Assembly: GCA_002049455.2 (NCBI GenBank) | Contig: KV919004.1 | Coordinates: forward strand, 1-64,000 | From: Porphyra umbilicalis | Lineage: Eukaryota > Rhodophyta > Bangiophyceae > Bangiales > Bangiaceae | Length of the DNA stretch: 64,000 nucleotides | Direction: 5' to 3' | Notes under the pieces: model-generated | What the model was told of the DNA's origin: nothing | The model's input: only the letters and a program-made list of their open reading frames with translations | Database searches by the model: none | Translations under genes and position numbers: made by a program | Part shown: piece by piece, positions 1-64,000 of the stretch | Layout of the letters: every line of letters begins with the position of its first letter | How positions within the stretch are numbered: the first letter of the stretch is position 1

Positions 1-1056
1 AACAACTTACAGTCCGCACAACTTATGATTGGTCGATATGTTGTATCCGGCCGGATGGATGGCTGTCGTGCATCTGTTCTGCACTGTTGTTCTTGTCGGG
101 ATCGGCCAAAATTGGGGACACTGCAATATTAATACACGGGCGAGTTTTCTCTTACCCATCGCCCTCTCGTTCGAATAGCCCGCACCGACACCCAACACCA
201 CGTGGCCTGCATCTCACCCGTGCAGCTGCAGCTGCGGCTCTTCACGACCATGAAGTCCCTTCGGCCTCACCTTCGGATATCTCTGGGCTGTGTCTCCAGC
301 ATGGCTGTCTCTGAGGGGTGGAAGCAGGACACGCCGCATGGCCGCACGTGAGTCTGTCCGACAGACAAAGATTCGTCGCTAGCCAATCGGTGGTCGCGAC
401 TGCTGGAATATCCCCTGCCGAGATTGCCGACTTGCGGCCTGCAACTGCTGCGTGAATGTCAACGGATCACGGCGACCGTCAACGGCCGGCTGGGAGATCA
501 CGGAGAGCGAAGCGGCCTCCCCCCCGCGCCACTCCAAGTGACGCCACGGCGCCGGGTGGCGCTTGCAGACTCGCGTCCCGGATGATGCCTGGGACGCAGC
601 CCCCGGCCGCGGCGAGGCGACGCACGTGGCCGCACCGCTTGGCCAGTGCCCCCGAGACTTGCGCCGTCCGACCCGCTCCCCGGGGACCCCCCGCAGCAGA
701 GGCGGATACAACGCCCATCTTCCACTGCTTTGAAGCGCCCTCACCGCGGATGTGGTTGCGGGCACCTCGCCGGCGCACCTCGACAACCGCCGCCATGGCT
801 TGTCGACGCGCCGCTCGCGGGGGGCTGGGGCAGGGAGTCTGGTCTGGGCAGCGGGGCAGGGCGGTAGCGTAGGAGACGGCGCCGCACCTCCATGTGGGGC
901 ACAGGGGAGGTCATTCCCCCTCTGCAGGCCGTGCTGGAGCCCCTCGACGAGGTCCAGAGGACCGGGGTGGGCCCACCGGCAGCCCCCGAGGGGGCGCGCC
1001 TGGGGTGCCCCCAAACGCCCCTCAGACGCGGCCACCAGAGGCCTCAGAGTGCCTAC
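1..1056. other. Upstream flank, no supported gene
   Basis: I see no convincing coding region here. Open frames on both strands are short and GC-driven, and they overlap one another. The last few hundred bases are probably upstream sequence of the antenna gene that begins at 1217. Confidence 0.5.
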
Positions 1057-1063
1057 TATAAAT
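1057..1063 (+). promoter_or_regulatory. TATA box of the LHC gene
   Basis: TATAAAT lies about 155 bp before the LHC start codon. That would put transcription start near 1090 and give a 5' UTR of roughly 125 nt. The assignment rests on the match and on its position. Confidence 0.55.
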
Positions 1064-1216
1064 GCTCCACGACCGCATGCCGTCGGGCAGCCACACGGTG
1101 TCCACATCATCACTACCGCTTCCTCCAACCTGTGCCGAGACCACCACGCACTCCCGCCTTCACCGGCTCTCTCCTGTCTGTCGTTCGCACTCGTCCAACC
1201 CCCCAACGCATCTATC

Positions 1217-2398
1217 ATGGCCGCTTTCGTCTCCACCACCCCGCTGCTGACCCGCCCGGGCTTTGCGGGGGCGGCCGTGGCCCGGTCGCCGCCGAGCGTG
1301 GCGGCGACGGTCACGATGGAGACTGCCAAGTCCGAAGCCATGCCCTTCATGAAGAAGCCGGAGGGGCTCATTCCGTCGCAGGACGGCTGTACGTTGGGGT
1401 GCCAGCTCCAGGGTTATGGGGTGGGAAGGACCTTCGCGAGAATGAGCTTGGTAGGGAGGCCCGGTCATGGCGCGACGGCCGACGTTGCTGACGGAAACGA
1501 TTTTGCTACTGTCCACATGACTGTACGCCTCCTGTTCCCTTGATATCTGTGACAGATACTGGCTTTGACCCGTTCTTCATGAGCAACTGGCTCGACCAGG
1601 AGTGGGCCGCCAAGGGGGAGGTGAAGAGTACGTTGGTCTACCTGCGTCGTGGGTGCTCGGATGTGCCGCATGGCTCGCGGCGGGTGGTGATTGGGGAGGT
1701 CTTTGTACCGATCCCCACCAAGAGGGCGCGCATGACCGACACACTCACCACGTTTCCACTCTCTGCACGACGCGTCTCGTGCGTCTGGTGTGTCGAACTC
1801 CGCGCCCACTGTGCCGTACCCCTCTGTTTTTTCCAACGTCGCAGACGGGCGCGTGGCCATGCTGGCCTGCGTTGGCTGGTGGATTGCCGAGTTTGTCCAC
1901 CTGCCCGACGCGCGCTTCCAGAACCCCGTCGCCCTCGACGCGGCGCTCGACATCCCCCGCGGCTTGTGGGCGCCGATCATCATTAGCGTGTCGCTGGTGG
2001 AGATCCTCACCTTCCCGCAGATGCTCGACTCGAACCGCCGTGCGGGGGACCTCGACTTTGACCCGCTCAAGTTGGACAGCCCCAAGAACCGCCTGAGCGA
2101 GGTCAAGCACGGGCGCCTGGCCATGCTCGCCATCCGTACGTTTGGCGGTGCCTCGGCCGTGCGGGGACGCTTGACCGATTGGTCCGTCGTGGGGAGTTGA
2201 TCCCGGGCCGATTCGTGCAACCGGCCGTTTCTAACTCTCGCTTCGTGACGGCATTGCGTCGAGCACTTTTGTGGCGCCGGTGCTTGCGTCTCCTCTCCAC
2301 CTCCCGCTTCCACCCCCCCCACCTCTGCAGTGACCATGGTCATCCAGCAGTCCAACAACCACAAGCCGACGCTCAGCGCGCTGTTTGGCAAGGTCTAA
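1217..2398 (+). CDS. Light-harvesting chlorophyll-binding protein (Lhcr-like), 4 exons
   Basis: Exons at 1217-1388, 1556-1627, 1845-2135 and 2331-2398 join in frame to a 200-aa protein. Residues 1-33 are rich in Ser, Ala and Thr and look like a plastid transit peptide. The GFDP motif (60-63) is followed by the first LHC helix, EVKNGRVAMLA (79-89), with E79/N82 as chlorophyll ligands and R84 as pairing arginine. A middle helix is near 118-135. The third helix is EVKHGRLAMLA (167-177) with E167/H170/R172. Family knowledge: LHC proteins bind chlorophyll and carotenoid in the thylakoid membrane; red algal members serve photosystem I. Length fits red-lineage Lhcr. All three introns begin GTACGT and end CAG (167, 217 and 195 bp). 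Lhcr rather than another LHC subfamily is inference. Confidence 0.93.
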
Positions 2399-2740
2399 GT
2401 CCCCCGCCCGCGCTGCTCGGCCGGCGCCGCCCGCTCCGGCCGCCGCCAGGACGGGCGGCGCCGCGCCGCCGGCGCGTGCCCCCGCCGGAGCACCCGCCTC
2501 CACGCCCGCGCCGTGTCGTCTGAACTCGTTTGCCTCGTTTGCTACGCTTGGGACCGCCTTCCCGCCCCTTTTCCTCCTGCTTGTCTTCCCCTGTGTTGCC
2601 TTCCCTGTCGGTGCTTTCCGCCGTCGTACCTGGGCTGGTCAGGGGCCGGTGCAGCTGTTCCTTTCGTGTGCATCCGCTGGGAGACTGGACCAATAGTCTT
2701 TCCTTCCTTGTGTTTCTTTTGCCAATACATTAGTCGTCTC
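2399..2740. other. LHC 3' flank
   Basis: This stretch starts directly after the LHC TAA stop and probably holds its 3' UTR. It grades into a GC-rich tract. No other gene is supported. Confidence 0.4.
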
Positions 2741-3365
2741 CACGGCCAGTCTCCCGGTCGCCGCAGCTACCGCCGCCTGCCGCCGCCCGCCCGCCGTCAA
2801 GCCCACAACCGCCCGTCCCGATCAGCGTCCCCATCCCCCCCCCCGCCCCCAACGCAGCAGCAGTGGCGGTCAATACCAGCAAAACAGTCACCGACGGGTG
2901 GTGCCCCTCGAGCACCTTGCCAAACCCCGCGTCGGTCTCGTCGCTCCCGCCCAGTCGGTCGCCCGCGCCACGGGTGCCTACAACGCTTGGGGCAGGCCAG
3001 AAAGAGGGTGACCCCCGAGGGAGCAAAACAACAACGTTGGCCACCCCCGCCCCGTGCACAACCGCACGCGCCGCCGCCGACGCAAAGGTGGCGGGCGCGG
3101 GCGATATCCAGGCCCGCCGGGGGGGGAACCACGACCCCACGGTGGGTGGCCACAACGCGCGCACCGTGCGCGGTGCCAACGGCGCCCACGTTGGCGACAC
3201 GCCGCAGGTGCGAGCAGCCGCCGCCAGCGTCGGTTCCCCTCGCCCAACGGCGGCGCAGCGTCGACGGGCAGCGGTGGGGTGGGGACGGCCCCACCGTCGG
3301 CCGTGCCGTGGACCGCCGCGCCAACGGCGAGCGCCCGGCGCTGCGGGCGCGGGGACCCCCCCCCA

Positions 3366-3400
<35 letters not shown>

Positions 3401-3974
3401 TGCTGCTGGCACCGCAGCGGCGCCACCCGACGCGGCGGCCACGCGGCGCCACGGCGGCCGCGCGGGCGGCGGCGGCGGCGGGGGGAGCGGCCGCCCCACA
3501 CCGGCGAGACGCCCCCGCGGCCGCCCCGCCCCCCGCCCGCGCGCACCAGCGCGGCGGCCGAGGGGCGTCGGCGGGGCGCCGACGCGCGCGCGCGCCGCGG
3601 CGGCGGGGGGACCCCGCCCGCCCGTGCCACCCGCCGCGCCGCCGCCGCCGCCGCCGCCGTCGCCGCTGCTGCCGACGGCGGCGCCGCCGCCGTGGCGGCG
3701 GCGGGGCGCACCCCGCGCGGCGCCCCGCCGGCACGCGGATGCGCCGCGGGCGCCCGGCCGGCGGCGTCAGGGCGCACCCGCCGCGGCACCAGTGGGCGGC
3801 AAGAAAAACAAAAACCGAGCAAAAATTGCGTCTGGCGGGGTGGGGGGGGGGGGCATGCCGCGCAGTGCCGCCCGCCCCCCCCGCCATCAAACGGTCAGCG
3901 GCAGCAGGCGGCGGCCAGGGGCGGCGCCGTGCCCCCCCCCCGCCCCCCCCACCCCCCCTCCCCAACCGCGTCGG

Positions 3975-5577
3975 TCAGAGCCCCTCGCGCCCCCGCGGCG
4001 CGTGCAAGGGCACCGGGTCGACCCCCCCCCCCCCCCCACGCCGAGCCCCCCCCCGCCGCCCAGCCGAGGCGCAGGAGCATCGCGTGGCCGACGTTGCCGC
4101 CGCCGAGGCGGGCGCCCCCATTGGCCGCGTCGAGCGTCGCCGCCACCGCGGCGGCGGCGGCGCCCCCCCCTCCCCCCCCGCCCCGCGGCGGCCACCACCG
4201 CCGCCGCCGGCGGGGGCGGTGCGGGCGCCCCCCCGCCGCCCGCCGCCGCCGCCACCACCGCCGCTCGCGTCGGCCTTGCGTGCGGCGGCGGCCGCGGCGC
4301 CGCCCTTTGGCCGCGCCGCCCGCCGCCGGCCGCCGCTGCCGCCGCTGCCGCCGCCGCCCGCCGCGCCCCGCCACCCCCGCGCGTCATAGGCGCCGGCGAG
4401 GAGGTCCGCCACGTCGGCGGGCGGCAGCGCCTGCCCGCCCGCCGCCCCGACCGACGCGGTGAGCGCCGCCGGGCGGCCGCGGAGGGTTAACCCCGCCGCC
4501 ACCGCAACGGCGGCGAGCGCCGCCGCCGCGGGCGCGTCGACGGGCGGCAGCCGCACGGTGGCGGGGGGGGACGTTGCCGCCCCGCGCCGCCGGGGGGGGT
4601 AACGAGCGCCACCTCGGGGGGGGCGGGGCGGCCACCGCCGCCGCCGCCGCCGCCCGCACCGCCCGTGCCGGTGGCGGCTGCACGGGGCGTGCGCTCCCCC
4701 CCGCCCCCGACGGCGGCTTCCCCCCCTGCGGCAAACGCGACGAGCTGCGCGGCGAGCGCCGCCACCTCCCCCCGCCCCTGCACGAGGTCCACCCCCGCCG
4801 CCGCGGCGGCGACGGCCGCATCGACGGTGGCGCGCAGCTCCCGCCGGGCGGCGCGGCGGTCGGCCGACCGCCCGCCGCTGCCGCCGCCGCCGCCGCCGCC
4901 GCTGCCGGCGGCGGCGGCGCCCGCGCGGCGCCCCCCCCCACCCCGCCGCGCGGGGGTGTTGACCCCCGCGTCCGCCGCGAGGCGGGCGGCGCGGGCGACC
5001 GCGCCGCCACGGCCGACGGGCGGCCGCGGCCGCCGCCGCCGGCCCGGCGGCGGCGACGCGGGGGGCGAGGGGGGCGCGGAGCGCCCGCCCGCAAAAAAGA
5101 GGGGGGGTCCCCCGCCGACGCCCGCGGCGCCGCCCGCCCCCGCCGCCTCTGCCGCGAGGCGCGACCGCACCGCCGCGATGGAGCGGCGGAGGGTGGCGAG
5201 CGACGATGCGGACGTGGCGCCCGCCGACGACGACGAGGCGCCGCCAGACGACGACGCGCTGCGGCCGTCAGAGGAGCCGCCGCCGCCGCCGCCGCCGCCA
5301 CCGCCGCCGCCATCGTCGTCCGACGCGTCTGTCCACAGCGCCAGCGGCAAGGCGCACCCCCCGCCCGCCGCCGTCGGCGACCACGACGCCACCCGCGACG
5401 CAAAGGGCGACGCGGGCACGTCCCCGGCCACCGCCGCATAGTCGTCACGCACCGCCGCCGGCGTGGCCGCGACGCGGTCGACAAAGGCGGCCACGTCGGC
5501 CGCGTCGGCGGCGGCGGCGGTGGCGCCATCGGCGGCGCCACCGCCACTGGCAGGCGCCGACGCACGGCGGCGGCGGT

Positions 5578-5608
<31 letters not shown>

Positions 5609-5847
5609 GTGGCCGCCGCCCCGCCCCCGCCGGCCGACGCTGCCGCACGCACCGCGCGTGGTGCCGCCCCCCCCCCGCCGCCGTCCACGTCCATGGCGTC
5701 GGCGCTCGACGCGTCCGAGTCGACGACGACGAGCGGCGTCGGGCGCCACGCGGCGGCGGCGGCGGCGCCGCTGCCGCCGCCGCCGCCCCGGGGGGGGCCC
5801 CGCCGGCGGCGCCCGCCGCCCGAGCCGCCCCGCTGCTTGCCGCCCAT
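3975..5847 (-). CDS. Possible GC-rich low-complexity gene with frame changes
   Basis: No family is recognised. Reading minus from an ATG at 5847, a Gly/Arg-rich start leads to PTPLVVVDSDASSADAMDVD. The protein-like reading then moves to another frame (for example DVAAFVDRVAATPAAVRDDY, and later ATLRRSIAAVRSRLAAEA), and near 4,556 to a third frame (ALPPADVADLLAGAYDARGW). The last change sits next to G runs near 4,565, 4,593 and 4,615. Either these are sequencing or real indels in homopolymers, or introns are hidden in the GC-rich DNA. Many frames are open here on both strands because stop codons are rare, so an open frame alone is weak evidence. Confidence 0.28.
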
Positions 5848-6021
5848 GGGGTTTCGCCGGCACCACCGCGGGGGAGGGGGGAGAGGGGGGGGGGGGGGGG
5901 AGGGCGTGGCGCGCGGCACCGCCAGTGGCGCCGCCGCGCCGCGGCGCCGCTGGCGGCGGCCGCCGCAGCGGCGGCGCCGGAGCGGCCGCGAGTGGCAGGG
6001 AGCAGCACGGGGGCGGCACGC

Positions 6022-6045
6022 CACAAACAAACAAACAAACAAAAT
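6022..6045. repeat. CAAA microsatellite
   Basis: About five tandem CAAA units lie between two GC-rich blocks. Confidence 0.8.
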
Positions 6046-6997
6046 GTACAAAAGGCAGTGGGAGACGAGGGGCGTGGAGCAGGCCCCTTGGCAAAGGAGG
6101 CCACCCGCGGGGCGTCGACGCGGGCGAGCGGCGGCGGAGGCGGCGGCCGCCACTGGCGCGCGGGGGCGGCTGCTGACGCCGGTGGTGCCGTACGGGACGG
6201 CCGTGGAAGGCGTTGGACCACGTGGCACTGTGTCGGAGCGGGACCTTGCTGCACGCCTCAAGGTCGATTCCATGCATGTAGGCGCATGAGGAAAGGGTTT
6301 TCCCTGCTGTTCGAGGCTTTTTTTGACCATGAAGAGAAACAGAAATGGTCTCCGTGGCAGGGGTACTCAAGCAAAAAAAAAGTAGGCGCTGAATGGGTCT
6401 TGTAGAGCTGAGATACATCTCCGTGTTTCTCTGCCACTCCAGAATCGCGCCGTTTTCTTTGTCTCTGCTGATCCGGAACTGGCTCTGACCGACTTCTGAT
6501 GCAAGACCCGGATTGATCGGTTCCGGCACCGCATGAAAATCAGGGGTCTTCACGAGTGCATTTCCTCAAGCGTATTCACTCGTACTTTTTTTTCGGGTAT
6601 ATACCCGAACGCTGGCCTTTAGCAGCACACAAGGATGTACGCTACCCGAAAACTTCGCGCATTCAAAGGTACGCTCCAATGGAATTTAATCAGGTACTTT
6701 CTGACTTACGCGAACCCGCATGTCGACAAAGAAGATATGCGCGACTTGGACGTTCGAACTCGTGTCTGTTCACGCAAAAGCCAAGAAAAAACCCAACTTC
6801 TCTGACAGCCGATCAAGATAGGTAGCACAATTCATTCGAACTTTCGGTGTAAATGTACAGTAAAAGTTCGTTATGCCAACCGTCAACTACCTCTGGTACC
6901 CGAACAGTACAGTCTTTCTCCATTACTGTGATATCCTTTCTTGTAGGGTTGTGCATCATGCCTCTTTTTGGGCGGCGGGGTGGGCGATGCACACGCC
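6046..6997. other. Intergenic, repeat debris
   Basis: No gene is supported. Around 6,585-6,650 there is a run of T followed by CGGGTATATACCCG and further TACCCGAA words. They resemble the GGGTATC-type motifs of the 44.4-45.2 kb region. This is likely transposon debris. Confidence 0.4.
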
Positions 6998-7000
6998 TAA
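6998..7000. repeat. Target duplication TAA, left of Harbinger element
   Basis: TAA abuts the left terminal repeat, and an identical TAA abuts the right one at 17,399-17,401. A three-base TWA duplication is typical of PIF/Harbinger insertion. Confidence 0.8.
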
Positions 7001-7024
7001 GAGCACACCCAACGTCGGTTGCGA
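7001..7024 (+). repeat. Left terminal inverted repeat of Harbinger element
   Basis: It reads GAGCACACCCAAC then GTCGGTTGCGA, and matches 17,372-17,398 in reverse complement except for a 3-bp AAC indel. Confidence 0.88.
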
Positions 7025-8668
7025 ACGATCTGCGAACCGTTTAAGAGCGCAACGTGTGCGCCTATGAGTGGCCAAAAGCGTTTCGGCAGCGATATGCGCA
7101 GGCTCTGCGAACCCGCTCCGCTCGGATCCAGAGTACTTGTTTTCTTCTGTCGGCAGATCGCAGTGTATGGGAAACGGAGAAGGTGACGTTGCTGGGTTGT
7201 CGACCTGCGAACTGGAGCCTGCGAGCGGCTTTCCCGTGAGATGTCCACATTCCGACAGTCCAGTGCGACATTTCAAGCAAACAGGCCATCGATCAACCTC
7301 GCGATCACGCTGATCTGGACCCCAATCGTCAGCAAATATGCCGGTCAAGTGAGACACGCAGCGCGATAGGCTTCAAATGGCTGCAAATTCTTGCGATCGA
7401 GTAGACACGACGAGGTCAAACGCACAAATGTCGGAGACACGTTGGCAGCATCTCGCATGATCTCGCGGCGCTGTCGCATCTCGCGACTGACAGCAGTGAT
7501 TTGTAGGTCTCTCATTGGTCCGTTCAGCCGGCAGACGTACAGCATGCGTGCAATCTGGTGGCGCTTTCGCTTCAATCGACACTGGAGCATTCTGTTCTGA
7601 AGCGCCTGTGAGGCGGCCGCGTGGTGTCCGCCGGTCACCGTGACGCAGGGCGGGCTCCCACGCGGCCGCCTGCGGCGGTCGGGCGGCCCGGCCTGCAAGG
7701 CTGCCGAGACGCGGCAGGGGCCACGCACGATCGCGTCCCTTGCGGAGCCGTAGAATCGTGCGACCCCCTCTGAATTTTGTGTGAGCGATCCGCATGCTCA
7801 TTGGTCAGACGCACTCTCGCTGTGCACCTCCCCGGCCACACCCTCGATTGGCCGTCCACCGTGAACGGCCGACTGGGCGCCACATGTCGCGCAGGGAGCT
7901 CTGTGGCGTTTGAGCGAGGCCTGCGGGCCACGCGTGCCACGCTCGGCGTGGCCTGCAGGGCCCCTGAGCATGACAGGCAAGAAAGGCGGCCGCCCGATTC
8001 CCCCCGAGCGAGGGGGCGATCGAGGGCGGCCGCCTGTTTTTGGGGCGTACGGTGGGGTTGTGCCACCTGCAAGACCGTCGAGAACGGCCGCGGTGGAGCC
8101 TTGCGGGCCCCTCTGTCATCGTCTACGCAGTGGCAGGGTGGGGGCGCCGCGCATCGTCTTGAACGGTCGCTTGCGGTGGAGGCAGACTCTGTTTGTGGAC
8201 CATTTGTGGGCGGGGTGGCAGCGCCGGGGGCAACCGCACCGGGGCCGTGACCCGTTTGGCGCCGAGAGAGGAGCATTGTGCATCCGCGTGCGTGCGTGCG
8301 GCCGCCATCGTCGCCAGCGGCCGCCGTTGCAGCGCGGGAGAGGAGACGTCGAGCGCGCGTGCTTTGTAGCGGCCGCCGTTGTCGTTGGCGGCCGCGTTGC
8401 ATCACGGGAGGGAGGACGTGCGTGTCCGCGCGCTCTTTCGCGGCCGCCGTTGTCGTTGGCGGCCGCGTCGGCTCCGTGTGCGCGTGCGCGCTGCTCTTGG
8501 CGGCCGTCTTTCTCTGTGCCCGCCGCTGGTCACGACCGTTTTTGGACGAGGGTGCGGCGGAAGGCGGGCTGCCTCACCTTTTTGGCGGCCGCTCTGAGCA
8601 GAAGCGGCCGCCTTTCGCTCCCTGCCCACGAGGCGTCGGACTGTGCGAGGACCGGCCGTTGCGGCAGC
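7025..8668. other. Harbinger subterminal region with CGGCCG hairpins
   Basis: No convincing ORF. From about 7,610 there are many GGCGGCCGC-type palindromes. Two near-identical hairpins, GCGGCCGCC then GTTGTCGTT then GGCGGCCGC, start at about 8,369 and 8,440. These may bind the transposase or its partner protein, or act as promoter of the downstream ORF. That role is inference. Confidence 0.5.
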
Positions 8669-11600
8669 ATGGTTCTTCCCGCGCCGCGTCTGATCTCAAA
8701 AACGGAGCGCCGGCGCGGTCTGCGGCAGTTCTGCCGTATGTGCCGACGCACGCTGGGCGTCGGTGACGATCATCCCCTGTGCGCGCCATCCTGCCCGTGT
8801 CCGTGGGCGGCGCGCACTCGGCCCATATCAGAGGCTCCACCACGAGCATCTGGGGCCGAGGCGCCACCACTTCAAGCTGTACACCCTCCTTGCCTCGGTC
8901 CACTGCCGTCAGGACCGCCGAGCCCGCATCGTCAAGACCCGCGTCCGTCCGCGTGGCGGCCGCCGCCGACGCGGCCGCCCAGCCCATCCCGTCAAGGCCT
9001 GCGTCCCCCCGATTGGCGGCCGCCGCCGCAGCGGCCGCCGAGCCCGCTTCGTCAAGGCCTGCGTCCCCCCGATTGGCGACCGCCGCCGCAGCGGCCGCCG
9101 AGCCCGCCTCGTCAAGGCCTGCGTCCCCCGGATTGGCGGCCGCCGCCGCAGCGGCCGCCGAGCCCGCCCCGTCAAGGCCTGCGTCCCCCCGATTGGCGGC
9201 CGCCGCCGCAGCGGCCGCCGAGCCCCACTCGCGCATGCCAGCCGTCGCGAGGCTGGCAGCCACCGGCGAGCCCACGTCGAGAAAGCGCGCCCCGTGACCA
9301 AGTCCGGCCGTCATCATCGGGTCTGGGGAGCGCCCCTTGTCAAGGCGCATCTGGGTCCGCCTGGCGGCCGGCCCCGGCGCGGCCGCCAAGCCCACTTGGT
9401 CAAGGTCCACCCTCTGCAACCCGGCGGCCGTCGCCCCAGCGGCCGCCGAGTCCCCCAAGCCCGCCGCGTCAAGGACCACCTGCGCCGACGTGGCCACCTG
9501 TCGGAACATCCAGTCCGCCAAGTCTCTCGGAGCGAGCGCGGCCACCAACTCCACCGGTGGACGCGGGGGAAGTGCGAGAGCTGCAGGAGCTTGCCCGCAG
9601 AGCGCACAACGGGGACCGGACTGCGCAATGGCTGCTACGGGAGGGCAGTCCGGACTGCCTGCAGGAGAGCAATTGGTGGGAGGCGCGGCGGCACGGGCGG
9701 CAGCAGATGAGACAAGGTCACCTGCCGCCTCCTCGGCCGCGGCCGGCGGGGCCGCCGATCGAGCGGCCCCCGACGCCGCCGCCACGGCCGCAGACCGACG
9801 CGCTGACGGAGATTTCGAGGCCCCTCCAAGCTGCAGCGTCGCAGGCCGCGGATACAACCTCGTCGCGGGGGGGTCATCGGGGCTTGGGCGAGGCCGCCGA
9901 CGTGGACATGCACTCGGCGGACCAATCGGCGCCGGCGGACGCGGAGAACGCGGCGTCGGAGATGCTACCGTCGACGCCGATGCCGGGTTTGCAGTCCGCG
10001 GCCGCGGGGCGGGCAGGCGCGGAGCACTCGGAGGGCGCTGCCCTCCCGGCGGCCGCGGTGCAGGGGTTGCAGAGGTGCGCGGGGCTGAACAGGCTGTCGC
10101 TGCAGCCACCGCCGGTCTCCCGGCCTCTGACGCTACACGAGGCGATGGCGGCGACGCAGAGTCCCGCGGCGCCACGTCGCCCAGCCGATCAGGTCACGGA
10201 GCGGCCGCCTCAGCGGCCGCTCACGGGAGTGGATCTCGCAACACAGCCGGAGCCGCGGCCGCCGACGGCGGCCGCGGCAGCGGAAGCGGAGTCGGCGATG
10301 GAGGGCGTGCAAACACCGCCGGCCCAGGCGGGGACGGACATGGAGGGGGTGCAGCGGCCGCCGGTGGAGGCGGGGACGGTGGCGGGCCCCCTTCCTCCTC
10401 AGAGGCCGCTGCCACAGCCGACGCCGTCGCCGCTGGCGACAACGAGTCCCCCACCGCCAGGGGCAGAGGACGCGGCCGAGGATAGACCGAGGCAGAGCGA
10501 GTAGCTCTCTGCCAGGCCTGGTTGGCGGTGGCGCAAGACCCGGTGGTCGGTACCGACCAGAGCCGAGCAACCTTTGCCGCTGCAATCCTCAACGGGTACA
10601 AGTCCCATTGCCCGATGGGCCCTGGACGCAGGGCGCGCACGGACACCGCCATCGACCGCGAACTGCGCTATTCAGTTTTTAAGAACGCTCAACGCTTTTC
10701 ATCCTCTATGGTGGCTGTCGGGCGTCGCCAGATGACGGGCAATTTGACCGACGAGGACCTGATACGCATGGCCACCGCGCACTTTGACGCCGAGAACCTG
10801 TATGAGGCCGTGCAAGCGGACGACAACGACGGGGACGCGCCGGTCTTGGTGGTGAAGAAGGGCGGCACGAGAGGAGCCGATTGGGTCAAGTGTTAGACGG
10901 TCATGCGCAAGTTGGACAAGTTCAGCGGCGCGTCGGGGGTGGCCGCCACGGCGGCCGCCGCTCGCGGCCGCCGTCCTGCGCCAGACGGGGGCGTCGAGGA
11001 CATTTCGGACGACGACTCGAGCTCCACGGTCGGTAGGCGGCGCGGCCTATTCCAAGAGCGGCCCATCGGTACGAAGGCCGCCAAAGCGGCGGCCTCGACT
11101 GACATTGCTATCCAAAGGGAGGCCGCCACGACGGCGGCCGCCCTCAAGTCCTTATCTGAGACGGCCATCGAGCGCGCCGACATTGACTTTTGGAAGGCCA
11201 AGGACGTGCGTGAGACGGGTGAGGCGGAGCAGTGGCGCAAGAACGAGATGGAGCGGCGGCTTCTGCTCTCCAACGCCAGACTGCGCAAGGCCAAGGCCGC
11301 AGAGGCACGGGTCGCTTCCCGCTCGACAACAACTGCGCCGTCTATGTCGAGCACCTCTACGGCCGCTACCGCGACCGCTGAGGCGGCGGCGGGTGCGGCC
11401 GCAGGTAGGGCTCCAAGTGCGGCCGCATCGCCAGCATCTGCAGTTTCTCCAAGTGGTGGTGCGGCCGCGTCTCCCGGGTCTGGTGGAGCGCCCGGTACTC
11501 CTGGCGGCGTGGCTGTGAACGGCGGCGAAGCGGCCGCGTTGGCGCCGGCCGCTGACCACACAGTCGGGTCCCTGGCGTCTGGCGCGGCCGCGAGTGCGGC

Positions 11601-11934
11601 CGCATTGCCTCCGTCTTCATCTTCTCCTAGTGGCGGCGTCGACGCGTCGCCGCGTACCGGCACATCACCAGCCGCGGCCGCAAGCGCGGCCGTTGCCCGC
11701 CGCGCTGCGGCCTCGGCCGGTATCGGCTCGGTCAAGCGGAGGAAGGGGCGAGGCTGGAACTCGTTGCAGACCAAGCAGGCCCGCTTCACGGCGGCCAGGA
11801 ACACCGTATCGGGTCCAAGCCGTTCCATGACGCCGCGGCCGCATAATGCCGCCGCTTGCGAATCGGGCGACGACGAGGAGGACGCTGCCTGTGGTACCAG
11901 TGGCAGCGATTGCGCGGATGGTGACTTGGACTGA
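8669..11934 (+). pseudogene. Harbinger partner protein (Myb/SANT-like, NAM-associated), broken
   Basis: The ATG at 8669 opens a Pro/Arg-rich N-terminal region with a Cys cluster (CRMCRRTL), then a 20-residue repeat encoded by 60-bp units. That frame stops with TAG at 10,504. The trihelix/SANT-like part lies in another frame: ALCQAWLAVAQDPVVGTDQ starts near 10,500. In that frame TAG occurs at 10,483-10,485 and again at 10,894-10,896. The second TAG follows GADWVKC and precedes TVMRKLDKF, where relatives have Trp, so TGG to TAG is the simple explanation. After it the frame continues to 11,934 with the conserved RPIGTKAAK motif of NAM-associated domains and a coiled Arg/Glu-rich stretch. Family role: DNA binding and nuclear import partner of the transposase. 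At least one frame change and one nonsense codon make it inactive as read. Confidence 0.75.
8941..9226 (+). repeat. 60-bp tandem repeat, about 4.8 copies
   Basis: The unit begins GCGTCCCCCCGATTGGCGGC and contains two CGGCCG palindromes. Degenerate copies continue to about 9,475. It lies in the partner ORF and encodes a 20-residue Pro/Arg repeat. Confidence 0.93.
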
Positions 11935-12599
11935 GTTGTATCTCTGTTCATATTTGTGACGGTGGGGTCTCTGCGCGTGTGGAGCGCTCTACTACTGCAT
12001 CGACTATAGTACGACAATCATACACGTTTTTTTTTTCCCCTTCGCCGGGTTTTTTTTTCCTACACACCGACTCTGTCCGACCCTGCGACTCCGTCCGAGA
12101 AGCGAGCACGGCAAAATCCTTTTACTTGTACACCAGTCATGCTGCAGCTTGAAAGTATAAGCCACTCGCGGACATCCGCCTACGCCATACAGAGCGGCGG
12201 CCTCGTCCGTCTTCCTAGATAGAACGGAGGCCGTCCAAGAGTCTTTCCTATCCCGGGTCGGCGTGGTGGCGTTCGCCGACGTGCCAATGTGTGAGGAAAA
12301 ATAAAAGCCATGATGGCAAAAAAAAAAACCGTTGAACGCTACAGATACGGCTCCAGAAGGGACCCGCGATCAACAAAGATATGGGCCGCCAGGTCGTCGC
12401 GGAGACAGAAGAACTCTTCTCTATCCGTGGCGGTCTGGCGCGCCCGCAACTGGAAAGAGAAAAGAACCCGGCGGGGGGTCCGCGCCGCCCAAAAGCACGA
12501 GAGCGTGCGGCAAAGCCGCCAAACGGGGAGCTGCGGCCGCCGCGGCGGCCGCATCAGCGGCCCGTCCTGCGGCTGTGGAGCCACCTCGCGCAACCGCAC
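11935..12599. other. Region between the two Harbinger ORFs
   Basis: T-rich runs near 12,026-12,058 and an AATAAA at about 12,299 could end the plus-strand transcript. No separate gene is supported. Confidence 0.4.
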
Positions 12600-14760
12600 A
12601 CGGACCGACAACGCCGGCGGCCGCGGCGGCGGCGCCCGCACCACCAGCTGCATCTCCTCGACAAGCGCCCGCTGGCGAGTGGCCATCAGCGGGGGCCGCC
12701 GAGCCACCAAAGTTGGCGGCCGCGGCGGCGGCAGCCGCACCACCAGCTCCGTCTCCTCCACGCACGCCCGCTGGCGAGTCGCCGCCAGCGGCGGCCGCCG
12801 AGCCATTAAAGTTGGCGGCCGCGGCGGCGGCGCCCACACCACCAGCTCCGTCTCCTCCACGCAAGCCCGCTGGCGAGTCGCCGCCAGCGGCGGCCGCTGA
12901 GCCATTAAAGTCGGCGGCCGCGGCGGCAGCGCCCGCTTCACCAGCTCCGTCTCCTCCATGCACGCCCGCCGGCGAGTCGCCGCCAGCGGCGGCCGCTGAG
13001 CCATTAAAGTCGGCGGCCGCGGCGGCGGCGCCCGCTTCACCAGCTCCGTCTCCTCCATGCACGCCCGCTGGCGAGTCGCCGCAGGCAGCGGCCGCCGAGC
13101 CACCAAAGCCGGAGGCCGCGGCGGCGGCGCCCGCACCGTCGGCTTTCTGCCCGCAACGCACGCCCGCCGGCAAGTGGCCGCCAGCGGCGGCCGCCGAGCC
13201 ACCAAAGTCGGCGGCCGCGGCGGCGGCGCCCGCTCCACCGGCTTCGTCTCCTCCACGCACGCCCGCTGGCGAGTCGCCGCCAGCAGCGGCCGCCGAGCCA
13301 TTAAAGTCGGCGGCCGTGGCGGCGGCGCCCGCACCACCAGCTCCGTCCTTCCACGCACGCCCGCTGGGGAGTCGCCGCCGGCGGCGGCCGCCGAGCCACC
13401 AAAGTCGGCGGCCGCGGCAGCGGCGCCCGCTCTACCAGCTCCGTCTCCTCCACGCACGCCCGCTGGCGAGTCGCCGCAGGCGGCGGCCGCCGAGCCACCA
13501 AAGTTGGCGGCCGCGGCGGCGACGCCCGCAGCACGAGCTGCATCTCCTAAACGCACGCCCGCTGGCGAGTGGCCGCCAGCGGCGGCCGCTGAGCCTCGAA
13601 AGTTGGCGGCCGCGGCGGCGGCGCCTGCACCATCAACACCTCCGCCGCCTCCCCCGCATGATGGCGAGTAGCCTCCGGCGGCGGCCGTTGAGCCACCAAA
13701 GTCGGCGGCCACGGCCGCGGCGCCCACTCCACCAGCTTCGTCTCCTCCACGCACGCCCGCTGGCGAGTCACTGCAGGCGGCGGTCGCCGAGCCACCAAAG
13801 CCGGCGGCCGCGGCGGCAACGCCCGCACCGTCGGCGTTCTCCCCGCCACGCGCGCCTGCCGGCAAGTGGCCGCCAGCGGCGGCCGCCGTGACACCGAAGT
13901 TGGCGGCCGCGGCGGCGCCGCCCGCTCCACCAGCTTCGTCTCCTCCACGCACGCCCGCTGGCGAGTCGCCGCCAGCGGCGGCCGCCGAGCCATTAAAGTC
14001 GGCGGCCGTTGCGGCGGCGCCCGCACCACCAGCTCCGTCTCGTCCACGCACGCCCGCTGGGGAGTCGCCGCCGGCGGCGGCCGCCGAGCCACCAAAGTCG
14101 GCGGCCGCGGCAGCGGCGCCCGCTCCACCAGCTCTGTCTCCTCCACGCACGCCCGCTGGCGAGTCGCCGCAGGCGGCGGCCGCCGAGCCACCAAAGTTGG
14201 CGGCCACGGCGGCGACGCCCGCAGCACGAGCTGCATCTCCTAAACGCACGCCCGCTGGCCCGTCGCCGCCAGCGGCGGCCGCCGAGCCACCGAAGTTGGC
14301 GGCCGCAGCGGCAGCGCCCGCTCCACCAGCTGCATCTCCTCAACGCACGCCCGCTGGCAAGTCGCCGCCAGCGGCGGCCGCCGAGCCGCGAAAGTTGGCG
14401 GCCGCGGCGGCGGCGCCCGCACCATCAACACCTCGGCCGCCCCCTCCGCATGATGGCGAGTAGCCTCCGGCGGCGGCCGTTGAGCCACCAAAGTCGGAGG
14501 TCGCGGCGGCGGCGCCCACACCACCAGCTCCGTCTCCTCCGCGCACGCCCTCTGGCGAGTCGCCGCCAGAGGCGGCCGCCGAGCCACCAAAGTCGGCGGC
14601 CGCGGCGGCGGCGCCCGCACAACCAGCTCCGTCTCCTCCACGCACGCCCGCCGGCGAGTGGCCGCCAGCGGCGGCCGCCGAGCCACCAAAGTCGGCAGCC
14701 GCGGCGGAGGCGCCCGCTCCACCAGCTTCTTCTCCGCCACGCACGCCCGCTGGCGAGCCA
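12600..14760. repeat. 99-bp tandem repeat array, about 21 copies
   Basis: The spacing of the GAGCCA marker is exactly 99 bp (12,701, 12,800, 12,899 and onward). On minus the unit encodes 33 residues of the type ADFGGSAAAAGGDSPAGV plus a Gly/Ala linker. On plus it encodes a Pro/Ala repeat of the type APSPPRTPAGESPPAAAAE. Because 99 is a multiple of three, frames stay open for long distances on both strands. The right-hand copies form the C-terminal tail of the transposase. Each unit has one or two CGGCCG palindromes. Confidence 0.93.
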
Positions 14761-16295
14761 CCGCCGGTGGCCGCCGCCGGGCCAACCAGACTGGCGGCTG
14801 CGGCGGTGGTGCCCGCACCATCAGCTGCTCTGCCACCGCCGATGCCCGCTGGCGATCGATCGCCGGCGGCCGCCGCCGCGGCGGCAAGGCCGGCGGCCGC
14901 GGCAGCGGCGCCATCGGCACCAGCTCCTCCCTGCCCAGCTGCGCCGGCGAAGGGTTCTCCGCCGGCGGCCGCCGCCGATTCGACATCGCCGGCGGCCGCC
15001 GCACCTGTTCCCGTATTGCCAGCCCAGCCGACGTCGCCTGCGCCAACGGCATGGCCATCATCGGCGGCGGCCGCAGGTTCCCCATCCCTTGCGGCCGCCG
15101 CCGCTGCCATACGCTCATGAGCGACATACCGGCCACGCCTCTGCTCAACGACCATGTTGTGCAGAATGGCGGCCGCCTTGCCGGCAAGCATCATCTGCTC
15201 TACAGAGCCAAATCGGCCAGGGTGTAGAAGAATGTGGAATCTCGCGGTCATAACCCCGTAGAGCCGCTCGACATCCTTGCGCAGCGCTTCCTGGAGCCGG
15301 TTGAAACATTTTTCTGCGGGTGTGATGGGGTTGGGGTACGGAGAAACAAAAAATTGATACTTGGGATAAACACCGTCAGTAAGATAATACAACAAACGAC
15401 GTGAGCGACCATTAACACAGAAAGAGAAAGACTTTGGCGGCCACACACCCTCCACCACATCAAAATACAACGGTGAGATGCGTAACACGTTGAGGTCATT
15501 GAGGCTCCCCGGCGCCCCGATGAAGAAATGCCAGATGTAAAGGTCCTCATCACAAACCGTCTCCATGACAATGGAGCGCCGCTTCTTGCGGTTCTGATAC
15601 TGCCCAGCAAGCCCCTTTGGGCACGCGGCCCACTCCCAGTGCGAGCAATCGAGGCTGCCGATGCATCCCGGCATGCCCCGTGCTGCGTTGCGCTCCAGCA
15701 TGCGCTTGACCTCCTCGTCGTTAGGAGGCCGCAGGTAGACGGGCCCCCACTCCTCAACAATAAACTCAATCAGCTTCTTCGTGGCCACCTCAATTGTAGA
15801 CTTGGACAGCCGGACATACTCATCCGCACGATCATACGACTGCCCGTACGCGAGGACACGGAAGGCGGCCACCAGCTTCTGCAGAGCATAAGCTTGTGGC
15901 CGCCCCGTCGCATTGATGCTCTGCCGCCAAAATGGCCGGTCCCGGATGGCCTCATAAATGCGCATAAAAACAGACCGTGGAACACGGAAGCGACGCTCAA
16001 ACGTTTCTTCTCCATACACAGGCGGCTGCCCATCCACACCAAAATAATCCCGCATGATGCCGCGCATACCCTGGTCGAAATCACGTGGCCGGTTGGGACG
16101 CCGCCCGGCCACAGACCCGACAAAACGCCGTCTGCGCGCTCGCTGCGCCGCATTCCTGCGATGACGGCGCATCAGGAATAGAGATCGCGCTCCGATGACG
16201 GCCGCAAGCAGCTCGTCCGCGGAGCCCTCCGACTGCCCGCGGCCGTCATCGCTCGACGACCCAGACCCATCATCAGTGGACGCGTCCATCTGCAT
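14340..16295 (-). CDS. Harbinger-type DDE transposase with repeat tail
   Basis: The 651-aa protein matches the PIF/Harbinger nuclease family (DDE_Tnp_4). Catalytic candidates are D216 in GSLDCSHW, D267 in GSLNDLNVL and E343 in RKDVERLYGV. Other family marks are GQYQNRKK (231-238) and AILHNMVVE near 377-385. The first 60 residues are acidic then Arg-rich and could hold a nuclear signal. From about residue 395 the protein becomes Ala/Gly-rich and then enters 33-residue repeats encoded by the 99-bp array; this tail is unusual for the family. The ORF ends at TGA (14,340-14,342), where neighbouring repeat units have GGA. The same frame stays open after this stop, so the tail may once have been longer. 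The nuclease core looks intact, but without its partner protein the element may not move alone. Confidence 0.88.
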   Translation of the reverse strand: MQMDASTDDGSGSSSDDGRGQSEGSADELLAAVIGARSLFLMRRHRRNAAQRARRRRFVGSVAGRRPNRPRDFDQGMRGIMRDYFGVDGQPPVYGEETFERRFRVPRSVFMRIYEAIRDRPFWRQSINATGRPQAYALQKLVAAFRVLAYGQSYDRADEYVRLSKSTIEVATKKLIEFIVEEWGPVYLRPPNDEEVKRMLERNAARGMPGCIGSLDCSHWEWAACPKGLAGQYQNRKKRRSIVMETVCDEDLYIWHFFIGAPGSLNDLNVLRISPLYFDVVEGVWPPKSFSFCVNGRSRRLLYYLTDGVYPKYQFFVSPYPNPITPAEKCFNRLQEALRKDVERLYGVMTARFHILLHPGRFGSVEQMMLAGKAAAILHNMVVEQRRGRYVAHERMAAAAAARDGEPAAAADDGHAVGAGDVGWAGNTGTGAAAAGDVESAAAAGGEPFAGAAGQGGAGADGAAAAAAGLAAAAAAAGDRSPAGIGGGRAADGAGTTAAAASLVGPAAATGGGSPAGVRGGEEAGGAGASAAAADFGGSAAAAGGHSPAGVRGGDGAGCAGAAAAAADFGGSAAASGGDSPEGVRGGDGAGGVGAAAATSDFGGSTAAAGGYSPSCGGGGRGVDGAGAAAAAANFRGSAAAAGGDLPAGVR

Positions 16296-16327
16296 CCACC
16301 AGTGCAGCCGACGTCACGAGAGCTAGA

Positions 16328-16389
16328 GCGGCCGCAGAAGCGGCCGCAAAGGCGGCCGTCAACACGGCCGCTCACGGCCGCTTACGGCC
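16328..16389 (-). promoter_or_regulatory. Cluster of CGGCCG palindromes before the transposase
   Basis: Six CGGCCG-type sites, two of them GCGGCCGC, occur in 62 bp, starting about 33 bp upstream of the transposase ATG. They may be binding sites for the element's own proteins. This is inferred from density and position. Confidence 0.4.
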
Positions 16390-17371
16390 ACTGCGCCGGC
16401 GAAGGAGACGGGCAGAACGGGGAAACGGGATGGACGACGCCGACGACGGCGGTGCCGCAATCGCGCTGCCCCCGACGACGACGGTGTGATCGACGTGCCG
16501 CTGGTGGCGGCCGCACCGCGCCGATCTGTTGCTCCGCGCCCCCCCCCCCACAGAAAGCGCGATTGGCAGGTCCCGGGCGGCCGCGTGACCAATAATGTGG
16601 GCTGCGCGGCGCTGCCTGAAAACCCCCATGCACGGCCCATTTCCGCGGGTGCGGCTGCGCGCGGACAGGCACAGGCCGGCCACACAATGTTGCGCTGCGC
16701 GGAACCACCCCCCGATTGGCTCCCAGCGCAGGTTGGTGGCACCAGCAGCGCGTCAACTGGGGGCCACCCCGCCAAAGAATTCCGCTGGACGACCGCATTG
16801 GGGACGCGCGCCAACCCATGCGACAGTGCCTCTAGGCGGCCCCCCCCCCCTAATCAAACCGTTCAGCCGTGGGGGGGCCGACCCAGAATCGCGTGTGGCG
16901 GCGGATGTACACCAGGAAAAAACGGTGTCCCGCCGGCCCCCCCCCCCACAGGGCCCGGCAATGAGCGCCGCCTGCGCCTCGAACGGAATCTGCGGCCACT
17001 CGCGACCGCATGCTCATGAATATCAGATCTCGAGACGCCTGTGCGATCGTCAACGCAACGTGTGTTTGTCTGCAATCGTCCCGATTTGGGTGTTTGACCC
17101 CCGTTTAGACACAATTGTAGACAGATTCAGTTCGCAAAACGTTCGGAAATGCACAAACGTCTGCCCAAACGCCAGTGGAATGGTCGGCCGATTGAAAAAT
17201 GCGAACCTCCTGCGAACCAGCGCCATATTATCCGGTTGGACTTATATCTGGCCCACCAGTAGCTCGGTTCGCTGATCTGGTTCGCGACGTTGGTGGGATG
17301 ACCGGTTTTCCCATACCTCTGCACATAACTGGCAAATATGCCACGTTCAACGAATAGTACGCAAAAGCGGG
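16390..17371. other. Right subterminal region of Harbinger element
   Basis: No supported ORF. The GC content falls toward the end, as in the left terminus. Words such as GCGAACC recur at both ends (about 7,032-7,120 and 17,198-17,285). Confidence 0.5.
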
Positions 17372-17398
17372 TCGCAACCGACGTTGTTGGGTGTGCTC
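17372..17398 (-). repeat. Right terminal inverted repeat of Harbinger element
   Basis: Reverse complement of the left end, with an extra AAC. It is followed by target duplication TAA at 17,399-17,401. Confidence 0.88.
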
Positions 17399-17545
17399 TA
17401 ATCACGCCCTTCTGCAGGCCCCCAGCATTGGCACGCCCCTGTTCACGCCCCTAATGTAGCCCCCATCTTTTGACTATTACTTGATAAGCCATTTGAAGGA
17501 CCCAATATTCTTGCAATGTGGATGATTTCAAGGACCTCAAAAATA

Positions 17546-17566
17546 GGGAGTTTTTGCCGGATCGTT
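17546..17566 (+). repeat. Left terminal inverted repeat of pogo-like element
   Basis: It is 21 bp and identical to the reverse complement of 23,555-23,575. TA lies directly outside. Confidence 0.9.
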
Positions 17567-19457
17567 TTCCATCCCATCTCGATCGGGCGTGGGGCAAGGC
17601 CGGGCGAATGGCAATGTCGCAAACACGGTATCGCCAGCGTCTGCAACACGGCGTGCGACCATGTGGGCTGGACACCGACAGCGCAGTGCACGTCGTTGCA
17701 GGATCCACGACGAGGGTGTTTTTTCCCTCTCATCGGTCGTTTTTACTCGTTGACAAGTATACTTTTCTCGTCGAAACCGCGTCGCTCCTTGATGATGTGC
17801 CTGTTCAAGATGCTCAAATTCTACGAGAACAGCGTTTAGCCTCTTCTGGCTGTCAAAGTAAGTGTACCAAAGTCTTGACAAGTACACAAGATAGCCCTCA
17901 GAAAAAGTCTGCAATTGTACTACAGAACGAGAGAAGTACAGTCGTTATGCACTTGAATGGCATGGGTGCGCCACTAAGTAGCCCTCTAAAACGGAGTGCC
18001 TCATGGTCCCGACTGCCACTGATTTTTCGCCGGTGTCATCCCAATCGTCGATCGTGCAGACATTTATCGTCCCAGAACGAGAAAGCGATGGCGAGAAAGT
18101 GCGAGACGCGGGTGCCGATCGCGCACACCCCGCGACACGGAGGTGTCGATCGCGCACCCGGCGCGACACACGCGGGTGTCGATCGCGCACCCCCCGCGAC
18201 ACGGAGGTGTCGATCGCGCACCCGGCGCAACACACGCGGGTGTCGATCGCGCACCCCCCCTTGCACACGACCATCACATGGTCAGATTTGGCAGCCCACC
18301 GCCGCCACCAGCTTGCCGTCACCACCCTTCTGGCACCAAGTCCCTATGGCTGCTCCGTGCACGTGTTCTCTGAGTTCTACACACGGTTTCCCCGCGGTAC
18401 GCTCTTCCTCGTCGCTCTTACAACAAGGGTTTCGGTCGTTGTCGAGAGTGCTCTTTGCGTGTCTTACATGTAGCGCCGTGACGTGTGCGGACGGAGACGT
18501 AGCACAGCTATGCGTTGACTTATTTTACGCATCAACCATGGACGCATGCATTGCCTGACCTCGTCAACGACCGCGCTGTCACTCGGCGTCCGCCGCTTGC
18601 TCCTGCCCTGTTTCCAGAATCAGCTTTGTCGTGTTGTACTGTACACCCCTTCTCACCTATTGATGTTTCTCTGGCTTTGTGCCGCGTCGGCCACACAACC
18701 GAACGATGTACGCTCTTGTCGCAATGCTCAGGGAGATGATACGGAGGCGGGGAGCGTGGCAGATGCGTTCGCACTCGCTTCCGGCGGGGAAGGGTGCTGC
18801 TCTTCTTTTCTTTACGTCGACGGGCAATCAAGTTGCCACGACCGGGGGTTTGCAACGGAACGAAGATTGTTCATGTTCTCCGCTGCCCCCTCTGCATCCC
18901 ATTTCCATCCCGCAGATGCACGGACTTGATGCTCGAGTGTCAATGAGTGCGCCGTTGTGGAGGACAACGACATTTGAGAATGGGGAAGCAATGCAGCTTT
19001 TCTGTCGCCAGCGACGACTCTGTGGTCGGTGCGGGAGGCGGGGAGGGTCGGGGAGGAGGCGAGTTTCCATCCACTTGCGTTCCCGGTAGTCTCGGCGGTG
19101 TGCAGCCACTGGAAAGTGGGGGTGCCCTTGTGGTGGGATAAGGGCGCGTGTGCGTATGGATGGCGCTGCCGCTTGGGGCTGGCATGGATGCCTCCGCTTG
19201 TTTTCTTTTGTCTATGTGGCTGTCTTCAATGTTTTTTTGTCTGGGCGCCTCTGTCCAACTCTTCTTTTTACCTTTCCACGCACGCCCCATTCACAGGCCG
19301 TTTTCGTTGTTGCGAGGGACCGATCGTGAGCCTTATCTCTTGTGCTGGCCGCGTTGCATAGACTGCTCGCACGGTGTCTTTGCTGGTATTGTCTACCTTA
19401 CGCAAAATTCCAAGTGTGCTTCGACCCAGCACGCTCATTCCATTGCACACGTGCCGT
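17567..19457. other. Non-coding left arm of pogo-like element
   Basis: A long plus frame begins just outside the left terminal repeat and crosses it, so it is not a natural gene of the element. Apart from the minisatellite at 18,110 I see nothing supported. Confidence 0.5.
18110..18260. repeat. Minisatellite, about five units of 31-33 bp
   Basis: Units share GTGTCGATCGCGCACC and alternate between two endings (CCCCGCGACACGGAG and CGGCGCGACACACGCGG). The alternation suggests growth by duplication of a two-unit block. Confidence 0.88.
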
Positions 19458-22213
19458 TTATTCGTCTTCATCGTTGCATTCAGATGTACGCTTCTTGGCG
19501 CACTCCGCGTCCACAGTGTCTTCTATGGCATGCATATCCACTTCTAGTCCCAGCCACCCCTCCACGACCAACTCATTCTCGGCAACATCCCCCTCCCCAA
19601 AGCACTCTTGCGCAACTGTGCACGTACCAATCATACCCAGGATCTCACGCACGTCGTCGTACACGGGGCGAGACGAGGTGCGGTACTCTCCATGCTCTGC
19701 GATGACGCACGCCTCCATCGACAATGGCAATATGCATGCCTTCGCCCAGCAATGCGCTATCGTAGCGGGCGTCACTGCGTCCCAACCCTCCCGGATAATC
19801 TCTGCCACGTCCTGCAGATGGGCGGCGGCGCCGTCCCGGACGCCCAGGACGGGCCGAGTGGGCGCAGCTTGGAGCCGGGGGCGCCCAGAGTACCGGCGAG
19901 CCGGCCCGGAAGGGGTTGGGGGGGGGGAGCGCTGTTGCTCGACCCACACGTTTGGTCTCGCTGCCAGAGCCAAGTCAGCCGCCGTTGGGCCCGGCAAGCC
20001 GACAACGGCAGGTGGCCGGTAGACGGGCGCCGTGCTAGGAACCGTGGAGGCCAGGGCAGCGCCTTTCTCGGCGGGAACCGGGGTGGGGGGGGGGGCACCG
20101 GCGTCGTGGTCATAGCGGGGTTGCGGGGTACGCTTGGTCGGTCCACCAATGGCAGTATCCCGGGTGGCACCCCAGATTGGGAAATTCTAGTCGCCGAAGA
20201 GGCGCCAAAGCTCGTACCGCTAAAGCCGACACCAGCCGCCAATGAAGCGCGGGCAGCGCTCGACGGCGTCCAATCCATGGTTGCACCGTTCCCGAACACA
20301 GGGCCCGGCGGCATAGGAGAACGGAAAAATGAACTGGCCGCGATAGCGCCAATATCTGGCACCGCCAGTCTCACCAGAGGCCCCTCGCGCACGGCAACGG
20401 CGGTCGTGCCAGCGCCCAGCTGCGGGGAAACGAGCACCGCGGGCGGCCCCGGCGGGCCCGTCGCGCCGATCGGCCCCGCCCCACCCACAACCTCGGAACC
20501 AACCGCGCTGGAAGCCACCACACCCCCAGCAGGCGCGCCCTGCCCCGCCTCTCTGCACCCACGAGCCGGTAATGAGGGTGCAGGAGTGCTGGCCTCTGGT
20601 ACGGAGGGGGGTCTTGCAGCAAGAGCTGCCTACGCCGCCGTCGCGGTCGCCACCATTGAGGCGGCAGAGGCGGCTGCAGCTACTTGTCGTCGCCGCTTTT
20701 TAGGGAATGCGCGCAGAACCAGTGAAATAAGACGCTTCTTGTAGCGCCGTCTCAAGCACGCAATGATGCCTGCGTCCAGTGGTTGGTGGACAGATGTCAC
20801 GTTGGGTGGTAGAGGGCAGATTTTGACGACGTCGCACTCGAGTTCTGTGTGTGCCTCACAGTTGTCGACGATCAGTATGACCGGCGAGCGCGTTCTTGCA
20901 CGTAGTTCTGGAACAAACACGGTGTTGAAGCACTTCTCGTACACGACAGCGTCCATCCAAGCCGACCGTTGTGAAAAGTACGTTAAGGGGCAGTTGGCAC
21001 GCGGGGGCTTGAAGCACAGAGGCACGGCGGCGGAGCCGATGATCGCGACGGGGATCTTGTGGGAGCCGGTGGCATTACATGCCAGGACGAGGGTCACGCG
21101 ATCTTTGGCCTTCATTGCCTTAGAGCCACGCGCCCGCCTTTGCCTACCCGCCGCAATGTATGACCGGTTCGGAAGACACCGGTATTGCAAACCAGTTTCA
21201 TCCATGTTGTAGATGTGTTCTGGGTCATAGGTCTCCAGATCTGCCCGTATTTCGGCCACCCGCCGCTCTCATAGGCGTACAGCCTCGGACGCCGAGCCTG
21301 CCCGGCCCCACAACTTGACGCTCTTGAGTCGGTGGCGGGAGGCCCATCGTTGGATGAACCCAGGGGATCCAAAAAACTCCTCCACGCTGAGGTCTGTGGC
21401 GATCTCCCTCGTCCTTGCTTCGAGCACCGCCATCGTCATTGGTAGGTCCGCCCCGCCCATGGTCTCGATACCATCAAACCAGGTCTTGAGGGCGGCATCA
21501 ATGTCCTCAAACGTCGACCGACGGGTACGCGTGGAGTTCACCGGCTCGCCGTCGCGTGCACGTTTCAAAAGCTGGGCACGCTCTGATGGATTACACGTGC
21601 GTCTTGCGGCCGGAAGGGAGATGTCCTTGGGGAAGGCTGCCCGCAGCAACCGCCACGTGTAGGCGCCGGTGTCGTACATGCGGACGAGGTATATCTTGTC
21701 GCCCAGGGTCAGGGTGACCTTCGGTTTTCGAGACGCCGAGGGGGGTGAGGATTCACCACTGACACCAGGTGTCGGTGGCTTCTGTGTGGTCGCAGCCGGT
21801 TGACCCACCGGTTGTCGAGTTCGTCGTGGGTTTGTCCGGGGAGGCGCCGACGAGTTAAAATGCACCGCCGTGGCGGCAGCAGCTGCCGCTGATGCGATAC
21901 TGACCGCATGCAGCGTCTCGCTAGATGGGCCATCGAGTACCTCTTGCACCGCCGCCTCTGCCGCCGCGGCAGTGAGAGCCCGCGCCTCGCGCGGCACTCG
22001 AGGAGCCATCAGAGGCAAGGAGGTGTGCAGTTGCCACCGCACACCGAGTGTCTGGTCAGGAAAAGTAGTGGGTGCCAGAGGATGGCGGGGGGACAGGGGG
22101 GGTCGGGGGGGAGACAGCTGTGACGACGATGATCGTGACGACGGTGGGTGCGGGGCAAAATCACCGTCGTTGTCCGCCGTCGGCGGCTGTGTTTTTCGCT
22201 TGTCTGTCGACAA
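19458..22213 (-). pseudogene. pogo/Tigger-like transposase, broken
   Basis: The frame is open from 22,213, with a better start at the ATG at 22,007-22,009. A CENP-B-like helix-turn-helix region (TLGDKIYLVRMYDTG; FIQRWASRHRLKSVKLWG) precedes the DDE core. Catalytic candidates are the Asp in IYNMDETGL, the Asp in ILIVDNCEAH and the Asp in QPLDAGII, giving a DDD triad as expected for pogo. In-frame TGA at 21,269-21,271 separates the DNA-binding part from the core, and TAG at 20,630-20,632 follows the core. A roughly 275-residue Pro/Ala/Gly linker with a frame change at an 11-G run (20,085-20,095) leads to the usual family end, VTPATIAHCWAKACIL, and an acidic tail. Two stops and one shift indicate an inactive copy. 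Confidence 0.82.
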
Positions 22214-23554
22214 TCGCTAAATCACGATCGAGCGAGAAATCTAGTAGACCCTGTTCGCCAACTGAATGACATGTAAGTGCATTCTAACTGTAGGTATGCA
22301 AATAGGAGCAAGAAGACACAAGTACAATCACAGTGTCAGAAAACAGCTCGTGATTTGGTCGCACAATGCCTCCTCCTCGAGTTCCCGCCAGTTCTTGACG
22401 CAGCAATAGCGCCAGAAGCAACCATCACGGTGAGCAGCAGCCAACAGTTTCTTGGCCTCAGACCTCACTCGGAGTTCCATTCAGGATAGGCTCTCCGTTG
22501 CCGTATATGCCGAGGTGACTCATGGACGTCGTAGTAGCCGTGTTTTACCAGCCCTAGAAGGGATAGAAAAGCGAACCCATGCTTCAGTCATATGTGGGCA
22601 CGTTGTGCTGTCGCGGTCTGTTTGAGGTGGCGTCCCGTCAGAGAGGCGATACGTCACAGAGGACAGGGCTTTGACAGGATCTTTACCAGTCCCTTGCATG
22701 TGAAGGACACCGCCCGTGTTGACGCGGGGATCTCTTGCAACTTGCGGACTCAGCCACAACCGGAACGCGCCCTCAGGCCCGTGCTGGGCTGACGGCGACT
22801 CCTGTCGGTCGGCTCCGGATGCACTCCGCTTCAGCTCGGTGCACGGGACGTATTAATTTCTAGTTCAGTTGTGCTCTCAATTCTTCCGCTCCCCAGATCC
22901 GTAAGAGCTTGGGCGCAGAAGTGGCGCACCAATTTTATTTTTCTCGATTGCATCCACACGCGAGTCGCACGGATCTTGGTCTTTGCAGTATCTCGGTACC
23001 GAGTGAGCGACTTGATATGATCGTGTGCTAACAACTGAGTTCAATAGCTCAATGAACTTTCTGCTCAAACCTCGTTGCGACCCTACTCGCTTGCTCGATG
23101 AGGCCCCGTTGTCCCTCGTTGCCTGTCTCATTCTCCATCTCACACCATGCTGTTGTGCTTCACATAGCGGCGCTCTTCGTGACGGGCCTAAAGCATCTAA
23201 GAACAGTGTGAAAAACGCGAGAACGTACCCACAGAAAAGCAAAATACGGAGTTTGACGAGAAAAGCTCTCACAAGGTTGTTCAGGGGGGGGGGGTTCGCT
23301 AGCTTGACAGGTTTCTCGTTGCCGAATCGAGAAAAAAGAGCCCCACTGCGCAGTGAGCGTGAGCCAAAAGGAGGCGGCGACACAGATTGGCCCTATTGCA
23401 GGTGGAAGCAGTGCTGGCGTCGCATCCCATGTCGTATCGAGAAGCACACCGGCAAAAACTAAAAGGCCTACCCTTGTGGGAACGGCGATGGCTGTAAGGA
23501 CGAGAATCAGTGGCCGGTTGTCAGCCGGATGAAGGATCCCACGGAGATCCCACG
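22214..23554. other. Non-coding right arm of pogo-like element
   Basis: A 168-codon minus frame (22,877-23,383) has no recognisable motif and I do not accept it as a gene. Nothing else is supported. Confidence 0.45.
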
Positions 23555-23575
23555 AACGATCCGGCAAAAACTCCC
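23555..23575 (-). repeat. Right terminal inverted repeat of pogo-like element
   Basis: Perfect 21-bp reverse complement of 17,546-17,566, followed by TA. Confidence 0.9.
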
Positions 23576-23577
23576 TA

Positions 23578-24905
23578 ATGCCAGAAAACATGAAGGAAAC
23601 AGCTGCATGCGATACACTCTCTTGGCCTCTGCCACTCTGCGTCAAAGATGCTTTGCAGCATCACGGAGCGTCGGCTCGCCTGGCCTCCGCCGGCCTCCCC
23701 GCCGCCCGCAGTCCCACCCATCTCACCGAGCACAAAGCCAGAGCAGATGGTCATCAAATCATTCTCGGTCATGGCCGCGGGAGCGTCCTCGTCGCCGGTG
23801 CGACCCTACGGAAAAAGCCGGAGTCAAAAACCGGCGTACTCCTATCGAGAACTACGCCGGTTTCCTATAGTTTGGGACGCACCTCAGGGCTCTTCAGGCG
23901 ACTAAAGTATTCCGGGAAAAGACAGCATCAGTGAGATAATGACAGGCCTCTGAGACCTCCTCACGGCAAAAAGCCGGCATACCTGGGCTCATGAGGACCG
24001 CAGAAACGAGGGACTGCGGCAGAGCTCTGTCACTCTCATCCATTCATTTCATGATCGACCAATAGGGATGGAGAGCGTCGTTGCATCAAAACCACAGGCT
24101 GGTGCACGGCCCTGGACAGGATCTCAAATTGTACCGATCAATCCGTGAATATTCCATGTAATCATTTCCCAAATACGGCGTTCATGGTTTAGCATGTAAG
24201 ATGTTACATTAGTATGTAAGATGTTATGGTGCGTGTCTCCAATATGAACCATGGCGGTTTTTTCTTCATTTCTCGGCCCACTTGCCTTCTGCAACGGTCC
24301 GATAATGTAATGTGACCCACTCGATCCCACTGTGCTTCCAGAACAGCCCCTGACAGTGTTAGCAGAGGCGGCACATTCTGACGTGTCATGGGGGAAAGTG
24401 TTAATCATTGCAACTTTGACAGGTGACGATCACGCGGCCCAATCAAATGCACAGATACTAGAGCCGGCATGTGCTGACAATTTGTGCACGATGAAAAGGG
24501 CACCACCTTACCAATAAAAACATTAAAATGACCCCCATGTAGCCCCCTGTGAGGAAAACACGATTTGGGACACCCCTCATCGAATCTCCAGTTAGCACAA
24601 GAGCTTGAGCGTTGCAAACCTTTAACCCCAAGAACCTGAAACAGACTGGCTCCAAGATTGGGGCTATCTGAGAGGTCCACAGAACAGGGCCCACAGGCGG
24701 GTATTAAGGAGTTGTCAGCCAAGCACGCGTCGGGCGAGGCTCTTTCCATGGAGGCAAGTCGAGATTTTTCTCGTACCCCACGCCGCCTGCCCCCGTGCAG
24801 TGATGTGGCAGTCCTTCCGAAAACGCGCCTGTCTCATTTTTGGGACACGCACCATACATGCAGAAGGTTGTTACATTAAAGAGATAGCTCGCTAATGTTT
24901 AATGA
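23578..24905. other. Intergenic
   Basis: No gene is supported. A short direct repeat around ATGTAAGATGTTA occurs twice near 24,195-24,230. Small palindromes built on GCCGG and CCGGC lie near 23,810-23,870. Confidence 0.4.
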
Positions 24906-24965
24906 CACAACGTTAACACTACAATAGTGGTCGTACACAACGTTAACACAACACTAGTGGTGGTA
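24906..24965. repeat. 30-bp tandem duplication with CACTA/TAGTG words
   Basis: Two 30-bp units both start CACAACGTTAACAC and contain TAGTGGT. CACTA and TAGTG occur near the 3' side of the tnp2-like ORFs. A matching right end was not found, so calling this a CACTA terminus would be premature. Confidence 0.75.
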
Positions 24966-24979
24966 TGGTACGCAAGAGG

Positions 24980-25969
24980 TCACAGACAAGAAAGAAAGGC
25001 CCTCCCGCCGTCGTCCTCGTCCTCGGCGCCGTCGCTGTCGGAGCCGCGACCGGTGGCCGCATCCTGGTCGTCATCGGCGGGTGTGTAGTGCCGCTCCGGC
25101 GTCGCCACCTTGGTCGCCTTGGGGGTCTTGTACGTGGCCGGGGACGCGGCCAACAGTTCCGCCACCTTGTCCTTCACCTTGCGCGCCTCGGTCTCATTGC
25201 GATGCCGGACGGCGCGTGCGAGCAGTGCACACGCCGCCCAGCTCCGCTGAGTGCGGCTCTGCGTCGGGCATGCCGCCTCGACGTCGACAGCGGCCTTGGC
25301 GACGTCGCCCGAGCTCTGCCGACAGAACGAGCGGCCGATGAAGAAGTAGTCGATGACGGCCTTCCGCACGACGGCGAGGATGAGCTTCTTGTCCTTGGTG
25401 TTGACGCCGCAGAGACCGCCCTTGGCGACGTTGATGCCCTTGAGGCTTGTCTTGCGGGGACGGCAGATGTCGCGTGTAGTGCCGATGGGAAGCGGGACAT
25501 CGTCGATGCCGCCGATGGCGCCACCGCTCCAGCTGCGGGAAACGACCTTGACGTCGTTGGCGGCTAAGCGTCGGAGGGTGGGGCCCGCCTTGAAAGCGCT
25601 GTCCCGGCAGATGACATATTGAGCCGCTGCACGTGCGAGGACGACAGCCTCCATAGAGGCCAGCTGCTCGAGCTGCATGAGCGTTGGGCGGTCGGCGTCG
25701 TCGGTGGTTGTCGTCGGCGTGGTAGCGGCCGCGCGGCTTGCGGCGGGAAGGCCGGCTGCAGGAGAATGATCAGCGCGGGCACTTCGGAAGTCTGCCGTCG
25801 TGAGCGCGGGCCCGCGTGTGGCGACGTGGAGCCAGCGCGGTGGAGCCCCGGTCGGTTGGCCTTCGGGGGTGCCACCGCCGCCGCGACGAGCGAGGTAAAG
25901 CGAGCGGCAGGCAGCGGGCAACTTGTCGAGCCAGTCCACCGACAGTGTCTTGACTGCCGGCGGCGTCAT
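24980..25969 (-). CDS. Hypothetical protein next to tnp2-like transposase
   Basis: The 329-aa frame has no recognised domain. It has a Pro/Ala-rich N-terminal third, a central stretch with SMEAVVLARAAAQYVICRDS and KKLILAVVRKAVIDYFFIG, and an acidic Asp/Glu-rich C terminus. Its ATG overlaps the stop of the upstream frame. Its place directly 3' of transposase remnants on the same strand suggests a companion protein of that element; an alternative is a later exon of the same gene. Codon use reads like a real protein in the middle part. Confidence 0.45.
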   Translation of the reverse strand: MTPPAVKTLSVDWLDKLPAACRSLYLARRGGGGTPEGQPTGAPPRWLHVATRGPALTTADFRSARADHSPAAGLPAASRAAATTPTTTTDDADRPTLMQLEQLASMEAVVLARAAAQYVICRDSAFKAGPTLRRLAANDVKVVSRSWSGGAIGGIDDVPLPIGTTRDICRPRKTSLKGINVAKGGLCGVNTKDKKLILAVVRKAVIDYFFIGRSFCRQSSGDVAKAAVDVEAACPTQSRTQRSWAACALLARAVRHRNETEARKVKDKVAELLAASPATYKTPKATKVATPERHYTPADDDQDAATGRGSDSDGAEDEDDGGRAFLSCL

Positions 25970-28288
25970 ATGCGCGTTGGTAGGAGGGGAGTGGGGTGCG
26001 GCAGTGGGGAGGGGAGGCGTGGAAAAATGTGTACGGGAGACGTGGGGGTAGTCGTGACAGGGGCGTGATAGCCGGAGCGGTTTTGCCGTTTGGGCGTCGT
26101 CGTCTCCAGATAATGCTGAGCGACAGTCCTCGGGGCCGGCCTAGGGGGCACCCCTGTGTGCAGGGGCCCCCCGTCGTCACTGCCCCCGTTGAACCATCTC
26201 GTTGCAGCCCAAGCAGGAAGTGGTCGATGAGTCCGTAATGCAGGACGCTCATCCTGCCTCTCACCACCGCCGGCTGTGCGTACACGCACAGTGCTCCGAA
26301 CGCGTACAAATCTGTTACGTCGTTGGACTGTACTGCTGTCAGACTCCAACATTGTGGAGCCAGCTACGGCCTCCGAGGGGAGGACCGCACGAAAGTACTT
26401 CTTACTGAAGATCTGGGAAGGTAGAGCGCCTTGCCGGTTGCGCTCCAACACCTTGAGCAGGCTCTGCAGCTCATGGCCAGCCAGCAACTCTGGCCTCTTG
26501 CGCGGTGACATCAACGTCATCTGCCGGTCCTCCTTGGACGGACAGGCAAAGGAACTGCGCGAGTACTCCGGCTGCGCGCAGGGGTCTCGCCCGCTGACGT
26601 CTGTCCACAGCTTGCGGTGGAAGGAAGACGCGTGCGAGGCAATCAACTCTGCCCTGTACTTTTGCGACACCGCATTCATCAGCGCCGCGTGCGGGCTGGA
26701 CCGAGAGCGCATCAGCGCAGGAAGCGTGCCGATGTAGCGCTCCATGGGAAACTTGCAGTAACTCCATACGGGCCCGCACGCTTCTATGTTGTGCGGGATG
26801 TCCAGGAGAGCCACAACTGTGGAGAGGCACAGCGTGATGTTCTTGATATCACCTCCGTAGGCTTTCTTGTAGAAGAGGCCGCAAAGGTTTTGCAGCTCCG
26901 TCTTGAGGGTCGCCACATCGCTCACTGGGAGGTCGTCCGGCACGAAGATCAGGCGGCATGCGCGCACGGGGCACATAAACATGTTGTACGACTCTGATGG
27001 AATGCGCCCAGCTAGAGCAGCAGGGCCTGTGCTCAGCACAAAAGACATCCACGCAACCGCCTTGTACGACTTGTAGTGAGTCTGGACATTTCGCAGCCCA
27101 CGGGCTTGAAACAGGGGCACTGTCGCTCGGGCCACCGCAATCTCGGCACCGACGAGCTCTGCGACGCTATTTGTCATAGCTCATTTGTGTGGAGCCTGGT
27201 TGGAGTCTTTCCACACCCCTGAAAACAGACGCCACAGGTTGGATACGTTGTTCTGTAGCACTAGGTGCATGACGTCGTTCCGCGCGGAAGACGGCCCAAT
27301 GTCCCGTATGTACCTCATGTGGGGATAGGGTGCCCTGTCCACCGGGCTGGGACACGTCATGAAGAAGTAGCCTTTGTACCCGCTGACCTGCATCAATCGC
27401 TCTACACAAATCTTGGACCGGGTCTGCAATCGGGCCGCTTCAATGATGTTGACAGCTTCGGTTCTCGAGGAAGCTGTCCTTCGGTTCTTGTTGTAGTACT
27501 TCTTTTCGAACAGCTTGGCAGGCGACGCAGGTCTGTCCGACGGGTCCTTGTCTGGAAAGTCATGGTGGTTGGAGCCCTCCACCCAGACACCATGGAAGTC
27601 CTGAAAGCGACTTGGCTGTCGACCATTACTGCCCTTTATGCCAGTCACCTTGTTGCCACCAGGCATTTCCGACGTCAATTGAAGCAGGTGGACTCGAACC
27701 TCTTGTATCCCATCCACTCCGGCGACCTTGTCCCCGAGCATCCCGCGCGCCAGCAGGTTGAGCTCTTCCATGATAGGATGGAAAAAGGGCTCTAGATCCT
27801 CTGGCTATTAAGGATCCGGCGTGACCGTTACTAGCAGCTGCGAAGCAATATTGAACCGCGTCGAGGTGGGCATACTCATGATAGTGAGCATGATAGGCCA
27901 TCATTGATAGCCGCTCTGCTTCCAGGCTACGTATCCGTCAGCCCTCAAGCTCACGAAGATGCCCATAGGCGACTTGATGATGCCCTTCTTGACCAGATCA
28001 CGGTAGATTTCGCTGTGGTAGAAGCTCCTTGAACACTGTTCGCGCCGTCTCGGCATGAGCAAGCGCGTCCTCGTTCAATTTGATCATATTGGGTCCCATT
28101 TCCGGGTCCGCGAGCATCATGGCCATCCATGGCGATATCTTGCAGTAACGCGTTGTCTTGCCTGGTTGCCCTTGGGAGTTGTACCGCTCTACCTGGCCAA
28201 AGGGACAAGTAGTAGCCTGCACGTGTTTAGCCGTGTACTCCTTCCAGCCGATCCAGCAGCAATGCACGATCTTCTCCTCAAGACGCAC
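25966..28288 (-). pseudogene. tnp2-type transposase (CACTA superfamily), fragmented
   Basis: Reading minus, three pieces follow the family order. At 28,288-27,998 is SPWMAMMLADPEMGPNM. At 27,771-27,181 is DIGPSSARNDVMHLVLQNNV, the conserved Asp-x-Met-His region. At 27,177-25,966 are the helical part and CGPVWSYCKFPMERYIG, which matches the GPVW...FPMER block typical of fungal-type tnp2 proteins. The last two pieces share a frame and are split only by TGA at 27,181-27,183. The first piece is in another frame, so either an intron or an indel lies between 27,771 and 27,998. The last 150 residues of the final frame are probably not coding. Terminal repeats were not found. Confidence 0.65.
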
Positions 28289-28356
28289 CGCGTTGTTGAC
28301 AAACTTGTCTGGCTTGTAAGGTGTCCTGTTCTTGAGCCCGCTGTGAGTCCTCTGCT

Positions 28357-29052
28357 TCAGCAGGGTGACCAGCGCCTCTCGAGGTAGGTTTTACTCTTAC
28401 GCGCAGTTGAACGGCACAAAGTCTTAGACCATGTACGAAAATGCCTGTGGCGACAAGGCCACCCCGTTTGTGACAATGTCAGCCGGCGTTGACTGCCCAA
28501 CGCGCTCATTGTCGGGAGCCCCGTGCTGCGCGTCATCCGAGGCTGATCCGCCTGCTGAAGAAGAAGCCCCAGGTCTTCAGCGTTCTCGCCTTCTTCATTG
28601 TCGTCGCCGCCATCAGAAAGCGCGAGGTTCTGCAACACGTCCAGGGGTAGATCTTCCTCCTCCAGCGGCTCGCCATCATCACTGCTGTCGGGCTTGACAC
28701 TGCTGTCGCCATCTCCGCCACTGTCTAACCCGTGTCCGTGGACGGCCCATGCACCGACGGAGCCACCGCCAGTATGATCGAGCACCCCGCCATCCGTCCC
28801 CTCGTCTTGTTCATCTCCGCCGGTGGCATGAGCGCCGTCGCCGACCTCCTCCATCTCCACGCTACCGTCATGACCAGGGCCCAGCGCTCTTGGTTCTTTG
28901 TCCGCAGCTGCGTCATCGGTTCGGCGTCTCTTGGCTCGGCTCAGGGCCGTATTGCTACCATCATGACGGCAAAAAGTTGCCCTGCACACGTACCTATCGC
29001 CAGATGGGTGACGGGAGCATATCGCGCATGGACACTCGAACAAGACCCCCAT
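28357..29052 (-). CDS. Hypothetical acidic protein, possible N-terminal exon of tnp2-like gene
   Basis: The 231-aa frame starts with a Cys/His cluster (CPCAICSRHP, then CRATFCRHD) that could bind zinc. A long Asp/Glu/Gly-rich middle and an LPLDVLQNLALSDGG segment follow. It sits just upstream of the tnp2-like pieces on the same strand. Transposases of this kind often begin with a zinc-binding region and an acidic linker, so this may be the 5' part of the same gene, joined by splicing. No splice pair was proven. Confidence 0.4.
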   Translation of the reverse strand: MGVLFECPCAICSRHPSGDRYVCRATFCRHDGSNTALSRAKRRRTDDAAADKEPRALGPGHDGSVEMEEVGDGAHATGGDEQDEGTDGGVLDHTGGGSVGAWAVHGHGLDSGGDGDSSVKPDSSDDGEPLEEEDLPLDVLQNLALSDGGDDNEEGENAEDLGLLLQQADQPRMTRSTGLPTMSALGSQRRLTLSQTGWPCRHRHFRTWSKTLCRSTARKSKTYLERRWSPC

Positions 29053-31287
29053 GATGGCCGTGAAGTGCCTTTTCGTACAATGTAGCGCGCATCCGCGCCT
29101 ATCCGCCTAAAGATGGAATGGACGTGTGATGTGCTGACAATGGCCCGTTGGGAACTGACGAAGTCAAAGAATTGCGCTTCGGGCCGAGTGATCTTTACAA
29201 ATCGCATCTAATCCGGTTCGCTGTCAGCATAGTGATACGTCAATGAGAAGATTACTGTCAGCACGACAGTTGATCCCCAACGTCCTGTCCAGGGACGCCG
29301 GCGCCGGCCGTGGCGCATCGGGCGACCTCCTCGTTCAGGAGGCGCGTAGCTCGCCGCCGGCGCCCCCTCCATCACTGCCGTCGGCCTGGTCGTTACCGGC
29401 GCACGATGCGTCGAATTCAGCGTCCTCATTGGCGCCCGTGTCGAGGATCCCCTCTGCATCCTCCCTGGCTGATAACAGCAGGTGGCCGTTGCTATGCCTA
29501 TCCCGCACAGATGGCGCTCGCGCTTCATGGCGTCCAGCACCTAGAATGTGGGCACACGACGGAAAAATGGTCCCCACGCCGTATAGCATCGAGCACCTTG
29601 TTTGTGGACGCTCGAAAGAGCAGTAAGACACCGCGCCTTGAAAAAGTAACGAAGGTGGCACGGAAGTGCACCGAACATTATTTGGTGGACTGACGCCCTA
29701 ATAGCGCATTTGAAATGATGAATTTTTTCGCCAAGCATGTCCCAATCACGCCCCTAAAATTATGGGCGTGCAGGGCGTGACACGCCCAAAACACGTAAAA
29801 TTGCTCGCCCCAGGCGTGCAATTTAGCACGCTCCGGGCTTGTTGCACAACGCCTGTTTCTTGCGCACGGTGCCTAGTAACAGGACAGCTTTCCGGTGCCG
29901 TGAGGGCCGATGGATCTGTCTTCTGCACGAAGAGCCGAGTCTCCCTTCGTGCCACAAAGGGTGCCCAGCATTCTAGAAAGACTGTACCCAGATTCGCCAA
30001 CGTGCTAGGTCAAGATATAATTCAATACGTACGCAAAAATGTACGCTTGTCCTTTGCTGGCTGGAAAGTACGCTCGAGCCTGATCTCTCGTGCTCGACAT
30101 ACGGGGACGCTGCTATGGATCATACCGAATACGCAGCCACTTTTATGAAATGGGAACGCTTGAAGACGTCTGAAGGAAATGCACTTTCTCTCGGCCGGCT
30201 ACGAGCATCACCTGCTACCCTCCACCACCGCACATGTTTACCAACGACCACAAACGTCGTCCGGAGATCTCCGCAGCATCGATGACACGCAGTGAGTTCC
30301 CTAGCCACGTCTAGTTCCCGCCTGCAGCGTCACCAGCGCGCCCTGCAACTCACAAAAGGGCATTCAGCACAACGGTGGGATGCAGGGAAAAACGTTTATC
30401 GCTCAAGTCTATTGTCGTACCCGCATGAAAGTGTGTCATATAAAAGCCGATGGAGTAGGCTCCAGGATGCGCCAATGCTGAGCTCCAACGCTTTCTCTAG
30501 TGCCGAGTTCTGTGCGCGCCAATATGAGTCGCGCTAATGCGCCTTAGTGCGTGGAATGGACCTTTAGTTAAGGTGGCTCTTCTGGGCCTGAGCAAAGCTG
30601 CAACATGGTAAAACATCAGTGGCCAAGATCAATGCGGGACGCGTCCCAATTTCATTGGCCTTAACGGCGCCTGTGAGAGGGGTAGCTGACCGCAAAGGAT
30701 GAGCCGTGTACTGAGCCGTGATCCGTCAGATCACGTCATGCCCGCCTTTTCAATCCGCAAATTTCTGGTCGCCTGCAGGCGTTCTAGCGGCGCGCGCGCC
30801 GTCGCGATCGCCCAGTGGTTTTCCTCTTACTTTGGATGGGAGATATATGGCGTACGACGTCGGAGACCGACTGTACGTGCGGCCGCTTTATGATGAAAAC
30901 AGACGAAATAAAGCAGCCAACATGGAGAGGACCAGGGGGGTGGGGGGAGCAGCCGCGAGCTGCAGAGCGGCACAGAGGCACTTACCTTTCCTGTAACACA
31001 CCTGCGTATTCCCCCCCCTTTTTCTGCGCTCTTTCATGTGAATGTCAACTCAGGGCAAGCACTGTAGACGTTGCGCAGGCCTTCAGTGGCACGATATGGT
31101 TGTATGTTAGGGTCGATTGCGCGCGCCTTCTCTTCAAGCCTACGCCGGGGATGGCTGATTGGCGGGAGTCGGCCAGGATTTGCCCTCGGGGCTTTTTCCC
31201 TGACCTGATTGCGCGCCCTCAATTCGTGACGTGCAAGCGTGGGGCGGCGGCTTTGGGATGCGACCCCACAGGCACCCCGTGTGATCT
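29053..31287. other. Intergenic
   Basis: Only short frames. GGGCGTG/CACGCCC words cluster near 29,745-29,815 and recall the sequence flanking the Harbinger insertion (17,402-17,455). A TATA-like word lies near 30,440 without a following ORF. No gene is supported. Confidence 0.4.
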
Positions 31288-33767
31288 TTGCGACACGTGT
31301 TGCTCTACCGCTCGGTCGTCTACGCCCCAGCCCCCCCCCCCTGCAATCTTGGGCTACCCCATCCCCCGCGTTCCGCTCACCCGCGCCGGCTGCTCCTTCT
31401 AGGGCCATCAGCACCTCCCCCCCGCCCCGCTGTTCCTCAGGGCGGCGTGCACGGTTTCGCAGTGTCGGTCGGCTCGCAGGCGGGCAACACGGTGGTCGCC
31501 AGGAGCTGGCAAGACTCCACCTCCTCGGGGACAGTTGACCGCGTAACCGGGGAGCTAGGGGCTGTGGCTTGTTCGGCGCTGCTCTGGGAGCGACAGTGTC
31601 TCATTTCCCATATGCATCTGGTCGCAAGTGCAAAGCCGCAGCAATCCCCAGTCGACCCCCGCCGACTGCTGGTGTTGACCTCTAGTGGTGATGGCAGTCG
31701 ACCACAACCGTTGTTGGCGACTGCGCCGCCAGAAATTCCCAGTCGTTGTGCATTTCCGAATGGCTTTAGGGCCGGAAAGGATGACGGAAACAAGGACAAG
31801 TCGACACTGGAAGCCATTGCAAGTGTAATTTTATTGCGTGGCGACCGCCCGGAGATCCGACTGGAGCGTAAAAAGGGACGGGCGCTTGTCTATCTACGGC
31901 AGCGGTCAGTGATGAAGGCGGAGGTTAAAAACAGTCAGACCAAAAAGCGCCGCGCAGCTGCACTTCGGTTGCAGGTGGGCGCGCAGGAGGTCGGGGTGGC
32001 GAGGACATGGCGCAGACGTCCACGTCTATCGCGCGATGCTGTAGATATTTCTGTCAAAGAGCAGGTAGGCCTTCTAGCGGCTCTGTCTATGGGCCACGTC
32101 GGGTTCAACTGTTGCAGGCTGGCGCTCGGAGGTGCCACCAGCGGCCTCTGCAACCTGCCAGTTCTGCGTGCATGGCGGTGGGAGCTCTCAGCGCCGCCCG
32201 GCAAGCAGGTGGCTGTGACGGGCTCTAGCGCCTACCTCGCCTCGCTATCCGCGGCTGTCCAGGAGCGCGTGTCCTGTCTGTGTGACAGTCATATGTTTTT
32301 GGAGAGGCCGGTGACCGACCCGGCGGTGTGCGACAACACAGCGGCCGCTGAGCAAGGCCCTACCGGTGTTGCCGTCTCCCTCCGAGGCTCCCCACCCACG
32401 TCGGAGCCGGACGTGCGCATTGTCCTCGGTTTGGACAAGAACGGCGATCCGGGGGCGGAAAAAATTGGTGGCATCAAATATCAATCAGGCACTCCAAACT
32501 AGCCCTGCCAACACCATTCTGCTCGGCGTTCTGCCCCCGTGACGTCGAAAATTATGAAGAGTTGGCTGCAATGCTGGCGACGCAGCTGCTCCAGATAGAC
32601 GCCCTCCTGCGCGACGGCGTCATGGTGCGTGGCACCTACCGTCTGGTGCGCCTGATGCTGGGTTGCGATATTGCTGCATGATGCTGTCTGCTTGGCCATA
32701 AGGATGCCACCGCTACGCTGCCCTGTATGGCATGCAAGCTCACCCGGTGCCCAAGTGACCAGCAGGCACTACTCAACACTAGTTACAGGACGCCGCAAGA
32801 CGAGTCTGGCAGCGGAAATCTGCGAGAGCGCACCCACTTCGCTGACCGCATGGCGGTTGGAGACGCGACGAGGATGGTGGGCAAGCCCGGCACGCATGCG
32901 CGTATTTGCGCGGTGGCGCGATGTCACTTATTCGGGATTGACCCCCGACAAATTGTATCAGTTCCTCTGCACACAACTCAATGAGCTCGCCACTGTCTTC
33001 TCCGACTTGCTGTTGAGATGATGATGGAGCATCGGAGCCCGACTGAGGGCGCTGCCGCTGGGTGGCAAGCGGGGAATGAATTTGCGCTCGAGCTCGTGGG
33101 GGTGCTACACGAGAAGGTGCGTGTGCGGCCTACCTCCTTTCATTGTGGACTGTTTATCGGTTGCGACTGCCACACCATCGGCGACCAAAGCTCGATCCTG
33201 TGGGCCGCACCCGTCGGAAAGGTCTCACTGGCGCACCTCGCTGCCTTTGAGGAGGCCTGCTCCCTGTGGGACAGGGTCCAGAAGACGTTGAACCGCGCGA
33301 TTATCGCTTCTGCGGAGAACGTTCTGTCGTCTCGCGCGGATGAGCCGGCCAAGGTGACCCCGTCGAAGGGGAGCTTCGGTTGGTTTTCGATATCCCCGAA
33401 TCTCCACATTTTGATGTTCAACGCTCCAGACTTTCTAAAGATATGTAGCGGCGTTGGAATTTATGGAGAACAGGGACTGGAGACAAGGCATGGGCGGTAC
33501 GGCGAAAACGCCGTCAAGTTTCTTGGCGCAACGGAGCTGGAGCGGGCGGAGGAATTCATGAGGGTGATGGCTCTGGCACTCGCGGCGCTCGTGGACGTCC
33601 TCCCGCGCTACGTAGCCAATCGAAGATCGGCTGCGGCCGGGGCCCGCAAGGCAATCGAAGGCGACCGACAAACTGCGGCTGGAGAACAAGCCATCGTCGC
33701 CAGTGCGCGCCACCGAGAGTGCGAAGGCGGTCAAGAAGCGGAAGCAGTGGGCAGCGGGTATTACTGA
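31288..33767 (+). pseudogene. Transposase-like relic with frameshifts
   Basis: Motifs follow one order but in changing frames: VLGLDKNGDPGAEKIGG near 32,420-32,475; ALQTSPANTILLGVLPP (32,485-32,540); VENYEELAAML with RLMLGCDIAA then stop TGA near 32,680; LPCMACK; ARCHLFGIDPRQIVSVPLH to 32,984; and, in the 33,018-33,767 frame, HILMFNAPDFLKICSGVG and YGEQGLETRHGRYG. The layout (DKGG, SP.NT, GCD..., C..C, PLF...PLH, GxYGEQ-E..H) resembles a DDE-like transposase family widespread in animal and protist genomes; I cannot name it. Several frame changes and stops show decay. Upstream of about 31,560 the frame is not convincing. Confidence 0.5.
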
Positions 33768-34888
33768 TGATGCTGCCAAGAATGTCGGAGGACATCTCGC
33801 ACGCACTGGTAGGCAAAGTGTATGATTACAGCATAGAACATGTAGTTTTGTACAAGAAAGCGCATACACAGGCGGCACCTCGACCATCAGTTCCGTGCGG
33901 TAGCTTATTTGTGTGCCAGATTGACTTCGGAGCCGTGTGTGCAAGGTTCCAGGTTAGCCACACCAGCCGCCCGTCGGCGCCACGGAGATGCCGCTGCGTG
34001 GTCTATACCCGAGGATGGGGTGCCGACGGCGTGCAGCGGCCCAGTTTACGACAACGTTGGCCATGAAAGCGGCAGCGGACGCGCCTCGGGCGGCATGGAG
34101 GGGCCGGCATCTGTCCGCCACACCCTGATGCCGCCGCAGCTGTGCAACACTATCCCTACGGCTGCGGTGCACTAGCGGCTTTTTCGAGAGCTCCTCGCCG
34201 GCTTCCGGCACGGACAGAATTTCTGACCCCCGCCCCCTAGAAGACTTTTGGCCGTCTCCCTACAGCGAGGCGGCAGCTTCGCCGCCGCCCCGTTGGTGAA
34301 TCCCGCCCAGCGGCGGCGCGGCAGTATGATGTCTCCATTCGTCGGCCCGCTGGGGCCGTCGAAGCTCCTACAGAAAGCGACGTAGTCCAGCTCACAATCG
34401 ACCAGTTTCCGCGGGGATCCTACCCGCGTCGTTGCTGCACCTCATCCTGCGTGCCCTACCTGCGCACAAGTCTTTTCGCCCGCTGAGCGTCTTCTTTCTA
34501 GTTCCCTCCGGCGTTTTACTCATTGTCGACGTCGCTCTCGCGCGGTACTGTACACACTTGCGTTGACCACGAGGTGCCGCAGGTACCGTCGCGTGAGCGA
34601 CGCCAGGGGCCGGACGGGGCGAGTCAATGGGAGGTGAGAGACGGTGCATGAGTCGGACCGTGTCTGTACATAGTAGGGTGAGGACCGCATACTCTGTGCA
34701 CGTCCTTATGCTGGAAACTAGCTGATGTTTACACGTGTCTTTGTGCCGAGAAATGTGACGTGCTGTGTCACCCTCCCCATCTTGCAACACCTGCGAGCCT
34801 GCTCCGGCTTGTCTCTTAATTGTATTCTTGTAGTTATCACTTCAAACACCACCCTTATAGTTCTCCCCCTCCCTCCCCGCCCCCCTCA
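33768..34888. other. Intergenic
   Basis: No gene is supported. The sequence is mixed, with no clear repeat. Confidence 0.4.
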
Positions 34889-35451
34889 GAGCGTCTCCAC
34901 CAATGGAGCCAAAAGCCAAAGCCAAACGTCACGAGTGCCCAACGTGTGGCCCTATCACTGGCTCTCCAAACGTCGATCCAAAACAAAGAAGGTCACGTCT
35001 CAATCTTGGGCTCCCCTGGATGCTCACTATGGGTGGGCCTCTTTTGTGGCCGACAGACCATCCAGGAATGCCCGACAAAGAATCTCAGTGGATGGCCGAT
35101 CGCCATATCACTGTTTGCATGCCACGGGTCACGCTTTCCATTGGCGTAGGTTGGCTCAAAATGGAACCAGGGGATGGCAAAACGGTTGGGGGAGCATCCA
35201 AACAGGTTTGTTTGGAGCGGCGCGCCTCCAAACGCGCCCGTTTGGACTGGCCCTGCCGTTGAACATCCAAAACTAGAGCAATCGCGTGTCATGGACACGA
35301 GGTCGATTAGGCGACTAGAATATGTGAGGATGGTCTATTTTTGGACCGTCACACCCTAGTTTTGGATCGCATCCCAGCCACCAATGCCCGTTTGGCAAAA
35401 CCGTGCCACGTTTAGGCGTTTGGGTGTTTGGATCCATTGGTGGAGACGCTC
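34889..35451. mobile_element. MITE, 563 bp, TCA target duplication
   Basis: Terminal inverted repeats begin GAGCGTCTCCACCAATGGA, with one mismatch shortly after. TCA lies directly outside each end (34,886-34,888 and 35,452-35,454). A three-base duplication and a GAGC start resemble the PIF/Harbinger ends found at 7,001, so it may be a non-autonomous relative. The interior has many TCCAAA and TTTGGA words. The 119-codon frame inside has no recognisable motif. Confidence 0.85.
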
Positions 35452-35454
35452 TCA

Positions 35455-36091
35455 TGTCATCATCCTTCCTCCGTGCAAGCGCCGCACTGGCGGCAATCCA
35501 ACCACGCCATGTTCGACAGATTGAGATTTATTGGTACGCAGACTTATCCCGAACGCAACCTCTGCACTTTTGTCCTGCGGCCAGGTGCACGCTGCGTGTC
35601 GGTATACGCCCCGTTCCCCCCCCTCCCCCACCCCCCGCCCCTTCCATGGTTGCATCTTTCTTCCATGCAAACACCGCACTCGTGAAGATCCAACTGCACC
35701 ACATTCAGACGGCATTGAGATTTTCTGTGCGATGGCTTTTCTCGAGGGTAACCTCTGCCCAAACTTTAAACATGCGGGTACACGCAAGTGCGGCTGCTCG
35801 CAATATTGCGTCAACGACGGCATCGACTGTGCGATTGCGCTTCGCTGTCAAATCAGAACCCGAAAACTGACCTCCCTGGTGTCGATCTGTTTGTCGCCAC
35901 TCGGTGTCTTGATGGATCGACCACTGTTTTCATGCATTGTTTGTCTTCCCTCTGTGACGAAGTAGGAACGCACTGCCCACTGTTTTCAGCATTAGTAGCG
36001 ACTAGTGCGGACGCTTACAATTCACTGCTACGACTTCCTCCCGCAGTTGATTCCACGAATGGCCATGGTGCTCCAAGTACGCCCTGTTTGC
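35455..36091. repeat. Imperfect 192-bp tandem duplication and flank
   Basis: A block starting at 35,461 (CATCCTTCCTCCGTGCAAGC) recurs diverged at 35,653 (CATCTTTCTTCCATGCAAAC). Shared words continue for about 140 bp. A pyrimidine tract separates them. No gene is supported. Confidence 0.6.
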
Positions 36092-39003
36092 TCACCCACT
36101 GCGCATCTGTCTGTTGGGTGCTGCTATGTGCATAAAACCTACTACTTTTATCCAATCCTCGTCCTCGTCCTGCGTCTCCCCGGCCGACGACTCTTCTAGC
36201 AAATCAGCCTCTTCCGTGTCAATTATGGCCTCCTGGTCACTCTCTATGCCAAACCACGTCTCTACCGCCAGCTGGCGCTTCGATGGCCCGGCGTCCCCAC
36301 AGCACCGCACGCCGATAGAGCAGCGCCCGATATCAAGCAGCACCTTGTCCACATCCTCAGCTACATCGCGCAGGGAATGCCGGTATGACCTATGCATGGC
36401 CATCACGGTCGCCTCCGTCGGCGTCGTCAAAAAAAGTGCCTTGACCCAGCACTGCGGAGTCGTTGCTGGGTCCATTACATCCCGCTCCTCCAACACAATA
36501 TCCAACATACCTTGAAGGTGTGCCTGAGCGCCGTCACGCACACCGAGCACGACCCGCGGCGAAGCCGCCCGCCTCCGCGGAGCACAGCTTCGCTGCCCCT
36601 GCGCCCTCGGTGGTGGTGCAGCCTTCTCAGGGGAGAGCTGGAACCATACGTTGAGCTCACGTGAAGAGGGGTCCACAGCGAGCTCCGGTAAGGAGGAAGG
36701 AGTGGACATAGCCTCTGTGCCGGCTACCGGCGGCGCTGTCTTGGATGATCCTGCTTGCGCACCGGCGGGTGTGCCGGCGACCGAGAAGGCCGCATGGGCC
36801 CCTATTGCTACTGCCGCGGCCAACCCCTCTGTCGATTCGGTCGCCCTCGCTACCGTTTCCACCGCCGCCGGCGGAATGCCCCATGGCGCGCACGCCGGCA
36901 AGCCAGCAAGAGTGGTGCTTGGGCCGGTCCTCCCACTGAGACCGACGCGGCCACGCGCCAATTGCGTGGCGCTGACAACTGGACACCCTACGGCGGCTGT
37001 TGCGGATCCCGGGCCCCGCCACAGTCGACCTGGACTGGCAAGCGGTCCCCGGGGCCGAGAAGTGCCGGAACCAGCCAGGATTAATGTCGCCGGACAAGAT
37101 CTCGAGCGTAATTCTGCTGTCCGCGTTGCACTACTCACAGACGGCCAGGTAGGCGCCGCACCGAGGGTGCCCTCAAACGGGACACGACCACCCGCAGTGC
37201 CCCGCAGTCCGCCAATTGGCGCTAATGCAGTTACAGCCGCGGCCGTCAAAAGATCACTGTCCAGGCCGACTGCTGCGCCACCTTGGGCAGCGGCGGAACG
37301 GCCACCAGGGCTGGAGACCTGGACGGTTGAGGAGTGCGCACCACTGGCGCCAGTCCGGGACACTGCCTCGGCTGAAGACCCCGCTGGCGGTGACTGCCGC
37401 AGCATTGGGACTAAATACCACCGTGCTGCCGTCAGTAGCCTTCGGACCAGTCGGGGCGCGGCTTGCCGCACTGCTCACCCCACTGGGATGGCCGATCACC
37501 CTTTATGCCCAGCTCATGACACCTGCGGATCTTCCCGGGCCGGGGGGGGTAGCTGTAGCACAAGAGCTCGCCCCAACCCGCGAGTGCTCACACGCTCAAG
37601 AAACGAGGCCAAAAAAGCGCCCGTTATAGCGCCTCTTCAGGGTGGCGATGATCCCAGCATCGAGAGGTGGGTAAATGGACGTGACGTTCGGAAGAAGAGA
37701 TAAAAGGGTGACTTGACCGTCTTTGTATCTGCCAGAGGCACCGCAATTGTCTACAATAAGGATGCAAGAAAGCCGCCTTCGGCTCCGCACCGCCGGCAGG
37801 AAGACCGTTTCGAACGATTTCTCGCAGACGACACAGTCCGTTCATGCCAACGTTTGAAAGAAGTAGGGCAGCGGGCAGGAATCCCGAGGGGCCTGAAAGC
37901 ACACGGTAACAGCCGGCTTGCCGATGATTTCCACAGGGATCTTGTGAGACCCCGTCTGATTGACCGCGAGGACCAGGGTGAGGTGATCTCTTGCCTTTAT
38001 GGCCTTGCTCCCCAGAGCGCGTCGCCGACTTCCCGCCGTTTCGTAAGGGAAACCCCGAAAATAGAGGCCGGCTTCGTCCATGTTATAAATCTGCTCCGGG
38101 GCGTAGGCGCATAGGTCTTCCCGGATGTCGGCCATCCGCTGCTTCGATGCTTCAACGTCCGCCGCCGCCGAGCCCCGCATTCCCCAGAGAGAAACGTTGA
38201 CGAGGTAATTTCGTTTGGCCGACCGCCTGATAAAGCCAACCGACGCAGAAAAGTTGGCAACGCCGAGGTGAGCGGCAATCTCCTCTGCCCGCGCCCTGAT
38301 CACCACCATCGTCGGGGGCACCGAACCTGCTCCCACTGCCGAAACAATGTTGTACCAACCGCTTGCGGAGAGACTCGCCTTGGCGCCACGCTGATTTGAT
38401 GGCCTCCTCTGACACGTAAACTGTACATGCCCGTTTAATGTCCGCCCACGTCCTTAACGCGCCCGACTCCGTCATGTTGATGAGTTTCACTTTTTCGTCT
38501 AGAGTAAGCGACTGCCGCTTCTTTCTGGATGTTGGGCTCCCCGTCAGGTCGACGCGCGGCGACGCAGTCGCCGACGTAGGAGCGGCCGCGGCTGACCCGA
38601 AAGCGACCGTGTGGTGCTTTGCGTTGGCCCCGGCCGCGGCTGACGCAGCCGCCGCAGAGATGTCGATCGCGTGCCGCGTCTCGCAAGAAGCCGCCGGATA
38701 GACCGCTTTCACGGCTGCCTGGGCAGCTGCTTGGGCCGCAGCACGAACAGTGCGGGTGGCTTGGGAGCTGCCCCGCGCAGGGCGGGGGGAGGGGGGGTCG
38801 AGAGGTGGGGAGGGCATCATGGCGGGCTTGTCGAGAAGAAAACTGGGGCGGTTTGTAGGGCTGGCGTCGATTTTGGTTGGGGACGCGGCGATGAGGATGC
38901 CAGGCGATCGTGGCCATCCCTCACGACGACGACGACGGCGGTCTTCTGGTTTGGGTGTTCTGTAAATCCTGAATAATTTTATGGAGACGATGGAGTGCAG
39001 CAC
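36092..39003 (-). pseudogene. Second pogo/Tigger-like transposase, heavily broken
   Basis: It is homologous along its length to the copy at 19.5-22.2 kb. The N-terminal Ala-rich part and helix-turn-helix start (LTLDEKVKLINMTESGA) are in the 39,003 frame, which then shifts. The core resumes in the 38,336 frame with QIYNMDEAGLYFRGFP and TGSHKIPVEIIGK, and stops at TAG (37,842). It continues in a third segment (37,790-37,596) with LSCILIVDNCG and PPLDAGIIATLKRRY. After a linker of about 330 residues the end is in the 37,471-36,092 frame: MDPATTPQCWVKALFL and an acidic tail. DDD candidates are the Asp residues in MDEAG, VDNCG and PLDAG. Part of the helix-turn-helix is missing. Terminal repeats were not identified. 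Confidence 0.78.
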
Positions 39004-40304
39004 GTGTGTCTATCTCGAGGGAGGGCGATCGAGTTTCGCTCAGTTATGTGGTGGGTATTATATACGTGGAACGTATATAAGTGCGCAGTGACTGTACATC
39101 TCCACCCTCAACTGCTGATTTCCTCCACTGCCGCTGCCTTCCCCCACTGCTGCTGCTTTCTCCCAGTGCATCAGCTTCCCTCCGCCGCCGCTGCCTCTCC
39201 CCACCGCCGCTGCGTCCCCACATCGCTGCTGCGCCCCCCTATCATAGGTTCTGGCTTTTTCTACCAGGGCTCCGCCCCCCGCAACTGCTGCCCCCCTCCC
39301 CCACTGGCACTGCCCACCCCCACTGGTCGGCGCAGACACAGCGGCGACCGTAGTAACGAAATGGTGTGGTAAGGACACCCGGGTCAAGAACGGGAGGGAG
39401 GCGGCAGCCCCCATCAGCGGCGGTGGTCGCCCACCCGTGGAAGGGACGACGAGCAACGACAGCAACGCCCGGCCGGGGTGGAGGTGGCTCGCGCTTGTGC
39501 GGGGCGGCGAGTGGCGGCGGTCGTGCATGGCCGTCATGCATGGCGCGGCTTCGTCAATGGCCCAATACCCAGCCCAACGGAATCAAAGGCTGCGTATCGA
39601 TCAAAATGATATTGGCCCGGTTTCAACAGTAGCGAAATCTCAGGTGATAGTAAGTCTCCAGCAAATACAGTTCAGGATTTATGGTCTTTCGCATCGCCCA
39701 TTCTATTCCCCCAAACGCCAACCCTACCCGGCGGCAAATCGCCGCTGAGCCAAGGCTGGCTTTTTCTCGCCTAGGAAGCCCCGTCAGTGTGAGCAAATGA
39801 GACGCTCTGCCAAGGATGAAGATTTCAGGCACGTGCGTGCAATACCCTGGCCTTCAGGGCTTTGGCACGCTCGGCGACGCATCCATACCGGGCACGCCGG
39901 CCGGCTCCATGGCCGCGAGCACGCATGGGGGCTCGTGCAGCCACGTTGCCGTAGCGGGGGGGGCATGGGGCGGGGAAAGGGGTGGCGCCGCCGCCACCGC
40001 AGCGGCGGCCCGCTGGCTTGGCGCAACGCCCACGGACGGGGCCGTCACCCCGCCACGCAGCGCACCTGTGCGCGGCGGGCAGGGCGGCCGACACGGCTCA
40101 CGGGCGGGCGGGCGGGATCGACCGCCGCGCGACGGGGCACCTGTAACTGCACCGGTAGATGGCGTCTGCAACCGCCGACCCGCCGCCGCAAAAGAAGCCG
40201 GCGGGCAGGCACGATCACCCGCTGGGCATCTAGGCTCTTCGATCCCCGGAAGTCGCTGCGCGCGGTCGCCGCGCGCAACTCAGGGCGGTGGAGGGGGGTA
40301 GCGC
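39004..40304. other. Intergenic, pyrimidine-rich tract
   Basis: A TATATAAG lies at about 39,073 within an inverted TATATACGT/ACGTATATA pair, but no credible ORF follows. From 39,095 to 39,320 the plus strand is rich in CCACTGC and GCTGC words. GC-rich frames near 39,800-40,300 have no recognisable motif. Confidence 0.4.
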
Positions 40305-40757
40305 GGCGGGCCCAGAACCTTCGTCAAAAGCACGTCTGTTCTTGCCTGTTTTGAGCCTCTTGGAGGCCCGTGTTCCTGTTTGAAGAAACAGAATTCCTGT
40401 TGAAAAAACAGATCGACCGCCCTTGACAGGCTCTCCGAGGCCATTTCATGCGAGGTCCTTGCATATTTGTGTTTGCGAGAACAGGAATCGTTCCTCACTC
40501 CACACATTGCGCCTGCTAGCAGGGCCATTGATGCTTCTCCGTCTCTCTCTCTTTCTGGAAGGGGGAAGCGTATACGTTTTATGCTGTGTCTCTCTTTTTA
40601 CGAGTGGAGATGCATCTATCCCGGCGAACAGATGATTTTGGCGCCTTTTCTGGAAAGAACCAGCCTTGACAGAGCCCCAGGGCGGTTGCAGACAATCTGT
40701 TCGTCCGAAAACACGCAAAAGCAGACGTGCTCTTGACGACGGTTTTGGGCTTGCTGC
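40305..40757. repeat. Inverted repeat pair, arms of about 48-50 bp
   Basis: The arm at 40,305-40,352 (with TCGTCAAAAGCACGTCTG) is about 80% identical to the reverse complement of 40,708-40,757. The pair encloses about 355 bp, which looks like a small decayed TIR element. Exact ends are unclear. Confidence 0.6.
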
Positions 40758-40866
40758 GCAGGGGGGCAGGCGCCGTCCGGGCCCTGTGACCCCTGTGGCA
40801 GGACAGTCCTTCTCAGCCACCTAACTCCATTTGCTTTTAGCGTCATCGCGACCCTTGCAACACTGA

Positions 40867-41760
40867 GGCCCTTTCTGAGCAGTTCCTTCGTTCATGTGAC
40901 GCTTCGTGTGACGAGCTCTCAGCTCAGAAAGGTCGCAGTGGGTTGTCCCTTCGTGTGACAGCGTGGAGCGGAATTTTTTCGATGAATTTAACGTAAGTGA
41001 TTGTCGGTCGAAGGGCTGACTTCGAGCGCTCGGTTGCTGGGCTCAGCACGGGCGCACACCAATGGTGTGAAACACCGCGGTTCAACATATGCCATGAGGG
41101 CGACGCCTTCGTCGCCCTCCCCTCGTTGCCGGCGCCTCGTTGCCGAGCCAGACAGCCTGAAATTGAACCCTTGGCGCCACGTTCGCCGAACCAGGATAGC
41201 CTCCCTGGATGGTCCATGCAGCAGGCTGTGCACAGCCGGGGAAGAACTCCATTCGGGGGCGCAGCTTTGGCCCACCATGACACCGGCAGCGTACGCTCGT
41301 ATCGCGCTGCGGGCGTACTGAGGAATCCTCGAATTTGTGCTGTCGTACAGAAACGGCGACGCAGAGGCGGCCATCTGACACAGGGCAGCGTAGGGGGCCA
41401 GCTGGTCATTCGGACAAGGCTGAGGGGCGTCGGGCCTCGCCTCCGAAGGGGGAAGACGTGGCCCGACTCGACTGTGGCGTCGCTTTCGGCTGCAGCCAGC
41501 AGGAGCCGACGGACTCGAATGTCCATCACACAAGTCGATTTGGAATTGATTGTTTCCAAATTCGCACTTGAAACCGTTCCACAAGACCAGCACGCCGCAA
41601 GGTCGATGTGATCACATGAAGCAACGTCGGAAAGTTCTTTTCCGACGTTGCTTCGTGTGATCACATGTGATCACATTGTTTCGCGTTGCAGCCAATAGCT
41701 GGCCGCCCCACATCGTCACATGAACCGTCACACGAACCAAGCCGCAGCTAAGAAAGGGCC
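40867..41760. mobile_element. MITE-like element, 894 bp, TGA target duplication
   Basis: The ends are GGCCCTTTCTGAGC at the left and the complement of GGCCCTTTCTTAGC at the right. Each is flanked by TGA (40,864-40,866 and 41,761-41,763). Subterminal words TTCRTGTGACG are shared by both ends. A strong hairpin lies inside near the right end (41,605-41,668). The 200-codon minus frames inside have no recognisable motif; they may be captured host sequence or chance. Confidence 0.75.
41605..41668. repeat. Near-perfect hairpin, arms of about 29 bp
   Basis: GTGATCACATGAAGCAACGT and its continuation CGGAAA pair with the mirrored sequence ending CGTGTGATCACAT. The loop is only a few bases. A further GTGATCACA copy follows. 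Confidence 0.9.
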
Positions 41761-41881
41761 TGACACGCCTTCAGATCCCTGAGGACACGAAAGCGGGGTC
41801 GTATCTCAAAAAAAAAGACCCACGGTGACACGTGGGCGACAAGAGATCGTGGGTGGGGCTACAAGAGATCGTGGGGGCTCC

Positions 41882-42052
41882 CTGGGGGGGTGTTGGGGGG
41901 GGGGGGGGGATTCGAGGGATTAGGGGGGTGCTGGGGGGGGTGCTGGGGGGGGGTTGGGGGGGGGGTTGGAGGCCGGGTTGGGGGGTTTGGGGGGGGTTTG
42001 GTGGGGGGTCGGGGGGAGCTGAGCGGCGTGCTAGGGGGGCTCGGGGGCGCAA
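41882..42052 (+). repeat. G-rich tract in block A, copy 1
   Basis: Long G runs are separated by T, TT, TGCT or GTT. The same tract occurs at 45,428-45,575. It could form G-quadruplexes. Confidence 0.85.
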
Positions 42053-42500
42053 ATTGGCATTGTGGGCGGGGCGTCAAGTTTGGACGCACAATGGCCTGAC
42101 ACGTGCAGAGGAGCTGACGTGGCCGATACCATCGCCCCACCAGTGCTGTGTCAGTGCCGCACCGCGCCCCACTCCTCGACTACCGCGGCCGTCCCTGCCC
42201 TTCTCCCCACTGACAGTCCGTCGCCACTACAAGTGTTTCTCGTTTTGTGTGTTTTCCTGCCTGGCCGCCCACCCGGCTGCGGCCGACGTGTCATCTGCCA
42301 AGGAGGTCCTGCTGGACAAGAAGAGACGCGCGAAGATAGAATTCCCGTATTGTTTCCAGCTGGTGAGAATGAACAGATTACAGTATGGGAGACCGGCCGC
42401 AGTGCTGTTTCCAACAAAAAGAAATGGGAATCGCTTTAGGCAGGAACAGAAGGCACATTCGGTAACCACAAGATGGGGCAGTGCCAGAAAAACGCCCGTG

Positions 42501-42502
42501 AT
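42501..42502. other. Unoccupied counterpart of the 9.7-kb insertion site
   Basis: Copy 1 reads AACGCCCGTGATCCATTGG with a single AT. In copy 2 the same place is split, with AT on both sides of the 46,050-55,777 transposon. Confidence 0.85.
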
Positions 42503-42553
42503 CCATTGGACTGGCCAGTGTTGGCACTGATTTGACGTACAATCCGGGACAGT

Positions 42554-43657
42554 TCAGCAATGAGCACCTAGTTTATTCTCGCTGGCACGCGCACAGCGGT
42601 GGTCCGGTCCACCAGAGCATTCCACAGAAGGTGTCGGCTTCACGAGGGGGGGCGGCGGCGGCCGCCCCGCGGCGGCGGCAACCGCCCCCGCCGGCGACGT
42701 GGCCGCCGCCGCCTTGGCGTCGGCGGCCCCGTCGGGGGGCTCCCCGCCGCCGCCCTTGGCCGAGGCGCCCCGCTTGGCGTCGGCCGCCGCGGAGCGGCTC
42801 GACTCGCGCGACGCGCGCCAGCCACCGCGCTCGGCAGGCGCGGCCTTGACGTCGGCGCCGCCCCCGCCGCGGTCCCGCTGCCGCTCCCGCCCGCACCCCC
42901 GATCCCGCTCCCGGTCGCCCGCGCTCACAGAGCCACTGAGGCGCGCGAGCGGCAGCGACACGGACCACGTGCGGTGGCGGCCATTGCCGGGCTTGTCGGT
43001 CCCGGGTGGCAGCAGCTGCCGCAACGCCGACCGCACGCGCTCCTCAGACGTGCGCGGGGGGGACTGCAGCGCGCGCGGGGCGGGCGGCGTCCGCACCGCC
43101 CGCCCGGGCAGCGGGGAGGCGCTGGCCACCACCAGGGGCGCCGCCGTCGCGACCTTGGCCACCGGCGACCGCTGCGTCGGCAGCGCCGCGTCGGCCGACG
43201 CCGACGCGCTGGCGGCGGCGGCGGCGGTGGCGGCGGCAGCGGCGGCGGTGGCGGCGGCAGCTGCAGCGGCGGCCGGCGGGCCCGTCGCGGGCGGCGGCGG
43301 CGACTTTTCCCCCTTTCCAGCGGCGGCGCCCTTGTTGGCGTCGCCCCCGGCGCTCTTGTCCAGGACGCGGCTCGCCGCGCGCCCGAGCGACGTTGCCCCT
43401 CATCGCAAGGCGATGCCGCCCTCCCCCCGCCCCCCGCCGTCGCCGCCAATGACCCGGCTGAGGCGCCCCGAGACGGTCCGACCTTCCGCCGCCGGTAGGC
43501 GCCCCGAGACGGTCCGCCCGTCCGCGACCGGCAGGCGCGCCGACGTGGATCGCCGGTCTGGGGGCGCCCCCGCCGCCGCCGCCGCGGACCGCTTCAAGCC
43601 GCCCGCCGATGACGTCTGCGCCGCCGCCGCGCTTTTGGGGTAGGCCGTGTGGGACAT
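42554..43657 (-). pseudogene. ORF fragment in the interior of A-B copy 1
   Basis: No family is recognised. The ATG at 43,655-43,657 (MSHTAYPKSAAAAQTSSAGG) sits at the junction with block B. The frame runs through Ala/Pro/Ser-rich sequence with a near-repeat (VADGRTVSGRLP, AAEGRTVSGRLS), then in-frame TGA at 43,400-43,402, then continues open with GATSLGRAASRVLDKSAGG, SEERVRSALRQLLPPGTDKP and an RDRERDRG-like basic stretch. It ends inside block A at 42,554. Its natural protein-like reading on minus suggests a piece of a host gene captured by the element. Capture is inference. Confidence 0.45.
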
Positions 43658-44271
43658 GGCGGGGGGGGTGCCGACGCTACGTCTCTCCCCCCCACCGCGA
43701 CCGACGGGGCGGCCCCCCCCGGCACCGCCCCGCGTGACGCGGCCTGGCAGCCGGCGGCGGCGGTGGTGGCGGCGGCGGCGGCGGACGCGCTCCCCGCCCG
43801 CTCGGCTGTCGACACGGCCGCCGACGGCGCCGCGTCCCCGTGCCCTTCGGCCGCGGCGCGCGCAGCCGCGGCCACCAAGACGGCCGCCTGGGCTGCCGGC
43901 GGGGCGGCGCCGGCGGCGCGGTCGCTCATGGGCATGCCGGCAGCGGTAGACCGGCAGCCGGAACCCAGTATAGGCGCCGCCGTTCGCTGCCCCCCGCCCC
44001 GCCACATGGCATGTGTGACCGTTTTATCGCGTGAATGCGAGGTCCCCCCGAGCAATGAGGAGGCTACAATGGCTTCAAATCGGGTGATAAATTGAACATG
44101 AGCAGCACAAGGCGCGGAAAGTGGCCCCATCGCAATGTCGTCAGGAGGGGGATTTGGATCTAAATCGTTTGCAACTCTACCCCCTCTGAGGCGTTGGAAA
44201 CGGCCCCCACGATCGATTCTAGAGGTTTAATCTCTGGAATAGAACGTGGGTCCGTTTCTCCTGAGATCCTA
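43657..44271. repeat. Block B, copy 1
   Basis: It is roughly 90% identical to 57,860-58,474. Both copies have a minus ATG about 150 bp from the outer end followed by an Ala-rich open frame (MGPL...; GGTSHS; THAMWRGGG), and a plus frame ending in NRVIN or NRMRN. A hairpin built on CCACGATC...TCTAGAG lies near 44,208-44,250. Confidence 0.85.
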
Positions 44272-45339
44272 CACGACGAATGCAGACTGCCACCTTTGAA
44301 ACCAGGCCTCACCAAGGGTATAAGTTTCAGCCACGAGTACGGTATGTGGCTCGGATCCAGCCACGGAGTACTGGCTGACAGTGAGCCGGATTTTAGACGT
44401 CCGAGTATGAGTATCGCTCAAACCTGACAGAGCGGGTATCAAGAGTACATACCCTTAAAGTTTTGGGACGTCGGTATCCAATGTCGTTCCGAGGCGCGGG
44501 TATGCGTATACCTTTCACAGGAATGCATATTTCCTTCGTGCAGCTAACTTTGTAGTTTTGATACCAATTTATTCGTTAAGCGGCTGATGTCGTCGTGGTG
44601 CCGGACCTCCGTTGGCTCCTCGGCCCGAACGAGCATTGTCACTGGGTCCGACAGGGCGGCGATCAGGGCAACAGGCCCTGTCGAATGCGTCCACCCCAAG
44701 GACCGATTGGAACTCTCGGTGGATGTGCAAGGAGCGAGCGAGAGGCTCGCGAAAGGCGAGACCAACGGGAGGGTTGGGAAGGTGACCGCCGCCGCGCCGC
44801 GTGGTGGGCGAGGATGAAGATCGGGGCGGAGGAACGGGGAGAGCAGAGAAGGATGACGGACGCCTAAGAGCGCAAGAGGGTGGATGGTGGGCTGTCACTC
44901 GCTTCGCACGCATGCAGATGCGTGATGTTGGCCCGAATCGCACGCTCTGCCTCTGCTCAGATTGCCAGACATCGATTTGATGTGGGAGTATCCAATCAAT
45001 TCACCGTCAAAAGTATCGAATTATCCAGACTTGAGAGTACGAGTAACACTCTTGATACCCTTGGACGTCAGGTTTCGCGGGTATCTGACCACTGCTCATT
45101 CACCGAGTATGGGTATTGGGGAAGGACCGAAAAATCCCGCGAGTATGAGTATATACCCGAAAAATATACTCGAGTGATACCCTTCCCGAAATACTCTTGG
45201 TGAGGCCTGTTTGAAACGGAGAGCAAGTTCCTTGATCTAAGTATATGTGTGCATCACTACACTTCGAGAGCACCCTGTCCTAAAGGCCAGGGAATTTGAC
45301 TGTCAGGACCGCCCGTGCGAGGGATTCCACTCACACGAC
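44272..45339. other. Spacer with inverted GGGTATC/GAGTATGAGTAT motifs
   Basis: The stretch at 44,400-44,470 (CCGAGTATGAGTATCGCTC, then ACCTGACAGAGCGGGTATCA) is mirrored by 45,030-45,190 in reverse complement (ACCTGACGTCC, AAGGGTATCAAGAGT). This suggests a further decayed TIR element of about 0.8 kb between the two A-B copies. No gene is supported. Confidence 0.45.
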
Positions 45340-46047
45340 GGGGTCGTATCTCGAAAAAAACGACCCACGATGACACGTGGGCTACAAGAGATCGTGGGTG
45401 GGGCTACAAGAGATCGTGGGGGCTCTCTGGGGGGGTGTGGGGGGGGGGGGGGGGGGTTGGGGGATGAGGGGGGTGCTGGGGGGGGCGCTGAGGGGGGGGT
45501 TGGGGGGGGGGTTGGGGGCGGGGTTGGGGGGGTTTGGGGGGGGTTTGGGGGGGGGGGTCGGGGGGAACTGAGCGGCGTGCTGGGGCTCGGGGGCGCAAAT
45601 TGGCATTGTGGGCGGGTCGTCAAGTTTGGACGCACAATGGCCTGACAACGTGCTGACGACCTTACGTGGCCGCTACCACCGCCCCACCAGTGCTGTCTCA
45701 GAGCCGCACCGCGCCCCACTCCTCGGCTACCGCAGCCGTCGCTGCCCTTCTCCCCACTGGCAGCCCGTCGCCACTACAAATGTTTCTCGCTTTGTGTGTT
45801 TTCCTGCCTGGCCGCCCACCCGGCTGCGGCCGACGTGTCATCTGCCAAGGAGGTCCTGCTAGACAAGAAGAGACGCGCGAAGATAGAATTCCCGTATTGT
45901 TTCCAGCTGGTCAGAAAGAACAGAGTACAGTATGGGAGACCGGCCGTAGTGTTTTTTCCAACCAAAAGCAATGGAAATCGCTATAGGCAGGAACAGAAGG
46001 CACATACGGTATCCACAAGATGGGGCAGTGCCAGAAAAACGCACGAG

Positions 46048-46049
46048 AT
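46048..46049. repeat. Target duplication AT, left
   Basis: AT precedes the left terminal repeat, and AT also follows the right one (55,778-55,779). The unoccupied site at 42,501 has a single AT. Confidence 0.8.
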
Positions 46050-46065
46050 CGTCGGCGGTTGTGCC
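46050..46065 (+). repeat. Left 16-bp terminal inverted repeat
   Basis: CGTCGGCGGTTGTGCC, exact reverse complement of 55,762-55,777. Confidence 0.92.
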
Positions 46066-46972
46066 ACAACGTGTTACGGACGCAATACCCACGTCATGCA
46101 AAATCAATGAGCGATGCGTGCACGAGGCGTGCACGAGGCGTGCTGTGACACATAAAACGCAATACCAAGCTCTGCAATGTGTGTTACGTTCATTTATCCG
46201 GCACTAGCGAATATCACCCCCCTTTCCGGATGACTGCCGACTTGTTCCAAGTGCAGAAAAACTTAAATAACACGAAACTTGCGCTGTGAAGCACAGCAGC
46301 AAATCAAGCTCGAAGGAGCGCACAGAAAGTACATTCCGGAGAATGTCAGGCGGGCCACTCGGTCAGCAACCAGAAAGAACAGTCCGCGTGACAGTGCGTC
46401 CTGTCTTGTAGGTACAGCGGTCCGCCGGCACAGAGCAGGAGCAGAGGCAACAGGCAAGTGTAAGGCCCAGTCGCGAGAAGACGTGAGAGAGGCAAGAACG
46501 TATGGGACCCGTAATGACAAGGAACCCACTCGAGGGCCACGTGGCGCCCCAGACACGCGAGACCCATCTGGCGACCGAGGACAGGGCTCCTCACAGGTCC
46601 GAGAACGGTGGCGAAACGATGAACGTAATGCATCAAAGGAATGTGCAATGCGTCCGCGGAACGCGTGAGGAAACGCATGGATACCGGGAACGCATGGCAT
46701 GATGCCATCGAGAAAGGCGTACTCAAGAGGAACACAAGCCGAGAACCCCGAAGGGACGGAAGCAGAGCATGCACAAGCTAAGCGCAAACAGTCAGCCAGG
46801 GTGCGAAAATGAAAGGAACACATGGAGCACCGGTCAGGAGGTGCCCGAAGGTACCCAATGCCACCATCGAGCGGCATCAAATATGGGTGCCAGGATAGCT
46901 AGGATGGTGGCATAGGTCAACCCGCTCACTCCAAAAGCAGTAAACAGGCACAGCCAAGCTTACCGCATCTGC
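46066..46972. other. Left subterminal region of Plavaka-like element
   Basis: No supported ORF. Words such as ACGCAATAC and CGAGGCGTGC recur near the end. The rest is AG-rich on plus, without a recognised feature. Confidence 0.5.
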
Positions 46973-49900
46973 TCAGACCCCCTTATGGTCATTGTCACTG
47001 TCTTCGCCCTCCTCATCGCCCTCCTCGCCGTCGTCATCGCTCTCCTCACCGTCGTCATCACCCTCCTCGTCTTCTTCATCGCCCTCTTCCTCGTCGTCAT
47101 CACCCTCATTGTCGTCGTCCTTCTCCTCTTCGCCGTCGTCGTCGTCCTCCTCTCCTTCATCGTCCCCGACGTCGTAGTCGGAGTCCACCTCGTCGTCTTC
47201 CTGGGCGCCATTCTTCTTCTGGTGGACGTCGTCCGCCTCGTCGTCGTCGTCACTCACGTCCACTTGGTAATCGCTCCTCTCGTCGTCGTCTTCGTCGCCC
47301 CCCTCGTCGTCTTCGTCGTCTTCACCAGTTCCGGCGCTCGAGTGCTCGTATTCACTGCCGACGTCGGACGGGGTCGCGGCCTCCACGCTGGGGCTCCGGC
47401 TGCGCTTCTCCTTCTTAAACCCTTTGCCCGGGGCCTTGGTCGAAGCGGTCCTGGACGGCCCGCCGCCCATGGGGCCGCGCAGACGAGCGCGACGGGCGTC
47501 ACTGACGCTGCGCCCCTTTGCTTGCGGGTGGGCGACCACAATCCGTACGTCATCGTCGTCCACCTCGTCCTCCTCCTCAATGGACTCGTCGAGGATCAGG
47601 GCGAGAGCCTGCATCAGGGTGCCCTTGGATGCGCCGCTACCACGCTTTGTCAGCTGCCGTCCGTTGCGCGCCTTGGGGGCGGGCCTCGAGGGAGATTCGG
47701 GGTCGTTGACTGTTGCGCAGTTCTTGTCGTCTTTGTCCGTCTTGAACATACGCACCCAAATGCACTGTTCCTTGTTGGCCTCTGCGTGCAGCCACGCGAG
47801 CTCCTCGCACCAAACAGCTCGATGGGAAGGTGTCACGCCTGAGTACATGGCGCTGATGACTGCCTTGGTGTAGGCTTGGAGCCACAGGTTGTTTCGGATC
47901 TGGGGGGAGTCACCAGGTGTCGCATGCATCACGCAGCGCAACACGTGACAGTAGAGTTCGAGGCGTCAGTTTCTTGCGCAATGCGTGGATACGAGAGCAA
48001 TGCGTTACACAAACCTGCAGCGCGTTGCAATGACGCACTGCGTACCCGTGGCGTGTGGAATGCACCATTAGGAGTTCGTGAGATGCAAAAAGAGGTGCGC
48101 TCGTGGCGCGCGGACTCACCTTTGTAAGCACGAAAGCCAATTGGCTGAGATGGACCTTGATCACCAGCCGCCCGTTGTTGTAGCTGTTCGTGTGGCAGCT
48201 GTTGCCGGCACCCGTGCGGCTGAAGTAGTACAGCATGGCATCGTAGACGCCCCTGCGCCCAGCGTCCGTTTTGATGTAGCGGCGGCCGTGCAACCACCAC
48301 AGAGCCCGATGCCGGGCTTGCTCTTCTTCGGAGACATCGTCGTCGATGACAGGGAACTCGTTGCAACGAGTGGCTGCCGACCACGCGGTCCAGATAGAGC
48401 GCCCGAGCGTCGAATGTTCCGACGAGCGGGCGCACCCACAAAAGGTCAGCAAGTCCTGAGTCCTTCTCGGCTTGGAAGAGGAGGTGGGCGCGCTCGCGCG
48501 CTTGACCTTCTTGCTGAGGGGCCTCGCCTCCTTTTGTCGTACGAGGGCGGTGGTCTCAGCCAGCTCCTCGGCACGCTCCAGCGTCGCAGGAGCAGCTTCC
48601 GCGATGACGCCGATGAAGAAATCCCGTGACTCCCCCGTCGAGAGAAAGACGTCGTCTGGCACTTCGGGTTCCCGCATCAGTAGCATTGACTTGTCATTGA
48701 GCACCTCTCGGATGGCGTCAGTCAGCTCCACACCGGTCTTCTCTGACGTGGCGCGCGGCAATCTGCGGCTTTTGCCCTTGGAAGAAGCTGGATGCTTGGA
48801 CTCGGGCGCCGACACTGTCGTGTTGGCACGGACGCGTTCCGTACGCCTTGCGTCCGAGGCGTGCGCAATGCGTTGGACCGACTTGTTTTTCATCTTGCGC
48901 CGTGGGCCCGTTCCGGCTGTCGTTCTCAGCTTGACCGTAGGACCTCCGCCGCCGCCATCAGGACCGTGCTGGGCAGCGCGTCGGCCACGATTCGGAGGAG
49001 GAGGCAATGGAGGACCGTTAGGGTTCGCAAAAAACTCGGACCCGTCCCCTTCAGCGATAACAGCAGCCGCCGCGGCCGCTGCCTCCTCCTCAGCCGTCGC
49101 CATGCGCTGCTTGAGCTGCCGAACAGCGTCCTTGTCACCCTTCTCCTCCGCAGCTATCAGGCTCGCCTCGGACTCTGAGCTAGAGGGTGAAGCAGGAAGC
49201 ACCTTGCGCACTGGTTTGCTTGCACGAGCAGGACCTCCGCCACCCTTATTATGGGCGCCGCGCTGGTGAGCGGCAGCGGCGGGGATCGCACTCTGGGGCC
49301 TTGGCGGGCGCACACTGCCCGTCAACGGCACGCCGCCCGAGGAGGTGTTCTGGAGTGTAGTTTTCTGTACATCAACCGCACTCGGGTCTGAAGAGGGCAT
49401 AGGGGGCGGAGGAGGGAGAGGCTTGGGCGGTCCCGAACGAGCACACCGCTGCGTACAGTAAAATGGCAGATCAAAGAAAGAGCAAGAAGACAGCAGTAGA
49501 CGGACAAACATGCAAGTGCGTTAGACACGGTGCGGGTGTCGACGTCACGACCTCAAGCACGAAAGACGCACGCGTCACGCACGCAACGCATGAAAAGCAT
49601 GTGTTACAATGCACCTGCACACGCCGTGCGGGCCAGTGCACGCATTGCAAATCACAGAAACGCCATGCATATGCCTGCACGTACTTTTGTGCGAGCTCTG
49701 CCCGACGACAGGTGCGTAGGGGGCCGAGTCTTCGGGGAAGTTGCTCCAGGCGAAGTGCTCCGAGTCTTCTGCGGATAGCAGACACATGGTCGGCAAACGA
49801 AGAGTGCACAGCAGCCAGCACAAAACGGACAGGTGCACACGTTAGTGGCTGAACAACGCGCATGCACAGGTGCAATGATCAGTGCTTCCATGCTCTTCAA

Positions 49901-50468
49901 ATATGAAGAACGAGCCACTTGACTCTCGAAGTCAACACCCAGTCCCGCGCTGCCATACCTTGGGCGCCATGATCGCCTCTGTTAGTGATGGTGGGAGCGC
50001 ACCCGGGTGGAGCACGCCGAAGTGGATCAGCTGCTCAACAGTTCTTGCGGCTCTCGTGGCCAGCAGGACGGATTGCGACGGATCCGTGGCACGACAAATC
50101 CCACCACCCTCCGCGTCCGCGTCTCCCTCCGAGAGCAGGAGCGGGCGTGACACGGACTGCCGGGGCGTGGCAGTGGCTAGCAGCCGCAGACCGTCAACCA
50201 CGAAGGAGCCGCGGGAAAAGGCACAACGCTCGTTGTCCTCCAACCCGCCGGTGGGGGCAACAGGTCCACGCCGTAGAGCACGAGAGACAACGAAGCGGGG
50301 CACCGTCTGGCGAGCCGGCGGCGGCGGCGGAGACGACACGGCGCATGCCGTGGCGTTGGACAACGCGTCCATTGAGAGGAGCCGTTCGGCCGCCGACGGA
50401 GAAGCCACGCAAGAATTGGCCGTCGTTCGTTGCGGCCCAGAAGGCCTGTTGAGGTCGGGCCCATTCAA
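46973..50468 (-). CDS. Companion protein of the Plavaka-like element, 4 exons
   Basis: Exons on minus at 50,468-49,959, 49,768-49,685, 49,448-48,120 and 47,899-46,973 join in phase 0 at all three junctions to 949 aa without a stop. Introns are 190, 236 and 220 bp with donors GTATGG, GTACGTG and GTGAGT and CAG acceptors. No family is recognised. The N-terminal two exons are Pro/Ser/Thr-rich. Exon 3 has a coiled, Ala/Glu-rich stretch (QLKQRMATAEEEAAAA), Lys/Arg-rich patches and an acidic middle. Across the last junction a helical segment reads SQLAFVLTK-IRNNLWLQAYT. The final 130 residues are almost pure Asp/Glu with Gly and Ser. By position it may be the TnpA-like or regulatory partner of the transposase. 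The start in exon 1 is the least certain part; an alternative ATG is at 49,400. Confidence 0.62.
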
Positions 50469-51074
50469 TTGTCACAACGGACCCGCTGGCTCATGTTCGG
50501 AAGCAACCGTCGCGCGCACCTGCGCATTCAGCGAGGCCGAGGTTGCCGATTGAACGGCCCGGCTCATCACCTGCGAGAGTCCCTTGCGTCACGTCGGTGC
50601 AACACATCAGGTGGATGCCCGATTGAGGACCAATAATTCGTCGGAGAGACAGGTCCGGGAGAATCCACAGTGGAGCGGTCCACTGGCGCTTTCAAATCGT
50701 CAATTGGGAGATTCTGGGGACGGCGAGGGAGATACGGGGTTATCATTGGCTCGTTTGATCATCCACCTTCTCCGCCACAGGTAGGCCACCACAGAGGACA
50801 CCAGCAGCGGTCCTTCCAAAGGGTGCGCTTCACACACGGGGTCGGTGATGAGGTCAGCCGCTTGGACGGACGCCCGGGCTGACACGTGCAGCGACTCACG
50901 CCGGCTGACTGCACCTTGTGTCGCAGTTGCTGCTCCGATTATTATTTTGCGTTCGCCACGTGTGCATTACGTGTTGCGTTTCGCGACGGGTTGCGTGTCT
51001 CCAGGTGCATCACGTGTCGCATTGCTTGCCCACTGCGTGCCCTTTGTGATCCGTGGTGTGGGACTCCGGCTGCC
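50469..51074. promoter_or_regulatory. Shared upstream region of the two divergent transposon genes
   Basis: About 600 bp separates the two start codons and probably holds both promoters. GTGCATCACGTGTCGCATTGC (51,005-51,025 area) carries the element's GCATTGC word. No clear TATA box was seen. Confidence 0.45.
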
Positions 51075-54000
51075 ATGCACCCTTGCTTGTATCCTGGGTG
51101 CCAACGGTCGTTCCCATTTCGCATGAACGTCGGCCGGCACATGCGCTTTCATCACGCCTCCGGGGTGGGGCGTCCGCCGTCGCCTGCCGCCTCGTCATCC
51201 CCTTCCTCTCCCCCCTCTGTTCCTGAAATTTCGACGCCACCGGGCGCACCACCGAGTCGGGAGAACACACCGCCCCATGACTTGCCTCTTGGTCCTGGAG
51301 TTGACGACCTGCTTGAGCTTGATGAGGACTTGTTTCTGCGCGATGACGACCTCGACACTGACTATGGCAGCGAAGCCCGCAGCAGCGATGTCGGCGATGC
51401 GACCGATCTCGGAGAGGTCGAAGAGCTGTTCAACTTTGAGGACGAAGACGAGCCCGCAAAGTTGCTCCCTGGCAATGCGGGTGACACTCTTTGCGGGCAG
51501 GTCCTCGAGCACTTTGCGGAGCTCGACGATGCGACGCGCAGCAAACCTGTGTACGACGCCGCACAGCGCATGGAGGCAGGCCTAGGGTTCGACAACCCGA
51601 GCTTGCGGAGAGGTTTCAAGCATGTTTGTACGTCTGGGGGGGCGGGTCTCTCGCGAATCCAAACTAAGGAGCTGTACGAGCTGGTGGTGACGGTTGAGAG
51701 TGCGACTGGAGTGGAGCGGCCCCCGTTCACAACTCGCTTCCCCTCCTTGCACTCTTTTTGGATGGCCGTTCGCGTTGAGAAGCGGCGGTTGCTGTGCCGG
51801 CTTGGTTGGAAGACGGCTGAGTTGCCGATTAGTGGACGTATGTACAAGGTCATCTACCGCGACGGCCTTGACACCATCCAGTACCAGCTACGGCGCGCAT
51901 TGACCGTGCCGTGGGAACGTGACGGGCCTTTTTGCTCCTGCGATGCTCAAGAATCTATGGTGCCCGGCGCGGGCGGCGAAGGAGAGGAGCCCGAAGATAT
52001 GGACACGGTGTTGGATGACTCTGTGTCTGACTCGGGCCTCGCGTGTGCGGCACGCATTGCGGCGCAATGCGCCAACGATGTGCGCAATGCATGTGGTCAC
52101 GGCGTGGCTCCACGTGTCGGACGGCCAACACGGCCATGCACGTGCGGCCTGCCGCGGAGACCGGTGCGCACGGGAGGAAACGAGCACCACGATCGCGTTC
52201 TTCACGACATTTTTGATGGCGAGTCATTCAGGGCGCAACGGGAAGACGTCCGCCGCATGTTTGGCGACAACGTCCGCATGCTCGGCCTGTATCTGTACTC
52301 GGACGGCACAACACTGAGCTCTTCTGGTGGTACGGGTTGAGCCCGTTCCTTTTTCCTGTACAACAATGTTCGCCTTCCGTCGGCCCACGACATAAGCCCC
52401 ACTCCATTGGTCATGATTTCTTGGTGGACCCTTTCTGACAGCATGCTCGCTTTGTTTCTCACGCTGCGTGGCCTTCCTCGCGGTGGTTGAGATGGATGTT
52501 TGTTCCATTGTGTGTTTCCCCAGCTGTGTGCGCTTACCCGATCAGGATGCGTGTGATCAACATCGTCACGAAAAAGGTCGGTTGGCACACCATCGCATAC
52601 GTGCCGTCGGTCGCTGGAAAGCATGAGCCCATGTCGAAAGCAAAGGCCGCCCAGACGCGAGCCGAGCTCTTGCAGCGCACGCTGGCGATGTTGTTCTATC
52701 GCTGCATGATGGCCAGCCACTGCGATGCGGAGCTACTCCTCCGTGACGGCACGAAGGTGATCGTGTGCCCTCGCGTCCTACTGTACGTTTGTGACCAGCC
52801 TGAAGAGCGTGCTGTGCTGGGTCTGAAGCAGCATGGGAGCACGTACGATTGTACACCGTGCATGGCCCGCTCCGACGCAAGCTCCAACATCGGCGAGAAG
52901 CGTCCCAGAGCAAGGAGCGTGCTCAAAACTGTCACGGCGCAGATGAGGGGGGCAAGTTTACGCGGAGTTTACGGCATGGGACGCACCATTGAGGACTTGG
53001 AGACGGACTACAGTGTCAGATGTATCGTTCCTGCTCTTGCGGGATGGGCAGGTCTGGGCTCAGGCTGCTTCATGCTCTACAAACTGCCTGGCTTCGATCG
53101 CCTCCACGTACGTACTCGCCCGCCTCGTATTGGGTACCCTCCTCGCTTCACTTATACTCTTCTACACTCTGTCGCACCCCATTTACTGGCGGTGCTGATG
53201 CTTGCTCACAACCGAACCACAGCCGTCTGACAAAGGTTTCTGACAACACAATCGCTCTTCTAGAAGCATGGTCCTCTGCAAGTCTACCTTTTCTTGTGCC
53301 CAACAGGTGCTGGCTGTCGGGCTCATGCGCACCATCAGCAATGAGATCCCAGTTGACGCGGAGACGGTAGCTGACGGCGGCGATCTGGTACATGGCCCAG
53401 TTATTGACACCATGCGGAGCTGCAATACGCGGTTCTCGTACGCATGTCGCACGCATCGCGTACCTACCGCTCAACCAGGGTATGTATTGCATTCTCAGAC
53501 ACGTATCCCCATTTAGGAGGTCGCAACGACTGAACCTTTGACCCCGTGAGCGGACCTCTAACGAAGCGTGCCTCCCAAGGACTAACTGCCTGACTCGGCT
53601 TTCATGTGGTCCCACCCACTCCGTCTTTGATATCCTTTGATTCATGGAATTCTCCGGCCGTGTGGACTCGACAGGTACCTGGTAAAGGCAGACACGGTAC
53701 AGACTACATTGCGTGGGGCCGAGCATCGCTCCGTGATGCATTTTCTTCCTTTCTCCGTTGCTGGCGCCGTCGGGACGTCCTCTGGTCGCGGCAACCATTC
53801 GGTATTGACCTGGAGCCTGTGCGAGCTGGCCGCTCTCACGCGCGATATTTTTGCTATGAAGTCCTCTACCGTGTCGGAGGCGCGGGCTCTTTGCCATCGC
53901 ATGTCCGTGTGGGTGTCATCTGACTTCCAGAATATCTTCGGAGAGAAGCACACGACGAAATTGCACCGTCTGCTCGCCCACCTCTTAGACGAATTTTTGC

Positions 54001-54782
54001 TGCGGGGAAACGTACACGACGGCGACTCCGGCATCAACGAGGCGCTACACAAGGCGGTCAAGCTCGCATGGCTCCGTACAAACCACCGCCGGTCCGAGTA
54101 CACCCTTCAGTTGGTGCTGGCTGAGCAGGTGGCGCAACTCCTTCGGGGCGAGGACATCGACGACGGGGAGTTAGAAGAGGCCACGCCACGCCCGGGCACT
54201 CGGGATCGCGCACGCGGTAATGTGGTGGAGGTCGGCGTGTTGGCGGAGGAGCGCAATCTTCCAGGCCTGGCAGAGGTGCTTGATTGTGACGCTACCGCCG
54301 ACTTGACAGTCGGCGTGGGCTCTCGCCTGCACCCACATGCGCCAAGACGACATGACGGACGCCGCCAAATTGTTAGAGCTGCGGAGGACTTCTACGGTGC
54401 TCCGTGGTGGGACTGGATCCGGTACGTGGACCGCCAGGGAGTCGAGCGCTACGGTCGGGCTAGAGTTGTCATCCTGGGCACAAGCTCTGTAGCGGAGCGC
54501 GTCATCGTTGTGGAGCGCGCCGTCCAGGCCACACCTGTTGCTGGTTGCCCTTTCAGTGCCTATGGTTGCGAGCGCCTGCGATGGGATATGCCCCCCGGCG
54601 CTGACGCCCCCAGGGTGGACGCCATACAGCTCAAGGACGTCAAGAGTGTGCTTTGTGTCGAGTTGGATTGGGTAGACTGGGTACGCCGACATGGCCTTGA
54701 GCGAATGCCGGCGTCGACTCCCACCACATCTGAAGAGTACAGAGCTCGCAGGATGTTTGTCAATGCGTTTGTATCGGCATGA
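51075..54782 (+). CDS. Plavaka-type transposase with C2H2 finger, 4 exons
   Basis: Exons at 51,075-52,329, 52,524-53,107, 53,307-53,479 and 53,675-54,782 give an uninterrupted 1,039-aa protein. Introns are 194, 199 and 195 bp with donors GTACGG, GTACGTA and GTATGT and CAG acceptors. The protein starts with a C2H2 finger (C4, C9, H22, H26). An acidic region follows. The core has LYLYSDGTTLS (D410) directly before the first junction, CAYPIRMRVINI after it, a LLLRDGTKV strand (D493), VCDQPEE (D509), CTPC (C528, C531), FDRLH (H613), FGEKHTTKLH near 760 and INEALHK (E793, H796) before RTNHRR. This order matches Plavaka/tnp2-type DDE transposases known mainly from fungi. The first intron sits exactly where the conserved YSDGT...YP block is split, which supports the model. 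It acts on the element's termini in the nucleus; activity is inference. Confidence 0.85.
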
Positions 54783-55761
54783 AGTCAAATGGTGGTTTGC
54801 AGCTTTGCCGTTCAACGTGCCTGCCCCGTAACATGGCGCAATACATGTGAAGCACGTCGAAGGACTACGTAAAGCGTTCGAGATGTCTGCCGTCATGCGC
54901 TAATGCGTGTGGAAGTCGAGATGGATCAAGCAGGAGCAACAAGCATTAGGTCTCAAAGAGGTGCCTATCGCTCTCGAGAGCCAGTCGGACACCGTGGCTT
55001 GCCGGCACGTCGCGCGCCACTCACGAAGGCGTCAATCTCGTCAATGCTTCATTCCCATTGGACCACGTCACTGCTAAGGCGTGCGTGGCCTCATGCGAGA
55101 AGGCCCAAGTGCTAGCAGATGTGAGGTGGCGCAATCCCATTGGAACAGCACATCCGTGCTGCAGGCGTGTGGCGTTTTCGTAAGGCACAGAGACATCGTT
55201 GTCACTTTCTCTCGGCCGCAGTGTCATTGGTGCCGCTTCGTGGCGTTGTCATTGGTGCAGCACGGACCCGGTCTCCTTTTTCGCTGTCAACGGGTGACAT
55301 CGCACAGGTAGAGCAGCGGCTTGGCCGGTTTCATCGCTGTCATTGGCTCCAGCGGAGGCTGCAGCGTTCATAACGGAACTGCTTTGGCAGTAGCCCCCCC
55401 TACGTGCGGCTTGTCTCGGAACCATCACATCTGGGACGGCTGATGCGGCCACGCAAGTGCTCAACTTGGGCGGTGTCCAAAGTAGAGCCGAGGAAGACAA
55501 CGTCGGCCTCGGACTTGGCAGAGGGACCGGTTGATCAGGCACCGACTTGCTCGAATCTGATGCGAACCGGTTGATCCAGGCACCGACTTGCTCGATTCTG
55601 ACGCCAAGCCCGAGGTCAGCTGAGACTCGACGGGGATCTGTCGAAATTGCCGTGTGCGGGGTCGTGTTCTAGCCAATTTAATCCCGCAAGGCGTTGTGAA
55701 ACGCGTGTTTGTGCGTCACAATGCGTGTCATCTGCATGCGCATTGCGGCGTAACACGCCGA
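54783..55761. other. Right subterminal region of Plavaka-like element
   Basis: No supported ORF. An imperfect direct repeat around CGGTTGATCMAGGCACCGAC occurs twice at about 55,528-55,585. CACAATGCG and GCGCATTGCG words lie near the end. Confidence 0.5.
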
Positions 55762-55777
55762 GGCACAACCGCCGACG
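55762..55777 (-). repeat. Right 16-bp terminal inverted repeat
   Basis: GGCACAACCGCCGACG, followed by AT and then the continuation of block A. Confidence 0.92.
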
Positions 55778-55918
55778 ATCCATTGGACTGGCCAGTGTTG
55801 GCACTGCTTTGACGCACAATCCGGGACACTCCAGCAATCAGCTCCTAGTTTATTCATTCTCGCTGCCACGCGCACAGCGGCGGTCCGGTCCACCTGAGCA
55901 TCCCACAGCAGGTGGCCA

Positions 55919-57859
55919 GATACACACCCATGGCTGGCTACCGCCACAACGGCGGGCACGACGACGGTGACCTCATGCTACTTCCACTCACGCGTGTACC
56001 CCGCCTAGGTCCTTCCCCCATTGTGCGAACGTATGAGCTATCACTTGCTCGCATACAAGGATCGGGAGGGGGGAGCTGTGAGACCATGGCGGCGTGCGGG
56101 TAGTGACCCTCGTCTCGGATTGACGGGGCCCATGGAATGACCCTGAGCCAGAGGTTGTGGCTAACCGGCCGAAAAGCGACCATCAAAAGACAATCAGACA
56201 CTGTCCAGATGACAGCTTTCACTCGACGTATGTTACTGAAATCTCGTGGCACGGTCACTGCCTTGGGAGCCGTGTCGGTCAGGCGTCAAGCGTTCTGAGA
56301 CCTCTCAATGGTAGTTTCATGCAAGGAGCTGCGGTTGTGTCGTGCTGTACTGAGGGTGCACATCGTCTTGACATTGAATAGAAAACTTTTGACCGCTGGA
56401 CCTTAATAGAACATTCTACAAGATTCACTCGGACCAACTTCGTTTCAAGCTCACATCGGTCGCGGGGCACGCGTGAAGGGCAGCAGGTAGGGTGTCATAT
56501 GAGCATGAAGGAGCCCTTGTTGTACTATTCTGAGCACACCGACGTGACCAGGGATTGTCCTCTATCCTACTTGAGCTCCCCGATCGATTGTGACGTGGTG
56601 TTCTTTTTGGGTCGGACGTCTACTGAAACGCGGAGGATGCCACGGGCATGCCAAGTGGGGAAGGGCAACACGTCTTGGGACAGTAGGGTGCCAAAAACAA
56701 AAGTCGTGCGGCGCTTGACTTTATCATTTCTTCTGGGTAAAGTGTCGTCCCTGATCACGCCTATTCAGTCAGAATGGACTGAAACCCACACCAACATGCT
56801 GTTTTGCACCGATATGTATCCAGCAACAGTGCCTTTCCGCACTTGCGAGCATTGCGTGAGAACCGCTGCCGCGGCGAGGCTGCGGTGACCGCTGCTGCCG
56901 CCATCACAGCCGCCCGAGAAGCGACCCCCGTGCGTTCGGTGGCGGGGGCTGGCGCAGCCGCCGTTGTCCTGCTGGCAACTACGTCCGACAGCGGGGCGGC
57001 GGCGGCGGCGCGGCAATATGCGCCCCTGCAGGCGGCGTCGGTGGCCGCGGTGCGGCGAGCGGTCCCGCGTCCGTCAGCCACCGCTGCTGTCAGCGCCACG
57101 GCACCGGTGGGGGCGGATGCGCGGGCGGCGGCAGGGCACGCACCTTTCTCTGCCGCCCTCACCGGCCCCAGCGCTACGCGGGAACGCAGCACCTCAGCGG
57201 GGGTTTTGCGGAGCGGCGGCGGCCGCCCCTGAGTCTCCCTGACCGGCTTCCGCCGGCTGGGTGGCCACCCCCAGAAGTGCGCCAGGCGTTTTTGATCCGT
57301 GCTTGGTTACCGCGGTGGTGGCGGCGGCGTTGCAGCAATCCCCGTAGACTGGGCCACCGCCACTGCCGCCGACGGCGACGAGGTTTATCCTCACCCGTTT
57401 TCAGACGCGGAAAAAGCCGCCGCTGCTGCGATAGCGCCCGCGAGCGCCAGCACGGAGGCGCCGGCGGCGTGGCGGTCCCCGGCTTCGGTGGAAGCGGGTA
57501 CGGCCGCGGCGCACGCCGCGGGGGCGACGACCATGCTGCCACCCGCTGGGGCCACCTGCGGGGGCGGTGGTAGCGACGCTGCGCCGTCCAGCCCCGTCAC
57601 TGCCTGCCGGTCATCTCCCCTCTACGGCACGGCGCAGCACGCGGCGCGGTGGTCGGTGGCCGGGGAGGTAGCGGCGGCGGCCACCGCCATCCCCGCCTGC
57701 CCTGGCAGCCGCCGCCGCCGACGGCGACCGCGTGGCGGCCCTTGCTGGTTGGGAGGGGGGTGCCGCGACGTGGCACGCATTGGCTGCCCCACGCCACTCC
57801 GCCGCCACGGCGCCGCGCACCACTGGCCGCGGCGCCCTGTGCCGGTGGCCATCGGGTGC
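55919..57859. other. Interior of A-B copy 2
   Basis: The first 0.9 kb has no gene. From about 56,850 it is GC-rich with Ala-rich plus frames (for example ATAADGDEVYPHPFSDAEKA near 57,360-57,420) that change frame repeatedly. They may be captured host exons, but open frames are common in such GC-rich DNA. Confidence 0.35.
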
Positions 57860-58474
57860 TGGCGGGGGGGGTGCCGACGCTACGTCGCCCCCCCCCGCCG
57901 CGACCGGCGGGGCGGCCCCCCCCGGCACCGCGCCGCGCGACGCGGCTTGGCCGCCGGCGGCGGCGGTGGTGGCGGCGGCTGCGGCGGAGGCGCTCCCCGC
58001 CCGCTCGGCTGTCGGAACGGCCGCCGACGGCGCCACGTCCCCGTGCCTTTCGGCCGCGGCGCTCGCGGCCGCGGCCACCACGCCGGCCGCCTGGGACGCC
58101 GGCGGGGCGGCGCCGGCGGCGCGGCCGCTCATGGGCACGCCGGCGGCGGCCGACAGGCAGCCAGCACCCAGTATAGGCGCCGCCGTTGGCCGCCCCCCGC
58201 CCCGCCACATGGCATGTGTGGCCGTTTTACCGCCTGAATGCGAGGTCCCCCCGAGCAATGAGGAGGCTACAACGGCATCAAATCGGATGAGAAATTGACG
58301 TTGAGCAGCAGAACGCGAGAAAAGTGGCCCCATCGCAATGGCGTCATGAGGGGAATTTGGATCTAAATCGTTTGCAACTCTACCCCCTCTCAGGCGTTGG
58401 AAACGGCCCCCACGATCTATTCTAGAGGTTTAATCTCTAGAATAGAACGTGGGTCCGTTTCTCTTGAGATCCTA
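57860..58474. repeat. Block B, copy 2
   Basis: About 90% identical to 43,657-44,271, including the hairpin with arms CCACGATCTATTCTAGAG and CTCTAGAATAGAACGTGG at about 58,410-58,452. Confidence 0.85.
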
Positions 58475-60245
58475 TCCGTCCGACACCAATTCTTAGCAAC
58501 TGGCCGCTGATGAAGGCTTAATCTTATCCCCACCGGAAAATAAAAATATGGCTCGCCTCAGGAGAGTCTGGCGGGGTCGGCCGTTTTTTCCGTTTCCGCT
58601 GGGGCGCTTCCTTTCTTCTACTGGAAAATGCACCCAAGAAAATGTCTGCACCAGTTCTTGACACAATGATTTCTCATATGAGAACGGCTCGGAATCGCAC
58701 ATTACAGTCAGAAAAACTTAGTTTGAACGGAGTATTTGATCATCTGGAGCCCCGAGTTTCCATCCTTGTGTCGCCTTCGACCACACGAAGGAGCTGTGTG
58801 GACAGCGAAGGGAGCGCGTGTAGCTCTAGACGCTTCGCAGACGAGGGGCACATGAGTTGTCGAGGAACCTCTAGGGTCATGAGACTCAGAGGGTTGCTAA
58901 AACAAGACTTTGGGCGGGGGTCGAGGATAGAGCAGGGGGGAGGGAGGGGGGGAGGCGGGGGGGGAAGGCTGCAGGCTAAGGACAGACGTGGGGACGGGGG
59001 GCGCACCGGTGGGGGAGGAAGGGGGGCGGATGGGAAGGGGGGAGGTGGGTTAGGGGGGCTCAGGGGCTATCAGATGGACGATAAAATGATGAGTAAGCCT
59101 GTGCTGGTACGCAGGGAACTGGGACAGGGTTGTGCTGTGGTGACATGAAGGGCGGGGGATGGGGGGGGCGATGGGTAGCCCTGAAAAACTCGCACAGTAC
59201 AATGTGACCACGAAACTCGGGCTCCAGAGCCGCTCTCATGTGCTGACCACACCTCTTCGTCGACCTTGACCGAGAAATCGGCCCATACAGCCACTACGGG
59301 GCTCCGGGGTGCATCGGAGTGACTCGACATCCGGATCCCTGCGGCGAACGCGGGCGGGAGCAAGACGCTCCGATCGGAAATCACTGGAAGGGCTCTGTGG
59401 ACGCGGAATTGCACCGATCCGGCCATGTACTTTTTCCTGCTCTTTTCCAGGGAAACACGCTGTTCTCGTCCAGGAGTGCTCCGTTTGAGGAGCACAAAGC
59501 ATCGTTGGAGAGCTGATGAGTTCACGAGTCCAGTGGTGTGACTCAGACCGCGCTGATATGCTTTGTTTATTTTATAAAAAACAGTGAACTGCGCCGTAGG
59601 CGGTTCCGGAGCATGCCCAGGAACCCGATTTCATATGTAAACACTGTGGATTTCCCACACAACCCCGATTTGCTAAGAACTGGTGCAAGTGTCAAGAACT
59701 GGTGACAGACGGATACACGCACACGACGGTGTGCCGTTGGAGGGCCTCTGGGAAATAGCCTCGCGCCGGGTCCGATGCCATATTTGATGCTGTCCTCGGG
59801 AGACGTCGGTGCGCCTGTCATCCACATGGGGCACCAACAGCGATGGAAATCTCGGGAGATTTCCGCCGCACGCCCAGGTGGAGGGGCAAACGACCCACGG
59901 TCGTGCCGCGATGCGTCTCGCAGTCACCCCGTCGCCCTCCCGTATCCTTGGTGTGTCGTTGACCGCAGGCCTGCGGCCTCAATGGCTCGTCACCTGTGCG
60001 GCTAGTGTACAGCGCAGGGGCCGTCGACCGACTCTACCCGCTCCCACTGCCTTTCCGTAGACGGAACCTTCAAGGCGAGGGGCGCCAGCGCACGCATGCA
60101 CACCCCCGCCTCGTCTCCACCGTCTGTCGGCAGCCGTGAGGGCCTGAAAACAAGGGATTGGAGGGTGGTACAACCTGTGTCCCCTTCCTGGGTCAGAGAA
60201 GGAAAGGGTGCGTGTCTGGCCGGACTCAATCACCCGGCCTCCGAC
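58475..60245. other. Intergenic with G-rich tract
   Basis: From 58,905 to 59,065 the plus strand is a run of G blocks broken by A or C. No gene is supported; frames crossing the tract have no recognisable motif. Confidence 0.45.
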
Positions 60246-60250
60246 TATAT
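60246..60250 (+). promoter_or_regulatory. Possible TATA element of the RING gene
   Basis: CTATATCAAG lies about 240 bp before the start codon. A second candidate, TATATA at 60,440-60,445, would leave almost no 5' UTR. Confidence 0.3.
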
Positions 60251-60485
60251 CAAGGCTGCTCCGTTGCTCATCGTGGCGGCGCTCTCCGCAGGGCCCCAAC
60301 CGCCGCCCTACCAACGCGCACTGCTCCCTCAACGACACGAGTGGACGACGCCATACCCTTCCCTACACTCGACCCCACCCCTGTACCTTGCCTTACGGCA
60401 GCCTTCGCCGTGTACCGTCCCCCCCGCTGTCCAAGTCGGTATATACTTTTCCCCCCCCTCCCCCGTGCCCACCACGCGTTTTAGC

Positions 60486-61229
60486 ATGGTCACGATCCCC
60501 GTTGCTGTGCGTGACATCTCCTCGCTCGACCCCGGCGAGCTGGTGCTCATTGCCCTCGCGGCCATCCTTGCCTGCATCGGCTTCACCGTCGGCCTCATCG
60601 CAACCGTCTCGTGGGTCCGCCGTCGGCGGGCCTCCGATGGCTCGGACAATGTCTTGTCCCCCGAGGCGGCCGCTGCGCAGGCGCCCACGTCCTCGCGTCG
60701 CCACTGGGGGCTCGCGTGGTGTTTTGGGCGCACGTGGCGCCGCTCGACCGCGGCCCCACGCCCGACCCCGCCGCCGCCCGGCACACCCCTCCGCGCTGTC
60801 CGTGACGCGCTCGTCGCCGGCACAGTGCGCGCGTCGCGGGACCACGACCGCTTCTCCTGCGCCCTGTGTCGCACGCGCCTGAGTATGGACGGGGGCGCCG
60901 ACGGTCGGGGGATGCCCGACGAGGGGGCGACGCGAACGCCCGCCGCAGACGGCGGCGGGCGCCCCGACGGCGGCGGGCCGCCCGTCGACTTGTCGGCGTT
61001 GCACGGTGTGGTGGTGCCGCCGCCCGCGGAGGCGGCAGCGGCAACGGCGGAACTCGATGCGGCGGTGCCACCCGGGCCCGCCCCGTGGCTGTGCACCCTT
61101 TGGTGTGGCCACACGTTCCACGCCCGCTGCGTGGCGCGCAGGGCGGCGGCGGCCGGGCCGGGCGCGTCGTGCCCCGTGTGCAAGTTGGATGTGGTGGAGG
61201 GGAGGGAGGGTGTTGTGGAGGAGTTCTAG
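60486..61229 (+). CDS. Membrane RING-H2 finger protein (probable E3 ubiquitin ligase)
   Basis: The 247-aa single-exon protein has a membrane segment at about residues 19-43 followed by an RRRR stop-transfer patch, a Pro-rich middle and a C-terminal RING-H2 finger. Zinc ligands are C125, C128, C207, H209, H212, C215, C229 and C232 (CALC; CGHTFHARC; CPVC). Family knowledge: membrane RING-H2 proteins of this layout are usually E3 ubiquitin ligases with the RING in the cytosol. The loop between the second and third ligands is 78 residues, about twice the usual maximum, and is Gly/Asp/Pro-rich. The start was chosen because the membrane segment follows directly; the frame is open further upstream but reads like 5' UTR. 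Substrate unknown. Confidence 0.82.
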   Translation: MVTIPVAVRDISSLDPGELVLIALAAILACIGFTVGLIATVSWVRRRRASDGSDNVLSPEAAAAQAPTSSRRHWGLAWCFGRTWRRSTAAPRPTPPPPGTPLRAVRDALVAGTVRASRDHDRFSCALCRTRLSMDGGADGRGMPDEGATRTPAADGGGRPDGGGPPVDLSALHGVVVPPPAEAAAATAELDAAVPPGPAPWLCTLWCGHTFHARCVARRAAAAGPGASCPVCKLDVVEGREGVVEEF

Positions 61230-61894
61230 CCGGCTGGTGTGCCGGTGCAGGCGTGGGGAGGAGGCCACGCGTGGCCAGTGTGCCATGGATTGCATTCTTC
61301 GCAGGGAGCTTGAGCGCCCGTCTCCTTTCCAACGGAGACGGGCTTTTGTTCGATCGCCGTAGCGATGCGCTGCCAAAGGTTATGTACTTCATGATACCCC
61401 CACTGCAGCACCCTCTACACAGTCTCCCCACTGCTAGGAGCAGCTTCTTCTTCAGTCTCGGTAAATCTATCCCACGCCATCTCCTCCCACTGCTGCGCAC
61501 GCAGCCCGGCTGGCCACCCAGGAACGGAAAGACGGCGTCACGTCGGGTGCGTCTGCTGCCGATCGGGGCAGCGCTGGGTCTTGGCACAGGCGATGACAGT
61601 AATCAAGATTGCACGCGTTCGGAGGGATGGCAAGGGATAATGCATCGATAAGAAAGAAGAAAATCCTACGAGCGAGGCATACATCATTGCGTCACTCTCA
61701 CAAAATAATCAAATAGAAGAGCGGCTGCTTGTTTATTCCATGCGTCGCTTGATGTAGGAGCGCGTCACGATCATAGCTGTCCGTGTTTTTGAAAATCCCA
61801 TTGACCCATGATACGACGCACCCCCGGTACACGCAGGAGCGACGGTGGCCATCATGGCAGAGATGATCTCGGCGCGACTCGGCGCCACTGGCCA
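61230..61894. other. Intergenic between the RING gene and the secreted-protein gene
   Basis: It probably holds the 3' end of the RING transcript. A minus-strand AATAAA at about 61,735 has no clear gene before it. No gene is supported. Confidence 0.4.
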
Positions 61895-62010
61895 TGGATG
61901 CGAGCAGCGCGCCCGGGCGCGCGCAGCAGCGCGCCCAGGCGCACGCTGCCCTCATCCAACGCGCTGCTCACATCCAACGCCTAGGCGCCTAGGCGCGCTG
62001 CTCGCATCCA
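61895..62010. promoter_or_regulatory. Palindromic promoter module
   Basis: A perfect 19-bp inverted repeat, TGGATGCGAGCAGCGCGCC, has arms at 61,895-61,913 and 61,992-62,010. Between them are GGCGCCTAGGCGCCTAGGCG-like palindromes and two ATCCAACGC words. It ends 50 bp before a strong TATA box, so it is a candidate regulator-binding region. Confidence 0.55.
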
Positions 62011-62060
62011 AGGGCAACGGCGCCTCGAGGCGCAGAGACCGCCACGCGCTCTCATGCGCG

Positions 62061-62068
62061 TATAAAAG
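62061..62068 (+). promoter_or_regulatory. TATA box of the small secreted-protein gene
   Basis: TATAAAAG is 170 bp before the ATG. Transcription start would fall near 62,090-62,100, giving a 5' UTR of about 135 nt. Confidence 0.75.
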
Positions 62069-62230
62069 TCGGTCCTGACGGGCTCCCCTCTCGCTCGCAC
62101 TGGCACCGCCAAACCCACAACCATTCACCAACACGCTGCCACGCTCGCGACTGCGCCCATCCACCCCCCTCGACGAAGCACACAAGCCGATGCACAAGCC
62201 GCCCCCCGCGACACAGCTGTCACGTCTGCC

Positions 62231-62542
62231 ATGACGCCACTCCTCCACAAGGCGCTGCTCCTCCTCGTGGCCACGACGGCGCTGCTCCTCCTCGTGGCCA
62301 CGACGGCGCTGCTGAAGCTAGCCCCGACGGGCGGCACTGCCGCGCCCGCCGACCCCGCCAGCGCCCCCGCTGCGGTCCCCTCCGTCTCCCCGACCCACCG
62401 GTGCGGCTTTGCGAGCGAGTGCGTCGGCTTCCTTCGACGCAGCCCGTGCGCCCAGCCGGCCGACGAGGCGTTGCGCCGCACGTGGCACATTCCCAAAGAG
62501 ATGCACTTGTGCATGAGGTGCCGCTGGGACAGCATGCGCTAA
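62231..62542 (+). CDS. Small secreted or membrane-anchored Cys-containing protein
   Basis: No family is recognised. The 103-aa protein has a hydrophobic N-terminal segment (residues 7-30) that looks like a signal peptide or anchor. It contains a nine-residue duplication, ALLLLVATT twice, from a perfect 27-bp tandem repeat (62,252-62,305). An Ala/Pro-rich stretch (31-55) is followed by a compact C-terminal part with five cysteines (58, 64, 73, 94, 97), including CMRC. Such a layout suits a small extracellular or cell-wall protein. A strong TATA box and a palindromic upstream module suggest tight regulation. No introns are needed. Confidence 0.68.
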   Translation: MTPLLHKALLLLVATTALLLLVATTALLKLAPTGGTAAPADPASAPAAVPSVSPTHRCGFASECVGFLRRSPCAQPADEALRRTWHIPKEMHLCMRCRWDSMR

Positions 62543-63018
62543 GGCGGGGGGGGGGGGAGCGGCGCCCTCGGGTCGTGCCGCCACCGCTGACGGGTCGCTA
62601 TGCAATGGCCGACCACTGAGTGCACCATGCGCGGCCAGTGAGTGTTCGGTGAGCGCTTGTACGTGACGTGACACCCAACCACGTCCCCGTGGGTGAGACC
62701 GCCGAGGGGGGGAGGATAGCCCGACTTGAAATGGTGGCGGGGGCGGGGTTGGCCGGACAAGCGTGGCGCGGTGACTGTCCGGTCCTCCCAACGCCCGACC
62801 CGCACTCCCATACCGCGACGCCTGGGGCGCGCTGCACGCGCCCGACACAAGTGAATCGAGTGAAAAACACCCGCGCCCAGTTAGAAACACCAACACAGCA
62901 ATGCCCACGCGGACGCACACCACCCACGGGGAGGAAGAATATGACGCTGCTACGCCCCACACGCCATCCGCCCCCCCCCCCAGCCCGCCCCACCCCCCTC
63001 CCCAGATTCGCTCCCCGC
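62543..63018. other. 3' flanks of two convergent genes
   Basis: Between the TAA of the secreted-protein gene and the stop of the minus-strand gene I see no further gene. Confidence 0.45.
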
Positions 63019-64000
63019 TCACGCCCGCCCCACGGCCATGGCCGCCGCCGACACGGCCGCGTCCAGCCGCCCGACCAGCGGCACGAGGTCGGCCAACCCC
63101 CGGTCCTCCGCCTCGTAATCGTCCGTGCCCGCGTCCGACACGTCCCACCGGTCTGGGTCGGCGCCCTCCCACCCCCCCCGGCCGCCATGGCCGAGCCGCC
63201 TCCGCCGCCACCGCCCGACGAGCTGCCGGCCGACGAGCTGCCGCCGGCGCTGCTGCTGCTGCCGCCGCCGCCGCCGTCGACACCACCGGCGCCGCCGCCC
63301 AGCGGCGCCCCGTTTCCCCCCCCCCCCCCGCCACCGACGCGTCGTCGTCCGACTCTGAGTCGGCGTCAGACGCTTCAAAAACGGACCGCATCGCCTCGTC
63401 TTCGAGGAGCATGAGCTTGAGGGAAAAGGTCGGGCGGTCAGCGGCGGGCGCCGCCGCAGCGGGCGCCGCCGCCGCCGGTGCCGCCGCCACCGTCGCGCCG
63501 CCGCCGCCGCCACCGACAGCGGCGCCGTCGGCGGCGGCGGCGACCGCGGGCGCCGCGCCTTCGCCGCCACCGCCACCGCCGGCGGCCGCATCAGCGCCGG
63601 CGGCCGCGGGCGCCTCGGCGGCCACGCCGGCGCCCCCCCCTCCCCCGCCCCGCCGCGCGGCCATGGGCGCCATCGCCAACGCGCGGGTAGCGTCCCCCCC
63701 ACCTCTGCGTCGGCCGGCGACGGCGGCAACGCCGTCGCCTCGCCGTCAGCCCCCCCCCCCGCCACCGCCGCGGCCGCCACCGCCAGCGCCGGCAACACGA
63801 GGCAGCGGAGCACGTCGGCCGGGAGGAGGGCGAGGTAGTTGAGGGCCCCCCCGCGCGGCGCGCCCGGCGGCGCCAGCGGGCGCCGCGACGCGAGCACCGC
63901 CGCCCGCGACGAGGCCACGACGCGCGGCTGCGCGTCGTGGCAAATGGCGTCGGCCATGGCGGCGAGCGCCGCCGCGCGGGCGGCGGCAGCAGCGGCGGCG
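63019..64000 (-). CDS. Probable GC-rich gene, truncated by the window, with frame changes at C/G runs
   Basis: Reading minus from the window edge, the frame is open before the ATG at 63,957 (MADAICHDAQPRVVASSRAA), so the true start may lie outside. LNYLALLPADVLRCLVLPAL resembles an F-box-like helix pair, but this is weak. At a 7-C run (63,694-63,700) the natural reading moves to another frame: FSLKLMLLEDEAMRSVFEAS and DADSESDDDASVAGG. Near a 14-C run (63,316-63,329) and the GC repeats after it, the reading returns to the first frame: ADPDRWDVSDAGTDDYEAED and a stop at 63,019. The two shifts sit at homopolymers, so base-count errors or real indels are likely; small introns are possible. Confidence 0.45.
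   Translation of the reverse strand, partial: AAAAAAARAAALAAMADAICHDAQPRVVASSRAAVLASRRPLAPPGAPRGGALNYLALLPADVLRCLVLPALAVAAAAVAGGGADGEATALPPSPADAEVGGTLPARWRWRPWPRGGAGEGGAPAWPPRRPRPPALMRPPAVAVAAKARRPRSPPPPTAPLSVAAAAARRWRRHRRRRRPLRRRPPLTARPFPSSSCSSKTRRCGPFLKRLTPTQSRTTTRRWRGGGGKRGAAGRRRRWCRRRRRRQQQQRRRQLVGRQLVGRWRRRRLGHGGRGGWEGADPDRWDVSDAGTDDYEAEDRGLADLVPLVGRLDAAVSAAAMAVGRA

Follow-up and report, generated by a model that had tools for sequence, protein, structure and literature searches.

A probable autonomous Plavaka-lineage DNA transposon with a head-to-head partner gene in a red-algal genome

The 9,728-bp DNA transposon that spans positions 46050-55777 of the window (the whole stretch of 64,000 nucleotides analysed) is, judging from its sequence, very probably a recent copy of an autonomous cut-and-paste element of the Plavaka lineage, within the CACTA/EnSpm-Mirage-Chapaev-Transib (CMCT) group, in a red-algal nuclear genome. 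The new part of the finding is the partner gene that lies beside the Plavaka transposase. This gene is a conserved component of a large local group of Plavaka elements, many members of which carry it. For the red algae, the window provides an element with clear boundaries and open genes; its host genome contains at least about 137 Plavaka loci.

Ends, insertion site and gene content

The element is bounded by the terminal inverted repeat CGTCGGCGGTTGTGCC on the left and its reverse complement on the right (Table 1), perfect over 16 bp, as the initial annotation had stated; over 32 bp the identity of the inverted ends is 91%. The AT duplication proposed there is equally evident, with AT on both sides of the insertion. 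The host site of the element is another interspersed repeat (window about 45900-46049 and 55780-55930), whose left flank recurs at 29 further places. Six of these 29 places, all matching the 51-bp left flank, were examined, and all six show the uninterrupted repeat with just one AT at the point of insertion (GAGATCCATT or GTGATCCATT). The 2-bp AT duplication of the window insertion is thereby proven.

Table 1. Features of the element, in window coordinates.
Feature	Position	Strand	Remark
AT target-site duplication, left copy	46048..46049		one AT in the six fetched empty sites
Terminal inverted repeat, left, 16 bp	46050..46065	+	same ends in other copies
ORF2 (partner) exon 4 with stop	46973..47899	-	acidic low-complexity C-terminus; first 88 aa matched in relatives
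ORF2 intron 3, 220 nt, GTGAGT..CCCCAG	47900..48119	-	GT..AG in all six copies
ORF2 exon 3	48120..49448	-	contains conserved core
ORF2 intron 2, 236 nt	49449..49684	-	GT..AG in all six copies
ORF2 exon 2	49685..49768	-	junctions recur in relatives
ORF2 intron 1, 190 nt	49769..49958	-	GT..AG in all six copies
ORF2 exon 1	49959..50372	-	start codon at 50372
Intergenic stretch between divergent genes, 702 bp	50373..51074		presumed promoter region
Transposase exon 1	51075..52329	+	C-x4-C-x12-H-x3-H finger (residues 4-26); putative first catalytic D (residue 410)
Transposase intron 1, 194 nt	52330..52523	+	position kept in sister C84
Transposase exon 2	52524..53107	+	second D (residue 509), CxxC (528-531); Pfam Plavaka at residues 370-559
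Transposase intron 2, 199 nt	53108..53306	+	position kept in sister C84
Transposase exon 3	53307..53479	+	four-exon gene model
Transposase intron 3, 195 nt	53480..53674	+	position kept in sister C84
Transposase exon 4 with stop	53675..54782	+	HxxxxH (763, 768), E (793)
Terminal inverted repeat, right, 16 bp	55762..55777	-	matches left end inverted
AT target-site duplication, right copy	55778..55779		empty sites with one AT

The transposase gene comprises four exons on the plus strand, separated by introns that all begin with GT and end with AG, and encodes 1,039 aa, so that the earlier gene model is reproduced exactly. The residues D410, D509, C528/C531, H763/H768 and E793, assigned by motif, are all identical in the sister element C84; D410, D509 and E793, together with CxxC and HxxxxH, would represent the nuclease residues. 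The N-terminal C2H2 finger was read from the sequence, and no zinc finger was returned by Pfam up to E 10. In the PDB sequence search, no match to the transposase falls below E 0.1 (best E 0.16; a SWI5 zinc finger matches residues 3-26 at E 0.47). In the viral and phage collections, nothing related to the transposase was found. The structure predicted for exon 4 alone reaches a pLDDT of 35.6 and does not provide a useful model.

The partner gene (ORF2), divergent from the transposase gene, consists of four exons on the minus strand and encodes 917 aa, which replaces the length of 949 aa previously given for the companion gene. In the window copy neither gene is interrupted, in line with the earlier description of two divergent, spliced, uninterrupted genes. 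The junctions between exons 1, 2 and 3 recur in the diverged relatives C84 and C276, with the first donor altered in C84. Alignment of 12 partner cores reveals 10 invariant columns. The core has no convincing match in Pfam (weak single-member matches, the best being DUF5429 at E 0.0079 in 1 of 12 cores), in PHROGs (best E 0.02, in 2 of 12) or in the PDB sequence search (nothing up to E 1).

When the genome (83.8 Mb, 665 contigs) is searched for the 18-mer formed by AT and the terminal repeat, allowing at most one mismatch, 86 occurrences are obtained versus 1 for the reversed control. The variants ATCGTCGGCGGTTCTGCC and ATCGTCGGCGGTCGTGCC, each one mismatch away from the AT and end of the window element, occur at 62 and 10 places, respectively, and partly form inverted pairs about 1.3-7 kb apart (for example C10:102016-104121, C23:112213-114607 and C6:304968-308050). 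These repeats are probably non-autonomous elements mobilised by a Plavaka transposase. The ATCGTCGGCGGTTCTGCC-ended family was also considered as a set of further autonomous copies; this was rejected, as the 18 loci examined are G+C-rich repeats without transposase or partner gene, in which nothing resembles either protein.

A candidate motif, GCAATGCGT, is present 6 times in the element and absent from the remaining 54 kb of the window; with one mismatch, the counts are 22 in the element versus 11 in the rest. In C84 there are 17 occurrences in 12.4 kb versus 3 in 5.5 kb of flank, scattered over genes and introns. The motif was picked after its counts had been seen, and these numbers hint at most weakly at a subterminal binding motif, which is weak in the relatives.

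Classification and residence in the host genome

The spliced transposase matches the Pfam family Plavaka (PF18759) with E 6e-11 and 42.6 bits, versus a cut-off of 26.3, and no other transposase family was matched, which upholds the original assignment to the Plavaka/CACTA lineage. DUF1258 (E 0.049) and DUF6183 (E 0.16) are the only other Pfam hits, and both fall well short of their own cut-offs. According to the available portion of PMC12730594, Plavaka transposases display the residue order D, D, CxxC, HxxxxH, E, with C(2)C and H(3-4)H located between the second D and the last E; PlavakaA elements end in 5'-TGT..ACA-3' and duplicate 2 bp of target, while PlavakaB elements end in 5'-CATCA..TGATG-3' and duplicate 2-3 bp. 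The window element is like the fungal elements described there in its PF18759 transposase, its D-D-CxxC-HxxxxH-E order and its 2-bp target duplication. In contrast, its ends, CGTCGGCGG..CCGCCGACG, correspond to neither of the two published types, and, relative to Plavaka as presented in that portion, it adds a conserved head-to-head partner gene and 5'-CGTCG..CGACG-3' ends. Pfam detected no TET/JBP gene in the transposase, nor in the 801 aa searched of the partner's 917.

Comparison by description with what is accessible of two reports on algae places the element further. The EnSpm/CACTA elements of Chondrus crispus, 16-20 kb long with 4-5 ORFs (PMC6431247), share with it the CMCT group, the presence of more than one gene and a red-algal host; it differs from them in its 2-bp duplication, in ends that do not start with CAC and in having two genes in 9.7 kb. 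For the green alga Auxenochlorella, EnSpm-Plavaka elements of the cut-and-paste type are reported and thought to be potentially active (PMC12636532), which provides a parallel for a Plavaka-type cut-and-paste element in an alga. The literature searches, which reached few subscription journals and did not extend to Repbase Reports, turned up no account of Plavaka in a red alga.

The nature of the host was judged from its phycobilisome genes: eight full-length phycobiliprotein genes and two partial matches in one 893-aa frame are present on C665, which would be a red-algal plastid contig, and one more match lies on C128. This set of genes points to a red alga; the initial annotation had spoken more broadly of a red-lineage alga. 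In the same genome, the Plavaka profile gave at least 123 matches, at least 118 of them over the cut-off, versus 0 in 14 control genomes. A search with the 448-aa transposase core gave at least 110 matches. The window's family, C84 and C276 account for 21 of these, and at least 89 more are 29-58% identical. Merging both searches results in at least about 137 Plavaka loci, some of which may be pieces of one element.

Two alternative readings bear on this assignment. The element could be a member of a different superfamily (EnSpm proper or KDZ) and merely look like Plavaka: the PF18759 match spans positions 80-271 of the 325 in the profile, the ends are unlike those published for Plavaka, and the exon match alone is weak (27.8 bits). 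This is very improbable, since the spliced protein reaches 42.6 bits, no KDZ or EnSpm family appears in Pfam up to E 10, and the duplication measures 2 bp, as opposed to 3 bp in EnSpm/CACTA proper, whose CAC..GTG ends are also missing here, and 8 bp in KDZ (Zisupton). A somewhat less remote, yet still improbable, reading is that the element came in recently by horizontal transfer, with a fungus as one possible donor. As far as the available portion of PMC12730594 goes, the best descriptions of Plavaka concern fungi, and the window's family consists of few, very similar copies. Against this stand the at least 89 further transposase matches at 29-58% identity in the same genome and the 74% identical sister element C84, which has the same two genes and ends. 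The earlier suggestion that a mainly fungal lineage would here be either old or transferred is only partly retained: Plavaka is also in print for the green alga and for Amoebidium (PMC11244446, accessible in part), and the at least about 137 loci, mostly far diverged from that of the window, favour long residence and make transfer between lineages unneeded.

Linkage and possible role of the partner gene

The partner is linked to Plavaka transposases across families. The 296-aa partner core, used as query, returned 107 matches, many of them weak (E 1e-5 to 1e-3), which merged into 71 loci. A Plavaka transposase lies within 25 kb of 58 of these 71 loci, head-to-head in 53 cases, and within 10 kb of 49 loci, head-to-head in 47; the chance expectation, in any orientation, is about 8% and 3%, respectively. 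The arrangement extends beyond the window's family, with 44 of 62 outside loci placed head-to-head with a transposase within 25 kb. At 5 of the 71 loci the two genes are on the same strand within this distance, and at 13 there is no transposase within 25 kb (none on the contig in nine cases, far away in four). Viewed from the transposase side, 53 of the nearest 82 loci listed in the core search have a head-to-head partner within 25 kb, and 52 are so paired among all the approximately 137 Plavaka loci listed.

The ends are shared across families as well. Two elements at C123:168537-178313 and C123:182191-191810, of a family about 50% identical in transposase, carry the ends CGTCGCGAAAATGTACCAC with AT outside, and a third family, on C234 and C323, carries CGTCGGGAAAGTGTACCAC, again with AT outside. 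The 5'-CGTCG..CGACG-3' ends and AT flanks are common to the three end-mapped families and the diverged sister C84. AT is found on both sides in all nine elements with both ends read, including four complete window-family copies and C84; the empty site was shown for the window copy only.

In the proposed mechanism, the 16-bp ends would be bound by the transposase, a putative DDE nuclease with CxxC, HxxxxH and an N-terminal C2H2 finger, which would excise the element by cut and paste; staggered 2-bp insertion at an AT dinucleotide would then generate the AT duplication. The partner, encoded on the other strand, may aid end recognition or complex assembly, much as TnpA does for En/Spm; linkage and selection are the observations that suggest this role. 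Maize En/Spm encodes TnpA and TnpD, that is, a transposase plus a second, unrelated protein. The window element is alike in having a transposase and a second protein; unlike in En/Spm, its partner is on the opposite strand and no clear subterminal binding array was found.

It is rather unlikely that the partner is instead a passenger, acquired a single time in an ancestor from the host or elsewhere and dispensable for transposition. Such an origin would fit the lack of a known domain in the Pfam, PHROGs and PDB searches, the 13 partner loci without a nearby transposase and the approximately 85 of 137 listed Plavaka loci at which no partner was detected. On the other hand, the head-to-head order at 53 of 71 loci persists between families whose cores are as little as about 27-35% identical, and the partner is under purifying selection. 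As a tentative extension, which we consider possible but doubtful, the red algae may hold a distinct Plavaka lineage of two-gene elements with a head-to-head partner of a new domain type, CGTCG..CGACG ends and insertion strictly at AT. The partner of this lineage would be an essential subunit that determines end recognition or the choice of AT as target. If it were required, DNA transposition would gain a new domain, and the way in which CMCT transposases, from which RAG1 also arose, choose ends and targets could be approached through it. If it were not, the element would be a useful extension of a known family, without a surprise of kind.

Copies, age and selection

Five further copies were found, three of them full-length (C93, 99.27% identity; C141 and C87, both 98.46%) and two not (C5, 97.54%, cut by a contig end; C2, 92.68%). 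The absence of any second copy with the same ends would have counted against the initial annotation; such copies exist, and the full-length ones lie at 98.5-99.3% identity. GT..AG is kept in all 36 introns (six in each of six copies). The window copy and C93 retain both genes open and C141 the partner alone; in C87, C5 and C2 neither gene is intact.

Between the window copy and C93, the transposase differs by 4.5 synonymous and 22.5 nonsynonymous changes (dN/dS 1.64 on 27 changes) and the partner by 6 and 14 (dN/dS 0.76 on 20 changes). These changes are neutral-looking and consequently lend no support to continued function of those particular copies. After polarisation, at least 27 changes fall on the window copy's branch and 41 on that of C93; C-to-T hypermutation was not seen among them (9 of 27 and 10 of 41). 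The description of the element as recent holds in a relative sense, as it is young within its own family: the nearest copy is 99.27% identical, and the branch of the window copy carries at least 27 changes. Neither an absolute age nor proof of activity follows from this.

The comparison with more distant relatives reveals long-term purifying selection on both genes. The sister C84 spans 12.4 kb; it has the two genes, is flanked by AT and retains an end on each side, the right one with one mismatch. Its transposase, which contains one in-frame stop, is identical to that of the window element at 760 of 1023 positions (74%), with dN/dS 0.14, and the three introns occupy identical positions. For the partner, dN/dS is 0.27 (420 codons) and 0.14 (86 codons) versus C84, and 0.26 (442 codons) versus C276, whose right end was not found within the stretch fetched. 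All values relative to C84 and C276 are rough, because dS is 1.1-1.4, near saturation.

Other coding features accompany the element in the window. A 404-aa open frame at 25969-27180 (minus strand), with no Pfam match, presumably resembles the DUF4218-like part of CACTA transposases. The open frame at 60006-61226 (plus strand) ends in a RING-like zinc finger, under Pfam cut-offs. At 14343-16313 (minus strand) and 12615-14927, a Harbinger-type transposase ORF (Pfam Plant_tran, 201.6 bits; DDE_Tnp_4) runs in frame into a 99-bp, 23-copy minisatellite.
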